Positions 1 to 64,000 of a stretch of 64,000 nt of DNA are shown piece by piece. This stretch comes from Salinisphaera sp. GTDB lineage: Bacteria > Pseudomonadota > Gammaproteobacteria > Nevskiales > Salinisphaeraceae. The translations under genes and the position numbers were made by a program. The notes below the pieces were generated by a model. It did not search any database, was not told where the DNA came from, and saw nothing but the letters and a program-made list of their open reading frames with translations. Location of the stretch: contig NZ_PBYA01000027.1 in assembly GCF_002729955.1 (NCBI RefSeq), positions 1 through 64,000 of the forward strand. Reading direction: 5' to 3'. Within the stretch, counting starts at the first letter, position 1, and every line of letters starts with the position of its first letter.

Positions 1-3000
1 GCCGATCGGCAGTTCTGGCGCGAGTATCTGCAGGGCGTACCCAATGCGCCGATGCTGACCAGCATCTATGGTCAGGCGCCGCCCAATGGCGCCGTTGCAC
101 CGCGGTCGAAACGGGCGGTGGCTTATCTGAGTCGCGAGACGACGGCACGCCTGGACGCACTCCTGGGCGATCGCGGGATCGGTTGGTCGGCGCTGATCGA
201 GGCGCTTTGGGCCATTCTGCTCTGGCGCCATACCGGCACAACCGATCTGACCTTCGGCGTGACGCGCTCCGGTCGCCAGGGCGGTCTGCCGGATGCCCAG
301 CGCGTGATCGCTCTGCTCATCAATACCACCCCCGCGCGCGCCAGCGTGGACCCCGACATGTCGCTGCGCGATTTCCTGCGCGAACGCCGGCAGGATCAGC
401 GTCGAACGCATTCGCACCAGCATCTGGGCCTGCTCGGCATTCAGCGCGCCTCCGGCACCGGCCGGGGGTCGATGGACTCGATCGTGATCTACGATCACAA
501 GACCATCGACGCGGCCGTCGCGCCGCATAAGCGTGGTTACGACTGGCAGTTCGACCTGCGCGGTCATACCGGCTATCCGCTTGCGCTGTTCGCCTATGGT
601 GGCGACCGTCTCATGCTCGATCTGAGCTACGACCCGGCCCATTTCGATGCGTACACGGCCAACCGACTGGTGGAGCGTCTCGTTCGGCTAGCGGAGTCCG
701 CAGGCGAGCAGGGCGGCGACGCCCCGCTGACCTCGCTGGACTGGCTTGCGCCTGTCGATCGCGAACGTCTTGTCACGCAATGGCAGCCCCGGCCGACCCC
801 GTTGCCGGCCGAACGCAGCATCGACGAAGCCGTGGCAGGGCGGGCTCGCACTGAACCGAATCGTATCGCGCTTTGCTGCGAGGACCGCGAGCTGAGCTAT
901 GCCTCGCTCGACGCTGCAATCGATGCGCTGGTAGCGCGGCTGGCGCGCCGTGGCGTCAAGCCACGCGACCACGTTGCCATCTTCTTGCCGCGCTCCGAGT
1001 ACCTGGTGATTGCGGCCCTGGCCGTACAACGCCTGGGGGCGGCCTATGTGCCCTGCGATCCGACCCACCCCAGCTCGCGGCTGGCACGGGTATTCGACGT
1101 TGCCCGGCCGGTATGCGTGATCACGGAAAGCTCGGTCATCGCGGCGCTGCCGGACAACGCGCCGGCGCTTATCGATATCGAGGCCGAGGCAGAGAGCCCG
1201 GCGGGCGACCCGGCACCGGCCCGGGCGCGGGTCGCGGCGGATGACACCGCCTATGTGATCTTTACCTCCGGCTCGAGCGGTCAGCCGAAGGGCGTGGTAC
1301 TGACCCATGCCAACGTGATGAACTTCCTGCAGTCGATGATCGAGCGCCCGGGCATTGGCCGCGACGATTGCCTGCTGGCAGTGACCACGCTCTCCTTCGA
1401 TATCGCGGTGCTGGAACTGTTCGGCCCGTTGCTGGTGGGCGCGCGCGTAGTGATCGCCCGCGATCCGGACATCTTCGACGGGCTGCGTCTGGCACGGCTG
1501 ATCGAGGCCCACCACGTGAACCGCCTGCAGGCCACGCCTTCGACGTGGCGGTTGCTGCGCCTGGCTGAATGGCGGGCGCCGGACGGCTTCACCGCCATGG
1601 TGGGTGGCGAGGCCATGGATGCCGTGCTGGCACGCGATCTGCTGGCCAGCGCGCGGGGCGAATTCGCGCTGTGGAATATGTACGGGCCGACGGAAACCAC
1701 CGTCTGGTCGACCTGCGAGCGTGTTCTGGACAGCGAGGATATCGGTATCGGCACGCCCATCGCCAATACCCGCTGTCATGTGGTCGATAGTGGCGGCGCG
1801 CTCGTCGCCCCCGGTGTGGTAGGCGAACTCTATATCGGCGGTACCGGCGTCGCGGCCGGCTATCTCGACGATCCCGAGCGCACCGCGGCGGCGTTCATCG
1901 ACTGGTCTCCGGGTGACGGGGTTGCGCCGGAGCGTAGCTACCGTACCGGCGATCTCGCGCGCTGGGACGTCGACGCCGAGGGCAAGGGGCGGTTGAAATG
2001 CCTGGGCCGCAGCGACGACCAGATCAAGATTCGCGGCCACCGGATCGAGCCCGGCGAAATCGAAACCGCGCTTACCGCCCATGCCAGCGTCGCCCAGGCC
2101 GTGGTGCGCCTGGTCGGCGATCAGGCCCCGCGGCTGGTCGCCTATCTACGCTTGAAAACGGACTTCGATGAAGATGCCCTGCGTGCGCACGTGAGCGCGC
2201 GCCTGCCGTCGGTGATGTGCCCAAACGTGTATATGCCGATGGAGTCGTTTCCATTGACCGCGAACGGCAAGGTGGACCGGCGCAGCCTGCCGATGCCGGA
2301 TCTCGCGGTGGATTCGGCCAGTGCCCGCAGCTATATCGCGCCGCGTAACGATATCGAAAAGACGCTCGCCGAAATCTGGACCGAGGTCACCGGCGTGCCG
2401 CGCCCCGGCATTGACGACAGTTTCTTCGATATCGGCGGCGATTCGCTTTCGCTGGTGGTCGCTCGTGGTCGCATCGCCCAGACCTACGGCGAGGCACCGT
2501 CGATCGCGGAGCTGTTCCAGTACGCCACCATTCGCAAGCTGGCCGAACGCCTCACCGACGCGACCACCCGCGTGGCCGCGGTCGCAGCGCAGACGCCTGT
2601 CGACAATGCGCCCGTGACAACAGGGGATCGGCGAATCGCGATCGTGGGTATGGCCGGGCGTTTCCCCGGCGCGGGCGATACCGACACCTTCTGGGCGAAC
2701 CTGGTGGCCGGGGTCGAATCCATCACCCATTTCGACGCCGATGCGCTGCGTCCCCACGAGCCCGATATCGACGCGCTGTTCTCCCAGCCCGGCTTCGTTG
2801 CCGCCCGCGGCGTACTCGACGATATCGAATATTTCGACGCCGCGTTTTTCGGCATCACCCCGCGCGAAGCCGCGTTGATCGACCCGCAGCAACGGCTGTG
2901 GCTGGAGACCGCCTGGGCGGCGCTCGAACAGGCCGGCGTAGACCCGAGCCGCGACGGCGCCAATGTCGGTGTATTTGCCGGCGCCGGCTATCTGGAGCCC

Positions 3001-6000
3001 TATCTGCTCCACAACATCCTGCATGACCGGGCCGCGATCGAGGATCAGGTACGCATTCGCGGGGTGGAAAGCTTTACCGCGATGGTGTCCAACGACAAGG
3101 ACTACCTGCCGACCCGTACCGCCTACAAATTCGGGCTGACCGGCCCCGCGCTCAACATACAGACCGCCTGTTCCACCGGGCTGGTCGCGGTTCATCAGGC
3201 CTGTATGAGTCTGTTGGCCGGCGAATCACGTCTGGCCATCGCGGGCGGCGTGTCCATCGGCCTGCCGCAGGCGCAGGGCTATTTCGCCCAGGAAGGCGGT
3301 ATGGCGTCGCTGGACGGGCATGTACGCACCTTCGACGAGGGTGCCTGTGGCACGGTCTTCTCCAGCGGCCTGGGCGCGGTGGTGCTCAAGCGCTACGAAG
3401 ATGCCGTGGCCGATGGCAGCGAGATTCTGGCCGTGATCCGCGGCAGCGCGATCAACAACGACGGCGCAGCCAAGATGAGTTTCACTGCGCCCAGCCCGGC
3501 CGGCCAGGCGGCGGTGGTTCATGCGGCCCAGCGCGCCGCCGGGGTCAGCCCCGACGAGGTCGGCTATATCGAGGCCCACGGCACGGGTACGCCGCTGGGC
3601 GACCCCATCGAAGTAGAAGGGCTGGCCATGGCCTGGCGCAGCGGCGGCGCCCAGGGCGCGCCGGTATGGCTGGGCTCGGTCAAGCCCAACGTCGGCCACC
3701 TGGATTCCGCGGCCGGCCTTGCCGGGCTGGTAAAAACGGTACATGCAGTCCGCGAGGGCCGTCTGCCCCCGACCCTTCACTACAAACGGCCCAATCCGCG
3801 TATCGATTTTGCATCGACCGCGTTCAAGGTGGTCGAACAGCTCACGCCGTGGCCCTCGGAGCCCGAGCGTCCGCGTATTGCCGGGGTGTCGTCCTTCGGC
3901 GTGGGCGGCACCAACGCCCACGTCATCGTGGCCGAAGCCCCGCCGCGGGCAGTCGGCCACGCACCGGTACGTGAACCGCAGCTGTTGGTGCTCTCCGCGC
4001 GTACGCCCACGGCGCTGGCCGCCCGCTGCACCGCGCTGGCGGAATGGCTTGAGCAGCATCCCGACGCCGTGCTCGCCGATGTGGCCTGGACACTGGCCGT
4101 CGGGCGCGCGGCAATGAGTCATCGTATTTCGATCGTGGCCACGACCGTTGCCGAGGCGGCACAGGCGCTGGCCGGTGCCGCGCGACGCAGTGCGAACCAG
4201 CCCGCCACCGAGGCCGACGCGCCGCCCGTGGCGTTCGTCTTTCCGGGGCAGGGCGCGCAGTACCCGGGCATGGGCCGCGCGCTGTACGAAACGCCCGGCG
4301 TATTCCGCGACAGCGTGGACCGGCTTGCCGGCGGTCTGGAAGAGCCGCTCGGGCTCGATATCCGAACCCTGATCACGCCCGACGCCACGACGCTCGAAAC
4401 CGCAGCACAACGGCTGAACGATACGGCCACGACCCAGCCGGCGATCTTTGCGATAGAGCTGGCATTGGCTTATCAATGGCGGGCCTGGGGGGTGGAGCCC
4501 GATATGCTGTTGGGCCATAGCGTGGGCGAATTCGCCGCGGCCGTGCTCGCCGGCGTATTCGGTGAAGCCGATGCCTGCCAGCTGATTGCCACCCGTGCGC
4601 GGCTGATGGCGGAGCAGGCACCGGGCGCCATGCTGGCGGTGCATGCAGCCGCTGATGGACTCGATGCATACCTTGACGACACGGTCGAGGTCAGCGCGAT
4701 CAATGCCCCGGAACTGTGCGTGGTTTCGGGCGCGCACGGCGCGATCGACATGCTCGCCCAGCGACTCGATGACGCCGGTATACGCAACACCCGGCTGGCC
4801 ACATCGCATGCATTCCACAGCCGTGCCATGGCCCCGGCCATGGCGCCCCTGGAAGCGGCGGTCGCCGCGATCACTCGGTCCCCGGCACGCCGGCCGGTCG
4901 TATCGACGCTGACCGGCGCGCTGCTGGCGGACGAGGATATGTGCGCCCCCGATTACTGGTCGCGCCAGATGCGCCAGGCGGTGCGCTTCGCCCCCGCGAT
5001 CGAAACCGCGCAACGACAGCTCGAGCCGGTGTTTGTCGAATGCGGCCCGGGCGGCCAGCTCACGGCTGCGATCGGTCAGCAGAGCGGCACCGGTTCGCCG
5101 TTGTCGGCCGTGCCGAGCCAGGCCGGCCCACGCGACGACACCCCGGCCGACGTGGCCCTGCTCAAGGCGCTCGGCGCGCTCTGGCAGGCGGGGGTGACCC
5201 CGGACTGGGCCGGCGTGTTTGGTCATGAACAATCGCCGCGCCGACGCCTGCATCTGCCGACCTATCCCTTTGAACGCAAGCGCTACTGGATCGATCCGCC
5301 GCAGCGTGGATCGGAGCAGGCCGCGCCGCTGGCGGCTGCCGACAGCTTGCCCATCTCCTCCAACGAGACCGTCATGCCCGTACCCGATCGCGTACCCGAA
5401 CTGCGTGAGCGCCTGCGCACGCTGTTCCATGACCTTTCCGGCATCGATATCAACCAGGAACTCGCCGAGCGCACCTTTGCCGGGCTCGGCATGGATTCGA
5501 TGTTCCTCACCCAGGCCGCGTCCGAGATTTCCCGGATCTTCGGGGTTACGATTCGCTTTCGGGATCTGCTCGAACGTTTGGAAACGCTGGATGCGCTGGC
5601 TGCCCATCTGGACGCGCAGATGCCACCGCCGGTGGAGCCTGCGCCTGCTCCAGCCGTACCCACCCAGCCCGCCGCGGCACAGCCTGCGTCAACGCAGCCA
5701 GCGAGCGTATCCAGCGCATCGGCGCCCGCCGCGCCGTCGCAGCCGGCGGCCTGGCCGCCTGCCTCGCAGTCGCAGGCCGCGGGCACGTCCGCGGGCAGCG
5801 ATACGCACCGTATCGTCGAACAGCAGCTGGCGCTGATGCAGCAGCAGCTGGCCCTGCTGGGCGCCGCTCCGTCAGCGCCGCCTGTCGCCCAGCCGACCCA
5901 CGATGGCAGGGCCGCCGCGCCAAGCCATTCGAGCGATGACACCGGTACGGGCATAGCGCTTCACGGCCGCCGGCAGGCCGATCAGTCGAACGCGTACAGC

Positions 6001-9000
6001 GGCCGGTTCGGGCCCTATAAACCCGTGGCGACCGGCCGCGACGCGTCGCTGACCGCCGCCCAGCGGTCATTCATCGCGACACTGACCACGCGCCTGAGCG
6101 AACGCACGCCCTCGTCGCGCGCGCTGGCAGAAAGCGGGCCGAGATACATGGCCGACCCGCGCCATGTGGTCGGGTTTCATCGCGACTGGAAGGGGCTGAC
6201 GTACCAGATTGCCATGCAGGCCAGCGAGGGTGCCCGGCTCACCGATATCGACGGCAACGACTATATCGACGTCACCATGAGTCTGGGCGTGGCGTTTCTC
6301 GGCCACGGGCATCCCGCGGTTCGACAGGCCGTCCACGCCCAGCTCGATCGCGGTTTCGAACTCGGCCCCCAGATGCCCACGGCCCCGCGGATTGCCGAGC
6401 GGCTGTGTCGCTTGACCGGACACGAGCGCGCCACGTTCACCACCACCGGCTCGGAGGCGGTCATGGCCGCGCTGCGCTGTGCTCGTACCGTCACCGGGCG
6501 GCATACCGTGGTGTATTTCACCGGCGATTACCACGGCACCTTCGACGAAGTCCTGGGCCGTGCCCATGTAACCGGTGATCAGCTGCGTACGCGCCCGGGC
6601 GTGCCCGGTGCGGCCCGGCATGGCGTGGACGACGTCATCGTGCTCGACTACGGCACGCAGGAATCGCTGTCGATTCTGCGCGAACATGCCGACCGGATTG
6701 CGGCGGTACTGGTGGAGCCGGTTCAGAGCCGCTATCCGGACCGCCAGCCCGAAGCCTTCGTGAAAGAGGTGCGACGTATTACGGCCCAGTCAGGCACGGC
6801 GTTGATTCTCGACGAGATGATTACCGGCTTTCGCTGTGCCCCGGGCGGTATCAACCGGCGCTGGGAGATCGGCGCGGACATGTGCACCTACGGCAAGATC
6901 CTCGGCGGCGGCATGCCCATCGGCGCGCTGGCCGGCAGCGCGCGCTGGCTGGACGCAATCGACGGCGGGCGCTGGCGCTTTGACGACGATTCGATCCCGG
7001 AAACCCCGATGACCTTCTTTGCGGGTACCCATGTCCGCCATCCCCTGGCCATGGCGGCCGCCGACGTGGTACTCGACTGGATCGAAAGCGATGCCGGCGC
7101 CTCTCAGCGCGCGCTGGATGCCGCCACCGCCGGGTTCGCCCAGCGCATCAATACGGCGATGGAGGCACGCGGCGTACCGCTTCGTATTCGTCACTTCTCG
7201 TCGTGGTTCCGCTTCGATTCGCCCCCGGACCAGCCGCTGGCCGTGCTGTTGGCGCCCTGGCTGGTCGCACACGGTGTGTATGTGCGCGACGCCGCACAGA
7301 ACTGTTTCTTCTCGATCGCTCATACCGACAAGGACATCGCCACCGTCGAACGAGCGATTCTCGACGGTGTGGACGCCATGGTGCAGGCCGGTGCCTTGCC
7401 GGGCGGCTCGGGTACGGCGGTGAACGCGCGGCCTGGCCACGACGCCGCCGAGCCGGCGGCTCTCGCGGTGGGCGAATCGATGCCCCTGATCGAGGCCCAG
7501 CGTGAAATCTGGCTGGCCCAGCAGGTGGATCCGGACGTGGCCGCGGCCTATAACCAGGTCTGTCGCCTGCGGCTGCGGGGCTCGCTCGACCATGGCGCCT
7601 TCGCTGCGGCCGTCGAGGCCGCCGCCGCGCGGCACGAGGCCCTGTCCCTGCGTTTTTCGGCCGACGGCGAACGCCAGTATCGGGCCGACGGTGCGCGGCT
7701 GGTGGAGTTGCACTGGATCGATCAACGCGATAGTGCGCAGCCCCAGCACGAAGCCGATACCGCGATCGGCGCCATGAGTGAACGCATACTGGATCTGTCC
7801 GATCCGGACACAGCGCTTGCCGAGGTGGCGGTTCATCGCGTGGCCGACGATCGCTACGACGTCGGCGTGATGCTGCATCACCTGGTCTGCGACGGCTGGT
7901 CGTCGATGCTGTTTTTCCGCGACCTGAGCGCTCTCTACGCTGCCAAGGTGGAACACCGAGCGCCGGCGCTGCCCGCCGCGGTGCCGTTTTCGCACCATGT
8001 ACAGACACTCGTCGCCCGCGATGCCGGACCCGATCTGGCCTGGTGGCGCGAACTCTATGCAACTGCGCCGCCGCCGCTGAGCCTGCCAACCCTGAGCGCT
8101 CGCCCCGTGCCACGCCGGGCCGAAGGTTCGACCCTGCGACATCGCCTGTCGGACGCGGTGACCGAACGCGTTACCGCCGTTGCCACCGAGCGTTCGATCA
8201 CCCGCTATGCCGTGACCTTCGCCGCCTTCGCAGCGCTGGTCATGCGCCTGACCGGCCAGCGCGATATCGTCGTGGCCATGCCGGTGGCGGGGCAGGTGCT
8301 GGAAGGCAAGACGGAGCTTTTCGGTCACTGTGTGCAGACCCTGCCGCTGCGACTCACGGCGGCCGACAATGCGTCGTTCGCCGATCTGCTCGCCACGGTA
8401 CGCAGCATGATCAGCAGCGCGAGCGCGCATGCCGGGGCGACCTTCGGTCAGATTCTGCGCGAAGTGCCCGGTCCGCGTGATCCTTCACGCCTGCCGCTGG
8501 CCGAAATCGTGTTCAACTGTGCCCCGGAAGATGGGCATCCCGTCATGCCGGAGCTGACCAGCAAGCTCGACGAGCCGGTCAAGACCACGACCCAGTTCGA
8601 CCTGCATTTCGATCTGGAAATCGGTGACGACGAATGGTGGATCGACTGCGATTACGCGACCGCACTGTTCGATGCCGACATGATCGGCGCCTGGCTGGCC
8701 GACTACGAGGCCGTGCTCGCCGCCGCGCTTGACGATATCGATGTGTCACTCGATGCGCTGCCCGTGACGGCGGCAGAGCGCGACGACCCCGGCGCACGCT
8801 TCAACCCGCCGGCGCTGGCGCTCGATCCGAACGCGGATCTGGTCACGGCGCTGGGCCGGGCAGCCGCGGCCGCGCCGACGAGCATCGCCATCGCCCATGC
8901 CAGCGGCGACTGGGACTATGCGCGCCTGGCGCAGGCCTCGGATCGTATCGCGGCCGCATTGGCAGCGCAGGGTGTCGGCGCCGGCGATCGCGTCGGCCTG

Positions 9001-10698
9001 TGCGCTGCGCGCACGCCGGCCGTAATCGCGGCAATGCTGGGCGTACTCAAGGCCGGGGCGGCCTATGTGCCGATGGACCCGAACTACCCCGCGGAGCGCC
9101 TGCGTTTCACCGCCGAGGACAGCGCGGTCGTGCTGACCCTGGTCGACGAGGCGGATCGCGTACTGGGCGATACGCCGACGCTGAGCCTGGAGACGGCGAT
9201 GGCCGCGACCGGGCCGGTACCGGAGCCGGGCGTCGACGGGGAACGCGAGGCCTATGTGATCTATACCTCGGGTTCGACCGGCCGGCCCAAAGGCGTGTCG
9301 GTACGTCATCGTAACGTCATGGCATTCCTGGCCTGGGCGAAACAGGCGCTGGCGGACGCGGAGATCGAGCGCATGCTGGCCTCCGCTTCGATCTGTTTCG
9401 ATTTCTCGGTATTCGAGCTGTTCGTGCCGCTCTCGCGCGGCAAGACGGTGGTGCTGGTAGACGATCTGCTTGCGCTGGTGAACCCGCTGGCCACGCCCCC
9501 CACGCTGGTCAGCGGTGTGCCCTCGGCCTTTGCCGCATTGCTGCGCCACGTTGAACTGCCCGCGAGCGTAAAAACAGTATTCGTCGGCGGCGAACCACTG
9601 CGTCGGGATCTGGTCGCGAAACTCGAGGCCCAGCCCGGGGTGAGCCGGGTCGTGGAATGCTATGGCCCGACTGAAACCACCGTATTCGCGACGGTGGGCG
9701 ACACGAGCGCCGATGGCCCGCCGACTATCGGCCCGCCGATCGCGGGCTGGCGCGCCTGTATCGTCGATGCCCAGGACCGGCCGGTCGCGGTCGGCGAAAC
9801 CGGCGAACTGCTGGTTGGCGGCGCGGGTGTGAGCGCGGGCTATGTCGGCCGTGAAGAACTGACCGCCGAGCGCTTCGTGCCCGACCCCGACGGTGGCCCC
9901 GGCGCGCGGCGTTATCGCACCGGCGACCTATGCCGCTGGCGCGACGATGGCCGCATCGAATTCATCGGTCGCGCGGATACCCAGGTCAAGCTGCGCGGCT
10001 TTCGTATCGAGCTGGGCGAAATCGAAACCGCGCTTACGTCGCATCCGGCGGTTGAAGAGGCGGTGGTCGGCGTACGCTCGGCCGGCGAGGGCGATGATCA
10101 GCTCGTCGCCTGGTGGAAGCCGGCGGTCGGTCATAAAGAGATCGAACCGACCGCGCTACGCCGTTATCTGCGCGAACGTCTGCCGTTGCATATGGTCGCC
10201 CAGCAGTTCGTGGTCCAAAACGAATGGCCACGCCTGGCCAACGGCAAGATCGATCGGAATGCGCTTGTCGACCCGTTCGAAAAAACGCGAGCCGAGGCCG
10301 CGGCCCCGGCCGTGGATGCCGATGCGATGGGCGCGATCACCGCGCTCTGGGCAGAGGCGCTTGGCCACGATATAGCGCCCGGGGCACAGGACACGTTCAT
10401 CGACATGGGCGGCCATTCCCTGTTGGCGGTACGCGCGGTGGCCGCAGCCCGCGAACGTCATGGTGTGGAGGTGCCGGTACGGGCAATGATGCTTGATAGC
10501 CTGGCCCAGCTCGCCATGCGGCTGGCCAACAAGAATCCGGCCCAACCCGCTGAGGGCGGCGCTGATCAAACACAGGCGTCGGCGGATTCGAGCGCAACAC
10601 CGGCGGAGCCCGAGCCGCAAAACGATGACACGAGAAACGGCGAGGGCGGGCGTCGCGACGGTCTGATGGCACGTCTGGGCCTGTCGCGGTCTTCCTGA
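1..10698 (+). CDS. Hybrid NRPS-PKS megasynthase with internal aminotransferase (5' end outside window)
   Basis: The reading frame is open from base 1, where it already reads as condensation-domain sequence (DRQFWREYLQG), so the gene starts upstream and 3,565 residues are visible. Approximate nucleotide positions of the domains are: end of C1 1-750; A1 810-2300 (FTSGSSGQPKG at 1261); PCP1 2330-2560 (GGDSL); KS 2630-3920 (active Cys codon 3169, EAHGTGT, NVGHLD); AT 4230-5270 (GHSVGE, and HAFH, the malonyl-CoA signature); ACP 5390-5620 (GMDSM); Pro/Ala/Gln-rich linker to about 6060; class-III PLP aminotransferase 6100-7400 (Lys codon 6895, YGKILGGG); C2 7480-8720 (HHLVCDG); A2 8830-10260; PCP2 10310-10530 (GGHSL). 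There is no KR, DH, ER, MT or TE domain. The KS-AT-ACP-aminotransferase-C order matches the iturin/mycosubtilin logic, in which a beta-keto thioester becomes a beta-amino acyl unit. By-eye A1 pocket residues (D I L Q M G M V W K) resemble the glycine code; A2 (D F F S F G C V F K) is not one I recognise. The product is unknown. Confidence 0.93.
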   Translation, partial: ADRQFWREYLQGVPNAPMLTSIYGQAPPNGAVAPRSKRAVAYLSRETTARLDALLGDRGIGWSALIEALWAILLWRHTGTTDLTFGVTRSGRQGGLPDAQRVIALLINTTPARASVDPDMSLRDFLRERRQDQRRTHSHQHLGLLGIQRASGTGRGSMDSIVIYDHKTIDAAVAPHKRGYDWQFDLRGHTGYPLALFAYGGDRLMLDLSYDPAHFDAYTANRLVERLVRLAESAGEQGGDAPLTSLDWLAPVDRERLVTQWQPRPTPLPAERSIDEAVAGRARTEPNRIALCCEDRELSYASLDAAIDALVARLARRGVKPRDHVAIFLPRSEYLVIAALAVQRLGAAYVPCDPTHPSSRLARVFDVARPVCVITESSVIAALPDNAPALIDIEAEAESPAGDPAPARARVAADDTAYVIFTSGSSGQPKGVVLTHANVMNFLQSMIERPGIGRDDCLLAVTTLSFDIAVLELFGPLLVGARVVIARDPDIFDGLRLARLIEAHHVNRLQATPSTWRLLRLAEWRAPDGFTAMVGGEAMDAVLARDLLASARGEFALWNMYGPTETTVWSTCERVLDSEDIGIGTPIANTRCHVVDSGGALVAPGVVGELYIGGTGVAAGYLDDPERTAAAFIDWSPGDGVAPERSYRTGDLARWDVDAEGKGRLKCLGRSDDQIKIRGHRIEPGEIETALTAHASVAQAVVRLVGDQAPRLVAYLRLKTDFDEDALRAHVSARLPSVMCPNVYMPMESFPLTANGKVDRRSLPMPDLAVDSASARSYIAPRNDIEKTLAEIWTEVTGVPRPGIDDSFFDIGGDSLSLVVARGRIAQTYGEAPSIAELFQYATIRKLAERLTDATTRVAAVAAQTPVDNAPVTTGDRRIAIVGMAGRFPGAGDTDTFWANLVAGVESITHFDADALRPHEPDIDALFSQPGFVAARGVLDDIEYFDAAFFGITPREAALIDPQQRLWLETAWAALEQAGVDPSRDGANVGVFAGAGYLEPYLLHNILHDRAAIEDQVRIRGVESFTAMVSNDKDYLPTRTAYKFGLTGPALNIQTACSTGLVAVHQACMSLLAGESRLAIAGGVSIGLPQAQGYFAQEGGMASLDGHVRTFDEGACGTVFSSGLGAVVLKRYEDAVADGSEILAVIRGSAINNDGAAKMSFTAPSPAGQAAVVHAAQRAAGVSPDEVGYIEAHGTGTPLGDPIEVEGLAMAWRSGGAQGAPVWLGSVKPNVGHLDSAAGLAGLVKTVHAVREGRLPPTLHYKRPNPRIDFASTAFKVVEQLTPWPSEPERPRIAGVSSFGVGGTNAHVIVAEAPPRAVGHAPVREPQLLVLSARTPTALAARCTALAEWLEQHPDAVLADVAWTLAVGRAAMSHRISIVATTVAEAAQALAGAARRSANQPATEADAPPVAFVFPGQGAQYPGMGRALYETPGVFRDSVDRLAGGLEEPLGLDIRTLITPDATTLETAAQRLNDTATTQPAIFAIELALAYQWRAWGVEPDMLLGHSVGEFAAAVLAGVFGEADACQLIATRARLMAEQAPGAMLAVHAAADGLDAYLDDTVEVSAINAPELCVVSGAHGAIDMLAQRLDDAGIRNTRLATSHAFHSRAMAPAMAPLEAAVAAITRSPARRPVVSTLTGALLADEDMCAPDYWSRQMRQAVRFAPAIETAQRQLEPVFVECGPGGQLTAAIGQQSGTGSPLSAVPSQAGPRDDTPADVALLKALGALWQAGVTPDWAGVFGHEQSPRRRLHLPTYPFERKRYWIDPPQRGSEQAAPLAAADSLPISSNETVMPVPDRVPELRERLRTLFHDLSGIDINQELAERTFAGLGMDSMFLTQAASEISRIFGVTIRFRDLLERLETLDALAAHLDAQMPPPVEPAPAPAVPTQPAAAQPASTQPASVSSASAPAAPSQPAAWPPASQSQAAGTSAGSDTHRIVEQQLALMQQQLALLGAAPSAPPVAQPTHDGRAAAPSHSSDDTGTGIALHGRRQADQSNAYSGRFGPYKPVATGRDASLTAAQRSFIATLTTRLSERTPSSRALAESGPRYMADPRHVVGFHRDWKGLTYQIAMQASEGARLTDIDGNDYIDVTMSLGVAFLGHGHPAVRQAVHAQLDRGFELGPQMPTAPRIAERLCRLTGHERATFTTTGSEAVMAALRCARTVTGRHTVVYFTGDYHGTFDEVLGRAHVTGDQLRTRPGVPGAARHGVDDVIVLDYGTQESLSILREHADRIAAVLVEPVQSRYPDRQPEAFVKEVRRITAQSGTALILDEMITGFRCAPGGINRRWEIGADMCTYGKILGGGMPIGALAGSARWLDAIDGGRWRFDDDSIPETPMTFFAGTHVRHPLAMAAADVVLDWIESDAGASQRALDAATAGFAQRINTAMEARGVPLRIRHFSSWFRFDSPPDQPLAVLLAPWLVAHGVYVRDAAQNCFFSIAHTDKDIATVERAILDGVDAMVQAGALPGGSGTAVNARPGHDAAEPAALAVGESMPLIEAQREIWLAQQVDPDVAAAYNQVCRLRLRGSLDHGAFAAAVEAAAARHEALSLRFSADGERQYRADGARLVELHWIDQRDSAQPQHEADTAIGAMSERILDLSDPDTALAEVAVHRVADDRYDVGVMLHHLVCDGWSSMLFFRDLSALYAAKVEHRAPALPAAVPFSHHVQTLVARDAGPDLAWWRELYATAPPPLSLPTLSARPVPRRAEGSTLRHRLSDAVTERVTAVATERSITRYAVTFAAFAALVMRLTGQRDIVVAMPVAGQVLEGKTELFGHCVQTLPLRLTAADNASFADLLATVRSMISSASAHAGATFGQILREVPGPRDPSRLPLAEIVFNCAPEDGHPVMPELTSKLDEPVKTTTQFDLHFDLEIGDDEWWIDCDYATALFDADMIGAWLADYEAVLAAALDDIDVSLDALPVTAAERDDPGARFNPPALALDPNADLVTALGRAAAAAPTSIAIAHASGDWDYARLAQASDRIAAALAAQGVGAGDRVGLCAARTPAVIAAMLGVLKAGAAYVPMDPNYPAERLRFTAEDSAVVLTLVDEADRVLGDTPTLSLETAMAATGPVPEPGVDGEREAYVIYTSGSTGRPKGVSVRHRNVMAFLAWAKQALADAEIERMLASASICFDFSVFELFVPLSRGKTVVLVDDLLALVNPLATPPTLVSGVPSAFAALLRHVELPASVKTVFVGGEPLRRDLVAKLEAQPGVSRVVECYGPTETTVFATVGDTSADGPPTIGPPIAGWRACIVDAQDRPVAVGETGELLVGGAGVSAGYVGREELTAERFVPDPDGGPGARRYRTGDLCRWRDDGRIEFIGRADTQVKLRGFRIELGEIETALTSHPAVEEAVVGVRSAGEGDDQLVAWWKPAVGHKEIEPTALRRYLRERLPLHMVAQQFVVQNEWPRLANGKIDRNALVDPFEKTRAEAAAPAVDADAMGAITALWAEALGHDIAPGAQDTFIDMGGHSLLAVRAVAAARERHGVEVPVRAMMLDSLAQLAMRLANKNPAQPAEGGADQTQASADSSATPAEPEPQNDDTRNGEGGRRDGLMARLGLSRSS

Positions 10699-10705
10699 GG
10701 TGGCG

Positions 10706-11491
10706 ATGGAGCCGTTCTTTTTCGGTACCGGAGGCGCGCTCTATGGCGCCTATCATCAGCCGCCAGCAGATGCGCCCGGCCCGGAAACCGCGCTGCTGAT
10801 CTGCCAGGGCATCGGCTACGAGTACATGCGGGCTTATCGGGCCTGCTGGCAGCTCGCCGAAACAGCGGCCGCCCGCAATGCCCATGTGCTGCGCTTCGAC
10901 TATGGCTGTACCGGGGAAAGCCACGGTCGCCAGCACGAGGCCAGCTGGGCGCGCTGGATCGCCGATACCGGCGAAGCCATTGCATGGCTGCGGGATACGA
11001 CCGCGCTGTCCCATGTTCGAATTGTTGGCGTGCGGACCGGGGCATTGATCGCGGCGGCGGCGAGTGCTCAGACCCGCGAGCGCCGTCGCCTGCTGCTCTG
11101 GGATCCGGTGGTCGACGGCAAAACCTATCTGCAGCAGATCGGCGTGATGCACGAAAGCCAGACGCACAACATGAACCGATATCGGCCGCGTCGGCATCAT
11201 CACGCCGAGCGTGGCGGTGATGAGTATCTGGGCTTTCACTGGCCGTCGGCCGTCGTGGACGAACTGGCCGGCGCACGGCTCATGGATTATGCCCAGGCGC
11301 GAACGGATGACTGGGATCTGGCCTTGAGCCCCGGCGAAGTGCGGCAGCCGGTCATTGATACGGTCGCCGCCCGGGGCGGGCATATCGTCGAAATGCCGGA
11401 GGCGATGGACTGGATGGACATACGTGCGCAATACCGTCGGGTTGCGCTGCCGCAATCCGCCCAGCCAATGCTCGACCGGGTGCTTGCCTGA
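10706..11491 (+). CDS. Alpha/beta-hydrolase-fold protein, exosortase-system hydrolase type 2-like
   Basis: A 261-residue protein whose ATG lies 5 bases after GAGG, which overlaps the synthase stop. A GTG at 10700 is an alternative start but leaves no room for a ribosome site. The N-terminal strand and RFDYGCTGES motif fit the alpha/beta-hydrolase fold. At the nucleophile elbow it reads G-V-R-T-G, with Arg where Ser is expected. From memory, this matches the exosortase A system-associated hydrolase 2 family, which is found in exopolysaccharide loci. It is translationally linked to the megasynthase and followed after one base by a second hydrolase. It may assist product release or tailoring, or be non-catalytic. 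No signal peptide is seen, so it is probably cytoplasmic. The fold is clear; the function is not. Confidence 0.75.
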   Translation: MEPFFFGTGGALYGAYHQPPADAPGPETALLICQGIGYEYMRAYRACWQLAETAAARNAHVLRFDYGCTGESHGRQHEASWARWIADTGEAIAWLRDTTALSHVRIVGVRTGALIAAAASAQTRERRRLLLWDPVVDGKTYLQQIGVMHESQTHNMNRYRPRRHHHAERGGDEYLGFHWPSAVVDELAGARLMDYAQARTDDWDLALSPGEVRQPVIDTVAARGGHIVEMPEAMDWMDIRAQYRRVALPQSAQPMLDRVLA

Positions 11492-11492
11492 G

Positions 11493-12332
11493 ATGCCTGA
11501 GATACCGCTGCGTTTCGGTCATGAATCCCATCTGGTGGGCATGTTCTGCGAGCCGGATGCACCACAGGCGCGCGAGCGGCCTGCGGTATTGTTTCTCAAC
11601 TCGGGGCTCGAGCACCGGGTCGGTCCGCGAGGCCTGTCGGTTGCGGTGGCGCGGGCGCTGGGCGATGCCGGTTTTGCCAGCCTGCGCTTCGACTATGCCG
11701 GCATGGGAGAAAGCCGCAAGCCGAAGCGTCCGCTTGCCGCCGAGCGTGACGAAGAACTTCTGGCCGAATGCGCGGCCGCCATCGAGCTGCTGCAGACTCG
11801 CACCGGCGCTGCGGGCGTGGTGTTGTTCGGCCTGTGCAGCGGTGCCGACGATGCGCACCGGGTGGCCATGGCCAATGACGCAGTCCTGGGCATGGCCCAG
11901 ATCGACGGCCATGGCGCGATCACGGCCGGCTTCAAATGGCGCTATGTCGCACATCGTCTGGCCTCGCCCAGACGCTGGCAGAACTGGTTCGAACGCAAGT
12001 TCGGCGCCCCGGCCGACGCTGATCGAGCAGTGCTCGAAGGCGTCGATTTCTTTCAGATGCCGGAACGCGACACGCTGGCCCACGATCTGGCCCTGCTCGC
12101 GAAACGCGACGTGCGGCTGTTCTATGCCTATTCGGGCGCGACCCACAGCTACTACAACCATTCCGGGCAGCTACGCCGTGCGTTGGCACAGGCCGGCGTG
12201 GACCTGGGCGGGCATCTGGAAGAACATTTTCTGCCGTCGGCCGACCACACGTTTTCACGTAACGCCGAGCGAATGGTGTTGATCGAAACGCTGATCGCCT
12301 GGCTTCAGGCCGGCTGGCCCTCGGGCGAATGA
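11493..12332 (+). CDS. Alpha/beta hydrolase, exosortase-system hydrolase type 1-like
   Basis: A 279-residue protein. The ATG at 11493 is one base after the upstream stop, and the frame is open further 5' but without a plausible start. Motifs visible are an oxyanion-type LNSGLEHRVGPRG segment, RFDYAGMGES, a nucleophile elbow G-L-C-S-G in which Cys takes the place of the usual Ser, and a late SADHTF that could supply the catalytic His. The Cys elbow resembles exosortase A system-associated hydrolase 1 proteins as I remember them. Being the third gene of the synthase operon, it is the best candidate for releasing or transferring the assembled chain, because the synthase ends without a thioesterase. 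The last 28 bases overlap the 3' end of the opposing PPTase gene. Confidence 0.75.
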   Translation: MPEIPLRFGHESHLVGMFCEPDAPQARERPAVLFLNSGLEHRVGPRGLSVAVARALGDAGFASLRFDYAGMGESRKPKRPLAAERDEELLAECAAAIELLQTRTGAAGVVLFGLCSGADDAHRVAMANDAVLGMAQIDGHGAITAGFKWRYVAHRLASPRRWQNWFERKFGAPADADRAVLEGVDFFQMPERDTLAHDLALLAKRDVRLFYAYSGATHSYYNHSGQLRRALAQAGVDLGGHLEEHFLPSADHTFSRNAERMVLIETLIAWLQAGWPSGE

Positions 12333-12958
12333 GTACAGGCCACACAGACGATGCGTTCGCCCTGAACAAGGCTGCGCACCACGATATCGAGACGTGGCGG
12401 AAGGTCGGCCATTTGCAGGCGATAACCATTCGCCGCGGCGATCAACTCGAAATCGACAAAGTCGGTCGCTGCCCGACCGAGCCCGGCGAGACATTTGTAG
12501 GCCGCCTCCTTGGCCGAGAACAGGCGCACCGCATCGCGCTCGTCGGCCAGGCCCGCGCGTTCGCTGGCCGTGAACACGCTCGGCCAGGCAGGCGCAGCGA
12601 GGGCGCGCGGCCCTTCGATATCGAGACCGATCGCGGCGATCGCATGTCGATACGCCACGGCCACGGCCGCCACGCCATCGGCATGGGTAAGGCTGCCGGT
12701 CACGCCCCCCGGCCAGGCCGGGCCGGCATCGCGGCTGGCGCCCAGTGCCGCGACCGGGCGCCCGAGGGACGCCAGGGCCGCGCGGGCGAGCGTACGCGCG
12801 CTCGCGAATTCGGCACGCCGCGTTTCAACGGCGCGCTCGACCAGCGCTGCCTCGACAGGCGGCAGGGCGCCGGCCGGGGCGATCGGCCCGGCCCGTACGA
12901 CCGCGCCTGCCGGCAAAAGGCCGGCGATGAGTTCTTCCAGCGGGTAATCGCGTGTCAT
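12305..12958 (-). CDS. 4'-phosphopantetheinyl transferase, EntD/Sfp type
   Basis: A 217-residue enzyme that transfers the phosphopantetheine arm of coenzyme A to the Ser of carrier domains. Family motifs are present in order: RRAEFASAR, then GVTGSLTH, IGLDIE (metal-binding Asp/Glu) and FSAKEAAYK (catalytic Glu and Lys). The N-terminal half resembles the EntD-like subgroup used for siderophore and peptide synthetases. It is the natural partner for PCP1, ACP and PCP2 of the adjacent megasynthase. It lies on the opposite strand, with its 3' end overlapping the hydrolase gene and its start 44 bases from the divergent flippase gene. Identification is secure at family level. Confidence 0.9.
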   Translation of the reverse strand: MTRDYPLEELIAGLLPAGAVVRAGPIAPAGALPPVEAALVERAVETRRAEFASARTLARAALASLGRPVAALGASRDAGPAWPGGVTGSLTHADGVAAVAVAYRHAIAAIGLDIEGPRALAAPAWPSVFTASERAGLADERDAVRLFSAKEAAYKCLAGLGRAATDFVDFELIAAANGYRLQMADLPPRLDIVVRSLVQGERIVCVACTHSPEGQPA

Positions 12959-13002
12959 GCGCGTATTGTCGCGCGTTCGCGCCGCAAAACGCAGAGGGCG
13001 CC

Positions 13003-14451
13003 ATGCTGAAATGGCTGTCTTCGTCGCTGGCGGACGCGGTCGGGCGTATTCTGTTGAAGCTCGTCACCACGGTGGTATTCGCCTACTGGCTGTCGCCGGA
13101 GATATTCGGCCGAGCCTCGCTCACCATCGTCATCGTCAGCCTGCTGGCGATCGTGGTCACGGCGCCGTTCGAGGAATCGCTGGTGCAACGGCGCGTGATT
13201 TCGCGCTCGCAGTTCGCCGGCGCACTGGCGCTGGTGCTGGCCGGCTCGGTGGCGCTGATCGCGGCCAGCTTTGCGGCCGCCGCGGTCATCGCGCGTGTCT
13301 ATCCGGCCACCAGCGAGACGGTCACGCTGGCCTGGCTGGTGGCCGGTTTCAGCCCTATCCTGCTCGCCCATGCCGGGGTGGCGATCTTTACCGCCATGGC
13401 ACGCCGCCATCGGGCCTTTACCCGTATTGCCTGGTCCAATCTGGCCGGCGATGTGCTCGGCGTGGGTGTGGGTCTTGGCCTGGTGTTCTCGGGCGTCGGC
13501 GTGTGGTCGCTGCTGGCCGTACGGCTCGTTTCGCGTTTCGTCACGCTGGCATGGCTGGTCGTCGACAACCCGGTACGGCTGCGCCCGGCCTGGTCGCTCG
13601 GCGGGTTGGGGGAGCTCTCCGGTGTCGCAGGCTGGTTTTTTGCCGCGCGTTGCGTGGACAAGGCCGGCGACGCGGTCTTTCAGGGGGTCGTGGCCCGCCT
13701 GTTCGGCCTCGAAGGCGCGGGCTATCTGAATATGGCGTTGCGCATTATCGAACCGGTTCGCGGGCCGACGGCCTCGGTGAGCCACAACATCGCGATGTCG
13801 TTTTTCGTGCGCGCCCAGGATGCCCCGCAGCGCCTGCGCGCCGCGGTGGCGAGCACGGTGTCGCATACCGCGATGGTTCTGCTGCCGGTGTTCTTTGGCC
13901 TGGCGGCCTGTGCGCCCACGCTCATCGCCTTGCTCGGCGGCGAACGCTGGGCCGCGGCCGGGCCCATCGCGGCCGGGCTTGCGCTGGCCGGCGGCGTCGG
14001 CGCGACAACGCATTTTCTGATGACCGCGCTGGCCGCACGGGGCGAGGCCCGCCTGTGCTGTCTGGCGTTGGCCGCTGAGCTGGTTTGCGTCGCGATCGCG
14101 CTCTGGCTGTTGGCGCCGCTCGGGCTGATCGCCATCGGCGTGGCCCGCATGGTCTCGACTTCGGCCATGGCCGGCTTCTATCTCACCGTGGCCCGGCCGG
14201 TGTTCGGGATCGACCGGCAGGCGTTCTTGCGTTCGGTGCTGCCCAGCCTGCTCAGCGCGACCCTCATGGCGGTGCTGGTGGTTGGGGTTGCGCGGCTGCT
14301 CGGGCCGGACACGTCGTCCGCGCTGGTGCTGATCGCCCAGGTCAGCGTCGGTGTGCTCATCTATGCCGGCCTTGCGCTGCTTTTTCAGCGCGCGCTGCTC
14401 TACTCGGTGCTCAACGCCCTGCGTGGGCGTAAACCGGGGCTGCCCGCCTGA
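13003..14451 (+). CDS. Polysaccharide flippase, Wzx/MOP superfamily
   Basis: A 482-residue integral membrane protein with about 12-14 hydrophobic segments across its whole length. The ATG at 13003 is preceded by GAGGG at a good distance; an upstream in-frame ATG at 12952 would overlap the PPTase start and adds a non-conserved leader. Wzx-type flippases move undecaprenyl-diphosphate-linked oligosaccharides from the inner to the outer face of the cytoplasmic membrane. The start MLKWLSSSLADAVGRILLK and the phrase GVGVWSLLAVRL are typical of the group. It points toward, and ends 6 bases from, the exopolysaccharide operon, for which it would supply the missing flippase. A role in exporting the megasynthase product is possible but unsupported. 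Confidence 0.85.
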   Translation: MLKWLSSSLADAVGRILLKLVTTVVFAYWLSPEIFGRASLTIVIVSLLAIVVTAPFEESLVQRRVISRSQFAGALALVLAGSVALIAASFAAAAVIARVYPATSETVTLAWLVAGFSPILLAHAGVAIFTAMARRHRAFTRIAWSNLAGDVLGVGVGLGLVFSGVGVWSLLAVRLVSRFVTLAWLVVDNPVRLRPAWSLGGLGELSGVAGWFFAARCVDKAGDAVFQGVVARLFGLEGAGYLNMALRIIEPVRGPTASVSHNIAMSFFVRAQDAPQRLRAAVASTVSHTAMVLLPVFFGLAACAPTLIALLGGERWAAAGPIAAGLALAGGVGATTHFLMTALAARGEARLCCLALAAELVCVAIALWLLAPLGLIAIGVARMVSTSAMAGFYLTVARPVFGIDRQAFLRSVLPSLLSATLMAVLVVGVARLLGPDTSSALVLIAQVSVGVLIYAGLALLFQRALLYSVLNALRGRKPGLPA

Positions 14452-14457
14452 ACGCGG

Positions 14458-15633
14458 CTACTGCGGCTGCGGATCCAGGGTGACGCGAACCGCAATGCCG
14501 CCGACCCATTCGCGATAGTCGAAGACGGGTTCGCTGGAGTCGCGGATGACGCGCTCGCCGCTGGCGATCAGGGCCAGCTGTGGGCGTGGCCGCCAGGTCA
14601 GATCCAGCCCGTAGTTGCGAACCTCATCCTGGCGGGAGTCGTCGGCAACCGAGGTCTGCTGATAGTCGCGCCGGTTCCAGGCGCCGCGAGCGGTGAGTTC
14701 GATCGCCGGACTGTATTCCCAATCGAGGGCCACCTCGGCGCCGCGGCTGCGCAGGGCGTTGGCGTCGATATTGTCGGCAGAATAAATATCCTGCGAGAGG
14801 GTGAAGCGAAGCTGGGTCTTTGCCGAGACGTCGCGAATATAGCTCAGCCGGGCCGTGGGTGCGGAATAATCCTCCGACTGGCCGCCGCGGTTGTCGCGGT
14901 GGGCATAGCCGGCGCGTAGCTGAACCCGGGAGATCCCGGATATACGCCAGTCCAGTCGTCCGAACGGTTCGTGCTGCACGAAGCGCCGGGCGAGCGGGTC
15001 GTTCGGGTCGCGTTCGGGGTAGCGCCCGTCGATACGCTCCACGCCGACGGTCAGGCTTGTCTGTGGTGCGCCGATATAGCGCAGTGCCAGGCGGGATTCG
15101 AGTTCGTCGCGGTCGTAGCGGCGCTCGCTGTCGAGGCTGTGCCGGCGCAGCCGGTAATCGACGCCGCCGACCACCTGCCAGTGCGGGGTCACGGCCAGCG
15201 TGGTTTCGATGCCCGGGTTGCTCAGGCGAATGAAGTCCTGCTCGCGCGTGCCGCGGTTCTCGAAGTCGGTCAGTTCGCGGGAGCGGTTGTAGTAGAGCCG
15301 GCCGCGCAGGGCATGGCCCACTTCGTAGTTCCAGACGAAGTTGCCGTTGTAGGCGGTGTGATCGAGGCGCTCGTTCTTGACGTAGTTCAGGCGGCTCAGA
15401 TCGATATGCAGCGAGAGTTGCTGGCGCGACATGCCCCAGCGCGCATCGGCGCCGACGGTGGCCCGGCGCTGCGTATCGGCCTCGCGGGTCTCTTCGCGTG
15501 AAGCAAACAGGTTGCTGTCGCGGCTCACACCGGCTTCGATATAGGGCGACAGACGCAGCTCGCCGGCGTGCGCACCGCAGGGCAGTGCCACCAGCGAGGC
15601 CGCCAGAATGTAGCGTACTTCAGTAGGCCGCAC
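14458..15633 (-). CDS. Outer-membrane beta-barrel exopolysaccharide protein, EpsL-like
   Basis: A 391-residue protein with a short N-terminal hydrophobic stretch ending GAHAGE, consistent with a signal peptide. The rest is made of alternating amphipathic strands rich in Tyr, Arg and Asp (LSPYIEAGVSRDSNLF near the mature N-terminus) ending in a barrel-like VRVTLDPQPQ. It resembles the EpsL barrel of methanolan-type and PEP-CTERM/exosortase-associated exopolysaccharide loci, thought to take part in secretion across the outer membrane. It is the last gene of the leftward operon and overlaps the sugar transferase gene by 14 bases. No exosortase or PEP-CTERM protein is present in the window. Confidence 0.7.
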   Translation of the reverse strand: MRPTEVRYILAASLVALPCGAHAGELRLSPYIEAGVSRDSNLFASREETREADTQRRATVGADARWGMSRQQLSLHIDLSRLNYVKNERLDHTAYNGNFVWNYEVGHALRGRLYYNRSRELTDFENRGTREQDFIRLSNPGIETTLAVTPHWQVVGGVDYRLRRHSLDSERRYDRDELESRLALRYIGAPQTSLTVGVERIDGRYPERDPNDPLARRFVQHEPFGRLDWRISGISRVQLRAGYAHRDNRGGQSEDYSAPTARLSYIRDVSAKTQLRFTLSQDIYSADNIDANALRSRGAEVALDWEYSPAIELTARGAWNRRDYQQTSVADDSRQDEVRNYGLDLTWRPRPQLALIASGERVIRDSSEPVFDYREWVGGIAVRVTLDPQPQ

Positions 15634-17011
15634 GGTCGCGAAAGATCAGCGCAATCGTGCGCAATATGATGTAGACGTCGAGCCCGGGGGACCAGGTGCG
15701 GATATAGCGCAGGTCGTAGTCCACCCGGCGTTCCATGCAGTCCAGCTCGTGGATTTCGCCGCGCAGGCCGTTGACCTGGGCAAGCCCGGTCAGGCCGGGG
15801 CGTACCTTGTGGCGCAGCATATAGCGTTCGATCAACCCTCGGTAGGTTTCGTTGTGTTCGATGGCGTGCGGGCGCGGGCCGACCACGCTCATGTCACCGC
15901 GCAGCACATCCCAGAACTGGGGCAGTTCGTCGAGCGACATGCGGCGAAGGATGCGCCCCAATGGCGTCACGCGCGGATCGTTCCGGGTGGCCTGGGCAAC
16001 ACCGGCCCCGGGGGCGGCCGTATGCATGGTACGGAACTTGTGTACGCGGATACGACGGCCATCGAGACCGTAGCGTTCCTGGCTGAATAGAATGGGGCGG
16101 CCCGACGTGGCCCAGATCAGCGCGGCGAGCAGCAGATACAGCGGCGAGAGAACAATCAGCACGCCCGCCGAAAACAGGATATCCATGAAGCGCTTGAGCA
16201 CGCCGTCGGCGCCGAAGAACGGGTTGTCGCTGAACGAGAACACCGGCACGCCGCCGATATTGGCGAACTGGAGTTGGTCGCTGCGAAACAGCGGTGAGGT
16301 CGGCATGAAATAGATCGATGCCGTGGTGTCGCCGAGCTGACGCACGATATGGGTTGCGCGCTCGGCGCCTTCCAGCGGCAGCACGACGAACACCACGTTA
16401 ACGCTGTGGTTGTTCACGTAATCCACCACGTCTTCGGTACCGCCAAGCACGGGGCGGTCTTCCTGACGGTGGCCGACTCGTTCCGGGCTTCGATCCTCGA
16501 AATAACCCAGCAGGCGGAATTTCGGCACGTCGAGCGCGGACAGGATATGCGCCAGACGCTGGGCGCCCTCGTTGACGAACACGATCACCGCGCTGCGCGA
16601 TTTCATCGAGTCGGGGAAAAAGCGAAAGAAGACATAGCGCACGATGTGATGCGCGATGACGAAAAGCACGGGCGTGAATACCAGCCACAGCAGGATGACC
16701 CGACGTTCGTACTCACCCGAGCGACGGGTCAGAAAGCCGAGGAACACAAAGCCTGCCGCACACAGCAGCCAGCTCACCATTACGCCGGTGCCGATCGAGC
16801 CGGGGCGGCCCATCTGCCATTTCCAGATCAGGTTGTAGCGGCTGAATACGACGCCGATGACCGCAAGCGCCAGCACCGCCAGCTCGCGGTCGTTTTCGCT
16901 GATGCCCTGGGGCGACAGCGCCGCGATCGTGAGCAGCAAGCCCGTGCTGAGCCCGCCATAGGCCAGGCCATGGAACACCGGCGCCGAAAACGTGCGTTTG
17001 CCGAGGTTCAT
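15620..17011 (-). CDS. Undecaprenyl-phosphate sugar phosphotransferase (initiating transferase)
   Basis: A 463-residue polyprenyl glycosylphosphotransferase of the WcaJ/EpsB/PssY type. It loads the first sugar phosphate, usually glucose-1-phosphate, onto undecaprenyl phosphate at the inner membrane. Four N-terminal membrane segments are followed by a CoA-binding-like domain, then a fifth hydrophobic segment and the conserved C-terminal catalytic domain (KFRTMH, SLDELPQFWDVLRGDMSVVGPRP, RPGLTGLAQV). Length and architecture match the family. The start codon overlaps the stop of the upstream glycosyltransferase by 4 bases. It begins repeat-unit assembly for this operon. The specific sugar cannot be read from sequence. 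Confidence 0.92.
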   Translation of the reverse strand: MNLGKRTFSAPVFHGLAYGGLSTGLLLTIAALSPQGISENDRELAVLALAVIGVVFSRYNLIWKWQMGRPGSIGTGVMVSWLLCAAGFVFLGFLTRRSGEYERRVILLWLVFTPVLFVIAHHIVRYVFFRFFPDSMKSRSAVIVFVNEGAQRLAHILSALDVPKFRLLGYFEDRSPERVGHRQEDRPVLGGTEDVVDYVNNHSVNVVFVVLPLEGAERATHIVRQLGDTTASIYFMPTSPLFRSDQLQFANIGGVPVFSFSDNPFFGADGVLKRFMDILFSAGVLIVLSPLYLLLAALIWATSGRPILFSQERYGLDGRRIRVHKFRTMHTAAPGAGVAQATRNDPRVTPLGRILRRMSLDELPQFWDVLRGDMSVVGPRPHAIEHNETYRGLIERYMLRHKVRPGLTGLAQVNGLRGEIHELDCMERRVDYDLRYIRTWSPGLDVYIILRTIALIFRDRAAY

Positions 17012-17952
17012 TGGTCTGCCTTGTCCGCGTGGCGGCGGCCGCGAAACGAGCGCAGCAGACGCGCCGGCAGCGCTGCGAGCTGGCGACGTTGCCAGCGGCG
17101 CAGATCGCGCCGGAATGCAGGGTCCGGATAGCGCGGCACGCCGCGTGCTGCGGCACCGAAATAACCGGCGATGATGAGCAGCCCGCCTACGCCGTAGGGC
17201 CAGTCACGCATGCGATAAATACCCGATGCCACCGCATAGGCGGGGTCGTAGCCCATGAAATGGATGCCGCGCCCCCAGCGCAGTCTGCCGTGCACGATGC
17301 TGACCTCGGATGAACCCATCAGCCGGTGATGGTGGATACGCGCTTCGGGATCGGGAATATTGCGGGTACGCCAGCCGTTCATGCGGGCACGATGGATATC
17401 AATGCCATCCCATTGCAGCGTCTGTTCGAAGCCGCCGATGGCCTCGAAGGCGGCACGCCGATAGAACTTGAAGGGGCCGCAGACCATATCGGGGCTCTTG
17501 CGCTCCTCGACATCGCCGCCGGGCTCGGGCCGGAACACGCGCCCGGATACCGCGGCCAGGCGCTCGTCGGCCGCGAATTCGGCGAGCATGCGTTCGATAT
17601 AGCGCGGCCCGTAGGTGATATCGGCATCGAGCTTGACGATATAGTCCCAGTCCGCAATCGGCGCGGCAGCCAGGCCGTAGTTGAACGCCTCGATCACGCC
17701 GGAGCCTACCTGGCGGCGCCCGCGGTCGGGTTTGTCGACGACATGAATGAAGTCGGTTTGCGCAGCCCGTGCACGGGCGATCGCCGAGGTATCGTCGCTG
17801 GAGCCGTCGTTGACGATCACCCAGGCCGCTGGGCGTACCGTCTGCGCGCTGAGGCTGTCGATGGCCGCGTTGATGAATCGCGCCTCGTCGCGCACCGGCG
17901 AGATGACCAGAATGCGCGGGTGACCCATCGCCTGTTGGGGCGTTTCGCTCAT
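17008..17952 (-). CDS. Glycosyltransferase family 2
   Basis: A 314-residue GT-A-fold transferase. The N-terminal ISPVRDEARFINAAIDSL and NDGSSDDT are the nucleotide-sugar-binding start of GT2 enzymes. KLDADI supplies the DxD-like metal site, and a hydrophobic segment near residue 240-260 followed by a basic tail suggests membrane association. It adds one sugar to the lipid-linked repeat unit on the cytoplasmic face. Both ends overlap neighbours by 4 bases (ATGA), a sign of translational coupling. Donor and acceptor are unknown. Confidence 0.88.
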   Translation of the reverse strand: MSETPQQAMGHPRILVISPVRDEARFINAAIDSLSAQTVRPAAWVIVNDGSSDDTSAIARARAAQTDFIHVVDKPDRGRRQVGSGVIEAFNYGLAAAPIADWDYIVKLDADITYGPRYIERMLAEFAADERLAAVSGRVFRPEPGGDVEERKSPDMVCGPFKFYRRAAFEAIGGFEQTLQWDGIDIHRARMNGWRTRNIPDPEARIHHHRLMGSSEVSIVHGRLRWGRGIHFMGYDPAYAVASGIYRMRDWPYGVGGLLIIAGYFGAAARGVPRYPDPAFRRDLRRWQRRQLAALPARLLRSFRGRRHADKADQ

Positions 17953-19214
17953 GCCAGCACCCGTTCGTAGGCCGCCAGCAGCTGGGGAATTTCGTGATGC
18001 CAGGCCAGGCGTTCTTCGATACGGCGTCGCCCGGTTTCGCCAAGCTTTTCGCGCAGCGCGGGATCGTCGAGCAGTGCGAGTATCTTGTCGGTGAAGTCGT
18101 CACGATCACCGGGACGCGCGTACAAGGACGCCTCGCCGGCCGACGCCCGGCCCTCGGTGAGGTCGTATTGCACGAGGGCTTTACCCAGCGCCATGTACTC
18201 GAGAATCTTGTTCATCGTGGACTGGTCGTTCATTTCATTCTTCGGGTCCGGGCTGACACAGATATCGGCCGAAGAGAGAACACGCATCAGGTCGTCGCCG
18301 GCCAGGCGCCCCGGAAAATCCACATAAGCCTCGATCGCCAGCTTCTGCGCCAGCCGGCGCAGGCCGTCCAGCGACGGGCCGAAGCCGACCAGGCAGAACT
18401 GGATATCGCGGCGGCCGCGCCGATGAACGATATCCGCGATCATCTGCAGCAGATCCTCGAGGCCTTCCTGTTCGCCCATCACACCGACATAGCCCACCAG
18501 ATAGGTGCGGCCCTTATGCAGGGCAGGGTCGGGCGCCACCCGACGGACCCGATCCAGGTTTGGGCCGCTACGGACCACGAATACGTCCGCCTCATCCATG
18601 CCGCCGCGGGTGCAGGCGATGCGCTTGAACGATTCGTTGGTGGCGATCGAAACGCGGGCGAGGGCGAAGGTGGTGCGTTCGAGCACCCGCATTACGCGAT
18701 ACATGACGCCGTTACTGCCGAATTTAGCCACGAACAATTCGGGGCAGAGATCGTGATGATCGAACAGAAAACGCACGCCGAACGGGCGGGCGGCGGCCGC
18801 CACCAGAAAGATGGTATCCGGCGGGTTGCAGGCATGGATGACGTCGATCCTCTTGCGCCGGCCTATACGCGCCGTCAATGCAAGCTGCCAGAACAACGCG
18901 GCCGAGTATTCCAGCGGATAGGCCCAGGCGCTATCGGCAACGGTGGGCAGTGGGTGGCGATGAATTTCAATGCCGTCGATGCGTTCGTAGCGTTGCCGAT
19001 AGCCCGGGCCGGTGGGGCAGATGATCGATACCGCATAGCCGGCTTCGCGCAGCGCAGAGGCCTCTTGCCAGACGCGACGATCGAAGGGCAGCGGCAGGTT
19101 CTCGACGATGATGAGCACGTGGGCGGACGCCGCTGCCTGGCCGCGCTCGGCACTGGCGGCCGCTGCCGCCGTGCGTTTCTGGCGCTGTCTGAATTTTTGT
19201 AAGGCGAGGCGCAT
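17949..19214 (-). CDS. Glycosyltransferase family 4, WbuB-like
   Basis: A 421-residue GT-B-fold transferase. After a basic, Ala-rich leader of about 28 residues it shows the family start (ENLPLPFDRRVWQEASALREAGY), a Rossmann-like C-terminal half with VGYVGVMGEQEGLEDLL, and the nucleotide-sugar site around SPDPKNEMNDQSTMNKILEYMALGK, where the E of ILEYMA is the usual conserved acid. It builds the exopolysaccharide repeat unit. The gene is separated from the next GT4 stop by one base and overlaps the GT2 gene by 4 bases. The linkage is unknown. Confidence 0.88.
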   Translation of the reverse strand: MRLALQKFRQRQKRTAAAAASAERGQAAASAHVLIIVENLPLPFDRRVWQEASALREAGYAVSIICPTGPGYRQRYERIDGIEIHRHPLPTVADSAWAYPLEYSAALFWQLALTARIGRRKRIDVIHACNPPDTIFLVAAAARPFGVRFLFDHHDLCPELFVAKFGSNGVMYRVMRVLERTTFALARVSIATNESFKRIACTRGGMDEADVFVVRSGPNLDRVRRVAPDPALHKGRTYLVGYVGVMGEQEGLEDLLQMIADIVHRRGRRDIQFCLVGFGPSLDGLRRLAQKLAIEAYVDFPGRLAGDDLMRVLSSADICVSPDPKNEMNDQSTMNKILEYMALGKALVQYDLTEGRASAGEASLYARPGDRDDFTDKILALLDDPALREKLGETGRRRIEERLAWHHEIPQLLAAYERVLA

Positions 19215-19215
19215 G

Positions 19216-20328
19216 CTAGATCACGCGTTGGTAGAGATGGGCGGTATGCGCGGCGAGCTGCGGCCAGCCCTGTTCGCCGTCCTGCGCGCGGGCAACGTTC
19301 TGCCTTACGGCCTCAAGCGCGTCCGGGCGTGCCTTCAAATCCGCGAGGCGGTCTGCCAGTGTCTCGGCATCCACCGGCGCGAGCAGAAAACCCGTGCGTT
19401 CATCGTCGATGACCTCGGCCAGGCCGCCGATATCGCTTGCCAAGACCGCGCAGCGATAGGTCAACGCCAGCATGAGCACGCCCGATTGATCGATACGCCG
19501 ATAGGGCAACACCACGAGATCGGCTGCGGCGAAATAGCGGGCGGTGGTGTCGTCATCCACCCGGCTCAGATCGGCGGTCACGTCATCGCGGTCGGCAAGC
19601 AGACGCCGGCCTTCGCCGAACGTATCTTCGCCGGCCACGATCAGGTGCATGTCCGGGTCTGCGGTGCGATCCAGTGCGGACAACAGCAGATCCAGCCCCT
19701 TGTAAGGCCGAATCCGGCCGAACAGCAGCATCAGAAAGGTATCGTCGTCCACGCCGAGCGCTTCGCGGGCGGCAGAACGCGCCGGCGCCGGCGCCGCGCC
19801 CAGGGTGAGTGGACCGTGGGCAATCACGTGCACCTTGTCGCTGCGTACGTCGAGCTCGTCCACCAGCGTGCTCGCCGTGAAACGGGTATGGGCAATCACC
19901 GCATCCACATGGCGATAGATGCGTCGGAACAACACCGCATCAAAACGGGTGCTCTCATGCGGCAGGCTGTTGTGAGCGGTCCAGACCAGGCGCGCGCCGC
20001 GCAGGCGTGCGATCAGCAGCAGCGGCCAGTCGAGCAACGGCTGATGGAGTGCCTGTACGTGAAATACCTGCGGTCGCTCCTGCCAGATACGCTTGGCGGT
20101 ACGTACCAGCGCCTTGGCATGGGCGCTCAGGCGCTGCCAGCGATTGCGCTTGGCGCGGGCCGCCGGGTAGCAGCGGGCGATCGTACAGTTCGCGGCCTCG
20201 GCATAGGCAAAATCCGCGCGCACGATCAGGCACAGGCGCTCGATGTCGTCGCGGGCCGCGAGCGCGCGGGCCAGTTCGGCCACATATTCGGCCGGCCAGG
20301 GGGCATGGATGACAACGCGCATGGACAC
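19216..20328 (-). CDS. Glycosyltransferase family 4
   Basis: A 370-residue GT-B-fold transferase. Visible motifs are WTAHNSLPHESTRFD and AHTRFTAS in the N-terminal half, and LLFGRIRPYKGLDLLLSAL, VLPYRRIDQSGVLMLAL and SDIGGLAEVI in the donor-binding half. The GTG at 20328 follows GAGGG by 5 bases; an ATG two codons later (20322) is the alternative. It sits one base below the stop of the BNR-protein gene in the same leftward operon and should add a sugar to the repeat unit. The specificity is unknown. Confidence 0.87.
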   Translation of the reverse strand: MSMRVVIHAPWPAEYVAELARALAARDDIERLCLIVRADFAYAEAANCTIARCYPAARAKRNRWQRLSAHAKALVRTAKRIWQERPQVFHVQALHQPLLDWPLLLIARLRGARLVWTAHNSLPHESTRFDAVLFRRIYRHVDAVIAHTRFTASTLVDELDVRSDKVHVIAHGPLTLGAAPAPARSAAREALGVDDDTFLMLLFGRIRPYKGLDLLLSALDRTADPDMHLIVAGEDTFGEGRRLLADRDDVTADLSRVDDDTTARYFAAADLVVLPYRRIDQSGVLMLALTYRCAVLASDIGGLAEVIDDERTGFLLAPVDAETLADRLADLKARPDALEAVRQNVARAQDGEQGWPQLAAHTAHLYQRVI

Positions 20329-20329
20329 G

Positions 20330-21757
20330 CTAGCCCTCGCTCAGCCGCAGGACGGTGACGCGGTCGTCGCGGCAACGGCCGTTATCCAGCACGTTGGCAT
20401 GGATATAGAACGCCGCGCCGCTGTCGGCCGGGGCCGGTATCGCGCGGGTATGGCATAGCGCGGTACCGCGCTTGGCGTCGCCCGTGTAGACGGTCTGCCA
20501 GGCGCCGGTGGGGCGACCATCGGCCTCAACCGGCCGGCGCAGCACCGTCAGCCCGGTCGCGAACGCCCATTCGTGGCCGTTGTCGTCATAGTGCGTTTCG
20601 AAGGCCTGGCGGGGCACTGGCTCGGGGTCCGACCATTGGCCGTCGTCCAGGCGGCTGCGATAACGCGGTCCGTGCACCGACTGCAGCGAGACCACCGGGT
20701 GGCCGTCCGCGCTCACGCTGATACGGGCCGGGCTGTAGAGGCCGTCGGGCGCGAGTCGGGCGATCCGTTCGGGCGCGACCCGGCTGGCCGCGGCCAGATC
20801 GATCGGCAGCTGATAGCGTTCGCCGGCGGCGTTGTAGGCCGTATCGCGCGCCGGTGGTAGATAGGCGTAGCTGGCAAAGTTCTGATCGACGCCCGAATCG
20901 CCACGCCGCCACAGCCAGGCCACGTGCATGCCGTTGTCGGCATCAAAGGCCAGTCGCATCTGATAGACCCACCAGCCGGGTTCGCTGATGAAGGGGCGGC
21001 TGATGTATTCCGAGCGGCCCGGGGGCAGCTTGATGTCCTTGCCGTCGGCGCGCACCTCGCCGCCGATCGGCTGCCAGCTGCGGCTGGCCTCGTCGTAGCG
21101 GGCCAGCCCGCCCGAAAACAGCCGCTGCGACCAGGTGCGTGCCGGGCGCACCGCGTAGCGATAGGTCACGTAGAGCTGGCCGTCGCGATCGTTGAAGAAC
21201 GACGGATAGGTGATCTGAGTGCCGGGAATGGCCGCCGTGCCGGGCGCCGGGAATTCCACCCGCCGGTTCTGGCTGCCCCAACGGGCTTTCCGGGATACAC
21301 GCTGGCCGCGGAAGACGAAGCGATCGATCGATTCGGGGGCGGCCGATACGGAATACTGCCAGGGCAGGTTATGCATATCGTAGGCCACATGCACGAAGCC
21401 TTTACGGTCGAGGCCGATGGAGGCCGCGGTGTGATAGGGATCGTTGGCGGTATCCCCGTCGAGCAGGTGCGACTGCCATTCCCAGTCCCCGTCGCCGCCC
21501 CGTACGCCCTTGCGTACCACCGTATGAAAGCCAAAACCATGGGTCGGCACCGGGCGCGGCCCCGGCTCGACGTTGACCGTATAGACGCTGTCGTCCGTAG
21601 CAGCGATGGGCGTGGCGAAGACGCTGGCATTGGCCGCGGCGACCGGAATCGCAGGGAGCACGACCTCGGCGCGAACGGCGGCAGCGGCCGCGCTCGCGGC
21701 CGCGAGCAACAGGCCTGCGAGCAGGCCGTATGAAATCAACGCTCTGGGCGCGCTCAT
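20330..21757 (-). CDS. Secreted BNR-4 repeat protein, possible exopolysaccharide lyase
   Basis: A 475-residue protein with an N-terminal signal-like segment (LLAGLLLAAASAAAAAV) and beta-propeller sequence. The run around LDGDTANDPYHTAASIGLD, KGFVHVAYDMHNLP and GMHVAWLWR resembles the BNR-4 family, whose relatives include PL24/PL25-type polysaccharide lyases. It is probably periplasmic or exported. In an exopolysaccharide operon it may trim, release or clear polymer, or simply bind it. The start overlaps the ligase-like gene by 4 bases, so the two are coupled. Family assignment is moderate; enzymatic activity is inference. Confidence 0.7.
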   Translation of the reverse strand: MSAPRALISYGLLAGLLLAAASAAAAAVRAEVVLPAIPVAAANASVFATPIAATDDSVYTVNVEPGPRPVPTHGFGFHTVVRKGVRGGDGDWEWQSHLLDGDTANDPYHTAASIGLDRKGFVHVAYDMHNLPWQYSVSAAPESIDRFVFRGQRVSRKARWGSQNRRVEFPAPGTAAIPGTQITYPSFFNDRDGQLYVTYRYAVRPARTWSQRLFSGGLARYDEASRSWQPIGGEVRADGKDIKLPPGRSEYISRPFISEPGWWVYQMRLAFDADNGMHVAWLWRRGDSGVDQNFASYAYLPPARDTAYNAAGERYQLPIDLAAASRVAPERIARLAPDGLYSPARISVSADGHPVVSLQSVHGPRYRSRLDDGQWSDPEPVPRQAFETHYDDNGHEWAFATGLTVLRRPVEADGRPTGAWQTVYTGDAKRGTALCHTRAIPAPADSGAAFYIHANVLDNGRCRDDRVTVLRLSEG

Positions 21758-23052
21758 CGTGCTTGCTCCGACGGCTCGACGGCACGCAGACGCGCAAGCG
21801 CCAGGCTGGCGTGAATCGAGAGTAAAAACAGAAAATGGATGGGCCGGAACAGGGTGGACTCGGCGATATTGGTGATCGCAAGGAACACCATGAAGGCAAT
21901 CAGCCAGGTCGCTTCGGCGCGCCAGCGCGGCACCAAAAGCAGACCACGCCGAACCGTGTTCACGCAGAAACCCAGGGTGATCAGCAGCCCAGGAATGCCC
22001 AGCTCGTTGGCAACGTCCAGATAGCCGTTATGGGCCTGCCAAAGACCGCCGTAGAGATTCTGGGTCACCCAGGGCGCGGGTCCGCCCGCGCCCAGCCAGA
22101 AGGCCTGAAAACCCGTGCCCAACCAGGGGTGCTGAACGACTTCGGCATACACCAGCCGCCAGATTTCCAGACGCCCGGTAAAGGTCACATCGCGGCCCAC
22201 GGCGGTGGCGACCGGGCTCACCAGCTCGCCCCAGGTCGGTATGCCGTGGCCGACCAGAATGACGAACGACAGACTCACCGCGATCGCGGCCAGCGCGAGC
22301 ACACCGCTCAAGGCCACGCGCCGCAACGATACGATCGGTCGAAAGAACAGCCATAGCGGCGGCAGCACCGCCAGCACGCAGAGCAGGGCGGTGGCGTTGC
22401 GCGCCATGATCAGGGTGAGCGCCGCGATCGCCGTCCAGGCCAGCGCCGGCAGGGCACGCACTTCGCCAATGGCCAGTCCGTGCATCCAGAGCACCATCAT
22501 CAGGCCGGCGGCCATGCCGAGATGATTCTTGCTGCGCGCGATGCCGGTCCAGGCGTTGTCGTAGCCGGCGACACGGGCGATATCCGGCATCAGGAACACG
22601 GCCGCAATCGAGGCCAGGACGAGGGCACTGATGCACGCCCGGCTATGGCGGCGCAGGCGCTCCGGCCGCCAGGACGCGACCTGAAAGGCCAGAGCAATGA
22701 GAACCGTGCCGACGAGCAATACCAGCTTGCGTACGGTGGCGGCGGGGTAGTCCGACCAGGCCAAGCTGAGAATGGCCCAGCCCAGAAACAGCGCCAGCCA
22801 GGGGTCGATCTGGCGGGCGACCTGCAGTGCCACGCCCCGCCTGAGCCAGATGATCAGCGCGCTGAGCAGGAACGGCGGCATCCACTGCATGCGGCGTACG
22901 AACGACCCCTGCTGCGCGTTTTGCAGCGCGGTGTCGCGCGCCCAGTCCAGACCGTCGGGCAACAGGGCGAAGGCCAGTGTCGCCCAGAACAAGGCAAGGA
23001 GCAGCCAGGCAAAGCGTCGATCGTCGGTCGCCGGCAGCGGCACGGGTTTCAA
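21754..23052 (-). CDS. O-antigen ligase/Wzy-like polysaccharide membrane protein
   Basis: A 432-residue polytopic membrane protein with about 11-12 hydrophobic segments and a large periplasmic loop near residues 280-340. The loop holds GTGFQAFWLG and LWQAHNGYLDVANELGIPG; the HNGYLD signature is typical of O-antigen ligase/polymerase (WaaL/Wzy) family proteins. In this locus polymerisation of flipped repeat units is the likely job, since no other Wzy candidate is present. It overlaps both neighbours by 4 bases. Ligase and polymerase cannot be told apart by sequence alone. Confidence 0.85.
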   Translation of the reverse strand: MKPVPLPATDDRRFAWLLLALFWATLAFALLPDGLDWARDTALQNAQQGSFVRRMQWMPPFLLSALIIWLRRGVALQVARQIDPWLALFLGWAILSLAWSDYPAATVRKLVLLVGTVLIALAFQVASWRPERLRRHSRACISALVLASIAAVFLMPDIARVAGYDNAWTGIARSKNHLGMAAGLMMVLWMHGLAIGEVRALPALAWTAIAALTLIMARNATALLCVLAVLPPLWLFFRPIVSLRRVALSGVLALAAIAVSLSFVILVGHGIPTWGELVSPVATAVGRDVTFTGRLEIWRLVYAEVVQHPWLGTGFQAFWLGAGGPAPWVTQNLYGGLWQAHNGYLDVANELGIPGLLITLGFCVNTVRRGLLLVPRWRAEATWLIAFMVFLAITNIAESTLFRPIHFLFLLSIHASLALARLRAVEPSEQAR

Positions 23053-23660
23053 CGGTCGGTGAGCACGGCGCCCAATAGCGCGGCGCCGCTTTCACGCAAG
23101 CCGTCGGTCAACTGACGCAGCCGGTGCAGCGGTGTGACGTTACGCTCGACAACGAGCAGCGCCCCGTCGCTGACGCCGGCCGCCGAGATCGCATCCAGAT
23201 CCTCGGGGTGGTCAGCCGTGTCGATCACCACGAACTCGTAGTCCTGGCGCAGACGCGCCACGAACTGGCCGAACCGGCCCGGCGCTTCGACCAGCGTTTC
23301 CGCCAGCGATGGCTGGGTATCCGTAGCGCGCATGACGGTGAGTCCCGGTACCGCGGCGATATCCGCCATGCCGGTATCGGCGAGGCCGAACAGTTCCTGT
23401 TGGCGCGCGCGCTGGCGGGCGGCGTCGATCAGTGCCGTCGGCTCGCCGGAACGGGCAAGCAGTACGGCCAGATTGGCTGCCACCGCGCTGCGATCCCGAT
23501 GCGCCCCGCAGCCGACCACGGCCAGGCATCGAGCGTGGGCGTCGCCGAGAGCGATACGGGCAAGCGTGGCGCGCAGCGTATCCGCCTTGGGCGAATGCGG
23601 CGCATGCGCGGCGAATACGTCCGCGTGAATTCGCGATGCGGTTTGTGGCGCCTGATTCAT
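23049..23660 (-). CDS. CpsD/EpsG-like P-loop protein with degenerate ATP site
   Basis: A 203-residue protein placed where a BY-kinase normally follows the Wzz-like gene. It keeps the general fold (VAANLAVLLARSG, FVVIDTADH as Walker B). The Walker A region reads GCGAHRDRSAVAANLA, so the invariant Lys is Arg and the GEGK segment is lost. The Walker A-prime LIDADLR segment reads LIDAARQR. There is no C-terminal tyrosine cluster for autophosphorylation. It overlaps the Wzz-like and ligase-like genes by 4 bases each. It is probably a non-kinase regulatory partner of the chain-length protein; loss of activity is inferred from residues only. Confidence 0.75.
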   Translation of the reverse strand: MNQAPQTASRIHADVFAAHAPHSPKADTLRATLARIALGDAHARCLAVVGCGAHRDRSAVAANLAVLLARSGEPTALIDAARQRARQQELFGLADTGMADIAAVPGLTVMRATDTQPSLAETLVEAPGRFGQFVARLRQDYEFVVIDTADHPEDLDAISAAGVSDGALLVVERNVTPLHRLRQLTDGLRESGAALLGAVLTDR

Positions 23661-25069
23661 CGGCTGCCTCCGAGATCGAGTTCGCCGAGGACCGGCAGTT
23701 CCAGCTCGCGTTCGATGTCTTCAGGATGGCGAACGCGGCGATCGCGCAGTTCCTGGAGCAGGGCGATCAGCGTTCCAACGATCGCGCCCAGAACCAGCGC
23801 GACGGCGAGCTTGCGCTTGAAGCTCAGGCCGGCCGTGTTGGTGGGCGGGCTGGCCCGGGTGATCACCGAGACGTTCTGGGCGGTCAACTCGCTGCCGCCC
23901 AGGACCTGGTCGTAGCTCGACAGGGCGGCTTCATAGACCTGGGATGCGCTATCCAGACGTCGGCGATAGCTGTCGAGCTGGCTGCGCTTGGCCTGTTTGT
24001 CCATGACCTCGGCACGCGCGGCGTCGTAGGTTTCGCGCAGGGCGTTCACTTCGGCGCCGGCCGCCTGCACATTTTGCCGCGCGGCGGCGAGATAGGCATC
24101 GATCTCGTCGGCGAGGCGGCTGCGAACCGTGGCGATCTGGCCGTCGATGGCCCGAATTCGCGGATGGTTCGGGCCCAGCGATTCGGCCACGTCGGCCCGC
24201 TCGGCCTGGAATTCCACCAGCCGGTTCTTGAGCGTCTGCACAACGTTGCTATCCAGAATATCGGCCTGTGCGACCACCGGCTGGCCGCTTGAGCGCGCCG
24301 CGTTGATCTGCTCCACTTCGGCCTGGGCCGCCTGCAACCGGGCCTGGGCGGCGTTGAGCCGCGTGCCGAGATCGTTGAGGCGACTGGTTTCCACGCCCTC
24401 GGCGGCGCTCGAGTCGATCACGTCGAAACGCTGGCGTGCATCCGTGAGTTCGTCCTGGGCCTCGTCGACCTTGGCCCGCAGGCCGTCGAGAAAGGTCGAA
24501 TACTGGCCCAGGCGCTGGCGGGCCGGGTCGGTCGCCATGGTCTCGCTGGCCTTCATGTACTGGTCGATCACGGCATTGACGATGGCGGCACTGCGCTGGG
24601 GATCATCGCCGCGATAGGACAGCACGAGAAGCTGGCTGACCTGGCCGGCACGCACCTGGACCTGCTCGCTGAGTTTGGAGGCCAGCCGCTGGCGCAGGGT
24701 GCCTTCACCGCCGTCGCCGTCGACTTCGGCGCTGAATTCGGGATCCTCGGCCAGGCCGAGCTGATCGACCACGCCGAGCATGACGTTCTGGCTGGTCATC
24801 AGATCGATCTGGGTCGCGCGATAGCTATCCGCGAGTGCGGTCGATCGGGCCTGGCCGGTGACCGGGTCGAGACTGGGGAACTCGATGACGAGTGATGCGC
24901 GGGCCTCATAGCTTTTCATCAGCAGAGCGGCAATCAGGGCAAGCACCACGAACACCGCGACGGCCGCCGCCACGGTGCGCCAGCGTGCGTACAGCGCGCG
25001 TACGATCTGGCCGACGGTCGGTGTGGCCCGCATGCCCGGAATCAGCGGGCGATCGATGGCTGTGCTCAA
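23657..25069 (-). CDS. Wzz-family chain-length determinant protein (PCP-2/EpsF type)
   Basis: A 470-residue inner-membrane polysaccharide co-polymerase. A first membrane segment lies near residues 33-53, followed by a long periplasmic region predicted as coiled coil (residues about 170-390, many heptads such as ARLQAAQAEVEQINAARSS) and a second membrane segment near 430-450. The cytoplasmic tail ends RHPEDIERELELPVLGELD, the usual junction to a BY-kinase domain, here encoded by the separate downstream gene. It sets polymer length and links the polymerase to the outer-membrane exporter encoded immediately upstream. Both ends overlap neighbours by 4 bases. Confidence 0.9.
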   Translation of the reverse strand: MSTAIDRPLIPGMRATPTVGQIVRALYARWRTVAAAVAVFVVLALIAALLMKSYEARASLVIEFPSLDPVTGQARSTALADSYRATQIDLMTSQNVMLGVVDQLGLAEDPEFSAEVDGDGGEGTLRQRLASKLSEQVQVRAGQVSQLLVLSYRGDDPQRSAAIVNAVIDQYMKASETMATDPARQRLGQYSTFLDGLRAKVDEAQDELTDARQRFDVIDSSAAEGVETSRLNDLGTRLNAAQARLQAAQAEVEQINAARSSGQPVVAQADILDSNVVQTLKNRLVEFQAERADVAESLGPNHPRIRAIDGQIATVRSRLADEIDAYLAAARQNVQAAGAEVNALRETYDAARAEVMDKQAKRSQLDSYRRRLDSASQVYEAALSSYDQVLGGSELTAQNVSVITRASPPTNTAGLSFKRKLAVALVLGAIVGTLIALLQELRDRRVRHPEDIERELELPVLGELDLGGSR

Positions 25070-26007
25070 AAGAAGCGCTCCTTGACGAAGATCACGTCGT
25101 CCGGCTGTACCGGCGTGGTCGGTAGCGCATCCACCTCGTGCACCGCGCCGTCGGGCGACTTGCGATGGATGGTGAAGCGCGAGTTGGAGCCGCGATCGGT
25201 CAAACCGCCGCCGGTCGAGATTGCCTGCATGACGGTCATGCCGGGCTGGATGGCATAGGCGTCGGGGCGCTGTACCTGACCGTAGATATAGAACAGCGGC
25301 GCCTCGGGCACGTAGATCGTGTCGCCGGCCTTGAGTACGTTGTCGCCAGCGCCGCTACCGGCCACCAGCGCATCGATATCCACGCGCTGGCGGGGCGCGT
25401 CGCCGCGGTGGATCAATACCACCGAGCGCGCGCCGCGGGCGGTGATGCCGCCGGCCTCGGCGAGCGCATCGAGCACGGTGGTACGGCTCGACAGCGAAAA
25501 TCGTCCCGGCTGGTTGACCGCCCCCAGCACCGCGACCTGCTGGCTGCGGTGCTCCACCAGGGTGAGGCTGATCTGCGGATCACGGAAATAACCCTGTTCG
25601 CGGTAGGCGGATTCGATCCGGGTCTGGGCCGCGTTGGGGGTAAGGTCGCCGATATCGACAGCGCCCAGCAGTGGGAGCGACAGCTCGCCATTGTCGGCAA
25701 TGAAGCCCTGGGTATTCATGTCCGGCTGGCCGAACATGCGCATTTCCACGATATCCCCGGGCCCGAGAACCACGCCCTGGGCGGCCTCGGCGTCGGTATC
25801 GCTTGCCGCAGGCAGCGGTGTGTTTGCGTTGGTCGGTACGGCGTCGGGTGACGTGGCCGGTTCGGACGGCGTCGACGAAGCCGCGGCGGGTACTGGCGCC
25901 CGGTCTGTTCCGTCGACTGTGGCCGGCGCGCTCGCGCAGCCTCCGAGCAGCATGGCCAAGGCAGCCACAGCCCCTACGATACGAATTTTCGTCAGCAAAG
26001 CGCCCAT
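25066..26007 (-). CDS. Polysaccharide export lipoprotein, Wza/EpsE-like
   Basis: A 313-residue protein with a lipoprotein signal (hydrophobic stretch then LLGGC, lipidated Cys near residue 24), a Thr/Pro/Ser-rich spacer, then the polysaccharide-export domain (LGPGDIVEMRMFGQPDMN, about residues 82-170) and two SLBB domains (about 175-225 and 258-305). It forms the outer-membrane export channel for the exopolysaccharide. It is the first gene of the leftward operon; the start follows GGGGGA by about 10 bases. It lacks the long C-terminal helix of E. coli Wza, as is common for shorter EpsE/KpsD-like exporters. Confidence 0.9.
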   Translation of the reverse strand: MGALLTKIRIVGAVAALAMLLGGCASAPATVDGTDRAPVPAAASSTPSEPATSPDAVPTNANTPLPAASDTDAEAAQGVVLGPGDIVEMRMFGQPDMNTQGFIADNGELSLPLLGAVDIGDLTPNAAQTRIESAYREQGYFRDPQISLTLVEHRSQQVAVLGAVNQPGRFSLSSRTTVLDALAEAGGITARGARSVVLIHRGDAPRQRVDIDALVAGSGAGDNVLKAGDTIYVPEAPLFYIYGQVQRPDAYAIQPGMTVMQAISTGGGLTDRGSNSRFTIHRKSPDGAVHEVDALPTTPVQPDDVIFVKERFF

Positions 26008-26042
26008 CCCGTGTTGTCCCCCGCGCTTAGTCTAGTGCAAAT

Positions 26043-26057
26043 GCCAAGCCCTTTGGC
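26043..26057. repeat. Inverted repeat GCCAA-N5-TTGGC, possible operator
   Basis: A perfect 5-base inverted repeat with 5-base centre lies about 40 bases upstream of the exopolysaccharide operon start and downstream of the candidate -10. A transcription factor binding here could block elongation or initiation. No regulator gene is adjacent, so the function is speculative. Confidence 0.3.
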
Positions 26058-26082
26058 GCGTGAAGACGTTACCGGCCGGGCA

Positions 26083-26088
26083 ATTATG
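26083..26088 (-). promoter_or_regulatory. Candidate -10 box for the exopolysaccharide operon
   Basis: On the minus strand this reads CATAAT, five of six to the sigma-70 -10 consensus, about 75 bases before the export-lipoprotein start. No good -35 lies 16-18 bases upstream, so the promoter may need an activator or the start may be elsewhere in the AT-rich gap. Confidence 0.35.
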
Positions 26089-26251
26089 TTCTGAATGCAT
26101 ATTCTTTAGAGGGCAGGCGATCGGGATGCACCCAGACTCGACCGCCCATCGAGTTGATCCAGCTATATAACAATCGGTAGTACCGGTATGCCGCCCGCCC
26201 TGGACGCCCCCACGCGTGCCCGCAGGAGTCCGCAACGCACGCGCCTGCGCC

Positions 26252-26280
26252 TCGACTGGGCCGTCGACAGCGCCTAGAAT
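26252..26280 (+). promoter_or_regulatory. Sigma-70 promoter for tRNA-Leu(UAA)
   Basis: TCGACT (26252-26257) and TAGAAT (26275-26280) are separated by exactly 17 bases. The expected start point is about 5 bases before the mature tRNA. No terminator with a clear U-run separates the tRNA from ccmA, so this promoter may also feed the ccm operon. Confidence 0.6.
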
Positions 26281-26291
26281 TCCGCGCTCGC

Positions 26292-26378
26292 GCCCGGATG
26301 GCGAAATTGGTAGACGCATGGGACTTAAAATCCCTTGTCCTTCGGGACGTGCCGGTTCGAGTCCGGCTCCGGGCACCA
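26292..26378 (+). tRNA. tRNA-Leu(UAA), CCA encoded
   Basis: An 87-base gene with a full cloverleaf including a long variable arm (TGTCCTTCGGGACG region), acceptor GCCCGGA pairing with TCCGGGC, T-loop TTCGAGT, and encoded CCA at the 3' end. The anticodon loop CTTAAAA gives anticodon TAA at 26326-26328. Length and variable arm are standard for leucine. Confidence 0.97.
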
Positions 26379-26412
26379 GTCAACGGCCGCAAGGCCTTTA
26401 TACAAGCGAGTT

Positions 26413-27051
26413 ATGAAGCGGCCGCGACTCGGCATTCGAAACCTGAGCTGCGGGCGCGGCGAGAAGGCTCTGTTCCAGGGCCTGGATATCAGCCTCGTGG
26501 GCGGCGAGGCCGCGCGCGTGCTGGGCGAAAACGGCGCCGGCAAGACCACGCTCCTGCGCACGCTCGGCGGTCTGCAGACGCCGTTGTCGGGCGAGATCGT
26601 CTGGGAGTCGGCGCAAAAGCGCGACGCGGATGACCCCGTTCTTCTAAAGGATGAGCTGTGTTTCGTCGGCCACGACAACGCACTCAACGCCGCGCTCACA
26701 CCGGTCGAGAATCTGGACGTGCTCATGCGTCTGTGCGGACGTCCGGTGGCCCAGCCGCGTATTCGCGAGACGCTGGCCGAACTCGGTTTGAAGCGTCTGG
26801 CGCACCGGCCCAGCGGCCGCCTCTCGGCCGGCCAGAAACGGCGTGTTTCGCTGGCGCGGCTTTGGCTGACCGATGCGCCACTGTGGCTGCTGGATGAACC
26901 GGCTTCGGCGCTGGATGTGGATTCGCGCGCGCTGCTGTGTGCACGGATGGCGGCCCATGTAGCCGCCGGCGGCATCGCGGTGTTCACCACCCACGAGACC
27001 CTGAACCTGGCCGACGTGCCAGTGCGCTCGATCGAGCTCACGCCATGCTGA
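26413..27051 (+). CDS. ccmA: Heme exporter ATP-binding protein CcmA
   Basis: A 212-residue ABC ATPase, the energy-supplying subunit of the CcmABCD complex that releases heme-loaded CcmE in System I cytochrome c maturation. Walker A is GENGAGKTT, the signature is SAGQKRR (the usual CcmA variant of LSGGQ) and Walker B is LWLLDEPASALD. The ATG at 26413 was chosen because the upstream frame runs through the tRNA gene. It begins only 34 bases after tRNA-Leu, with a small GGCC-GCAA-GGCC hairpin between, and overlaps ccmB by 7 bases. Confidence 0.95.
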   Translation: MKRPRLGIRNLSCGRGEKALFQGLDISLVGGEAARVLGENGAGKTTLLRTLGGLQTPLSGEIVWESAQKRDADDPVLLKDELCFVGHDNALNAALTPVENLDVLMRLCGRPVAQPRIRETLAELGLKRLAHRPSGRLSAGQKRRVSLARLWLTDAPLWLLDEPASALDVDSRALLCARMAAHVAAGGIAVFTTHETLNLADVPVRSIELTPC

Positions 27052-27713
27052 GCGTGTTCTGGGCGGTACTGCGACGCGACCTGCTGCTGGCGTTTCGCCA
27101 GCGGGGCGTGCTGGTGCACCACCTGCTGTTCTTCGTGCTCGTGGTGGCCCTGTTTCCGCTGGGCACGGGGGCGAGTCCGGCGATTCTGGTGACCGTGTCG
27201 CCCGCGCTGATCTGGATGTCGGTCCTGCTGGCCGCGCTGTTGTCGTTGCAGCGGCTGTTCAAGCCCGACTACGAAGACGGTACCCTCGAGCAGTACCTGC
27301 TGTCACCCGAACCCTTGGCACTCATCGCGCTGGCCAAGGTCCTGGCCTACTGGCTGGCGAGCGGGCTGATCTTCGTGCTGGCATCGCCGCTGCTCGTGTT
27401 GCTGCTCGGCGTGCCTGCGAGCGCGGTACCCGTTATCATGGCCAGCCTGCTGCTCGGTACGCCCACGCTCGGGCTGGTGGGCGCCATCGGGACGGCGCTG
27501 ACGTTGAGCCTGCCGCGTGCCGGGCTGTTGTTGAGTCTGCTGATTTTTCCGCTCTACGTGCCGGTACTTATCTTCGGCGCGGGGGCCATGCGCGCGGCGA
27601 TCGAAGGTCTGCCGGCTGCGGGCGCGCTGTATCTGCTGGCTGCGCTGCTCATGCTTGGCATCAGCACCGCACCCTTTGCCATTGCCGCGGCGTTGAAAAT
27701 CAGCATGGAGTAG
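27045..27713 (+). CDS. ccmB: Heme exporter membrane protein CcmB
   Basis: A 222-residue inner-membrane permease partner of CcmA with six hydrophobic segments. The family pattern YEDGTLEQYLLSPEPL follows the second segment. The ATG is inside the last codons of ccmA, so translation is coupled. With CcmA and CcmC it drives release of holo-CcmE. Length matches the family (about 220). A 157-base gap follows before ccmC, the only sizeable break in the operon. Confidence 0.95.
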   Translation: MLSVFWAVLRRDLLLAFRQRGVLVHHLLFFVLVVALFPLGTGASPAILVTVSPALIWMSVLLAALLSLQRLFKPDYEDGTLEQYLLSPEPLALIALAKVLAYWLASGLIFVLASPLLVLLLGVPASAVPVIMASLLLGTPTLGLVGAIGTALTLSLPRAGLLLSLLIFPLYVPVLIFGAGAMRAAIEGLPAAGALYLLAALLMLGISTAPFAIAAALKISME

Positions 27714-27870
27714 GGAACCCCAAGCGCGCTCGGGGTCGAATATTTGCGGGCGCGGCCCGATTGCGCCAGATCAATGCATTGCCTGCACGGTCGAGACACA
27801 CTATGCGTCGACTCAATCCACAATTCATTTGCTACGCAACGGTCTAGACGTTTTGGCGAAGTCTGCGTTC
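27714..27870 (+). other. Gap between ccmB and ccmC
   Basis: This 157-base stretch has no convincing coding sequence. It contains a small CCCC/GGGG hairpin just after ccmB (27718-27734 region), a possible FNR/Anr box, and a weak -10-like CACTAT at 27800-27805. It may give ccmC onward its own oxygen-responsive promoter. Confidence 0.45.
27761..27774. promoter_or_regulatory. Possible FNR/Anr binding site upstream of ccmC
   Basis: TTGCGCCAGATCAA has the TTGAT-N4-ATCAA layout with 8 of 10 consensus positions. Its centre is about 45 bases upstream of the start point implied by CACTAT at 27800-27805, near the usual activator position. Oxygen control of cytochrome c maturation is known in other proteobacteria. 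One mismatched half-site in GC-rich DNA keeps this tentative. Confidence 0.35.
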
Positions 27871-28605
27871 ATGCTCTGGCTGCACCGTTTCGGATCGCTG
27901 CCGTATTTCTACCGGGTCAGTCGGCCGATTGCGCTCGCGCTGGCGGTGCCCGGGGTGCTGCTGGCCGTCTATGGCGTCTACGGCGGACTGGTCAACGCGC
28001 CGGTGGATTATCAGCAGGGCGACGCGTTTCGTATTCTCTATATTCACGTGCCGAGCGCATGGCTGTCGTTGTTCGGCTATACGAGCATGGCGATCGCGGG
28101 CGCGGTGGCCCTGGTGTGGCGGCTCAAGCTGGCCGAGATCTTCGTGGTCGCGGCGGCGCCGGTCGGGGCGAGCTTTACCTTCCTGGCCCTGGTGACCGGC
28201 TCGATCTGGGGCAAGCCGATGTGGGGCACCTGGTGGGTCTGGGACGCACGCCTGACCTCCGAGCTGATCCTGCTGTTTCTGTATCTGGGCGTTATCGCCC
28301 TGCATAACGCGATCGAATCACCGCGCAGTGCGGCACGTGCCTGTGCCCTGTTGTCGGTGGTCGGCGTGATCAATGTGCCCATCATTCATTTTTCGGTCGA
28401 ATGGTGGAACACCCTGCATCAGGGCCCGACCGTGACCCGCTTCGGGCGCCCGGCCATGGAAATGGCCATGCTCTGGCCGCTGCTGTGCGCGGCGCTCGGG
28501 TTCACCCTGATGTTCGGCTGGCTCACGCTCTGGAACATGCGCGCGCAACTGCTCTGGCGCGAGCGGCGTAGTCGCTGGGTCAAGAAGGTGTTTTCCGATG
28601 CATGA
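27871..28605 (+). CDS. ccmC: Heme handling protein CcmC
   Basis: A 244-residue inner-membrane protein that presents heme to CcmE. It has six membrane segments and the tryptophan-rich motif WGKPMWGTWWVWDARLTSE of the heme-handling family, with flanking periplasmic His residues. The ATG at 27871 gives the normal family length; an upstream TTG (27829) would add 14 residues with no ribosome site. The stop lies within the start of ccmD (8-base overlap). Confidence 0.93.
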   Translation: MLWLHRFGSLPYFYRVSRPIALALAVPGVLLAVYGVYGGLVNAPVDYQQGDAFRILYIHVPSAWLSLFGYTSMAIAGAVALVWRLKLAEIFVVAAAPVGASFTFLALVTGSIWGKPMWGTWWVWDARLTSELILLFLYLGVIALHNAIESPRSAARACALLSVVGVINVPIIHFSVEWWNTLHQGPTVTRFGRPAMEMAMLWPLLCAALGFTLMFGWLTLWNMRAQLLWRERRSRWVKKVFSDA

Positions 28606-28762
28606 AAGCTGGCAGCAATTCTGGGCCATGGGCGGCTATGCCGGCTATGTGTGGAGCAGTTATGCCATCGCCGCGGTGGTGATCGTGGGCAATATCGTCG
28701 CGCCGGTCATCGCCCACCGTCATATCGCCCGACGGATCAAGAACGAGGAATTCGATGACTAG
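28598..28762 (+). CDS. ccmD: Heme exporter small protein CcmD
   Basis: A 54-residue single-span membrane protein beginning MHESWQQFWAMGGYAGYVW, followed by a hydrophobic helix (AIAAVVIVGNIVAPVIA) and a basic tail. This pattern is typical of CcmD, which helps CcmABC release holo-CcmE. It overlaps ccmC by 8 bases and ccmE by 8 bases, so the short ORF is real despite its size. Confidence 0.9.
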   Translation: MHESWQQFWAMGGYAGYVWSSYAIAAVVIVGNIVAPVIAHRHIARRIKNEEFDD

Positions 28763-29219
28763 AACACGACGTCGTCGTCTGATGCTGGTGGGCGGGCTGT
28801 TCGTCGGCCTGGCCGCGGCCACGGCGCTTGCCCTGACCGCCTTCAGCGAAAACATCCTCTATTTCTATCAGCCGAGCGAAATCGTGGGCGGCGAAGCACC
28901 GACGCATACCCGTTTTCGAATCGGTGGGCTGGTGGAAACCGGCTCGGTCGAGCGCAACAACGACGACCTGCTGGTGCGCTTCACGCTGGCCGACTGTGAA
29001 GCCAGCGTGCCGGTGCAGTTCCGCGGCACCCTGCCGGATCTGTTTCGCGAAGGGCAGGGCATCGTCGCCTACGGCCAGCTCAACGACGCGGGCCAGTTCG
29101 TGGCCGACGAAGTACTGGCCAAGCACGACGAGAACTATATGTCGCCGGACGTGGCAGAAGCGATGAAGGACGCCTCGGGTACAAGCTGCATGCCCAGTAA
29201 CATGCAGGCCAAGCGATGA
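28755..29219 (+). CDS. ccmE: Periplasmic heme chaperone CcmE
   Basis: A 154-residue protein with an N-terminal signal anchor (LMLVGGLFVGLAAATALAL) and an OB-fold domain. The motif VLAKHDENYMSPDV carries the His that binds heme covalently and the following Tyr ligand. CcmE ferries heme from CcmABCD to CcmF/H. The start lies inside ccmD and the stop overlaps ccmF by 4 bases. Confidence 0.95.
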   Translation: MTRTRRRRLMLVGGLFVGLAAATALALTAFSENILYFYQPSEIVGGEAPTHTRFRIGGLVETGSVERNNDDLLVRFTLADCEASVPVQFRGTLPDLFREGQGIVAYGQLNDAGQFVADEVLAKHDENYMSPDVAEAMKDASGTSCMPSNMQAKR

Positions 29220-31186
29220 TTCCGGAGATTGGCCATTTCGCGCTGATCCTGGCGCTGGGGCTGGCCACGCTCCAGACGCTGCTGCCGATGTACGGCATAT
29301 GGCGCTCGCGGGCGGATTGTCTGGCAGTGGCCGCACCCGCGGCGATCGGCCAGTTCGTGATGATGGGCATCGCCTTCGTTGCTCTCGGTTTCGCCTTCTA
29401 CGCCAACGACTTCTCGGTGGCCTACGTCGCGGCGAATTCCAATACCCAGCTGCCGTGGTTCTATCGGCTGTCCGCGATCTGGGGCGCGCATGAAGGCTCG
29501 CTGCTGCTGTGGATGATGTTGCTGGCCGGCTGGAGCCTGGCGGTTGCCCTGGCCAGCCGTACCCTGCCGCGTGACGTGGCCAGCTGTGTGCTGGCGGTTA
29601 TGGGCGCGGTCAGCGTGGGGTTTTTGCTGTTCACCCTGTTCACCTCGAACCCGTTCGAGCGCCAGTTCCCCGCGCCCATGGAAGGCCGCGACCTCAATCC
29701 GCTGTTGCAGGACCCGGGGCTGGTGGTGCATCCGCCTATGCTCTATATGGGCTATGTGGGCTTCGCGGTGGCCTTCGCCTTTGCGATAACCGCGCTGATC
29801 ACCGGCCGGGTGGACAGCGCCTGGACACGCTGGACGCGACCGTGGACGACCGCGGCCTGGATGTTTCTGACCATCGGCGTCACGCTTGGCAGCTGGTGGG
29901 CCTACAAGGAGCTGGGCTGGGGCGGCTGGTGGTTCTGGGATCCGGTCGAGAACGCCTCCTTCATGCCGTGGCTGGTCGGCACCGCGCTGATCCACTCGCT
30001 GGCGGTCACCGAAAAACGCGGCATCTTCAAAAGCTGGACGGTGCTGCTGGCGATCACCGCCTTCGCGCTGTCACTGCTTGGCACCTTCCTGGTGCGCTCG
30101 GGCGTGCTGATATCGGTGCATGCGTTTGCAACCGATCCGACCCGCGGCATCTATATCCTGACCTTCTTCGCGGTGGTCGTCGGCGGCTCGCTGTTGCTCT
30201 ACGCCCTGCGGGCGGCCCAGTTCGAGGCCGGGCGCGAGCCGGTCGCGGCGCTGTCGCGGGAAGGGCTGTTGCTGCTCAACAACATTTTTCTGGTGGTTGC
30301 AGCCGCCGGCGTGCTGCTGGGCACGCTGTATCCGATCCTCGCGGATTCGCTGGGGATGGGACGTATTTCGGTCGGCCCGCCGTATTTCAACAAGGTCTTC
30401 ATTCCGCTCACTGCGCCGCTGGTGGTGCTGATCGGTGCCGCCGCAGTCATGGCCTGGAAACGTACCCGTGCCGATGTGCTGCGCTCGCGGCTGTGGCTGC
30501 CTTTGATCATTTCGATCGTCGCCGGCGTGGCCTTGCCGCTGTTCACGGTCGGCACCACCGCGGTTGCCGCAGTGGCCGGCTGCGTGCTGGGTTGCTGGGC
30601 GATCGTGACCGCCTTCGAGGATATCGTGCGGCGTAGCCGCGGCCGTCGCGTGATGTTGCCGCGTAACGTGGTCGGCATGGCCATCGCCCATGCCGGCGTG
30701 GGTATCTTCGTGATCGGTATCAGCCTGGTGAGCGGCTTTGGCGGCGAGCATGATGTGCGGCTCGCGCCCGGGCAGAGCACCGAAATGGTGGGCTACGAGT
30801 TCACCTTCGTCGGTACCCGGCACGTGGACGGGCCGAATTTCGTGGCCGAAATCGGCGATTTCATCGTCCGTGAAGACGGCCGGCAGATCGCGGAGCTATA
30901 TCCCTCCAAGCGTCGTTATAACGCCGGCGGCCAGAGCATGACCGAAGCCGGTATCGATGTCGGCGTGACGCGCGATCTGTATGTATCGCTCGGTGAGCCG
31001 CTCTCCGGCGATGCCTGGAGCGTACGCATCTACCACCGGCCGTTCGTGCGCTGGATCTGGGCTGGCGGCTTCATATCCGCACTGGGTGGCCTGATCGCGC
31101 TGACCGACAAGCGCTATCGCCGCCGCCGTGCCACCGCCGACAAGCCGGTGGCAACGGATCGCGGCCTGACGACGGCGACCGCGTGA
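29216..31186 (+). CDS. ccmF: Cytochrome c heme lyase subunit CcmF
   Basis: A 656-residue membrane protein with about 15 hydrophobic segments. It carries the WWD-domain motif WGGWWFWDPVENASFMPWL near residue 237 and conserved periplasmic His residues that ligate heme. With CcmG, CcmH and CcmI it attaches heme to the CXXCH motif of apocytochromes. Length is normal for the family (about 650). The gene is coupled to ccmE and to the thioredoxin-like gene by 4-base overlaps. Confidence 0.96.
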   Translation: MIPEIGHFALILALGLATLQTLLPMYGIWRSRADCLAVAAPAAIGQFVMMGIAFVALGFAFYANDFSVAYVAANSNTQLPWFYRLSAIWGAHEGSLLLWMMLLAGWSLAVALASRTLPRDVASCVLAVMGAVSVGFLLFTLFTSNPFERQFPAPMEGRDLNPLLQDPGLVVHPPMLYMGYVGFAVAFAFAITALITGRVDSAWTRWTRPWTTAAWMFLTIGVTLGSWWAYKELGWGGWWFWDPVENASFMPWLVGTALIHSLAVTEKRGIFKSWTVLLAITAFALSLLGTFLVRSGVLISVHAFATDPTRGIYILTFFAVVVGGSLLLYALRAAQFEAGREPVAALSREGLLLLNNIFLVVAAAGVLLGTLYPILADSLGMGRISVGPPYFNKVFIPLTAPLVVLIGAAAVMAWKRTRADVLRSRLWLPLIISIVAGVALPLFTVGTTAVAAVAGCVLGCWAIVTAFEDIVRRSRGRRVMLPRNVVGMAIAHAGVGIFVIGISLVSGFGGEHDVRLAPGQSTEMVGYEFTFVGTRHVDGPNFVAEIGDFIVREDGRQIAELYPSKRRYNAGGQSMTEAGIDVGVTRDLYVSLGEPLSGDAWSVRIYHRPFVRWIWAGGFISALGGLIALTDKRYRRRRATADKPVATDRGLTTATA

Positions 31187-31722
31187 TGCGCTGGCGCCTG
31201 GTTCTGCCGATTCTGATCGTATTCGCGCTGATCGTGCTGCTCGGCTACGGGCTCACGCGGCGCCCGGATATCCTGCCCTCGGCGTTTATCGACAAGCCCG
31301 CGCCGGCGTTCGATCTGCCCACGCTCGCATCGGACCAGGAACGTATCACCGTCGACGATCTCAAGGGCCGGGTGACCCTCGTGAACGTCTGGGCGAGCTG
31401 GTGCGTCGCCTGTCGCGCCGAGCACGAACTGATCACCGCTGTATCGCGGCGTACCGGTGTGCCCGTGGTGGGCTTGAACTACAAGGACACCGAGGCGAAT
31501 GCTAAGCGCTGGCTGGGTCGTTACGGCAACCCGTTTGCGGTGGTGGCATTCGATCCGACCGGGGCGACCGGTATCGACTGGGGTGTGTCGGCCGTGCCGG
31601 AGACCTTCGTCGTGGATGCCGAGGGCATCATCCGTTACAAGGTCGTGGGGCCGATCACGCGCGAAGAGATGAACGCATCGCTCATTCCGAAGCTCGAGCA
31701 GCTCAAGGCGAAGGGCTCGTGA
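31183..31722 (+). CDS. ccmG: Thiol:disulfide interchange protein CcmG/DsbE
   Basis: A 179-residue membrane-anchored periplasmic thioredoxin-like protein. An N-terminal hydrophobic anchor (LVLPILIVFALIVLLGYGL) precedes the redox motif WASWCVAC and the cis-Pro region VSAVPETFVVD, both expected for the CcmG/DsbE branch. It reduces CcmH or apocytochrome cysteines before heme attachment. The inner residues of CxxC are Val-Ala rather than the commoner Pro-Thr or Val-Pro. Confidence 0.93.
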   Translation: MMRWRLVLPILIVFALIVLLGYGLTRRPDILPSAFIDKPAPAFDLPTLASDQERITVDDLKGRVTLVNVWASWCVACRAEHELITAVSRRTGVPVVGLNYKDTEANAKRWLGRYGNPFAVVAFDPTGATGIDWGVSAVPETFVVDAEGIIRYKVVGPITREEMNASLIPKLEQLKAKGS

Positions 31723-32195
31723 TGCGTGCGCTGCTGGTCGGCATCCTGATGTTGCTCGCGATGTCCGCTGCCCATGCGGTGGACTTGCAGGGCGAAGAGC
31801 TGGCGCGTTATCACGCCCTCAACGCCGAGCTGCGCTGTCTGATCTGTCAGAACCGCAGCATTGCCGAATCCGACGCGCCGCTCGCACAGGATTTACGCGC
31901 CATCGTCGAACGTCAGATCGCGGACGGGCGCAGCGACGCCGAGATCAAGCAGTATCTGGTCGATCGTTACGGCAAGTGGGTGCTCTACGACCCGCCGCTG
32001 GATTCGGCCACGATCATTCTCTGGGCAGGGCCGTTCGTCATGCTGGCCATCGGCCTGCTGGTGGTTTTCCTGCTGATGCGCCGGCGCCGTGGCGCGCCGA
32101 CGGCATCGCCGCCGCTCGATCGCGAGCGACTTGACCGTGTTCTCGACGAACAGGCAAGAGACGCGGACCCCGACTCGTCTGAAGAGCGTTCATGA
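31719..32195 (+). CDS. ccmH: Cytochrome c maturation protein CcmH (CcmL type)
   Basis: A 158-residue protein with a cleavable signal (MLLAMSAAHA), the conserved LRCLICQNRSIAESDAPLAQDLR redox motif, a membrane helix near residues 105-125 and a charged cytoplasmic tail. CcmH supplies the LRCxxCQ dithiol that handles apocytochrome c. This is the short form; the TPR part of long CcmH proteins is encoded by the separate next gene. It overlaps both neighbours by 4 bases. Confidence 0.94.
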   Translation: MMRALLVGILMLLAMSAAHAVDLQGEELARYHALNAELRCLICQNRSIAESDAPLAQDLRAIVERQIADGRSDAEIKQYLVDRYGKWVLYDPPLDSATIILWAGPFVMLAIGLLVVFLLMRRRRGAPTASPPLDRERLDRVLDEQARDADPDSSEERS

Positions 32196-33019
32196 CCGAA
32201 TTTCTCGTCTTTGCGGCAGTGCTCGTCGCTGCCAGTCTCGTATTCGTTCTGGTTCCGCTATGGCGCGCGGGTACGCCCTCGGCGGACAAGCGCCGGGCCG
32301 CGAATATCACCATCTATCACCAGCGCTACGCCGAAATCGAGCGCGAGGTCGCCACGGGGGCGCTGACTCGACAGCAAGCGGAGATCGAAAAGGACGAGCT
32401 CGGTGCCCGTCTGCTCGCCGATATCGACGAAACACCCGAGCTCGCGCCATCGCCCCGGGCGCCGCGCCGGCCGTGGGTGGCCACGATCCTGGTGCTCGTC
32501 GTGATGGTCGGCGGCTCGGCCGCGGTGTACTGGAAGATTGGCGATTATCAGGCCTTCGTTGAACAGGACAGCCCCGACCTGAACGCGATCGTCGCGGAGC
32601 TTGAGCAGCGGGTGAGCGATCACCCCGATGACATGCAGGCACGGGCAATGCTTGCGCGCGCGAGCGAGGCCCGGGGCGATTATGCGGCGGCCGCCGAGCA
32701 ATATCGGGCGCTCAATGCGGCCATGCCGGCGCCGCGACCGCCCATCATCGCGGCCGAAGCACAGGCGACGCTGGCGGCGACCGACGATCTGCAGGGCCGC
32801 GCGAAAACCCTGTATGAACAGCTGCTCGAGCTGGAACCGCAAAGCCGCGAGGCGCTGTGGTATCTGGGTCTGGCCGCTGCAGAACGCGGCGAGGGCAGCG
32901 CGGCCATCGACTACTGGGACCGTTTGCTGGCCCAGGATCTGCCCGAAGACTTCGCCACGATGGTGGCCAACCGGCGTGCGGAACTGGCCGGTGAGAAACC
33001 GACGTTATCGAATGACTAA
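32192..33019 (+). CDS. ccmI: Cytochrome c maturation TPR protein CcmI
   Basis: A 275-residue protein with an N-terminal membrane helix, the segment RRAANITIYHQRYAEIEREV typical of CcmI, a second hydrophobic segment (WVATILVLVVMVGGSAAVYW), and a C-terminal domain with TPR-like helices (DDMQARAMLARASEARGDYAAAAEQYRALN). It binds the C-termini of apocytochromes for the lyase complex. It is the last gene of the ccm operon; 64 bases separate it from the next gene, with no clear terminator. Confidence 0.9.
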   Translation: MTEFLVFAAVLVAASLVFVLVPLWRAGTPSADKRRAANITIYHQRYAEIEREVATGALTRQQAEIEKDELGARLLADIDETPELAPSPRAPRRPWVATILVLVVMVGGSAAVYWKIGDYQAFVEQDSPDLNAIVAELEQRVSDHPDDMQARAMLARASEARGDYAAAAEQYRALNAAMPAPRPPIIAAEAQATLAATDDLQGRAKTLYEQLLELEPQSREALWYLGLAAAERGEGSAAIDYWDRLLAQDLPEDFATMVANRRAELAGEKPTLSND

Positions 33020-33083
33020 GCGTGTTGTTTCGCCCCAGTAAAGGGGTTAACGTCGCTGCTAAACCAAACCAACCCCCTAGGCG

Positions 33084-33962
33084 ATGGCAAACGAAACCCG
33101 GCTTGAATACGACTCTCTTCCGGCGGTTGCGCCGTCTTATCTGCGGGCAGCGACAACGCTGTCGGGCGGACTGTCCGGCGACGAAACCATACCGCCGATC
33201 GTCGCGGAACTGCCGGATCTCGAGGTGCGGGCCGAAGAACTGGCCAAGTATCGCAAGGTCTGCGGCTTCCAGCACTCGCCCTATCTGCCGGTGACTTATC
33301 CCCATGTGCTGGCGTTTCCTATGCATATGGCGGTGCTTACCCACAAGCGTTTCCCGCTCAAGCTGCTGGGCCTGATTCACCTGCGTAACCAGATCACCCA
33401 GCACCGGGCGATCGAAGTCGCGGAGAAGCTGCATATCGAGGTCAGTGTGGGCGGCCATCGCGAAGTCGAGAAGGGCGTCGAGTTCGATCTGGTCACGCGC
33501 GTGCGCGATCGCGCGGGCGAATTGCTCTGGCAGGAGGACAGCACGATGCTGTCGCGCCAGAAGACCAACGTGCCGAAGTCGCCGAAGAAGAAACACGAAG
33601 ACGGGCTGGGCTTCGACATCCAGGAAGAAGTCACCTGGGATGTGCCCGAGAACATCGGACGTCGCTATGCCAGCGCGGCGGGTGACTACAACCCGATCCA
33701 TCTGAGCCCCTGGAGCGCGAAGCTGTTCGGTTTTCCGCGCGCCATCGCGACCGGCATGTGGACCAAGGCACGCGCCGCCGCCGAGCTCGAACCCAAGCTC
33801 GAGCAGGCCGCCTATACGCTGTCGCTGGGTTTCAAGAAGCCCGTGTTCCTGCCGAGCAAGGCTCGCTTTGCCTATAGCCTCGGCACACAGGGCGCGGATT
33901 TTGCATTGACCAATTCCAAAGGCGATATCGTCCATCTGCTGGGCGATATCCGCTATCTCTAG
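33084..33962 (+). CDS. MaoC-like hotdog dehydratase/acyl-thioester protein
   Basis: A 292-residue protein whose C-terminal half carries the MaoC-type hydratase motif AAGDYNPIHLSPWSAKLFGF, with the catalytic Asp and His, followed by RAIATGMWTKARAAAEL. The N-terminal half is a divergent second hotdog domain (VTYPHVLAFPMHMAVL). Double-hotdog proteins of this kind usually hydrate enoyl-CoA or enoyl-ACP substrates. It stands alone between ccmI and galU with 64 bases upstream, and no other fatty-acid gene is nearby. The substrate is unknown. Confidence 0.8.
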   Translation: MANETRLEYDSLPAVAPSYLRAATTLSGGLSGDETIPPIVAELPDLEVRAEELAKYRKVCGFQHSPYLPVTYPHVLAFPMHMAVLTHKRFPLKLLGLIHLRNQITQHRAIEVAEKLHIEVSVGGHREVEKGVEFDLVTRVRDRAGELLWQEDSTMLSRQKTNVPKSPKKKHEDGLGFDIQEEVTWDVPENIGRRYASAAGDYNPIHLSPWSAKLFGFPRAIATGMWTKARAAAELEPKLEQAAYTLSLGFKKPVFLPSKARFAYSLGTQGADFALTNSKGDIVHLLGDIRYL

Positions 33963-34000
33963 ACTTCAATTCCATGGGCTGAATAGCCAAAGGATCGACT

Positions 34001-34906
34001 ATGCGTATTCGTAAGGCGGTGTTCCCGGTCGCAGGGCTGGGCACGCGTTTTCTGCCGGCAACCAAGGCCAGCGCCAAAGAGATCCTGCCGGTGGTGGACA
34101 AGCCGTTGATCCAGTATGCGGTCAAGGAGGCGATCGCTGCCGGTGCCGAGGAAATGGTGTTCATCACCAGCCACACCAAGAACTCGATCATGGATCATTT
34201 CGATCGGGACTATGAATTGGAGGCCACCCTCGAGGCCAAGGGCAAGGAAGAATTGCTGCAGGCGGTCAAGGATGTGCTGCCGCCGGGCATCAGCTGTGTC
34301 TATATTCGCCAACCCGAGCAGATGGGTCTTGGGCATGCCATCAGCTGTGCGCTGCCGGCGGTGGGCGACCAGGACTTCGCCGTCATCCTTGCCGACGACC
34401 TGATCGCCGGCTCCTTCCAGCCGTGCATGGCACAAATGCAGCGGGTGTATCAGGAATACGGCACCAGCGTACTCGCGGTACAGCGCGTGCCCTGGGAGGA
34501 AACCTACAAATACGGCATCGTGGAAGCCGAGCCGATCGGCCCCGGACTGTCCGAGATTCGCGGCATCGTCGAAAAACCCGATCCGGACAAGGCGCCGTCG
34601 AATCTGGCCGTGGTCGGCCGCTATATCCTCACCCCTCGGATTTTCCGGCTGCTCGACAAGACCAAGCCCGGTGCCGGTGGCGAAATCCAGCTCACCGACG
34701 CCATCGAAGCCCTGATGGGCGAGCAGACCGTGCTGGCCTACGAATTCGAAGGCACCCGTTACGACTGCGGCAGCAAGTTCGGATACCTGAAGGCCAACGT
34801 CGAAATGGGGCTTCAGCATCACGAGATCGGCGATGAGTTTCGCAGCTACCTGAAAAACCTCACCGCCGGCTGGGACGATGAAGACGACGCGACGAAGACG
34901 GGCTGA
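34001..34906 (+). CDS. galU: UTP-glucose-1-phosphate uridylyltransferase
   Basis: A 301-residue enzyme making UDP-glucose from UTP and glucose-1-phosphate. The nucleotide-binding start FPVAGLGTRFLPATKASAKE and the substrate segments QMGLGHAI, LADDLI and IVEKPDPDKAPSNLAV are characteristic. AAGGA lies 7 bases before the ATG. UDP-glucose would feed the exopolysaccharide glycosyltransferases about 8 kb away, though the gene is separately transcribed. Length is normal for bacterial GalU. Confidence 0.95.
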   Translation: MRIRKAVFPVAGLGTRFLPATKASAKEILPVVDKPLIQYAVKEAIAAGAEEMVFITSHTKNSIMDHFDRDYELEATLEAKGKEELLQAVKDVLPPGISCVYIRQPEQMGLGHAISCALPAVGDQDFAVILADDLIAGSFQPCMAQMQRVYQEYGTSVLAVQRVPWEETYKYGIVEAEPIGPGLSEIRGIVEKPDPDKAPSNLAVVGRYILTPRIFRLLDKTKPGAGGEIQLTDAIEALMGEQTVLAYEFEGTRYDCGSKFGYLKANVEMGLQHHEIGDEFRSYLKNLTAGWDDEDDATKTG

Positions 34907-34911
34907 TATCG

Positions 34912-34931
34912 GCCCGTGTTCGGTCACGGGC
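34912..34931 (+). terminator. Stem-loop after galU
   Basis: GCCCGTG-TTCGGT-CACGGGC forms a perfect 7-base hairpin with a six-base loop starting 5 bases after the galU stop. No U-run follows, so it may stabilise the transcript end or act with Rho rather than terminate alone. Confidence 0.45.
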
Positions 34932-34946
34932 AACGATACGGTTTGT

Positions 34947-34952
34947 TATCAT
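34947..34952 (+). promoter_or_regulatory. Candidate -10 for the sucA-sucB-lpdA operon
   Basis: TATCAT matches five of six sigma-70 -10 positions in a local AT-rich patch about 95 bases before sucA. The -35 region is poor. A perfect TTGACA occurs later, at 34999-35004, but lacks a matching -10. The promoter assignment is therefore uncertain. Confidence 0.35.
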
Positions 34953-35047
34953 AAGCGGCCATCGCGGCGCCCGCCGGCAGGCGTCGCATCGGCACGGTTT
35001 GACAGAGGCGATCCCGGCGCCTCGACACGGCCACAGGGCCTTAGTCT

Positions 35048-37945
35048 ATGAAAAGCGAACTTAACGACAAGTTCATCGAGAATTCCCCTCTGTTCGGCGG
35101 CAATGCGGCCTACGTCGAGTCCTACTACGAGCAGTACCTCAAGGATCCCGACTCGGTCGAGCCGAGCTGGCGCGAATACTTCAAAAGCCTCAACGGCGAC
35201 GGCGCGGAAGACATCGCGCACGGGCCGATTCGCGATTCATTCGTGGATACGCAGGCGTCGGCCGGGCAGGGTGCGCGCCCACGTGCGAGCATGTCGCAGC
35301 GTGCGGCCCAGAAGCAGGCCGGCGTGCTGCGTCTGATCAACTACTACCGCATGCGCGGCCATCAGGCTGCCGATCTGGATCCGCTCGGCCTCTACGAGCG
35401 TCCGAACGTGCCCGATCTCGACCCGGCTTTCCATGGTCTGGGCGAGGCGGACATGGACACGGTGTTCAATACCGGGTCGCTGTTCACCGAAGCGGACGAG
35501 CTGCCGCTGCGCGATATCATCGATATCTGCAAGCGCGTGTACACGGGCACCATCGGCACCGAGTACATGTACATCACCGACACCCGCCAGAAGCGCTGGA
35601 TTCAGCGTCGGCTTGAGGCGAGCGTCGACAAGCCGCGCCTGAACGAAAAGGAAAAGCGGGAAGTCCTGCGCCAGCTGACCGCCGCCGAAGGCATTGAACG
35701 CTATCTGCATACCAAGTATGTCGGGCAGAAGCGTTTCTCGCTGGAAGGCGCGGACAGCATGATCCCCGCGCTGGATGAAGTGGTGCGTTCGGCTGCGCGC
35801 AGCCACGTGGACGAGATCGTCATCGGCATGGCCCATCGCGGCCGCCTGAACGTGCTCGTGAACATTCTCGGCAAGTCGCCGAAGGAACTGTTTGCCGAGT
35901 TCGAAGGCGACTACGACCTCGACGAACTCGAAATGTCGGGCGACGTGAAATACCACATGGGTTTCTCGACCGATATCGAGATCGAAGACGAGCGCGTGCA
36001 TCTCGTGCTGGCCTTCAACCCCTCGCATCTCGAGGCCGTGAACCCGGTTGTGCAGGGTTCGGTCAAGGCACGCCAGGAACGCCGTCACGACGAAGAAGGC
36101 GAAACCATTCTGCCGGTGCTCATCCACGGCGATGCGTCGTTCGCCGGCCAGGGCATCGTCATGGAAACGCTGCAGCTGTCGCAGGCGGAAGGCTATGCCA
36201 CCGGCGGCACCGTGCATCTGGTGGTGAACAACCAGCTCGGCTTCACCATGCAGAACCCGATCACCGCCAAGCTCGGCGAAGTCTCGCGTACGTCGCAGTA
36301 CTGCACCGACATCGCCAAGATGCTCGAAGCGCCGGTGTTTCACGTCAACGGCGACGATCCGGAAGCGGTCGTGTTCGTCACGCGCCTGGCCATGGACTAC
36401 CGCGAGACGTTCGGCAAGGACGTGATCATCGACATGATCTGCTATCGCCGCCACGGTCATAACGAGGCGGACGAACCGGCGGTCACCCAGCCGCTGATGT
36501 ATCAGAAGGTCAAGCAGATGGAGACCACCCGCAAGCTGTATGCGGGCAAGCTCGAATCCGAAGGCCTGATCGACAAGGACGAAGCCCAGCAGTTCGCCGA
36601 CGCCTATCGCGACGGCCTGGACGAGGGCAAGAACATTTCGCGTACCACGCTGGGCCTGGTCGGCAACGAGCATACCGTGGACTGGGGGCGCTACAGCCGG
36701 CAGCGCTGGTCGGATATCGTGGATACGTCGGTGCCGGTGGAAACCCTGCAGCGGCTCGCGGCCCGCCTGCACGAACTGCCCGACAGCTTTGAATTGCACA
36801 AGCGTGCCCAGCGCATCATCGACGATCGCGGCAAGATGGCGGCCGGCGCCTCGCGTATCGACTGGGGTTTTGCCGAGCACATGGCGTACGCGACTCTGCT
36901 CGACGATGGCTTCAACGTGCGTCTGTCGGGCCAGGACTCGGGTCGTGGCACGTTCTTTCATCGCCACTCGGTGCTCTACAACCAGAAGGACGGTCAGAAA
37001 TTCGTCCCGTTGAAGCATGTCGGTCGTGAAAGCTCGGTGTTCACAGTCAATGACACGCTGCTGTCCGAGGCGGGCGTGCTTGGTTTCGAATACGGCTATG
37101 CTACCGCCGACCCGTCGACGCTCACCATCTGGGAAGCCCAGTTCGGTGACTTCGTCAACGGCGCCCAGGTGATCATCGATCAGTTCATTTCCAGCGGCCA
37201 GGCCAAGTGGGGTCGGCTATGTGGTCTGGTGATGTTCCTGCCGCATGGCTATGAAGGCCAGGGGCCGGAGCATTCCTCGGCGCGCCTGGAACGCTTCCTG
37301 CAGCTCTGTGCCGAGCGCCACATGATCGTGTGCGTACCGTCCACGCCGGCGCAGTGGTTCCACCTGCTGCGCCAGCAAATGGTGCGCGATCTGCGCATGC
37401 CGCTGGTGGTGCTTACGCCCAAGAGCCTGCTGCGTCACCGGCTGTCGACCTCGACGCTGGAAGACCTGGCCGAAGGCCAGTTCAACTTCGTGATCGACGA
37501 GCCGGACAGCATCGACGACGACGCCATCGAGCGGGTCGTGTTCTGTAGCGGCAAGGTCTACTACGACCTCTATCAGGCCCGCGAAGAGCGCGAGCTGGAC
37601 AACGTGGCGCTGGTGCGTATCGAACAGCTCTATCCGTTCCCGGCCAACGACTATGCCGCGGTGCTCGAGCGCTACAAGAACGCCGAGGAAGTGGTGTGGT
37701 GTCAGGAAGAGCCGGAGAACCAGGGCGCCTGGTATCAGATCAAGCATCGCCTGCAGGTGCCGCTGGCCGAGCGCCATGAGCTGCTTTATGCCACGCGCCC
37801 GGGTGCCGCTACCACGGCGGCGGGTTACCACAAGCTGCACGTCAAGCAGCAGGAAGCGGTGGTCGACGCGGGCCTGACCGGCGGCGAGCGCCTCGTGGAC
37901 AAGGGCAAGGCGCAGACGCGCAAGTCCCGTTCCAAGAAGAAGTGA
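35048..37945 (+). CDS. sucA: 2-oxoglutarate dehydrogenase E1 component
   Basis: A 965-residue thiamine-diphosphate enzyme that decarboxylates 2-oxoglutarate in the TCA cycle and passes succinyl to the lipoyl group of E2. The N-terminal helix (SPLFGGNAAYVESYYEQYL) that anchors E1 to the complex is intact. The thiamine-diphosphate region GDASFAGQGIVMET, the substrate segment CYRRHGHNEADEPAVTQP and the C-terminal EEPENQGAW are all present. Length is slightly above that of E. coli SucA. It opens the sucA-sucB-lpdA operon, with a 64-base gap to sucB. Confidence 0.97.
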   Translation: MKSELNDKFIENSPLFGGNAAYVESYYEQYLKDPDSVEPSWREYFKSLNGDGAEDIAHGPIRDSFVDTQASAGQGARPRASMSQRAAQKQAGVLRLINYYRMRGHQAADLDPLGLYERPNVPDLDPAFHGLGEADMDTVFNTGSLFTEADELPLRDIIDICKRVYTGTIGTEYMYITDTRQKRWIQRRLEASVDKPRLNEKEKREVLRQLTAAEGIERYLHTKYVGQKRFSLEGADSMIPALDEVVRSAARSHVDEIVIGMAHRGRLNVLVNILGKSPKELFAEFEGDYDLDELEMSGDVKYHMGFSTDIEIEDERVHLVLAFNPSHLEAVNPVVQGSVKARQERRHDEEGETILPVLIHGDASFAGQGIVMETLQLSQAEGYATGGTVHLVVNNQLGFTMQNPITAKLGEVSRTSQYCTDIAKMLEAPVFHVNGDDPEAVVFVTRLAMDYRETFGKDVIIDMICYRRHGHNEADEPAVTQPLMYQKVKQMETTRKLYAGKLESEGLIDKDEAQQFADAYRDGLDEGKNISRTTLGLVGNEHTVDWGRYSRQRWSDIVDTSVPVETLQRLAARLHELPDSFELHKRAQRIIDDRGKMAAGASRIDWGFAEHMAYATLLDDGFNVRLSGQDSGRGTFFHRHSVLYNQKDGQKFVPLKHVGRESSVFTVNDTLLSEAGVLGFEYGYATADPSTLTIWEAQFGDFVNGAQVIIDQFISSGQAKWGRLCGLVMFLPHGYEGQGPEHSSARLERFLQLCAERHMIVCVPSTPAQWFHLLRQQMVRDLRMPLVVLTPKSLLRHRLSTSTLEDLAEGQFNFVIDEPDSIDDDAIERVVFCSGKVYYDLYQAREERELDNVALVRIEQLYPFPANDYAAVLERYKNAEEVVWCQEEPENQGAWYQIKHRLQVPLAERHELLYATRPGAATTAAGYHKLHVKQQEAVVDAGLTGGERLVDKGKAQTRKSRSKKK

Positions 37946-38009
37946 TACTGGCCGCGCACTAGCACGCGGATTCACGTCAACGATCTCGACAAGTTAGGAA
38001 ACACCAAGC

Positions 38010-39344
38010 ATGGCCACAGAAGTCAAAGTCCCGGAGCTTCCGGAATCCGTCAGTGAAGCCACCGTGGGTGAGTGGCAGAAGAACAAGGGCGACAAGGTCG
38101 GCCGCGACGAGAACCTCGTCGACCTCGAGACCGACAAGGTCGTGCTCGAGGTGCCCTCCACCTCGGCGGGCGTGCTCGCCGAAATCAAGGTCTCCGCGGG
38201 TGACACGGTCAAGGCGGGCGACGTGCTGGCCATCGTCGAGGAAGGCGACGGCGCGGACGCCGGTGACGACAGTGACGAAGACGCCTCCGACGACGGCAAG
38301 AAGGCCGAGGCCGACGAAGACAGCGACGACGACGCCAAGAGCGACGACAGCAAAGACGACGGCGCCGACGAGTCCGACTCGGGCGACGACGAAGCGATCG
38401 CCAGTCCGGCGGCCAAGAAGCTGATGGACGAGAACGACATCGCTGCGCGCAATGTCGACGGCACCGGCAAGGACGGCCGTATCACCAAGGCGGACGTACA
38501 GAAGGCGATCGACAACAAGGGCGATTCCAAGCCGGCCCAGGGCGAGGAAAAATCGGAGTCGCGCGGCGAATCCCGTTCCGAGCGCGAGGAGCAGGCCGTT
38601 TCCGAACAGGCCGACCGTCAGGCCCTGGCCGACGCGCCCAGCGAGCGCACCGAACAGCGCGTGCCGATGACGCGCATTCGCCAGCGCATCGCCGAGCGTC
38701 TGCTGGATGCCAGCCAGAATACCGCCATGCTCACGACCTTCAACGAGGTCGACATGAAGGCGGTGATGGAGCTGCGCAACCAGTACAAGGACAAGTTCGA
38801 GAAGGACCACGAAGTCCGTCTCGGCTTCATGTCGTTCTTCGTCAAGGCCGCGGTCGAGGCGCTCAAGCGTTTCCCGATCGTCAACGCTTCCATCGACGAA
38901 GGCGATATCGTCTATCACGGTTTCTACGATATCGGCGTGGCCGTATCGTCGCCGCGTGGCCTGCTCGTGCCGGTGCTGCGTGACGCTGATCAGCAGTCCT
39001 ATGCCCAGATCGAGTCCACGATCCGCGATCTCGGCAAGCGCGCCCAGGAAGGCAAGGTCACCATGGACGAAATGAGTGGCGGCACCTTCACGATCACCAA
39101 CGGCGGCGTGTTCGGCTCGCTGCTGTCGACGCCGATCATCAACCCGCCGCAGGCTGCGATTCTGGGCATGCATGCGACCAACGAAAAACCGGTGGTGGTC
39201 GACGGCGAGATCGTGATCCGCCCGGTCATGCAGCTTGCGCTGTCCTACGATCACCGTCTCATTGACGGCCGCGATGCGGTGCTGTTCCTGCGCACGATCA
39301 AGGAACTCATCGAAGATCCGGCCCGGTTGCTGCTGCAGGTCTAG
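38010..39344 (+). CDS. sucB: 2-oxoglutarate dehydrogenase E2 (dihydrolipoyl succinyltransferase)
   Basis: A 444-residue acyltransferase core of the complex. The N-terminal lipoyl domain has the lipoylated Lys in [10 protein letters not shown]. An extraordinarily acidic linker (residues about 82-131, mostly Asp, Glu, Ser and Lys) leads to the E1/E3-binding domain ([14 protein letters not shown] to KADVQKAI) and a second charged linker. The catalytic domain ends with [13 protein letters not shown], carrying the active His and Asp. The acidic linker replaces the usual Ala/Pro-rich one and may reflect a salt-adapted proteome. Confidence 0.97.
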
Positions 39345-39385
39345 GCCCACAGTCGTAACCGCCACACGTAATTGCAAGGAAAAGC

Positions 39386-40822
39386 ATGAGCAAGGAATTC
39401 GATGTCGTCGTTATCGGCGCAGGTCCGGCCGGCTATGTCGCGGCCATTCGCGCGGCACAGCTGGGCATGGACGTCGCCTGTATCGACAAATGGCTGGACC
39501 TCGACGACAAACCGTCGCTGGGTGGTACCTGCCTGAACGCGGGTTGCATCCCCTCGAAGGCGCTGCTCGAGTCCAGTGAGCTCTACGATCGCGCGAACAA
39601 CGAGTTCGCCGATCACGGCATCAAGGCGAGCAAGGTCGAACTCGACCTGGCCAAGATGCAGAAGCGCAAGGCCGGCGTGGTCTCCCAGCTGACCGGCGGT
39701 ATCGCCAGCCTGTTCAAGGCCAACGGCGTGAAGTCGTTCGCCGGCAGCGGTCAGGTGGTGGATTCCGGCGAAGTGCTGTTCGTCGATCACGATGGCAAGG
39801 AAGCCACCTTCAAGGCCGACAAGATCATCATCGCCGCCGGTTCCGAGCCGGTCGAGCTCGATATCGCCCCCTTCGACGGCGATCGCATCGTCGATTCCTG
39901 GGGCGCGCTCGAATTCGACGAGGTGCCGAAGAAGCTGGGCGTCATCGGCGCCGGCTATATCGGCGTGGAACTGGGCAGTGTCTGGTCGCGCCTGGGCAGC
40001 GACGTGACGCTGCTGGAAGCCGTCGACGAATTCATGCCGATCGCTGATCGCGACGTGGCCAAGGAAGGCCTGAAGTCGTTCAGGAAGCAGGGCCTGGATA
40101 TCCAGCTTGGTGCCCGCGTCACCGAAGCCAAGGCGACCAAGAACGGCGTCGAGGTCAAGTACACGCAGGGTGACGAATCGCATACGACCACCTTCGACCG
40201 CCTGGTGGTCGCCGTGGGCCGGCGTCCCCATACGAAAGACCTGTGTGCCAAGGGCGCGCGCGTGGAGCTCGACGACAAAGGTTTTGTCGACGTCGACGAG
40301 AGCTTTCGTACCAGCCTGCCGGGTGTCTATGCCGTCGGCGACGTGATCGGCAATCCGATGCTGGCCCATAAGGGCATGGAAGAGGGCGTCGCCGTTGCCG
40401 AGATTCTGGCCGGCCAGAAGCCGCACCTGAACTACGACGTGATTCCCTCGGTTGTCTATACCCACCCTGAGATGGCGTGGGTCGGCAAGAGCGAAGCCCA
40501 GATAAAGTCGGCCGGTACCGAGTATCGCGTTGGCCAGGTGCCTTTCGCGGCCAACGGTCGTGCCAAGGCGCTGGCTCAGCAGGGCGGTTTCGTCAAGATG
40601 ATCGCCGATGCCAAGACCGACGAGATTCTGGGCGTGCACATGATCGGGCCGTATGTCTCCGAGCTGGTTCAGGAAATGGTCGTGGCCATGGAGTACAAGG
40701 CGTCGAGCGAAGATATCGCCCGAATCATCCACGGGCATCCCACGCTGGGCGAAACGGTGCATGAAACCGCGCTGGCGGTGGACGGGCGACCGATTCATTT
40801 CCCGCCGAAGCGCAAGAAGTAA
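39386..40822 (+). CDS. lpdA: Dihydrolipoyl dehydrogenase (E3)
   Basis: A 478-residue flavoprotein disulfide reductase that reoxidises the lipoyl groups of E2 with NAD. The FAD-binding GAGPAGYVAAIRAAQLG, redox-active disulfide GGTCLNAGCIPSKALL, NAD-binding GAGYIGVELGSVW and C-terminal HGHPTLGETVHE (catalytic His-Glu pair) are all visible. AAGGA precedes the ATG. It is the third gene of the suc operon and is followed after only 7 bases by kup. Confidence 0.97.
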   Translation: MSKEFDVVVIGAGPAGYVAAIRAAQLGMDVACIDKWLDLDDKPSLGGTCLNAGCIPSKALLESSELYDRANNEFADHGIKASKVELDLAKMQKRKAGVVSQLTGGIASLFKANGVKSFAGSGQVVDSGEVLFVDHDGKEATFKADKIIIAAGSEPVELDIAPFDGDRIVDSWGALEFDEVPKKLGVIGAGYIGVELGSVWSRLGSDVTLLEAVDEFMPIADRDVAKEGLKSFRKQGLDIQLGARVTEAKATKNGVEVKYTQGDESHTTTFDRLVVAVGRRPHTKDLCAKGARVELDDKGFVDVDESFRTSLPGVYAVGDVIGNPMLAHKGMEEGVAVAEILAGQKPHLNYDVIPSVVYTHPEMAWVGKSEAQIKSAGTEYRVGQVPFAANGRAKALAQQGGFVKMIADAKTDEILGVHMIGPYVSELVQEMVVAMEYKASSEDIARIIHGHPTLGETVHETALAVDGRPIHFPPKRKK

Positions 40823-40829
40823 GCGCTGA

Positions 40830-42815
40830 ATGGCCGCCGAGGAAGAAGATCGCTCGCTAGCTAAAGGCAGCAAGAACGGTACCGACGAATCCGCCGACGA
40901 CACGAGCGCCGGCGGTTCGCATAACGGTGACCACACGCACTCGAACGGCAACGACAAGGGCAAGCAGTCGTTGCCGTTTCTGTGCCTGGCGGCGCTGGGC
41001 ATCGTCTATGGCGATATCGGCACCAGCCCGATCTACGCGCTACGCGAAGCGTTCTATTCCCACGATGGTATTTCCGTCGTGCCGGCCAATATCTTCGGCG
41101 TGCTGTCACTGCTGTTCTGGTCGCTGATCATTGTGATCTCGATCAAGTATCTTGCGGTGGTCATGCGCGCGAGCAACAACGGCGAGGGCGGTATCATCGC
41201 CCTCGTCGCCCTGCTCAATCCGTGGAAGACGGAAAAGAAAAGCCGTCGCTACATGCTCATGCTGCTGGGCCTGTTTGGTGCGGCCCTGTTGTACGGCGAT
41301 GGCACGATCACACCCGCGATTTCCGTGCTCAGCGCGATCGAAGGGCTGGAAGTTGCGACCCCGGCGTTCAAGCCGTATATCGTGCCGATCACCATCGCCA
41401 TTCTGGTCGGCCTGTTTCTGATTCAGAAACGGGGCACGGCCACGGTCGGCTCCCTGTTCGGCCCGGTCATGCTGACCTGGTTCACGGTGCTCGGCCTGCT
41501 GGGCATCAACGGCATCGTTCATCACCCGGGCGTATTCGCGGCCGTCAATCCGATGTACGCCGCCAGCTTCTTTGCCGATAACGGCCTCGCCGGATTTCTC
41601 GTGCTCGGCACGGTCTTCCTGGTGGTGACCGGTGGCGAGGCGCTGTATGCGGATATGGGCCACTTCGGCCTGGCACCGATTCGCCTGGCCTGGTTCTTTC
41701 TGGTTCTGCCCGCGCTGTTGCTGAATTACTTCGGCCAGGGCGCGATGATGCTGGAAAACCCCGATATCACCCAGCCCTTCTACCAGATGGCGCCCGACTG
41801 GGCCCTCTATCCGGTCGTGGGTCTGGCGACGCTTGCGACGGTGATCGCCTCCCAGGCGGTGATTTCCGGCGTGTTTTCACTCACCCGGCAGGCGGTTCAG
41901 CTCGGCCAGCTGCCGCGGCTAAATATCGTGCAGACCTCGCACGAGTCCTACGGCCAGGTCTATATCCCGTTCATGAACTGGGTGTTGATGGCTGCGACCA
42001 TCGGGCTCGTTCTGGGGTTCGGCTCGTCGAGCAATCTGGCCGCCGCCTATGGCGTGGCCGTTTCCATGGATATGGTCATCACCACGATCCTGGCGTTCTT
42101 CGTGGCGTATCGCTGGGGCTGGTTCCCGCGCATCGCAGGGGTCATCGCGGCGGTACTGCTGGTGGTCGACCTCGCCTTCTTCGGCGCCAACGTGTTCAAG
42201 ATTCCGGACGGCGGCTGGTATCCGCTGGTGGTCGCCGGCGTGATCTTTTTCATCATGGGCACCTGGCGGCGCGGCCGTGAGCTGGTGGGTCGCCAGCTCC
42301 AGGACGATACGGAACCGCTCGACGAGTTCATCGAATCGCTCGACGAACTGCCGATGCGTATCGAGGGCACCGCGGTGTTCATGACCGAGGCGACCCACAA
42401 GACGCCGCCGATGCTGCTGCATCATCTGCGTCACAACCGCGTGCTGCACGAGCAGGTGATTCTGCTCACGGTGAATACGCTCGACGTGCCGCGGGTACCG
42501 GCAGCGGATCGGCTCAAGATCGAAGACCTCGGTCGCGGCGTCTATCGCGTGCAGGTTTACTATGGCTTCATGCAGGCCAGCAACGTGCCGGTGGCGCTGC
42601 GATTCGCCGGTGAGTTCGGCCTGGATGTAGACCTTGAACACACCACCTTCTATGTCGGCCGCGAGTCGCTCATCCCCACCAGCGAAGTGCCGGGCATGAT
42701 GGTATGGCGCGAGCATATGTTCGCGTTCATGGCCCTCAACGCCACGCGGGCGACGTCCTACTACCGTATTCCGCCCGAACGGGTGGTGGAACTCGGTATT
42801 CAGATAGAAATCTGA
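40830..42815 (+). CDS. kup: Low-affinity potassium uptake protein Kup
   Basis: A 661-residue potassium transporter of the KUP/HAK/KT family. The conserved start is LAALGIVYGDIGTSPIYALREAF at about residue 52, followed by some 12 membrane segments and a C-terminal cytoplasmic domain (VFMTEATHKTPPMLLHHLRHN). Before the conserved core is a hydrophilic extension of about 50 residues rich in Asp, Glu, His, Asn and Gly. The ATG lies 7 bases after the lpdA stop without a good ribosome site, which suggests coupling to the suc operon. Potassium uptake would serve osmotic adaptation. Confidence 0.95.
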   Translation: MAAEEEDRSLAKGSKNGTDESADDTSAGGSHNGDHTHSNGNDKGKQSLPFLCLAALGIVYGDIGTSPIYALREAFYSHDGISVVPANIFGVLSLLFWSLIIVISIKYLAVVMRASNNGEGGIIALVALLNPWKTEKKSRRYMLMLLGLFGAALLYGDGTITPAISVLSAIEGLEVATPAFKPYIVPITIAILVGLFLIQKRGTATVGSLFGPVMLTWFTVLGLLGINGIVHHPGVFAAVNPMYAASFFADNGLAGFLVLGTVFLVVTGGEALYADMGHFGLAPIRLAWFFLVLPALLLNYFGQGAMMLENPDITQPFYQMAPDWALYPVVGLATLATVIASQAVISGVFSLTRQAVQLGQLPRLNIVQTSHESYGQVYIPFMNWVLMAATIGLVLGFGSSSNLAAAYGVAVSMDMVITTILAFFVAYRWGWFPRIAGVIAAVLLVVDLAFFGANVFKIPDGGWYPLVVAGVIFFIMGTWRRGRELVGRQLQDDTEPLDEFIESLDELPMRIEGTAVFMTEATHKTPPMLLHHLRHNRVLHEQVILLTVNTLDVPRVPAADRLKIEDLGRGVYRVQVYYGFMQASNVPVALRFAGEFGLDVDLEHTTFYVGRESLIPTSEVPGMMVWREHMFAFMALNATRATSYYRIPPERVVELGIQIEI

Positions 42816-42818
42816 CCG

Positions 42819-42862
42819 GGCCGGCGGCGAGGGCGAAGACAGTCAGACCGCTCGCCCCGGCC
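42819..42862 (+). terminator. Long imperfect stem-loop after kup
   Basis: GGCCGG and GGCGAG on the left arm pair with CTCGCC and CCGGCC on the right arm, a 12-pair stem with one bulged C and a 19-base loop. No U-run follows. It plausibly ends the suc-kup transcript through Rho or by RNA stability. Confidence 0.4.
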
Positions 42863-42871
42863 TACGGCTGG

Positions 42872-42877
42872 TAGAAT
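42872..42877 (+). promoter_or_regulatory. Candidate -10 for yebC-ruvCAB
   Basis: TAGAAT, five of six to consensus, lies 35 bases before the yebC start, directly after the stem-loop. No strong -35 is seen 16-18 bases upstream. Confidence 0.4.
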
Positions 42878-42911
42878 CCCGGCACGGTTTGCAGCGCAAC
42901 CACGAGGCATT

Positions 42912-43661
42912 ATGGCAGGCCATAGTAAATGGGCGAATATTCAGCACCGCAAGAACGCCCAGGACAAGAAGCGCGGTAAGATTTTCACCAAGATCATTCG
43001 CGAGATCACGGTGGCCGCCCGCATGGGCGGCGGCGATCCGAACGACAACCCGCGGCTGCGGCTGGCCTGGGACAAGGCGCTGGCCGCCAACATGCCCAAG
43101 GACAACATCGAACGGGCGGTCAAGCGCGGTACCGGCGACGGGCAGGGCGACAACTACGAAGAGATTCGTTACGAAGGGTACGGCCCGAACGGGGTCGCGA
43201 TCATGGTCGACTGCATGACCGACAACAAGAACCGGACGGTCTCCGAGGTGCGCTACACCTTTAACCGCAACGGCGGCAATCTGGGTGCCGACGGTTCGGT
43301 GGCCTATCTGTTCGATCGCAAGGGCGTACTCACCTACGGTCCGGACAACGACGACGAAGACGTGCTCGCGCCGGCGCTGGATGCCGGAGCCGAGGACCTC
43401 GTGGAATACGAAGACGGCTCCTTCGACGTGCTCACCGCGCCCGACGACTACACCCAGGTCAAGGCGGCGGTGGAAGCGGCCGGCTTCGCGCCGGATGCGG
43501 CCGATGTGACCATGCGTCCGGCAACGACCGTCGAACTGCAGGGCGAGGACGCACAGAACTGTCTCAAGCTGCTCGACGCACTCGAGGATCTGGACGACGT
43601 ACAGAACGTCTACAGCAACGTCGAGCTGGACGCAGAAACTCTTGCCGACGCGCCGGCCTGA
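42912..43661 (+). CDS. yebC: YebC/PmpR-family DNA-binding/translation factor
   Basis: A 249-residue protein of the YebC/TACO1 family. The family opening [20 protein letters not shown] is intact, as are [15 protein letters not shown] and the Gly/Asp-rich middle region. Members act as transcription regulators or, as shown more recently, help ribosomes at difficult sequences. GAGGC sits ahead of the ATG. It heads the yebC-ruvC-ruvA-ruvB unit; ruvC starts 7 bases after its stop, a gene order shared by many gammaproteobacteria. Confidence 0.95.
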
Positions 43662-43668
43662 CGGCGGC

Positions 43669-44181
43669 ATGGCACGTATTCTCGGAATCGATCCGGGTTC
43701 CACGGTCACGGGTTTCGCGGTGATCGAGGGCGGCGCCCAGCCGCGCTCGATCGTTATCGACTGTATTCGCCTGCCGCGCGAGGCGTTCCCGGTTCGGCTG
43801 GGCCTTATCTTCGAACGGCTGAGCGCGGTCATCAACGAGTACCGCCCCGACGAGATGGCGATCGAGGATGTATTTGTATCGCGCAACGCCGCGAGCGCGC
43901 TCAAGCTCGGTCAGGCTCGCGGGGCGGCCATCTGTGCCGGCGCGGCCAACGGACTGCCTGTTTCGGAATACACGCCAACCCAGATCAAGCAGGCCATCGT
44001 GGGGCGTGGCCATGCCGACAAGAAGCAGATCCAGCACATGGTGCGCGTGCTGCTGGGCGTGGATTCCACGTTGCAGGCTGATGCGGCGGACGCCGCAGGC
44101 GTGGCCGTATGCCATATCCACCACAGCCGTAGCGCGGCGCGCATGAAGATCGCTGCGAACACCACCGGGCGCCGGGCATGA
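43669..44181 (+). CDS. ruvC: Holliday junction resolvase RuvC
   Basis: A 170-residue endonuclease that cuts Holliday junctions. The four catalytic acids are visible: Asp in ILGIDPGS, Glu in AIEDVFV, and the paired Asp in DAADAAGVAV. The ATG at 43669 was preferred over an upstream in-frame ATG at 43642 inside yebC, because the family begins MARILGIDPG. The stop overlaps ruvA by 4 bases. Confidence 0.96.
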   Translation: MARILGIDPGSTVTGFAVIEGGAQPRSIVIDCIRLPREAFPVRLGLIFERLSAVINEYRPDEMAIEDVFVSRNAASALKLGQARGAAICAGAANGLPVSEYTPTQIKQAIVGRGHADKKQIQHMVRVLLGVDSTLQADAADAAGVAVCHIHHSRSAARMKIAANTTGRRA

Positions 44182-44801
44182 TCGGACAGCTACGCGGGCG
44201 CATCATCGAAAAACAGCCGCCACGGCTGGTCATCGACGTGGGCGGGGTGGGCTATGAAGTCGAAGCCCCGTTGTCGACCTTTTTCGCTCTCGGCGAGGGC
44301 CGCCGGCCGGGCGATAACGCCAGCCACGGTGAAGTCACGCTGTTGACGCAGATGGTGGTGCGCGAAGACGCCATGCTGCTCTACGGGTTTGCCACCGCCG
44401 ACGAACGCAGCCTGTTTCGGGAGTTGATCAAGGTTTCCGGCGTCGGCGCCAAGCTCGCGTTGACCGTACTCTCCGGTATGAGCGTGGCGGATTTCGTCGC
44501 CACCATTGAAGCCGACGACGCTGCGCGGCTGACTGGGCTGCCGGGCGTGGGCAAGAAGACGGCGGCGCGCCTGCTGGTGGAAATGCGTGACAAGCTCTCT
44601 GGCACCGCGATCGCGCCGGCGCTGGCCCCGGCGGCCAGCAGCGAAGCCGGCGTTGGCGACGTGCAGTCGATCGCCCGCCAGGCGTTGACCTCTCTGGGCT
44701 ACAAGCCGGCCGAATCGGACCGGTTGCTCAAGGGCATCGACGCCGAGGGCATGGACAGCGAAGCCCTGATTCGCGAAGCCCTGCGCCGGGCGGTGCGCTG
44801 A
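44178..44801 (+). CDS. ruvA: Holliday junction branch migration protein RuvA
   Basis: A 207-residue junction-binding protein. It begins [15 protein letters not shown] (OB-fold domain I), has helix-hairpin-helix segments ([15 protein letters not shown] and [16 protein letters not shown]), an Ala/Pro-rich flexible linker and a C-terminal domain III ([19 protein letters not shown]) that contacts RuvB. It is coupled to ruvC and lies one base from ruvB. Confidence 0.96.
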
Positions 44802-44802
44802 C

Positions 44803-45858
44803 ATGGAAGACGCACAACGACTGATCGGCGCCAGCGCACAGGGCGACGAGGTGCGTTTCGATCGCGCGCTGCGCCCGCGCGGCCTGGCCGAATACATCGG
44901 CCAGGCCAGCGTACGCGAACAGATGGAGATATTCGTCAGCGCCGCCCGGGCCCGTGGCGAAGCGCTCGACCATGTGCTGATCTTCGGCCCGCCGGGCCTG
45001 GGCAAGACCACGCTGGCACACGTGATCGCCAATGAGATGCAGGTGGGTTTTCGCCAGACCTCGGGGCCGGTACTGGAACGCCCGGGCGATCTGGCCGCGC
45101 TGCTGACCAACCTCGAGCCCAACGATGTGCTGTTCATCGACGAAATCCACCGGCTGTCGCCGGTCGTCGAAGAGGTGCTCTATCCGGCGCTTGAGGACTA
45201 CCAGATCGATATCGTCATCGGCGAAGGCCCGGCCGCGCGTTCGATCAAGCTCGATCTGCCGGCCTTCACCCTGGTGGGGGCGACCACCCGCGCCGGTGCG
45301 CTGACCTCGCCGCTGCGCGATCGTTTCGGTATCGCCCAGCGGCTGGAGTTCTATTCGCATAGCGATCTGGCGCATATCGTCACCCGTTCGGCCGCCATTC
45401 TCGACGTGTCGATCGATGAGGAGGGCGCGGCCGAGATCGCAAGACGCGCCCGGGGTACGCCACGGGTGGCCAATCGCCTGCTCCGGCGCGTCCGTGACTA
45501 TGCCGAAGTCCGGGCCGATGGGCGTATCAGCCATGCCGTGGCCCGCCAGGCCATGGACATGCTCAAGGTGGACGACAACGGTTTCGACATCATGGACCGC
45601 AAACTGCTCGGCGCACTGCTCGAAAAATTCGACGGCGGGCCGGTGGGCGTGGAAAGCCTTGCGGCCGCGATCGGCGAAGCACGCGAGACCATCGAGGACG
45701 TCATCGAGCCCTATCTGATTCAGCAGGGCTTCATGATGCGCACCCCGCGTGGCCGGCTCGCCACCCAGGCCAGCTATCGCCATTTCGGACTGCCACAGCC
45801 GGCTGCCCGCGATGCCGGCGCGGCGGATCTGTTCAACCCGATGCCCGGCGATGAGTGA
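44803..45858 (+). CDS. ruvB: Holliday junction DNA helicase RuvB
   Basis: A 351-residue AAA+ motor for branch migration. Walker A is [12 protein letters not shown], Walker B is LFIDEIHRL, sensor 1 is VGATTRAG with the arginine finger in LRDRFG, and the C-terminal winged helix has RTPRGRLAT. Length is normal. The last codons overlap the ybgC start by 8 bases, linking the repair and Tol-Pal genes. Confidence 0.97.
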
Positions 45859-46270
45859 CGTAGAGCTCTTCGAGCAAACCGCCATGCGCTATCGGCTGCG
45901 GGTCTTCTACGAAGACACCGACGCGAGTGGTGTGGTCTATCACGCCAATTATCTGAAGTACCTCGAACGCGCGCGCACTCTCTGGCTGGAAGCCCAGGGG
46001 CACAGCCATCGCGCCCTTGCCGACAGCCACGGCATCGCATTCACGCTGGCGGACGCCAACCTCAAGTTCAAGCAGCCCGCACGCCTGGACGACGATATCG
46101 AAGTGCTCACCACGGTCGCCGAACACCGCCGTGCCCGCATCATTTTCGAGCAAACCATTCGCCGCGAAAAAACCGTGCTTATTCAGGCACGATTCACTGT
46201 CGCGTGTGTCAGAATTCACGATTTCCGGCCCTGTGCGCTGCCGGAGTTATTGCAAAAGGAGATGCAATGA
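45851..46270 (+). CDS. ybgC: Acyl-CoA thioesterase YbgC (Tol-Pal associated)
   Basis: A 139-residue hotdog thioesterase of the 4-hydroxybenzoyl-CoA type. The active-site region [24 protein letters not shown] contains the catalytic Asp and conserved His. The ATG at 45851 lies within the end of ruvB. YbgC is the usual first gene of tol-pal operons, where it acts on short-chain or phospholipid-linked acyl-CoA. Its stop overlaps the tolQ start by 4 bases. Confidence 0.94.
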
Positions 46271-47010
46271 ACGTTGCGACGGACATGTCCCTGTGGGGGC
46301 TGGTCATGCAGGCAAGCCTGCTCGTCAAACTCGTCATGCTTGCGTTGTTGTTGGCATCCGTTGTGTCCTGGATCCTCATCTTCAGCAAACGACGCCTGCT
46401 CAGCCAGACCCAGAACGACATGGAATGGTTCGAGGACCGTTTCTGGTCGGGCGGCAACCTCAAGGATATCTACGCCGAAACCCAGGCCCAGGCCGATACC
46501 AGCCGGGGCATGCCGTCGCTGTTCAAGAACGGCTATGACGAACTCCGCCGCCAGCGCAGTGCCGGCAATGCCAGCCCGCAAGAGATCGTGCCTTCAGTAC
46601 AGCGCGCCATGCGCGTGGCCCTGTCGCGCGAGCTCGAGCGCCTCGAACGCGGCCTGGCGATCCTGGCCACGATCGGCTCGATCAGCCCCTATGTGGGCCT
46701 GTTCGGCACCGTCTGGGGCATCATGAGTGCCTTCATTGCCCTGGGTAACGTCAAGCAGGCCAGCCTGTCGATGGTTGCCCCCGGTATCGCCGAAGCGCTG
46801 ATCGCCACCGCCATGGGCCTGTTCGCGGCCATCCCGGCAGTCGTGGCCTACAACTTCTTCAGCAACAAGGTCGACTTCATCGAGAACCGCTTCCAGACCT
46901 TCATGGAAGAGATGTCCGGCATCGTCGAACGCGGCGTGAATGCGGCCACGCCCGCGCCGGAAAAACCACGTCCGGCGCCGGAACCCACGCGCACGCCGCC
47001 CGAGCTTTAA
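46267..47010 (+). CDS. tolQ: Tol-Pal system proton channel subunit TolQ
   Basis: A 247-residue inner-membrane protein of the ExbB/MotA/TolQ family with three membrane helices. The first follows [13 protein letters not shown], and the later two lie around ISPYVGLFGTVWGIMSAF and ALIATAMGLFAAIPAVVAYN. AAAAGGAGATGCA gives a strong ribosome site before the ATG at 46267. TolQ and TolR use the proton gradient to energise TolA during outer-membrane constriction. The Pro-rich tail after residue 225 is not conserved. Confidence 0.96.
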   Translation: MNVATDMSLWGLVMQASLLVKLVMLALLLASVVSWILIFSKRRLLSQTQNDMEWFEDRFWSGGNLKDIYAETQAQADTSRGMPSLFKNGYDELRRQRSAGNASPQEIVPSVQRAMRVALSRELERLERGLAILATIGSISPYVGLFGTVWGIMSAFIALGNVKQASLSMVAPGIAEALIATAMGLFAAIPAVVAYNFFSNKVDFIENRFQTFMEEMSGIVERGVNAATPAPEKPRPAPEPTRTPPEL

Positions 47011-47040
47011 TCCTGCCGCCTGTCTTCGGAATTACTGACT

Positions 47041-47478
47041 ATGTCTATTCGAGGAAAACGTCGGCTGGCCAGCGAGATCAACGTCGTGCCCTATATCGAC
47101 GTGATGCTCGTGCTGCTGATCATCTTCATGGTCACCGCACCGTTGTTGACCACCGGCGTCGAAGTCGACCTGCCGGACGCCTCCGCCCAGGTACTGGATA
47201 CCGAGGACAACGATCCGATCGTGCTCTCGGTCACCCAGGATGGCCAGCTGTATCTCAACGTGGGCGCCAATCCCGACCAGCCGCTGTCCAGCGACGAAGT
47301 CACCGATATTGCCTCGCGCGTGATTCGTGAGCGGCCCGACGCCCCCGTGGCCGTACGCGGCGACGGCTCCGGCAGCTACGGCAACGTGGTGCGCGGCATG
47401 GTGATGCTGCAGCGCGCGGGTGCCTCGCAGGTGGGGCTGCTGACCGATAACATCGACGACAGCACGAGCGAACGCTGA
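47041..47478 (+). CDS. tolR: Tol-Pal system protein TolR
   Basis: A 145-residue ExbD/TolR-family protein with one membrane helix near residues 15-37. The helix includes the key Asp in VVPYIDVMLVLLIIFMV, which takes part in proton use. A periplasmic domain follows. It pairs with TolQ and TolA; tolA begins 2 bases after its stop. Confidence 0.95.
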   Translation: MSIRGKRRLASEINVVPYIDVMLVLLIIFMVTAPLLTTGVEVDLPDASAQVLDTEDNDPIVLSVTQDGQLYLNVGANPDQPLSSDEVTDIASRVIRERPDAPVAVRGDGSGSYGNVVRGMVMLQRAGASQVGLLTDNIDDSTSER

Positions 47479-47480
47479 CG

Positions 47481-48662
47481 ATGTGGCAGTCATTCGCGCA
47501 GAACTGGCGCGCGGTCATCCTGGCGATCGGTTTGCACGTGCTGATCGCGCTGCTGCTGGTCGTGGGCGTGAACTTCGTCACCGACGCCTCGTCGCGCGGC
47601 AATCATGGCCAGAAGATCGTCAACGCCTCCGTGATCAACCCGGACTCCGTGAGCACCGACATGCCGGATGCGGTTTCGCCGGCCGCTGCCCCCGAGGCGC
47701 CGCCGACAGAAGCCGAACCGGAGCCCGAACCCGAGCCGGAAGACAATAGCGCAGCCGAGGAAAAGGCGGCGGCGGAAAAGAAGCAGGCCGCCGAGGCCAA
47801 GGCGGCCCGCGAAAAGGCCGAAAGCGAACGCAAGGCCAAGGAAGAGGCCGCAGCGGCCGCCGCGCGCGAGAAGGCCGCCGCGGAAGCCCAGGCCAAACGC
47901 GAGGCGGACGCGAAAGCCGCGCGCGAAGCCAAGGCCGAGGCGCAGCGCAAAGCCGAAGCCGAAGCCGAACGCAAGGCGAAAGCCGAGGCCGAGCGTAAAG
48001 CCAAGGCAGAAGCCGAACGTAAAGCCAAGGCCCAGGCCGAAGCGAAGGAAAAAGCCGAGGCCGAGGCTCGGGCTAAAGCCGAAGCACAGCGCAAGGCCGA
48101 GGCCGAGGCGGCGCGCAAGAAAGCCGAAGCAGAAAAACAGGCGCGGGCGGAGGCCGAACGCAAGGCCAAGGCAGAAGCCGAGCGCAAGGCGAAGGCCGAA
48201 CAAGAGCGTAAGGCCCGAGAAGCCGCCCAACGCAAGGCCGAAGCAGAAAAACAGGCACGCGAGGAAGCCGCCCGCAAGGCCCGTGCCGAGGCACAACGCA
48301 AGGCAGCGGCAGAACAGGCGGCTCGCGAAGCAGCCATGCGCGAAGCGATGCAACAGGAAGCCGCCGGCCGCCGCGACGCAGCGAATTCGCGAGCTCTCGG
48401 CGCCTATGTGCAGGCGATCAAGGATCGTGTGGAATCGAACTGGGTGCGTCCGCCGGGCGCCCGCGACATTTCCTGTAAAGTACGGGTGAAACAGTTGCCC
48501 GGCGGACAGATCACGGGCTTTCGTCTGATCGGGTCCTGTGGAAGCGCGGCAGTGGATCGCTCGGTTGAGCAGGCGATTCGCAAATCCGACCCGTTACCGC
48601 GTGCCCCGTCGGACAGCGTCTTTTCTTCTGAAATCGAGTTCAATTTCGAGCCGGATCAATGA
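47481..48662 (+). CDS. tolA: Tol-Pal system protein TolA
   Basis: A 393-residue periplasm-spanning protein. An N-terminal membrane helix (VILAIGLHVLIALLLVVGV) carries the SHLS-like His near residue 17. A Pro/Glu-rich segment leads into a helical domain of about 220 residues built from repeats of the AEAERKAK type, and a C-terminal domain (about residues 300-393, GAYVQAIKDRVESNWVRPP) binds TolB/Pal. The repetitive middle is strongly biased in codons and composition, and its repeats could change copy number. Overlap with tolB is 4 bases. Confidence 0.95.
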   Translation: MWQSFAQNWRAVILAIGLHVLIALLLVVGVNFVTDASSRGNHGQKIVNASVINPDSVSTDMPDAVSPAAAPEAPPTEAEPEPEPEPEDNSAAEEKAAAEKKQAAEAKAAREKAESERKAKEEAAAAAAREKAAAEAQAKREADAKAAREAKAEAQRKAEAEAERKAKAEAERKAKAEAERKAKAQAEAKEKAEAEARAKAEAQRKAEAEAARKKAEAEKQARAEAERKAKAEAERKAKAEQERKAREAAQRKAEAEKQAREEAARKARAEAQRKAAAEQAAREAAMREAMQQEAAGRRDAANSRALGAYVQAIKDRVESNWVRPPGARDISCKVRVKQLPGGQITGFRLIGSCGSAAVDRSVEQAIRKSDPLPRAPSDSVFSSEIEFNFEPDQ

Positions 48663-49969
48663 AACAAATTCTCGTTAGAACCCAAGCGGCGTTCGCCGCC
48701 CTGATCGTGCTGGCGGTCATGGCGTCGGCGCCGGCCCAGGCCGCCCTGCAGGTCGATATCACCGACAGTGCACAGAGCGCGATCCCGATCGCGATCTCGC
48801 CGTTCGGCACCAGTGGTGGCACTCTGCCGGTCGACGTGGCCCAGGTGGCCAGCGACGATCTCAAGTCCACCGGCCTGTTCGATGTCACGGAACGCCGCAA
48901 CATGGCGGAAACGCCCAGCGACGCGAACCAGGTCAACTATCAGACCTGGCGCAGTTCGTCCGTGGATAATCTCGTGGTCGGCTCGGCCGCGCCGAACGGG
49001 CAGGGCGGCTATCGGATCACCTTCGATCTGCTGGATGTGTACCAGGGGCGCTCGGTCGCCAGCTTCCAGATCAACGCCGGTCGCAACGAACTGCGCGACG
49101 CCGCGCACACCGTTGCCAACCTGATCTACGAAAAATTCGTGGGCGAGAAGGGGTACTTCCTCTCGCGTATCGCCTATATCACCATGGCGAAGGAAAACGG
49201 CGCGCTACGCTATCGCCTGATCGTATCCGACTACGACGGCAACAACCCGGCGACCGTGTATTCCTCGCGCGATCCGATCATGTCGCCGGCCTGGTCGCCG
49301 GACGGTTCGAAGCTGGCCTATGTGGCCTTTGATATCAACCGCGGTCGCAGCAGCCTGCGCGTGCAGGATCTGGCCAGCGGAAACATCCGCGAGATTTCGT
49401 CGCGCGAAGGCATCAACGGCGCGCCGGCCTGGTCGCCGGATGGGCGCAAACTCGCGATGACGCTGTCTTATCGCGGCAATCCGGATATCTACAGCTACGA
49501 TCTGACCACCAATCAGCTCACCCAGCTGACCAACAACGGTGCCATCGATACCGAAGCCAGCTGGTCGCCCGACGGCAGTCGCATCGCCTTCACATCCGAT
49601 CGCGGCGGCAAGCCGCAGGTCTACCAGATGCGTAGCGATGGCAGTCAGGTTCAGCGCCTGACTTTCGAGGGCGATAGCAATCAGCGCGCGACCTATTCGC
49701 CGGACGGCGGCGAAATCGCCATGGTTCAGAAAAGTGGCAACGGTTTCCGTATTGCAGTTATGGACCTGCAGAACAATAATATCCGTATCGTAAGCGAAGG
49801 CCCGCTCGACGACGGCCCGGATTTCGCGCCGAACGGCCAAGCCATCATCTATGCCCGCCAGGGCCGCAACAACGAATTGGCCACGGTATCCACGGACGGC
49901 CAGACCCGCTCGCGTCTTTCCCAGAGTGGCGAAGTGCGAGAACCGGCCTGGGGCCCGCTCGGTTATTGA
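48659..49969 (+). CDS. tolB: Tol-Pal system periplasmic beta-propeller TolB
   Basis: A 436-residue periplasmic protein. A Sec signal ends in APAQA near residue 28. An N-terminal domain is followed by a six-bladed propeller with repeated motifs of the form PAWSPDGSKLAYV, PAWSPDGRKLAMT and ASWSPDGSRIAFT. TolB cycles between TolA and Pal. The start overlaps tolA by 4 bases, and 76 bases separate it from pal. Confidence 0.97.
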   Translation: MKQILVRTQAAFAALIVLAVMASAPAQAALQVDITDSAQSAIPIAISPFGTSGGTLPVDVAQVASDDLKSTGLFDVTERRNMAETPSDANQVNYQTWRSSSVDNLVVGSAAPNGQGGYRITFDLLDVYQGRSVASFQINAGRNELRDAAHTVANLIYEKFVGEKGYFLSRIAYITMAKENGALRYRLIVSDYDGNNPATVYSSRDPIMSPAWSPDGSKLAYVAFDINRGRSSLRVQDLASGNIREISSREGINGAPAWSPDGRKLAMTLSYRGNPDIYSYDLTTNQLTQLTNNGAIDTEASWSPDGSRIAFTSDRGGKPQVYQMRSDGSQVQRLTFEGDSNQRATYSPDGGEIAMVQKSGNGFRIAVMDLQNNNIRIVSEGPLDDGPDFAPNGQAIIYARQGRNNELATVSTDGQTRSRLSQSGEVREPAWGPLGY

Positions 49970-50045
49970 TGCCGTCGATCGATCCGTTCAAGAAAGGGCT
50001 CGAATGTTTTCGAGCCGACCTGTTCACAAGGAGCTTTTGGAAAAA

Positions 50046-50630
50046 ATGAATAAAATGACGTTTAAAATGGGGCAGCGGTTTTCGCTGATAGCCGTACTGG
50101 TTGCGGCCATGCTCGTACTTGCAGCCTGTGGCGGCAAGAAGAACCTGCGCGATGGCGATGACCTGCCGGCTGCCGGCATGGGTGGCCAGGGCGGTGATCA
50201 GGGCATGGGCATGAACTCCGGTCGCGATATCGACGTACGCGGCCTCGAGGGTATCGACCCGGCCGACCGCGCCATGTTCATGGACCCGAACAACCCGCTG
50301 TCGACCCGTATCATCTACTTCGATCTCGACCAGAGTGCGATTCCGTCGCGCTTCTCGCAGGCGATTCAGGCCCATGGCCGCTATCTGAGCCAGCATCCGA
50401 ACGTCAAGCTGCGTCTGGAAGGCCATACCGACGAGCGCGGTACGCGTGAGTACAACGTGGCCCTCGGCGAGCGTCGTGCCGAATCCGTGCAGCAGGCGCT
50501 GCAGCTGTCGGGCGCGAGCTCGAGCCAGCTGTCCACCCTGTCGTTCGGTGAAGAGCGTCCGGCCGAGCTGGGATCGAACGAATCGGCCTACTCGAAGAAC
50601 CGTCGCGTCGAGTTCATCTACACCAAGTAA
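50046..50630 (+). CDS. pal: Peptidoglycan-associated lipoprotein Pal
   Basis: A 194-residue outer-membrane lipoprotein. The signal ends LVLAACGG (lipidated Cys), followed by a Gly/Met/Asp-rich spacer and an OmpA-like domain with VKLRLEGHTDERGTREYNVALGE, the peptidoglycan-binding signature. The ATG at 50046 follows AAGGAG; the open frame continues upstream into tolB sequence but without family similarity. Pal anchors the outer membrane to the cell wall. Confidence 0.96.
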   Translation: MNKMTFKMGQRFSLIAVLVAAMLVLAACGGKKNLRDGDDLPAAGMGGQGGDQGMGMNSGRDIDVRGLEGIDPADRAMFMDPNNPLSTRIIYFDLDQSAIPSRFSQAIQAHGRYLSQHPNVKLRLEGHTDERGTREYNVALGERRAESVQQALQLSGASSSQLSTLSFGEERPAELGSNESAYSKNRRVEFIYTK

Positions 50631-50639
50631 GCAGCCATC

Positions 50640-51404
50640 ATGCGTCACGTACTACCGATAGCACTCGTGACGTTTGCCGTATCCGCGTCGGCCGGGATCA
50701 CCTCCCGGCCGGCGTCGGCCGCATCGGCGGACGCCGCGCAGAACCAGCAGATCATGCTCGCCCAGGCCGATAACAACGGCGGTCCGAACCTGTTCTCGCT
50801 GTTTCAGACGGTTCAGCGGCTTCAATCCGAAGTTCGTGATCTGCAGGGGCAGGTCGATACCCTCAAGTATCAGCTGCGCCAGAACGAACAGGGCCAGCGT
50901 GATCTGTACGAAAATCTCGACAAGCGCTTGAGCGCCGTCGAGAGCGGCGGCTCCGCCGGCAGCAGCGCTGCAGGCGGTACGGGCGGGTCCAGCGGCCAGT
51001 CGGATTACAGTAGCTCAAGCCAGGATCCGGCGATCGAACAGGCCTATACGGCCGCCTTCGACAAGCTCAAATCCGGCGACTACGACGCCGCCATCGGCGC
51101 TTTCAAAGGGTTTCTGGAACAGAACCCGGAAAGCACGTACAGCGACAACGCCTGGTATTGGCTGGGTGAAGCCAACTACGTCAAGCGCAACTACGACGCC
51201 GCACTGGAGGCATTCCAGACGGTGGTCAACCGTTTCCGTGCCAGCAGCAAGGTACCGGGCTCGCTCTACAAGATCGGCGTGATCCAGGACGAGCGTGGCG
51301 AAACGGACAACGCCTACGGCACGCTCAAGCGGGTCGTCGATCAGTATCCCGACAGCAACGTGGCCGAAATGGCACGCAAGCGCCTTCAGGGCATCGACGG
51401 CTAG
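50640..51404 (+). CDS. cpoB: Cell division coordinator CpoB/YbgF
   Basis: A 254-residue periplasmic protein. After a signal peptide it has a coiled-coil trimerisation segment (LQSEVRDLQGQVDTLKYQLR), a Gly/Ser-rich linker and a TPR domain (residues about 135-252, YTAAFDKLKSGDYDAAIGAFKGFL and NAWYWLGEANYVKRNYDAALEAF). CpoB links Tol-Pal to septal peptidoglycan synthesis. It starts 9 bases after pal and is followed by the operon terminator. Confidence 0.95.
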   Translation: MRHVLPIALVTFAVSASAGITSRPASAASADAAQNQQIMLAQADNNGGPNLFSLFQTVQRLQSEVRDLQGQVDTLKYQLRQNEQGQRDLYENLDKRLSAVESGGSAGSSAAGGTGGSSGQSDYSSSSQDPAIEQAYTAAFDKLKSGDYDAAIGAFKGFLEQNPESTYSDNAWYWLGEANYVKRNYDAALEAFQTVVNRFRASSKVPGSLYKIGVIQDERGETDNAYGTLKRVVDQYPDSNVAEMARKRLQGIDG

Positions 51405-51417
51405 AAGTATGACCTCA

Positions 51418-51446
51418 GCCGGCGCGACACAGCGCGCCGGCATTTT
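51418..51446 (+). terminator. Rho-independent terminator of the tol-pal operon
   Basis: GCCGGCGCG (51418-51426) pairs perfectly with CGCGCCGGC (51433-51441) around a six-base loop and is followed by ATTTTCC. It lies 13 bases after the cpoB stop. Confidence 0.8.
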
Positions 51447-51700
51447 CCCGTTGACCTCGTGGCGCGCTAGCCGAATCGTGCGGCAGGACGGCTGATCAGC
51501 TATCGGAAGACGGTGTAAGCAATCGCCTCGTGTTGGTCGGCTGGCCCCAGCGCATACGGTTGCTGGTAGAGCGATTGCCTTCTAATTGATTCCTCACGGT
51601 GCCCAGCGCCAACTTGCACAGCCGGGCGTAGCGCCACGCGCCATGGACGGCATTTCGTACTCGAAAGCGCTTGGTGCCGCCAACCAACTGACCTGCGATT
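51447..51700. other. Gap before queC; no gene recognised
   Basis: About 250 bases without a convincing coding sequence. It contains an 8-base inverted repeat GCAATCGC (51519-51526) and GCGATTGC (51571-51578). A patch around 51565-51585 (GGTAGAGC then CCTTCTAA) resembles the D-arm and anticodon loop of a tRNA-Arg(UCU), but acceptor and T-arms do not form. queE, which often sits between cpoB and queC in pseudomonads, is missing here. The promoter of queC should lie here, but I could not pick it out. Confidence 0.5.
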
Positions 51701-52399
51701 ATGAGCCAGCCGATACGCAATCGCGCAGTCGTTCTTTTCTCCGGCGGCCTGGATTCCACCACCTGTCTGGCGCAGGCGCATGCCGACGGCCATGAGTGCT
51801 ACGCCCTGAGCTTCGACTATGGCCAGCGCCATACCGCAGAACTGGCGGCGGCCCGGGCCTATGTCAGCGAGCACGACTGGATCGCCGAGCACAAATGCGT
51901 GCGGCTCGACTTCGACGGCATGGGCGGTTCAGCGCTGACCGATCCGGCGATCAATGTGCCCGATGCCGGTGGCGAGGGTATCCCCTCGACCTATGTACCG
52001 GCCCGCAACACCGTTTTTCTGTCTATAGCGCTCGGCTGGGCCGAGGTACTTGGCGCACAGGCCATTTATATCGGCGTGAACGCGGTGGATTATTCCGGCT
52101 ATCCGGATTGTCGTCCCGAATTCATCGATGCGTTCGAGCGGATGGCCGCGCTGGCTACGAAGGCTGCCGTACAGGACGGTGACCGCGTTTCCATCAAAAC
52201 GCCGCTGATCGATTTGAGCAAGGCCGAGATCATCCGCCAGGGGGTCGCGCTGGGCGTCGACTATGCGCGCACGGTGTCCTGTTATCAGGCCGATGTACAG
52301 GGCCGTGCCTGTGGGCGTTGTGACGCCTGCGAGCTGCGGCGCGCGGGTTTTGAACAGGCCGGGGTGGCCGATCCCACGATTTATCAATCCGAGCGCTGA
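51701..52399 (+). CDS. queC: 7-cyano-7-deazaguanine synthase QueC
   Basis: A 232-residue ATP-dependent enzyme converting 7-carboxy-7-deazaguanine to preQ0 in queuosine biosynthesis. The PP-loop [17 protein letters not shown] is at the N-terminus. The zinc-binding Cys cluster [21 protein letters not shown] is near the C-terminus. Length is normal. The gene stands alone before tRNA-Lys; its last codons overlap the tRNA -35 region. Confidence 0.96.
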
Positions 52400-52424
52400 T
52401 TTTCCGAAAAGAATCGGGTATGAT
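52396..52424 (+). promoter_or_regulatory. Promoter of tRNA-Lys
   Basis: CTGATT (52396-52401) and TATGAT (52419-52424, five of six) are 17 bases apart, with the tRNA starting 14 bases after the -10. The -35 overlaps the queC stop. Confidence 0.55.
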
Positions 52425-52437
52425 GCGCGCCCAATAC

Positions 52438-52513
52438 GGGCCGTTAGCTCAGTTGGTAGAGCAGTTGACTTTTAATCAATTGGTCGCAGGTTCGAATCCT
52501 GCACGGCCCACCA
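52438..52513 (+). tRNA. tRNA-Lys(UUU), CCA encoded
   Basis: A 76-base gene with acceptor GGGCCGT pairing with ACGGCCC, D-arm GCTCAGTTGGTAGAGC, anticodon loop CTTTTAA (anticodon TTT at 52471-52473), T-arm GCAGGTTCGAATCCTGC and encoded CCA. Location after queC matches other gammaproteobacteria. Confidence 0.98.
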
Positions 52514-52516
52514 TTC

Positions 52517-52540
52517 AACCCGCCATCGCGCGGGTTTTTT
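52517..52540 (+). terminator. Rho-independent terminator after tRNA-Lys
   Basis: AACCCGC (52517-52523) pairs with GCGGGTT (52530-52536) around a six-base loop, and six T residues run from 52535 to 52540. It begins 4 bases after the tRNA. Confidence 0.85.
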
Positions 52541-52610
52541 GTTGCCTGTAAATCGCGTTGTCTCGGGCCGGCGGGCAGCTGCCGATCGCGTCGGCAGCCG
52601 CCGCGCATGA

Positions 52611-53123
52611 CTACTTGCGACCGACCAGTTCGATCCAGTAACCGTCGGGGTCGAGCACGAAGGCGATATGGCTCATGCGCCCATCCTCGGGGCGTTTCTT
52701 GAAGGCCACGCCGTTGGCATCCATCCATTCGCAGGCAGCCTGCAGGTCCGGCACGGTAAAGCAGATGTGACCGTAGCCCTGCGGCTCGTCGTTGCCGTTG
52801 TGGTAACTCGCCTGCGGGTCGTTCTCCGTACCCCAGTTGTGGGTGAGTTCGAGCACGCCTTCACGGCCGTTAACGTATTTCGCGCGTGCGTCCTTGTCTT
52901 CGGGCACGTCGTCGTCGCCGGTACAGGCCAGAAAATAGAGCGTGAATTCGCCTTCCGGCATATCGACCTTGCGTAACAGACGCATGCCGAAAACCTTGGT
53001 ATAGAAAGCCAGCGAGGCCTGCGGGTCGACGACGCGCACCATGGTGTGGTTGAAGATGAAGCCGCGGGTTTCGCTCGGCACCTCGGCATGCACGCCGGGG
53101 CCGTCTTCCGTGTTGAAGGCCAT
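52611..53123 (-). CDS. gloA: Lactoylglutathione lyase (glyoxalase I)
   Basis: A 170-residue metalloenzyme that converts the methylglyoxal-glutathione adduct to S-lactoylglutathione. The metal ligands are expected in FNHTMVRVVD (His), GVLELTHNWG (Glu), GYGHICFTV (His) and GYWIELV (Glu). The start at 53123 is preceded by AGAGGA; longer in-frame starts lack a ribosome site. The protein is longer than E. coli GloA (135) and closer to the eukaryote-like zinc-type class seen in pseudomonads. It diverges from the thioesterase gene across 79 bases. Confidence 0.93.
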   Translation of the reverse strand: MAFNTEDGPGVHAEVPSETRGFIFNHTMVRVVDPQASLAFYTKVFGMRLLRKVDMPEGEFTLYFLACTGDDDVPEDKDARAKYVNGREGVLELTHNWGTENDPQASYHNGNDEPQGYGHICFTVPDLQAACEWMDANGVAFKKRPEDGRMSHIAFVLDPDGYWIELVGRK

Positions 53124-53202
53124 TGCCTGTCCTCTGGGTCGTTGAGAATGTGTGGCCTGTACTATGCACGAGCAGCATGCCCACACGAAACAGGAGAGCG
53201 CG

Positions 53203-53637
53203 ATGTCGAAATACTGGTACGAGCCCGTAAGCCTGGAACTGCTGAACGCGGTCAACGATCGCGACATGATTTCGCGGCTCGGCATGGTCTATACCGATTT
53301 CAGCGATGACATGATCGAAGCCCGTTTCGAGATCGACGAACGTACGCGCCAGCCCTTCGGGCTGCTCCACGGCGGTATTTCCTGTGCGGTATCCGAATCC
53401 ATGGGTAGCGTGGCCGCGAATCTGTGCGTGGATCGCGAGCGCTTCGTGTGCGTGGGCATCGAGCTCAATGCCAGCCATCTGCGCGGAGCATCCAGCGGCA
53501 CGGTACGCGCACGGTGCACGCCGATCCGCGTCGGGCGCAGTACCCAGGTCTGGCAGACCGACCTGTTCGATGAACAGGATCGCCATTTGTGCGTATCGCG
53601 TCTCACCGTCGCCGTGGTCGCCGCCGAGCCCCGCTGA
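53203..53637 (+). CDS. PaaI/YdiI-type hotdog thioesterase
   Basis: A 144-residue hotdog-fold acyl-CoA thioesterase. The active-site segment QPFGLLHGGISCAVSESMGS has the HGG and catalytic Glu of the PaaI/MenI-like group, followed by GIELNASHLRGA. CAGGAG sits 6 bases before the ATG at 53203; the in-frame ATG at 53152 gives a non-conserved leader. It may cleave an aromatic or small-acid CoA ester; no pathway neighbour reveals which. Confidence 0.85.
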   Translation: MSKYWYEPVSLELLNAVNDRDMISRLGMVYTDFSDDMIEARFEIDERTRQPFGLLHGGISCAVSESMGSVAANLCVDRERFVCVGIELNASHLRGASSGTVRARCTPIRVGRSTQVWQTDLFDEQDRHLCVSRLTVAVVAAEPR

Positions 53638-53746
53638 GCGCTCGGCCCGGGGTGTATGCCGTGAGCGCATCCGCCCGCACGCATGCAGGTAACGCTCGTT
53701 ACGATGGGCTATAGTCGAAACCGACACCGCCACACAGGGAATTATT

Positions 53747-55393
53747 TTGAAAGCATCGGATCTTTTTGTCCGCTGTCTCGAAGAAGAGGGAGTGGAGTAT
53801 GTGTTTGGCGTGCCGGGGGAAGAGAATCTCGACCTGATCGAGTCGCTGCGCGACAGCGATATCGAGCTGGTCGTCACCCGGCATGAACAGCACGCCGCCT
53901 TCATGGCGGCCACCTATGGGCGTCTGACCGGGCGCGCAGGTGTGTGTCTTTCCACGCTGGGGCCGGGCGCCACGAACCTGCTGACCGGCATTGCCTATGC
54001 CCAGCTCGGCGGTATGCCGGTGTTCGCGATCACGGGCCAGAAAGCACTGCGCGACAACCGTCAGGGCAAGTTCCAGCTCATCGATGTGGTCGATACGTTC
54101 AAACCGCTCACGAAGTGGAACTATTCGATCACCGATAGCGGCGTAATCCCGCGCTGCGTGCGGCATGCCTTCAAGGTGGCCGAGGCCGAACGCCCCGGCG
54201 CCGTGCACCTGGAGTTGCCCGAGGATATCGCCGGCGAAGAAATCGAACCCAGCGTGCCGCAACGCCGGGTCACGCTGCGTCGTCCCAACGCCGACGAACA
54301 GGCGACCGACCAGGCCGCGGAAATGATTCGGGCAGCGCGCCAGCCCATCATCATCTACTCGGCAGGGGCGAATCGAAAACGCATCACCGAGCAGCTGCAG
54401 GCGTTCGTGGAGGCCACCGGTCTGTTCGCGATTGGCACCCAGATGGGCAAGGGCGTGCTGGCGGACGATCACCCGCAGAGCCTGTTCTGCATGGGTATTC
54501 ACAAGCACGACTACGTTCACAGCGCCATCGACGAGGCCGATCTGGTCATCACGCTCGGCTACGACGTGGTCGAATATCCGCCCTCGGTCTGGAACGCGGA
54601 CAAGAGCAAGGACATTCTGCATATCGACTTCGTGCCGGCCGAGCCGGATGAGTACTACAGCCCCTCGCACGAAGTGCTGGGCGATATCTCCAATACCCTG
54701 CAGACCCTGCGCGCCCGCCTTGAGGGCACGCGGTTCGACGCCAGCCGTCTGGCGCGGCTGCGCGAATATGTCGATCAGCTGCTACATGCAAGTGAACCGG
54801 CAGACAGCTTTCCGCCCACGCCGCAACGCCTGGTCCGCGAAGTACGGCAGGTGATGGGCCGCCGCGACATCATCAGCCTGGACAACGGCATCTACAAGAT
54901 CTGGTTCGCCCGCATGTATCCGGCGTTCGAACACAACACCGTGCTGCTCGACAACGCACTGGCCAGCATGGGCGCCGGCCTGGCGGCGGCCATGGCCGCC
55001 AAGATGGTGCACCCGGACCGTCGCGTGCTGGCGATTTGTGGCGACGGCGGCTTCATGATGAACAGCCAGGACATGGAAACCGCGGTGCGCCTCGGCCTTG
55101 ATCTGGTCGTGCTCCTGGTACGCGACGACGGCTATGGCTTCATCAGCTGGAAACAGGCCGGGGCGGGCTTCGAGGACTTCGGCATGGGCTTCGGCAATCC
55201 GGATTTCGTTGCCTATGCACAGGCATACGGGGCCAGCGGCGTACGTCTCGGCCCCGAGGACGCGCTTCACGATGTGCTCGAACAGGCCTACGCACAGGGC
55301 GGTGTTGTCCTGATTGACTGCCCGGTCGACTATAGCGTGAACAAGGAACTCGATGTCGAGCACCATGTCGAGTCATCGGTGCTCGACGGATGA
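53747..55393 (+). CDS. alsS: Acetolactate synthase, AlsS-like
   Basis: A 548-residue thiamine-diphosphate enzyme joining two pyruvates to acetolactate. The N-terminal GVEYVFGVPGEENLDLIESL and RHEQHAAFMA (catalytic Glu), central segments and the cofactor motif GDGGFMMNSQDMETA are standard. A TTG at 53747, 6 bases after AGGGA, is the only well-placed start. No regulatory small subunit is adjacent, which fits the catabolic AlsS type rather than IlvB/IlvI. No acetolactate decarboxylase is nearby, so its pathway role is open. Confidence 0.88.
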   Translation: MKASDLFVRCLEEEGVEYVFGVPGEENLDLIESLRDSDIELVVTRHEQHAAFMAATYGRLTGRAGVCLSTLGPGATNLLTGIAYAQLGGMPVFAITGQKALRDNRQGKFQLIDVVDTFKPLTKWNYSITDSGVIPRCVRHAFKVAEAERPGAVHLELPEDIAGEEIEPSVPQRRVTLRRPNADEQATDQAAEMIRAARQPIIIYSAGANRKRITEQLQAFVEATGLFAIGTQMGKGVLADDHPQSLFCMGIHKHDYVHSAIDEADLVITLGYDVVEYPPSVWNADKSKDILHIDFVPAEPDEYYSPSHEVLGDISNTLQTLRARLEGTRFDASRLARLREYVDQLLHASEPADSFPPTPQRLVREVRQVMGRRDIISLDNGIYKIWFARMYPAFEHNTVLLDNALASMGAGLAAAMAAKMVHPDRRVLAICGDGGFMMNSQDMETAVRLGLDLVVLLVRDDGYGFISWKQAGAGFEDFGMGFGNPDFVAYAQAYGASGVRLGPEDALHDVLEQAYAQGGVVLIDCPVDYSVNKELDVEHHVESSVLDG

Positions 55394-55485
55394 ACGCATC
55401 CCTTTATCGCGGGATCGCCGTACCTCGGCCGTACCGCTGCCCGCCTTGTGCGGGGGCGGGGGCTGCGTGCGCGGCCGGGATCGGT

Positions 55486-55491
55486 TAGCAT
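55486..55491 (+). promoter_or_regulatory. Likely -10 of tRNA-Leu(UAG)
   Basis: TAGCAT matches four of six consensus positions 9 bases before the mature tRNA. The corresponding -35 (CTGCGT at 55463-55468) is weak. Confidence 0.35.
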
Positions 55492-55500
55492 AGCCGGCGC

Positions 55501-55587
55501 GCCGTCGTGGTGGAATTGGTAGACACGCTAGGTTTAGGTCCTAGTAGCCGAAAGGCTGTGGGGGTTCAAGTCCCTCCGACGGCACCA
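55501..55587 (+). tRNA. tRNA-Leu(UAG), CCA encoded
   Basis: An 87-base gene with acceptor GCCGTCG pairing with CGACGGC, a long variable arm (TAGCCGAAAGGCTG), T-arm GGGGGTTCAAGTCCCTC and encoded CCA. The anticodon loop TTTAGGT gives TAG at 55535-55537. Its 3' end borders the accessory catabolic cluster; leucine tRNAs are common integration sites. Confidence 0.97.
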
Positions 55588-55740
55588 TTAAGAACAGTCG
55601 ATTACGGGCTAAAACAGCACGTACGACGAGCAGGGTACGACATGGTTCGACTATGCGTGACCTGGCATGCCCCAAATATCCCCCAAATCATCAGCCGGTC
55701 ATTTCGCTGAACGCGAAGCGGTCGTCGTTGCGGTTCCCTA
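55588..55740. other. Repeat-bearing gap downstream of tRNA-Leu(UAG)
   Basis: A 153-base non-coding stretch, less GC-rich than its surroundings. It carries two short direct repeats: GTACGAC at 55621-55627 and 55635-55641 (14 bases apart), and CCCCAAAT at 55670-55677 and 55681-55688 (11 bases apart, one helical turn). This resembles the arm-site layout near integrase attachment sites, but no integrase gene is present. No U-run terminator for the tRNA is obvious. Confidence 0.45.
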
Positions 55741-57180
55741 CTAGCAACAGCCTGCCTGCTGATACCAGCGGCGCAGATGATTTTCGATCGACGGCCAAAC
55801 GTTCTGTAGATCGCGGCGATCGTGCCAGTGGCGCCGATACTGTTCGATAAGTTCGGCGTGGATCAGGTCCAGATCAAGATTCGCTAAACAGCCGTCGCGT
55901 ACCACGGGCTGTCCTGCTACCCATAGCTCCTTGATCTCGGCGGCCCGCGTGCGGGCAAAGAGTAAGCTCGACAGCGGATTGTCGACCAGGCAGTACTTCT
56001 GCATGGCGTCCAGATCCAGCAGCAGCCAGTCGGCGGGCTCGCCAATTGCAAGCATGCCGCTGCCGGGCGCGCCGATACAGTGCCGGCCATGACCCAAGGC
56101 GCTACGCAGCATGGCTTCATCACCGTTCCAGTCTTCGAAGCCTCGATCGGCGTGCAGCAACCGGGTAAGCCGCATCTCGCGAATCGCATCATCGTCCTGG
56201 TCGAGTGCTGATCCGTCCAGTCCGAGTGCGACCCGACAGCCGGCATCGAGCATTCGCCGCAGCGGCGCGATACCGGACCGCAAGGTCAAATTCGAGCTGG
56301 TATTGACCGCGATCGTCGTGCCCGATTCGGCGATGAGATCGAGCTCGTCGTCGCGTGCCCAGACACAGTGGGCCAGGGTCAGCCGCGGGCCGAGCAGGCC
56401 GATATCGGCCAGATGGCGAACGATGCCGTTCGGGTAATGCCGATCGGCCCAGTCGCGCTGATAGCGCGTTTCCAGCAGATGCATATGCACCCGCCGGTTG
56501 CTGTCGGCGCTGGCCTGGGCGATCGCTGCGAGCAGCGCATCCGAACACCACTGTACGCCGGTCGGCCCGTACTGCACGTCCAGCCCACGATCGGCTACGG
56601 CCTGGGCGCAGGCATCGACGCTCTTCAACATCGCCTCGATCGACTGCGTCGGGATACGAAAATAACGATCGGCAACACGACGGGTTTCAATATCCATCGA
56701 TTCACGAACTAACCTGTCATCGCCATAGAGCAGCGGATTGCGATCGCGCAGGCCGACCGCGAACGCCGCCCGAATACCGACGGTATCCGCCGCACGGGCA
56801 ACTTCTGCCACTTCGGTGGGTAGGTCGGTGAGTCCTTGGGCGCGCGTGCAGTGCATCATCACTGCGCCCGAGCCGCCAAGTGCCGCTCGACCGAAGCTGG
56901 CGCAGGCGGCGAGATAGGGGTCGATCGAGGGCGCGACCGCCAAGCGCAGCAGCCAGGTTTCGAGTGGCTGGTCGTGCGCGCCGAAGGCGAGCGTCGGCAG
57001 CGCTCGACCATGATCGTGTGCATTGGCGAAGCACGGCATGGCCAGCCGCCGCGGCCCCACGGGCTGGTTGGCCAGCGTCTCGATCGCGGTGATGCGCCCA
57101 TGCTCGTGGCCGATGCGCACAGGCCCGTCGCTTTCGCAAGCGGGCCCGAACAAGGCCTTTTGGGCTATGACTGCGGACAC
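55741..57180 (-). CDS. TRZ/ATZ-type amidohydrolase (probable heterocycle deaminase)
   Basis: A 479-residue metal-dependent hydrolase of the amidohydrolase superfamily. Metal and catalytic residues appear in order: AHDH (N-terminal HxH), HMHLLE, LAHCVW, and LGLDGSALDQDDD with the catalytic Asp. This pattern is that of cytosine, guanine and atrazine-type deaminases. No signal peptide is seen. It ends the leftward cluster, 3 bases downstream of a substrate-binding protein gene, so it probably acts on an imported ring compound. The exact substrate is unknown. Confidence 0.82.
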   Translation of the reverse strand: MSAVIAQKALFGPACESDGPVRIGHEHGRITAIETLANQPVGPRRLAMPCFANAHDHGRALPTLAFGAHDQPLETWLLRLAVAPSIDPYLAACASFGRAALGGSGAVMMHCTRAQGLTDLPTEVAEVARAADTVGIRAAFAVGLRDRNPLLYGDDRLVRESMDIETRRVADRYFRIPTQSIEAMLKSVDACAQAVADRGLDVQYGPTGVQWCSDALLAAIAQASADSNRRVHMHLLETRYQRDWADRHYPNGIVRHLADIGLLGPRLTLAHCVWARDDELDLIAESGTTIAVNTSSNLTLRSGIAPLRRMLDAGCRVALGLDGSALDQDDDAIREMRLTRLLHADRGFEDWNGDEAMLRSALGHGRHCIGAPGSGMLAIGEPADWLLLDLDAMQKYCLVDNPLSSLLFARTRAAEIKELWVAGQPVVRDGCLANLDLDLIHAELIEQYRRHWHDRRDLQNVWPSIENHLRRWYQQAGCC

Positions 57181-57183
57181 GGA

Positions 57184-58212
57184 CTAGGGCAGGCGCTGAT
57201 CGCGCGGCGGCAAGAAGCGATCGGTAAACACCTGATCGGCGCTGGGCGTACGCTCGAGATCGTAGAGATCGACGATCGTGTCGATGGATTTCGACAGCCT
57301 CTGTTTATCGACATCGCCGATACCAATCGCGCGGCTTTCATCGGAAACAATCAGACGCGTCATGGCGAAATCCAGGCGCTTGCGCTCGGCGCTGGCGTCG
57401 ATGAACGCCTCGCGGGCCTTGACCGCATCGATACCGGCTTGCGAGTCTGCGATGATGTCCTGCATGGCATGGTTGATCGCCGTGACCAGCCCTTCGACCG
57501 CGCCGGGGTGGTCGGCGATCATGGCCTGCGAGACCATCACGCCGTTGGAATAGATATTCAGCCCATTATCGCCATACGCAAACCAGCGGTAATCGGCGTC
57601 CGGATCCTTGCCCTGGGACACGAGATTCATATAACTGGTGACGTTGAACACGAGCGACGCGTCTACGTCACCACGATTAAGCAACTGTTCCTGCAACTGC
57701 GGCGCTACGTTGGTGATATGGACCGAATCGGTATTGATATCCGAAGCGTCGAGCATGGCCGGAAACAGCTTGGTCGCCGCGCTGCCAGCCGGCCCGCCAA
57801 AAGTATGGCCGGGAAAATCGGCCACCGACTGGATCGGGCTATCGGCCTTGGTCAGCACCGCGAACGGCGGCTGGTTGTAGATCTGATACACCATCACCGG
57901 CGCGGTATCGGGTGTTTTGGCCGCGGTTTGAATGATCGCGTTCATGTCCCCGAAACCGGCGTCATACGTGCCCGATAACACACGACTGACCGTGGCCGCT
58001 GAGCCTTCGCCCTGGTCGATGGTCACATCCAGACCGTTATCGGCGAAATAGCCGCGCTGCTGCGCGAGATAGAACGGGGCATGCACGCCCTGGATCTTCC
58101 AGTCCAGGGTGAAACGAACCGGCAGCTTCTCGGCCGCGAAAGCCGTCGCGCCAACCAGCGTTGCCGCAAGCATGGCCGCGCCGGTGAGTGTAGGTAGTAA
58201 ACGGTTTGTCAT
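57184..58212 (-). CDS. ABC transporter substrate-binding protein, NMT1/THI5-like (copy 1)
   Basis: A 342-residue periplasmic binding protein. A Sec signal ends ATAFAAE near residue 27. The fold start LPVRFTLDWKIQGVHAPFYLAQQRGYF is typical of the NMT1/THI5-like family that binds pyrimidines, sulfonates and related small molecules. AAGGAG precedes the ATG by the ideal distance. It follows the permease gene by 23 bases and resembles the second binding protein in this cluster, including a shared C-terminal LERTPS and RFLPP. Confidence 0.87.
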   Translation of the reverse strand: MTNRLLPTLTGAAMLAATLVGATAFAAEKLPVRFTLDWKIQGVHAPFYLAQQRGYFADNGLDVTIDQGEGSAATVSRVLSGTYDAGFGDMNAIIQTAAKTPDTAPVMVYQIYNQPPFAVLTKADSPIQSVADFPGHTFGGPAGSAATKLFPAMLDASDINTDSVHITNVAPQLQEQLLNRGDVDASLVFNVTSYMNLVSQGKDPDADYRWFAYGDNGLNIYSNGVMVSQAMIADHPGAVEGLVTAINHAMQDIIADSQAGIDAVKAREAFIDASAERKRLDFAMTRLIVSDESRAIGIGDVDKQRLSKSIDTIVDLYDLERTPSADQVFTDRFLPPRDQRLP

Positions 58213-58235
58213 AGCAGCTCCTTGGTAAGCGAAAA

Positions 58236-59024
58236 TCAGGCCAGCGGCGTGTCGGCGCCGCGCGATGCCCAGCCGCAGATACGGCGTTCGAGCAGCGAAA
58301 ACAGGCCATAGAGCACTACGCCCATCACCGCGAGTAGGAATAGGCCGGCGAACACCAGCGGCACATCGAAATTGGAAGTCGCGATCATCATCACGTTGCC
58401 AATACCGCGATTGGCGGCCACCGTCTCGGAGAGCACCGTGCCGACAAAGGCCAGTGTGATCGCCACCTTGAGCGCGGCGAACAGATACGGCATCGCACTC
58501 GGCAGGCTGATATTGAACAGAATCTCGCGGCGGCTGGCGCCGAGTGCCTTGAGCACGTCCTGTTGTTCCGGCGAGGTCGTGGCCAGCCCGGTCGCCACAT
58601 TGACCACGATCGGGAAGATACAGATCACGTACGAGGTTAGAATCGCCGGCACCGTGCCGCTGCCGAACCAGAGCACGAAGATCGGCACCACGGCGACCTT
58701 CGGGATCGAGGAGAATCCGACCAGCAGCGGATAGGCCGTGTCGTAGGCGATTCGGGATGACCCGACCACGGCGCCGAGAATCACGCCGGTGAGCACGCCG
58801 GCGGCAAAACCGACCATCGTGGTCATCAACGTCTGAATGATATGTGGCATGAGTGCCGGAAAACGCTCGACGAGCGTAACCAGTACCGCGCTCGGGCGCG
58901 GCAGCACGAACGGCGAGATCGAAAAAACAACGCAGGCCGCTTCCCAGAGTAGAAAGAAGCCGACGATGAATGCCAGCGATGCTGCACGCTGACGCGCCCG
59001 GGGGCCGAACAGAGTCGTTTTCAT
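58236..59024 (-). CDS. ABC transporter permease, SsuC/TauC/ThiX type
   Basis: A 262-residue inner-membrane permease with six hydrophobic segments. The cytoplasmic EAA loop DVLKALGASRREILFNISLPSAMP contacts the ATPase. Related permeases carry nitrate, sulfonates or thiamine-pyrimidine precursors. It overlaps the ATPase stop by 4 bases. One permease gene for two binding proteins implies either a homodimer shared by both or a second permease outside the window. Confidence 0.9.
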   Translation of the reverse strand: MKTTLFGPRARQRAASLAFIVGFFLLWEAACVVFSISPFVLPRPSAVLVTLVERFPALMPHIIQTLMTTMVGFAAGVLTGVILGAVVGSSRIAYDTAYPLLVGFSSIPKVAVVPIFVLWFGSGTVPAILTSYVICIFPIVVNVATGLATTSPEQQDVLKALGASRREILFNISLPSAMPYLFAALKVAITLAFVGTVLSETVAANRGIGNVMMIATSNFDVPLVFAGLFLLAVMGVVLYGLFSLLERRICGWASRGADTPLA

Positions 59025-59869
59025 GCCGCCGTGCTCCCCACGGCATTCGGGCCGTCGTGGGTGATCTTGGCACGCAGGCTCTGCATGAGCTCGACGAAAT
59101 CGTTGTCGTAGGTTCGATCGACGGTGCGCGGCCGGGCGAATTCGACCGCCCGGTCTTCGACGATACGCCCCGGTCGCGGGCTCATGATGCATATCCGCGA
59201 CGCCAGATAAGCAGCCTCGCGCAGGTCGTGGGTGACCAGCAGCACCGTGGGTTTCTTGTCCATCCAGAGGTTTTGCAGAATGCCCCACAGTTCTTCGCGG
59301 GTGAACTGGTCGAGCGCGCCGAAGGGCTCGTCGAGCAACAATACCCGGGGTTCGTGAATAAGCGCGCGACACAACGAGGCGCGTTGCAACATGCCGCCGG
59401 AAAGCTGCCAGGGGAATTTGTCGCCGAAACCGGTCAGCCCGACCTGGGCGAGCAGGGCGTCGGCACGTGCGCGATAGTCACCGTTCTTCTTGGCTCGGTA
59501 ATCGCCCTTGAAGGGAGACACGATCTTGAGCGGCAGCATGATGTTGTCGCGCACGCTCAGCCACGGCAGCATCGTGGCGTTTTGAAACGCGATGCCCACG
59601 CGTGCGGCGCGGGCCGAGATCTCGCGTCCGCCGACGAATACATACCCCTCGGAGGCCGGCAGTAGCCCGGCCGCGAGTTTGAGAATGGTCGACTTGCCAC
59701 AGCCGGACGGGCCCACGAGTGCGACGAATTCGCCGTCGCGCAGCGAGAGCGATGTCGTGGTCAGCGCGTGCGTGGCATGCGCGCCGTGGCCATAGGTCAC
59801 CGCCGTGTCTTCGAGCACGATCGCAGCGTTGTCGAAGCGGCCGGGCCTGGTCTGTGCAGCCGCGTTCAT
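59021..59869 (-). CDS. ABC transporter ATP-binding protein, SsuB/TauB type
   Basis: A 282-residue ABC ATPase. Walker A is GPSGCGKST, the Q-loop is AFQNATMLPW, the signature is LSGGMLQR, Walker B is VLLLDEPFGALD and the switch His is in VTHDLREA. An insertion with two GDYRAK-like repeats lies between the Q-loop and signature (SPFKGDYRAKKNGDYRARAD). The start overlaps the stop of the cyclic amidohydrolase gene by 4 bases, tying uptake and catabolism together. Confidence 0.92.
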   Translation of the reverse strand: MNAAAQTRPGRFDNAAIVLEDTAVTYGHGAHATHALTTTSLSLRDGEFVALVGPSGCGKSTILKLAAGLLPASEGYVFVGGREISARAARVGIAFQNATMLPWLSVRDNIMLPLKIVSPFKGDYRAKKNGDYRARADALLAQVGLTGFGDKFPWQLSGGMLQRASLCRALIHEPRVLLLDEPFGALDQFTREELWGILQNLWMDKKPTVLLVTHDLREAAYLASRICIMSPRPGRIVEDRAVEFARPRTVDRTYDNDFVELMQSLRAKITHDGPNAVGSTAA

Positions 59870-61311
59870 GATGCCGCCCCCGGCGCGCGCGCGAGTTCGG
59901 CGGCGAGCGTACGATCGGCGTTGCGGACATCGGCTGCGGGCATGTTCTGGATGCGCTTGACGTTGCGACCCTGGCCGCGCGCTTCGGCCACGAGCCGGCG
60001 ATCGCGCATGACGAATCGCCCGCCTACCAGCGTATGCACCGGCACCCCGGTCACCCGCATGCCGTGGAAAGGTGAGATGCGTGCATTCACCGAGTGCAGC
60101 ATGTTCTGGTCGATGGTTTCTGCACGCGCCATGTCCACGAGGGCGATATCGGCATCCGCGCCGACGCCGATCCGGCCCTTGGCCGGGTGCAAGCCCCAGG
60201 CCCGGGCCGGCGCGACCGACGAAATGCGCACGTAGTCGCACAGCGACAGCTGGCCGGCGTTGACCGAATCCAGCATCAGCGACATCTGGGTCTCGACGCC
60301 GGGGAAACCGCAGTCGGCATCCCAGATCACGTCGTTGTGTTTTTCTTCGGGCAAGTGCGGCGCATGGTCGGTGGCGATCATGTCCAGAGTGCCGTCGGCC
60401 AACCCGCGCCAGAGGGCGTCGCTGTCGTGAGCCTCGCGGACCGGCGGGTTCACGCGGATCACGCTGCCCAGGCGCGCATAGTCGTCGGTATTGAAGCGCA
60501 GATAATGCGGGCAGGTCTCGGCGGTGATATCGACGCCGCGCGCCTTGGCTTCGGCCATCGGACGCAGCTCGGCTCCCGACGAGACATGTAATACATGAAT
60601 CCGTGCGCCGGACCATTCAGAAAGAATCGCGGCGCGCGCAACCGCCTCGACCGCGACCACCGACGGCCGCGCGGCGACATGAGCCAGCGCATCGTTGCGC
60701 TGCGCGGCTTTCAGGCGTTCATAGCGCCAGGCCATGATCGAGGCCGTTTCGGCATGCAGCGACGTACGCAGCCCAAGCGGCGCGATACGTTCGAACGCCT
60801 CCAGCATCGCGCCGGTCGAAGGCGAGGGCAGGTTACCGAAGGTATTGCCCATGAAGCATTTGTAGCCAATCACGCCGGCTTCGGCGAGCGCTTCGAGCTG
60901 GTCGACGTTGTTCTCGGCGAGCAGACCGTACACGCCGAAATCCACGTAGGCATTGCTGTGGGCACGCTCGAGTTTGTCGGCGACGGCCGCGGGGTCGGCT
61001 GTCGGTGGGTGGGTGTTGGGCATTTCGAACACGGTGGTCGTGCCGCCCATCGCGGCCGCGGCCGTGCCGCTTTCCCAGGTTTCCTTGTAGTCGTAGCCGG
61101 GATCGCGAAAATGTACGTGTACGTCGATCGCGCCGGGCAGAAGATGCAGGCCACTCGCATCGAAGCGTTCGGTCGCGGCCGGCATGGTGTGGTCGGCGCC
61201 GACCGCCACGATCAGGCCGTTGTCGATCGCCACGCTTGCCGCGAACTGGTGCGTATCGGAAACGATCGTGCCGCCGTGAATGACGAGATCGACGGATTGT
61301 GGTTTGTTCAT
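59866..61311 (-). CDS. Cyclic amidohydrolase (allantoinase/dihydroorotase-like)
   Basis: A 481-residue metal-dependent ring-opening hydrolase. The metal motif DVHVHFRDPGYDYKETWESG, the likely carboxylated Lys in GYKCFMGNT, His residues in TSLHAET and VLHVSSG, and the catalytic Asp in ATDHAPH are all present. The family includes dihydroorotase, allantoinase, hydantoinase and dihydropyrimidinase. pyr genes are absent nearby, so a catabolic role is likelier than pyrimidine synthesis. The start at 61311 opens MNKPQSVDLVIHGG; a longer upstream frame is shadow sequence over the SDR gene. Confidence 0.88.
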   Translation of the reverse strand: MNKPQSVDLVIHGGTIVSDTHQFAASVAIDNGLIVAVGADHTMPAATERFDASGLHLLPGAIDVHVHFRDPGYDYKETWESGTAAAAMGGTTTVFEMPNTHPPTADPAAVADKLERAHSNAYVDFGVYGLLAENNVDQLEALAEAGVIGYKCFMGNTFGNLPSPSTGAMLEAFERIAPLGLRTSLHAETASIMAWRYERLKAAQRNDALAHVAARPSVVAVEAVARAAILSEWSGARIHVLHVSSGAELRPMAEAKARGVDITAETCPHYLRFNTDDYARLGSVIRVNPPVREAHDSDALWRGLADGTLDMIATDHAPHLPEEKHNDVIWDADCGFPGVETQMSLMLDSVNAGQLSLCDYVRISSVAPARAWGLHPAKGRIGVGADADIALVDMARAETIDQNMLHSVNARISPFHGMRVTGVPVHTLVGGRFVMRDRRLVAEARGQGRNVKRIQNMPAADVRNADRTLAAELARAPGAAS

Positions 61312-61322
61312 GCTGATACTCC

Positions 61323-62117
61323 TTAGAGCGCGGCCCAGCCGCCATCCACGGGCAGATCCACGCCGGTGATCTGGCGTGCGCGGGCACTGGCGAGAAACAG
61401 ACAGGCATCGGCGACGTCCGCGCTCGTGGACACGCGTGCAAGCGCATAATCGGCGGCGTGGCGGGCGGCCGCGTCTTCCAGGCTGATGCGTTCCCGCGCG
61501 GCGATATCGGCACAGACCTTGTCGCGAAAACGTGGGCCGTCGACCATGCCGGGGGCAACGGTGTTCACGTTGATGTTGTGGGCGCCCAGCTCCAGCGCGA
61601 AGCTTTTGGTGATACCGCGCAGTCCCCATTTGGAGGCAGAATAGGCCATGCGCCCCGCGCGCCCGCGCATCCCGAATGTGCCGCCGACGTTGACGATGCG
61701 ACCGGCTTTCTGCGCAATCATGCCGGGCGCCACCGCATGGATGGTGTTGAAACAACCGATCATGTTCAGATCCACGATCTGGCGAAATTCCTCAGCCGTG
61801 GTTTGGGTGCCGGTCTTGCCGATCGGCCCAGAGCCGCCGGCGATATTGACCAGCACATCGATTGCCCTGCCGTAGTGGGCGATCGCGGCCTGCACGGCAG
61901 CCTCCGTAGCCTCGGCATCGGTGATGTCGCAGCCCGCCACGAAGGCTTCGCTACCGCTCGTGCGGAGTTCGTCGGCCAGGCGTTCGACCGGCGCCGTATC
62001 GCGGGCGAGAAGTACCAGCCGTGCGCCGTGGGCGGCGAAGGCGCGCGTAATGACTTCGCCCATGCCCTTGGCGGGGCCGGTGAGGGCGACGATCTTGTTC
62101 TCGAGTTCCAGGTTCAT
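61323..62117 (-). CDS. Short-chain dehydrogenase/reductase with altered active site
   Basis: A 264-residue SDR. The NAD(P)-binding motif TGPAKGMGE, NIAG and the catalytic YSASK are present. The serine usually found 13 residues before the Tyr is Gly here (NVGGTFG in place of NVSS). The C-terminus ITGVDLPVDGGW is standard. The start at 62117 gives the common family opening LENKIVALTG. It lies 11 bases before the cyclic amidohydrolase gene in the same leftward operon, so a ring-reduction or alcohol-oxidation step is plausible, provided the enzyme is active. Confidence 0.88.
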   Translation of the reverse strand: MNLELENKIVALTGPAKGMGEVITRAFAAHGARLVLLARDTAPVERLADELRTSGSEAFVAGCDITDAEATEAAVQAAIAHYGRAIDVLVNIAGGSGPIGKTGTQTTAEEFRQIVDLNMIGCFNTIHAVAPGMIAQKAGRIVNVGGTFGMRGRAGRMAYSASKWGLRGITKSFALELGAHNINVNTVAPGMVDGPRFRDKVCADIAARERISLEDAAARHAADYALARVSTSADVADACLFLASARARQITGVDLPVDGGWAAL

Positions 62118-62242
62118 GTGTCGGTGTCTTGTTCGTTCGTGAGAGCGGATGGTGGGCGCGCGCGCCTCGCACCTCGCATGCAAGAATCGGGGCGCGTGTA
62201 TCGGGTCGTTTCAGATGCGAAATGCGCGAGCGCGCGAGGGGT
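62118..62242 (-). other. Gap between second binding protein and SDR
   Basis: A 125-base non-coding stretch, the largest break within the leftward catabolic cluster. It contains short GC palindromic segments (around 62226-62240) that could form a hairpin after the binding-protein gene, but no U-run and no clear promoter. Confidence 0.4.
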
Positions 62243-63295
62243 CTACGGCGTTTCGTAATCGAGCGCGTGGATACGATCCGCCTCGGGCGGCAGAAAACGC
62301 GTATCGAAGACCTCGTCCACGCTCGGCGTGCGCTCGAGGTCCTTGGCATCGACGACGATATCGATCGCCTTGGCAAAACGCGCGCGATCGATATTGCCCA
62401 GGCCCAGCTCGCCGATATTGTCGAACGCGATCTCGTCGCGCAGGGTGGCCAGCAGGCGCTGGGTTTCCACGTCGCGGTTGAGCAGCGGCTCGCGCTGCAT
62501 CACCGCATCGATACCGGTATCGATATCGGCCAACGTATCGGCGATCGCGTGGTTGATCGCGGCGACCAGCCCGCGCACGGCTTTCGGATTGTTCTCGACG
62601 AGGTCGGAGGACACGAGAATGGCGTTGGAATACAGATCCATCCCGTAATCGCCGTAGCGGATGAAACGAAAATCCTCGTTGGCATCGATACCCGCGAGCA
62701 TGGCCGAGAACCGGATCGTGTTCACATAACCGAACATGCCGTCGACACGCTCGCGAATGAGCATTTGTTCGCGCAGGCGTGGCTCGATATTGAGGATATC
62801 GACCTTGGAGACATCGACATCGGCGATCTTGGCAAACGCTGGAAAAAGCTTCAGCGCGCCGTCGTTCGCGGGCCCGGCGATCGTCTTGCCTTCCAGATCA
62901 GCCGGTTTTTCGATATCGCTATCGGCGTTGACCGCGATCGTGAACGGCGGCTGGTTGTAGATCTGATAGACCGCGTAGGGGTGATCGTCCGGGCTCTTGG
63001 CGACGAACTCGATGAGCGTATTGACGTCGCCAAAGCCTACGTCGTAGGCGCCGGTCGCGACCTGCGATACCGCCGCGCTCGAGCCCGAGCCCTGGTCGAT
63101 CGTCACGTCGAGCCCCTGATCGGCGAAATAGCCGCGCTGTTTGGCAAGAAAGAACCAGGCCTGCGGCCCTTCGTATTTCCAGTTCAGCACCATGCGGATC
63201 GGCGTGGCGGCCTGGACGCTGGTAGCGATCGTAAGCACCGCGAACGCTGCGGCGAGCAGGGGGACAAGGCGTTTCGAAACGGATATCGGAACCAT
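62243..63295 (-). CDS. ABC transporter substrate-binding protein, NMT1/THI5-like (copy 2)
   Basis: A 350-residue periplasmic binding protein with a Sec signal ending SVQAATP. The segment PIRMVLNWKYEGPQAWFFLAKQRGYF and QIYNQPPF closely parallel copy 1, so the two are paralogues. GAGGA precedes the start at 63295; a longer in-frame start would run into the isochorismatase gene. It lies 25 bases after that gene in the leftward operon. Two binding proteins suggest two related ligands, for example a ring compound and a derivative. Confidence 0.87.
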   Translation of the reverse strand: MVPISVSKRLVPLLAAAFAVLTIATSVQAATPIRMVLNWKYEGPQAWFFLAKQRGYFADQGLDVTIDQGSGSSAAVSQVATGAYDVGFGDVNTLIEFVAKSPDDHPYAVYQIYNQPPFTIAVNADSDIEKPADLEGKTIAGPANDGALKLFPAFAKIADVDVSKVDILNIEPRLREQMLIRERVDGMFGYVNTIRFSAMLAGIDANEDFRFIRYGDYGMDLYSNAILVSSDLVENNPKAVRGLVAAINHAIADTLADIDTGIDAVMQREPLLNRDVETQRLLATLRDEIAFDNIGELGLGNIDRARFAKAIDIVVDAKDLERTPSVDEVFDTRFLPPEADRIHALDYETP

Positions 63296-63320
63296 GACGG
63301 CAATCCTCGGAATGACGAAA

Positions 63321-64000
63321 TCAGTGGGCATCGACGAAAGCGTCGACAGTGGTGGTAAAACCGTAGAGCTGGCGCACGATCGTGCAGGCGGCTTCGCGCA
63401 CAATGGCGGAAGAGGGCGTGGCCGTGGCATCGTCGATAAGCACGGCGTCGTAGCCGGCAAACGTGGCGTCCTGCAGGCTCGCGAGCACGCAGCGGTCGGT
63501 GTTCACGCCGGCAAAACACAGCGTCGTGACATCCAGACGGCGCAATACGGCATCCAGCTCGTTATGCCAAAACCCGCTGAAACGATTCTTGTGCACCACG
63601 ATGTCGCGCGGCTGCGGCGCGAGTGCATCGATGGTGGCCGCGCCCCAGGTACCGGTCACGAGCGCAGGCTCGCCGGCAGCGCGATACGCTTCGGCGTAGC
63701 CCGTGGCACGGCCGAACAGTCGCCCGAAGGCGAGCTGGCCGACGCTCATTTCCAGCGCATCGGCACGAATGCCCCAGTTGAGAAAGATCACGGGCATGCC
63801 ATGGTCGTGCGCGGCATCGATCGTAAGGCGCACGTGGGGCACGACAGCCTGAATCGCACCGATATCTACACCGCGGGCCGCGAACCAGCCTTCGTCGTGA
63901 CAGAAATCGTTCTGCATATCGACCACGACGAGCGCGGTACGGGCCGCATCGATCGTGATCGGTTCGGGGGCGGCTTCTGCCAGTGCCAGGGGCCGCGCCG
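63321..64000 (-). CDS. Isochorismatase-like cysteine hydrolase, RutB-like (5' end outside window)
   Basis: The frame stays open to the last base of the window and reads as family sequence before the first internal GTG/ATG codons (ARTALVVDMQNDF), so the start lies beyond 64000. The catalytic triad of the cysteine hydrolase subfamily is visible: Asp in VVDMQNDF, Lys in VVHKNRF and Cys in GVNTDRCVLASL. Relatives include ureidoacrylate hydrolase RutB, N-carbamoylsarcosine hydrolase and biuret hydrolase, which split carbamoyl-type amides. Beside a cyclic amidohydrolase it could remove the carbamoyl group after ring opening. Confidence 0.88.
   Translation of the reverse strand, partial: ARPLALAEAAPEPITIDAARTALVVVDMQNDFCHDEGWFAARGVDIGAIQAVVPHVRLTIDAAHDHGMPVIFLNWGIRADALEMSVGQLAFGRLFGRATGYAEAYRAAGEPALVTGTWGAATIDALAPQPRDIVVHKNRFSGFWHNELDAVLRRLDVTTLCFAGVNTDRCVLASLQDATFAGYDAVLIDDATATPSSAIVREAACTIVRQLYGFTTTVDAFVDAH

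What the first reader, a model, noticed from the sequence alone, without database searches (positions are those of the whole stretch)
1..10698. Hybrid NRPS-PKS with a built-in aminotransferase and no release domain
Seen directly: C-A-PCP-KS-AT-ACP-aminotransferase-C-A-PCP in one frame, then a stop. Established for iturin-family synthases: KS-AT-ACP-aminotransferase makes a beta-amino acyl unit. Here it sits mid-chain after an amino-acid module rather than after a fatty-acyl loader, so a beta,gamma-diamino or similar unit inside a peptide is predicted. I do not recognise a known product.
Basis: partly seen in the sequence, partly recalled or inferred. Interest (0 to 1): 0.8.

Follow-up and report, generated by a model that had tools for sequence, protein, structure and literature searches.

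The report
Single-protein peptide-polyketide synthase beside exopolysaccharide genes
A Salinisphaera-like bacterium carries one giant enzyme that should build a small molecule with two neighbouring amino groups; it has no built-in release step, but two detached hydrolase-like proteins travel with it and it sits beside sugar-coat genes, hinting that its product is used in or exported with the slime layer.

Summary
The domain order is real and the active-site motifs checked are intact. The window starts mid-gene: a 99-base overlap joins it to contig C31, which completes the first C domain. No other gene in the genome has NRPS condensation domains, so the line is one protein of about 3,755 aa, C-A-PCP-KS-AT-ACP-AMT-C-A-PCP. 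Predicted logic: Gly-like amino acid, malonyl extension, transamination to a 3,4-diaminobutanoyl-type unit, one more amino acid. A stand-alone acyl-AMP-ligase/carrier protein elsewhere in the genome could feed the first C domain.

The architecture is not new: a 2013 survey lists the S. shabanensis homologue; an A-PCP module precedes the KS in all 29 relatives where this is visible.

New here: (1) two alpha/beta-hydrolase-like genes follow, one with Cys at the nucleophile position, one with none; both occur in the same 5 of 17 family genomes as the synthase, and in Abyssibacter. Release in trans is likely. (2) The synthase stays beside a Wzx/Wzy-type exopolysaccharide operon in Salinisphaera, even at another genomic site. 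A flippase or sugar-transferase gene lies near the AMT in 12 of 32 relatives, and not in 20. A role in the polysaccharide is inference.

The parts
1..771 (+). C-terminal half of the first condensation domain (C1); N-terminal half is on contig C31 (L006:19281-19949, start codon chosen by me)
841..2271 (+). adenylation domain A1; code read by hand DILTMGMVW (Gly-like, recalled)
   Evidence: Gly also predicted for the S. shabanensis homologue in PMC3870968
2362..2553 (+). PCP1
2629..3783 (+). ketosynthase, C-H-H motifs present
4234..5079 (+). acyltransferase, malonyl-type motifs GHSVGE/HAFH (meaning recalled)
5443..5655 (+). ACP (approximate borders)
6208..7302 (+). class-III aminotransferase domain, PLP Lys in TYGK
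7477..8760 (+). second condensation domain (C2), HHLVCDG
8917..10068 (+). adenylation domain A2; code read by hand DFFAFGCVF, no assignment
10363..10590 (+). PCP2, last domain; no TE after it
10700..11491 (+). 'hydro2': alpha/beta-hydrolase-like, TIGR03101-like below cut-off; Thr here, V/A/I in relatives, at the nucleophile position
11493..12332 (+). 'hydro1': alpha/beta-hydrolase fold, TIGR03100-like below cut-off, Cys at the nucleophile position (GLCSGA), His in ADHTFS; start codon chosen by me
12305..12958 (-). 4'-phosphopantetheinyl transferase
13003..14451 (+). MOP-family (Polysacc_synt_3, Wzx-like) flippase
14458..15633 (-). EpsL-like outer-membrane protein of the EPS operon (below cut-off)
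15620..17011 (-). WcaJ-type undecaprenyl-phosphate glucose phosphotransferase (over NCBIfam cut-off)
17008..20328 (-). three glycosyltransferases (one GT2-type, two GT4-type)
20330..21757 (-). BNR_4 repeat protein
21754..23052 (-). Wzy_C polymerase/ligase-like
23049..26007 (-). EpsG-like kinase and EpsF-like chain-length determinant (both below cut-off), SLBB/Poly_export protein

Best explanation
A one-protein hybrid assembly line. C1 starts the chain on a Gly-like aminoacyl-PCP; its acyl donor is unknown and may come from acyl-CoA or from the stand-alone acyl-AMP-ligase/carrier protein on contig C8. The KS extends with malonyl. The AMT turns the beta-ketone into an amine, giving a beta,gamma-diamino (3,4-diaminobutanoyl-type) unit. 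C2 joins it to the acid chosen by A2. The thioester on PCP2 is released or transferred in trans by hydro1, a Cys-type alpha/beta hydrolase, helped by its nucleophile-less partner hydro2; the neighbouring PPTase primes the carriers. In Salinisphaera the product most likely serves the adjoining Wzx/Wzy-type exopolysaccharide, as a decoration of its lipid-linked unit or as a matrix partner. Shown: architecture, motifs, gene linkage, co-occurrence. Inferred: chemistry, release in trans, role in EPS.
For: Domains and motifs. AMT matches mycosubtilin synthase AMT at 355 bits over residues 8-427 of the 437 searched. Upstream are tRNA-Cys, tRNA-Gly, pgsA and uvrC. Hydro1 and hydro2 are in the same 5 of 17 family genomes as the synthase, and both follow the Abyssibacter synthase. 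Cys of GLCSGA aligns with the Ser of MHETase; the His alignment is a separate weak stretch. The flippase (E 1e-40) is in those 5 plus one of the other 12. In G016 the operon genes, flippase and PPTase lie beside the synthase at another site: no uvrC or pgsA match in either fetched flank and no tRNA in the 13.6 kb upstream. Of 32 relative genomes, a PF13440 flippase lies within 10 kb of the AMT in 8 (expected 0.26) and PF02397 in 6 (expected 0.53).
Against: Neither marker is near the AMT in 20 of 32 relative genomes, including Abyssibacter, L015, the main Anaerolineae locus and five Edaphobacter/Granulicella genomes; some contigs are short. The placement test assumes uniform positions, its lineage version does not allow for many members per lineage, and it has no matched NRPS control. 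Hydro1/hydro2 are far below the cut-offs of TIGR03100/03101 (74 and 83.5 bits against 168.45 and 202.75). L016 ends in a thioesterase, so trans release is not general. The donor for C1 is unknown; C1's best solved match is a C domain that I read as following an epimerase; Abyssibacter's first C domain is a poor match to C1 (60 bits, C-terminal half only).
Confidence: 0.5

Rival explanations
1. An ordinary secreted small molecule (lipodipeptide-like metabolite). The flippase is its own exporter and the EPS operon is only a neighbour in the same accessory region.
For: MOP-superfamily exporters serve other NRPS products (ClbM of colibactin, recalled). Abyssibacter keeps synthase, both hydrolases and a PPTase; in its genome the flippase query found nothing, and its PF13440 and PF02397 hits lie on other contigs. 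The synthase lies next to tRNA genes, a common insertion site (meaning recalled).
Against: In G016 the EPS genes, with the flippase in their direction, stay beside the synthase at another site. Sugar-transferase neighbours, which an exporter does not explain, recur in other phyla.
Confidence: 0.35
2. Release is spontaneous (e.g. cyclisation of the diamino unit onto the thioester) or by a housekeeping hydrolase; hydro1/hydro2 do something else, such as editing or polysaccharide deacylation.
For: A free beta- or gamma-amine can attack a thioester (general chemistry, recalled). Hydro2 lacks Ser, Cys or Asp at the nucleophile position in 6 of 6 sequences. Hydro1's fold neighbours are esterases and lipases among others.
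Against: Both genes follow the synthase directly (one base between hydro2's stop and the start chosen for hydro1) and have the same genome distribution as the synthase.
Confidence: 0.25
3. The line is fed in trans: a stand-alone acyl-AMP-ligase/carrier protein loads a fatty acyl chain that C1 takes up, so the product is a lipopeptide-like acyl-Gly-diamino chain.
For: Contig C8 encodes a 651-aa protein whose best NCBIfam model is a fatty acyl-AMP ligase (370 bits, cut-off 600) and whose residues 581-647 match a carrier model; solved relatives include McyG and fatty acyl-adenylate ligases. C1 is the first domain also in L015, L044, L035 and G016.
Against: The C8 gene is not clustered with the synthase and shows no other NRPS/PKS domain within the 8 kb looked at; its presence in the other synthase genomes was not tested. 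C1 scores far better against PvdL (198 bits) than against 7c1k (76) and CDA synthetase I (37), which I recall as starter types.
Confidence: 0.35

Closest known systems
Salinisphaera shabanensis E1L3A F7QBN5 (Milano et al. 2013, PMC3870968, passages read)
   Same: C-A-CP-KS-AT-CP-PLP1-C-HxxPF-A-CP; predicted Gly-Mal-Nrp; AMT region 80% identical and syntenic here
   Different: a survey row; the passages seen do not discuss its release, neighbours or product
Mycosubtilin/iturin synthase MycA (KS-AT-ACP-AMT then C-A-PCP)
   Same: AMT domain of the same family; same order from KS to PCP (order in MycA recalled)
   Different: here an amino-acid module stands before the KS; no acyl-AMP ligase in cis (a separate one is on contig C8)
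A-PCP | KS-AT-ACP-AMT-C-A-PCP | C-PCP-TE line of Bryocella elongata (L016)
   Same: homologous core, flippase directly upstream
   Different: no N-terminal C; extra C-PCP with thioesterase; no hydro1/hydro2 match
Exosortase A-associated hydrolases 1 and 2 (TIGR03100, TIGR03101)
   Same: best NCBIfam matches of hydro1 and hydro2, here paired
   Different: well below curated cut-offs; no exosortase found in this genome
eps operons with EpsF, EpsG, EpsL and a WcaJ-type transferase
   Same: WcaJ over cut-off and EpsF/G/L-like genes
   Different: EpsF/G/L below cut-off; an NRPS-PKS adjoins

Membership tests
hybrid NRPS-PKS assembly line | C, A, PCP, KS, AT, ACP domains in one protein with intact motifs | tested here: met
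iturin-type beta-amino synthase | KS-AT-ACP followed in cis by class-III AMT, then C-A-PCP | tested here: met
iturin-type beta-amino synthase | fatty acyl-AMP ligase/ACP loader in front of the KS in cis | tested here: not met
   an A-PCP amino-acid module stands there; a ligase/carrier protein lies apart on contig C8
iturin-type beta-amino synthase | transamination of a beta-ketoacyl-ACP | not testable with these tools
   needs biochemistry
exosortase A-associated hydrolases 1/2 (TIGR03100/TIGR03101) | score over curated cut-off (168.45 / 202.75 bits) | tested here: not met
   74 and 83.5 bits
exosortase A-associated hydrolases 1/2 (TIGR03100/TIGR03101) | exosortase in the genome | tested here: not met
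   PF09721 not found in G000; found in 6 of 17 family genomes, one of them (G016) with the synthase
Wzx/Wzy-dependent exopolysaccharide locus | initiating sugar transferase, GTs, flippase, polymerase, chain-length and export proteins together | tested here: met
   the flippase is convergent with the operon here and co-directional with it in G016
lipopeptide line with starter C | first C domain of the starter class | tested here: inconclusive
   position fits, but nearest solved C domain is another type by my reading; no typed C-domain tree was made

The most novel reading that the evidence does not exclude
A family of aminotransferase-bearing NRPS-PKS lines makes diamino acyl units that are transferred, in Salinisphaera by a Cys-type alpha/beta hydrolase with a nucleophile-less partner, onto lipid-linked saccharides, so that assembly-line chemistry decorates exopolysaccharides in several phyla.
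Probability: 0.25. Interest if true: 0.85.

Novelty: new variant of a known kind. Interest (0 to 1): 0.5.

Why it matters
If release in trans by the hydrolase pair is right, it gives a testable function to proteins resembling two exosortase-associated hydrolase families that NCBIfam leaves as hypothetical equivalogs. If the polysaccharide link is right, it joins assembly-line biosynthesis to surface sugars. The line is one compact protein with a PPTase gene beside it, so it can be tested whole.

Tried and rejected
Rejected: a missing upstream NRPS module (contig join, relatives' open frames, own-genome Condensation search). The fourth Condensation match, on contig C3, is a stand-alone protein closest to the acyltransferase PapA2 (143 bits), not an NRPS domain. 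Rejected: ORFs 11521-12282 and 12329-13009 as genes; hydro1 is read as 11493-12332 and the PPTase is on the other strand. Rejected: a hidden TE at the C terminus (no TE, no GxSxG in the last 150 aa). Rejected: exosortase partnership in this genome.

It made me withdraw 'only NRPS-like gene in the genome' and raise the trans-feeding rival from 0.2 to 0.35.

Led little: the hydro2 model is poor (mean pLDDT 60.9) and was not searched; the hydro1 model (74.8) gives a general hydrolase fold. The specificity-code script printed positions 299/301 shifted; I read them by hand from the printed motifs, with code positions recalled. The script's 'E' labels for some C domains are unreliable and unused. 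No matched NRPS control was run, the genome searches being spent; of the three other AMT copies, the one in G018 lies beside a flippase, WecG and GT2, and the two in G048 share no contig with a PF13440 or PF02397 hit. The G001 flippase, in a genome without the synthase, had no other window gene matched around it.

Rows dropped: L014 and L028 of 34 loci were not given to (32 of 34); L014 was left out (33 of 34); one search used 29 rows, fragmentary loci left out, its EPS labels set by hand. Distances and the lineage grouping were made by eye. Of 8 ORFs directly upstream of an A-PCP gene scanned with Pfam, 6 are flippases, one an ABC transporter (L031), one WecG (L034).

Full report
Check. Frame +1 from base 1 to 10698 is open. 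Pfam gives two Condensation, two AMP-binding, three PP-binding, KS, AT and class-III aminotransferase domains and no thioesterase. Script-made domain models give the order C(part)-A-PCP-KS-AT-ACP-AMT-C-A-PCP. AT carries GHSVGE and HAFH, the malonyl-type pattern (recalled).

Completing the protein. The window is G000:C27:1-64000, and its first 99 bases are the last 99 of contig C31, the only such overlap among the matches. C31 adds the N-terminal half of C1 in frame, with HHLVMDG. From the ATG I chose at L006:19281 the whole is about 3,755 aa; an ATG at 19176 would give 3,790. Before it lie tRNA-Cys and tRNA-Gly, pgsA and uvrC. A Condensation search of the genome gave four matches: C2, the two halves of C1, and a stand-alone PapA2-like protein on C3. 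Two relatives have single frames of 3,788 and 3,778 aa. Contig C8 holds a separate acyl-AMP-ligase/carrier protein, a possible donor for C1.

Who it is. The AMT region is 80% identical to S. shabanensis (L012), 78% to a strain filed as Endozoicomonas sp. G2_2 (L013) and 91% to Salinisphaera UBA6602 (L014). Of 17 genomes in the family, 5 have this AMT at 64% identity or more, this genome included.

How common. One search gave 34 loci. In 33 scanned, A-PCP stands directly before the KS in 29; the other 4 (L028, L032, L038, L040) are cut by a contig end.

Product logic. A1 reads DILTMGMVW by hand from the motifs, which I recall as glycine-like; the 2013 survey predicts Gly-Mal-Nrp for F7QBN5 (PMC3870968, passages read). 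A2 reads DFFAFGCVF and I make no call. Hence the inferred unit is 3,4-diaminobutanoyl, N-acylated by whatever C1 adds, followed by one amino acid. C1's best solved match is PvdL (198 bits), at a C domain behind a stretch I read as epimerase, against 76 for 7c1k and 37 for CDA synthetase I. C2 is closest to Txo2 (136 bits).

Release. Hydro2 (10700-11491) and hydro1 (11493-12332) follow at once. Their best NCBIfam models are TIGR03101 (83.5 bits, cut-off 202.75) and TIGR03100 (74, cut-off 168.45). In 6 of 6 homologues hydro2 has V, T, A or I where the nucleophile should be, and hydro1 has GLCSGA and ADHTFS. A profile of hydro1 aligns that Cys with the Ser of GLSMG in MHETase; its DHTFS matches in a second, weak stretch. 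Both occur in the same 5 of 17 family genomes as the synthase and directly after the Abyssibacter synthase. That they release or transfer the product is inference.

Exopolysaccharide link. Downstream are a PPTase, a Polysacc_synt_3 flippase and an operon with WcaJ over cut-off, three glycosyltransferases, Wzy_C, EpsF-, EpsG- and EpsL-like proteins and an SLBB export protein. S. shabanensis keeps the same order. In G016, where AMT is 64% and flippase 52% identical, the operon genes follow in the same order with two unexamined gaps of about 2 kb, then flippase and PPTase, then the synthase on the other strand. The flanks fetched there show no uvrC or pgsA match and the upstream one no tRNA, so the unit sits elsewhere. 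The synthase there is split in two, as in Abyssibacter.

Beyond the genus. Genomes of 32 of the 34 loci were searched. A PF13440 flippase lies within 10 kb of the main AMT in 8 of 32 (expected 0.26, tail 1e-10). PF02397 lies within 10 kb in 6 of 32 (expected 0.53, 1e-5) and within 20 kb in 7 of 32 (expected 1.05, 6e-5). Collapsed to 18 lineages of my grouping the counts are 3, 5 and 6; that version ignores that a lineage with 13 genomes has more chances. The union is 12 of 32 genomes; 20 of 32 show neither. In six loci (five Acidobacteriaceae, one Rhodanobacteraceae) a flippase is directly upstream of the A-PCP gene. A second Anaerolineae copy has flippase, WecG and GT2 beside it, and Xenococcus has WecG. 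The test assumes uniform placement and lacks a matched NRPS control, so it shows recurrence, not function.

Tree. On KS+AMT of 29 loci, midpoint-rooted, Salinisphaera, Abyssibacter, L015 and L044 form one group (support 1.0). All have a C domain first, but five loci of the other part also show a partial C match before A. In this group EPS neighbours were seen only in Salinisphaera; EPS-labelled loci are spread through the other part.

Print. Ten paper searches ran and one failed (ran: 48, 49, 50, 53, 56, 60, 61, 83, 86, 87; failed: 84). They returned the 2013 survey, and no listing whose title or abstract start describes an NRPS-PKS of this kind tied to exopolysaccharide. Three papers were opened, as passages only: PMC3870968, PMC12819058, PMC3102044. 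Subscription journals are largely missing, so absence is weak.

Verdict. Real, and already in print as an architecture; product unknown. The value lies in the completed protein, the candidate trans-release pair, the possible trans acyl donor and the recurrent exopolysaccharide neighbourhood.

Noticed in passing
L004 (G000:C8), 106-2058 minus strand: A 651-aa fatty acyl-AMP-ligase-like protein with a C-terminal carrier domain stands alone; it may load an acyl chain for the window's synthase or serve another pathway.
   Followed up: partly
L013: Record titled Endozoicomonas sp. G2_2 is a Salinisphaera relative by synteny; its contig has the same length as that of G014, placed in the same genus as the window.
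   Followed up: partly
L031: A contig filed under Candidatus Gracilibacteria groups with Pseudanabaena on the KS+AMT tree, suggesting a mis-binned cyanobacterial contig.
   Followed up: partly
L016:17173-18171, L029:17270-18223: A gene of about 320-330 aa without any Pfam or NCBIfam match at E 0.001 lies just after the NRPS genes in two Acidobacteriaceae loci.
   Followed up: partly
window 20330-21757: A BNR_4 repeat protein, weakly like alpha-L-rhamnosidase, is kept inside the exopolysaccharide operon in G008 and G016.
   Followed up: no
L013 C1 domain: The C1 motif reads HHVLMDSRG instead of HHxxxDG, so C1 may be altered in that strain.
   Followed up: no
L080: Anaerolineae genome G018 has a second, divergent AMT synthase beside flippase, WecG and GT2 genes.
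   Followed up: partly
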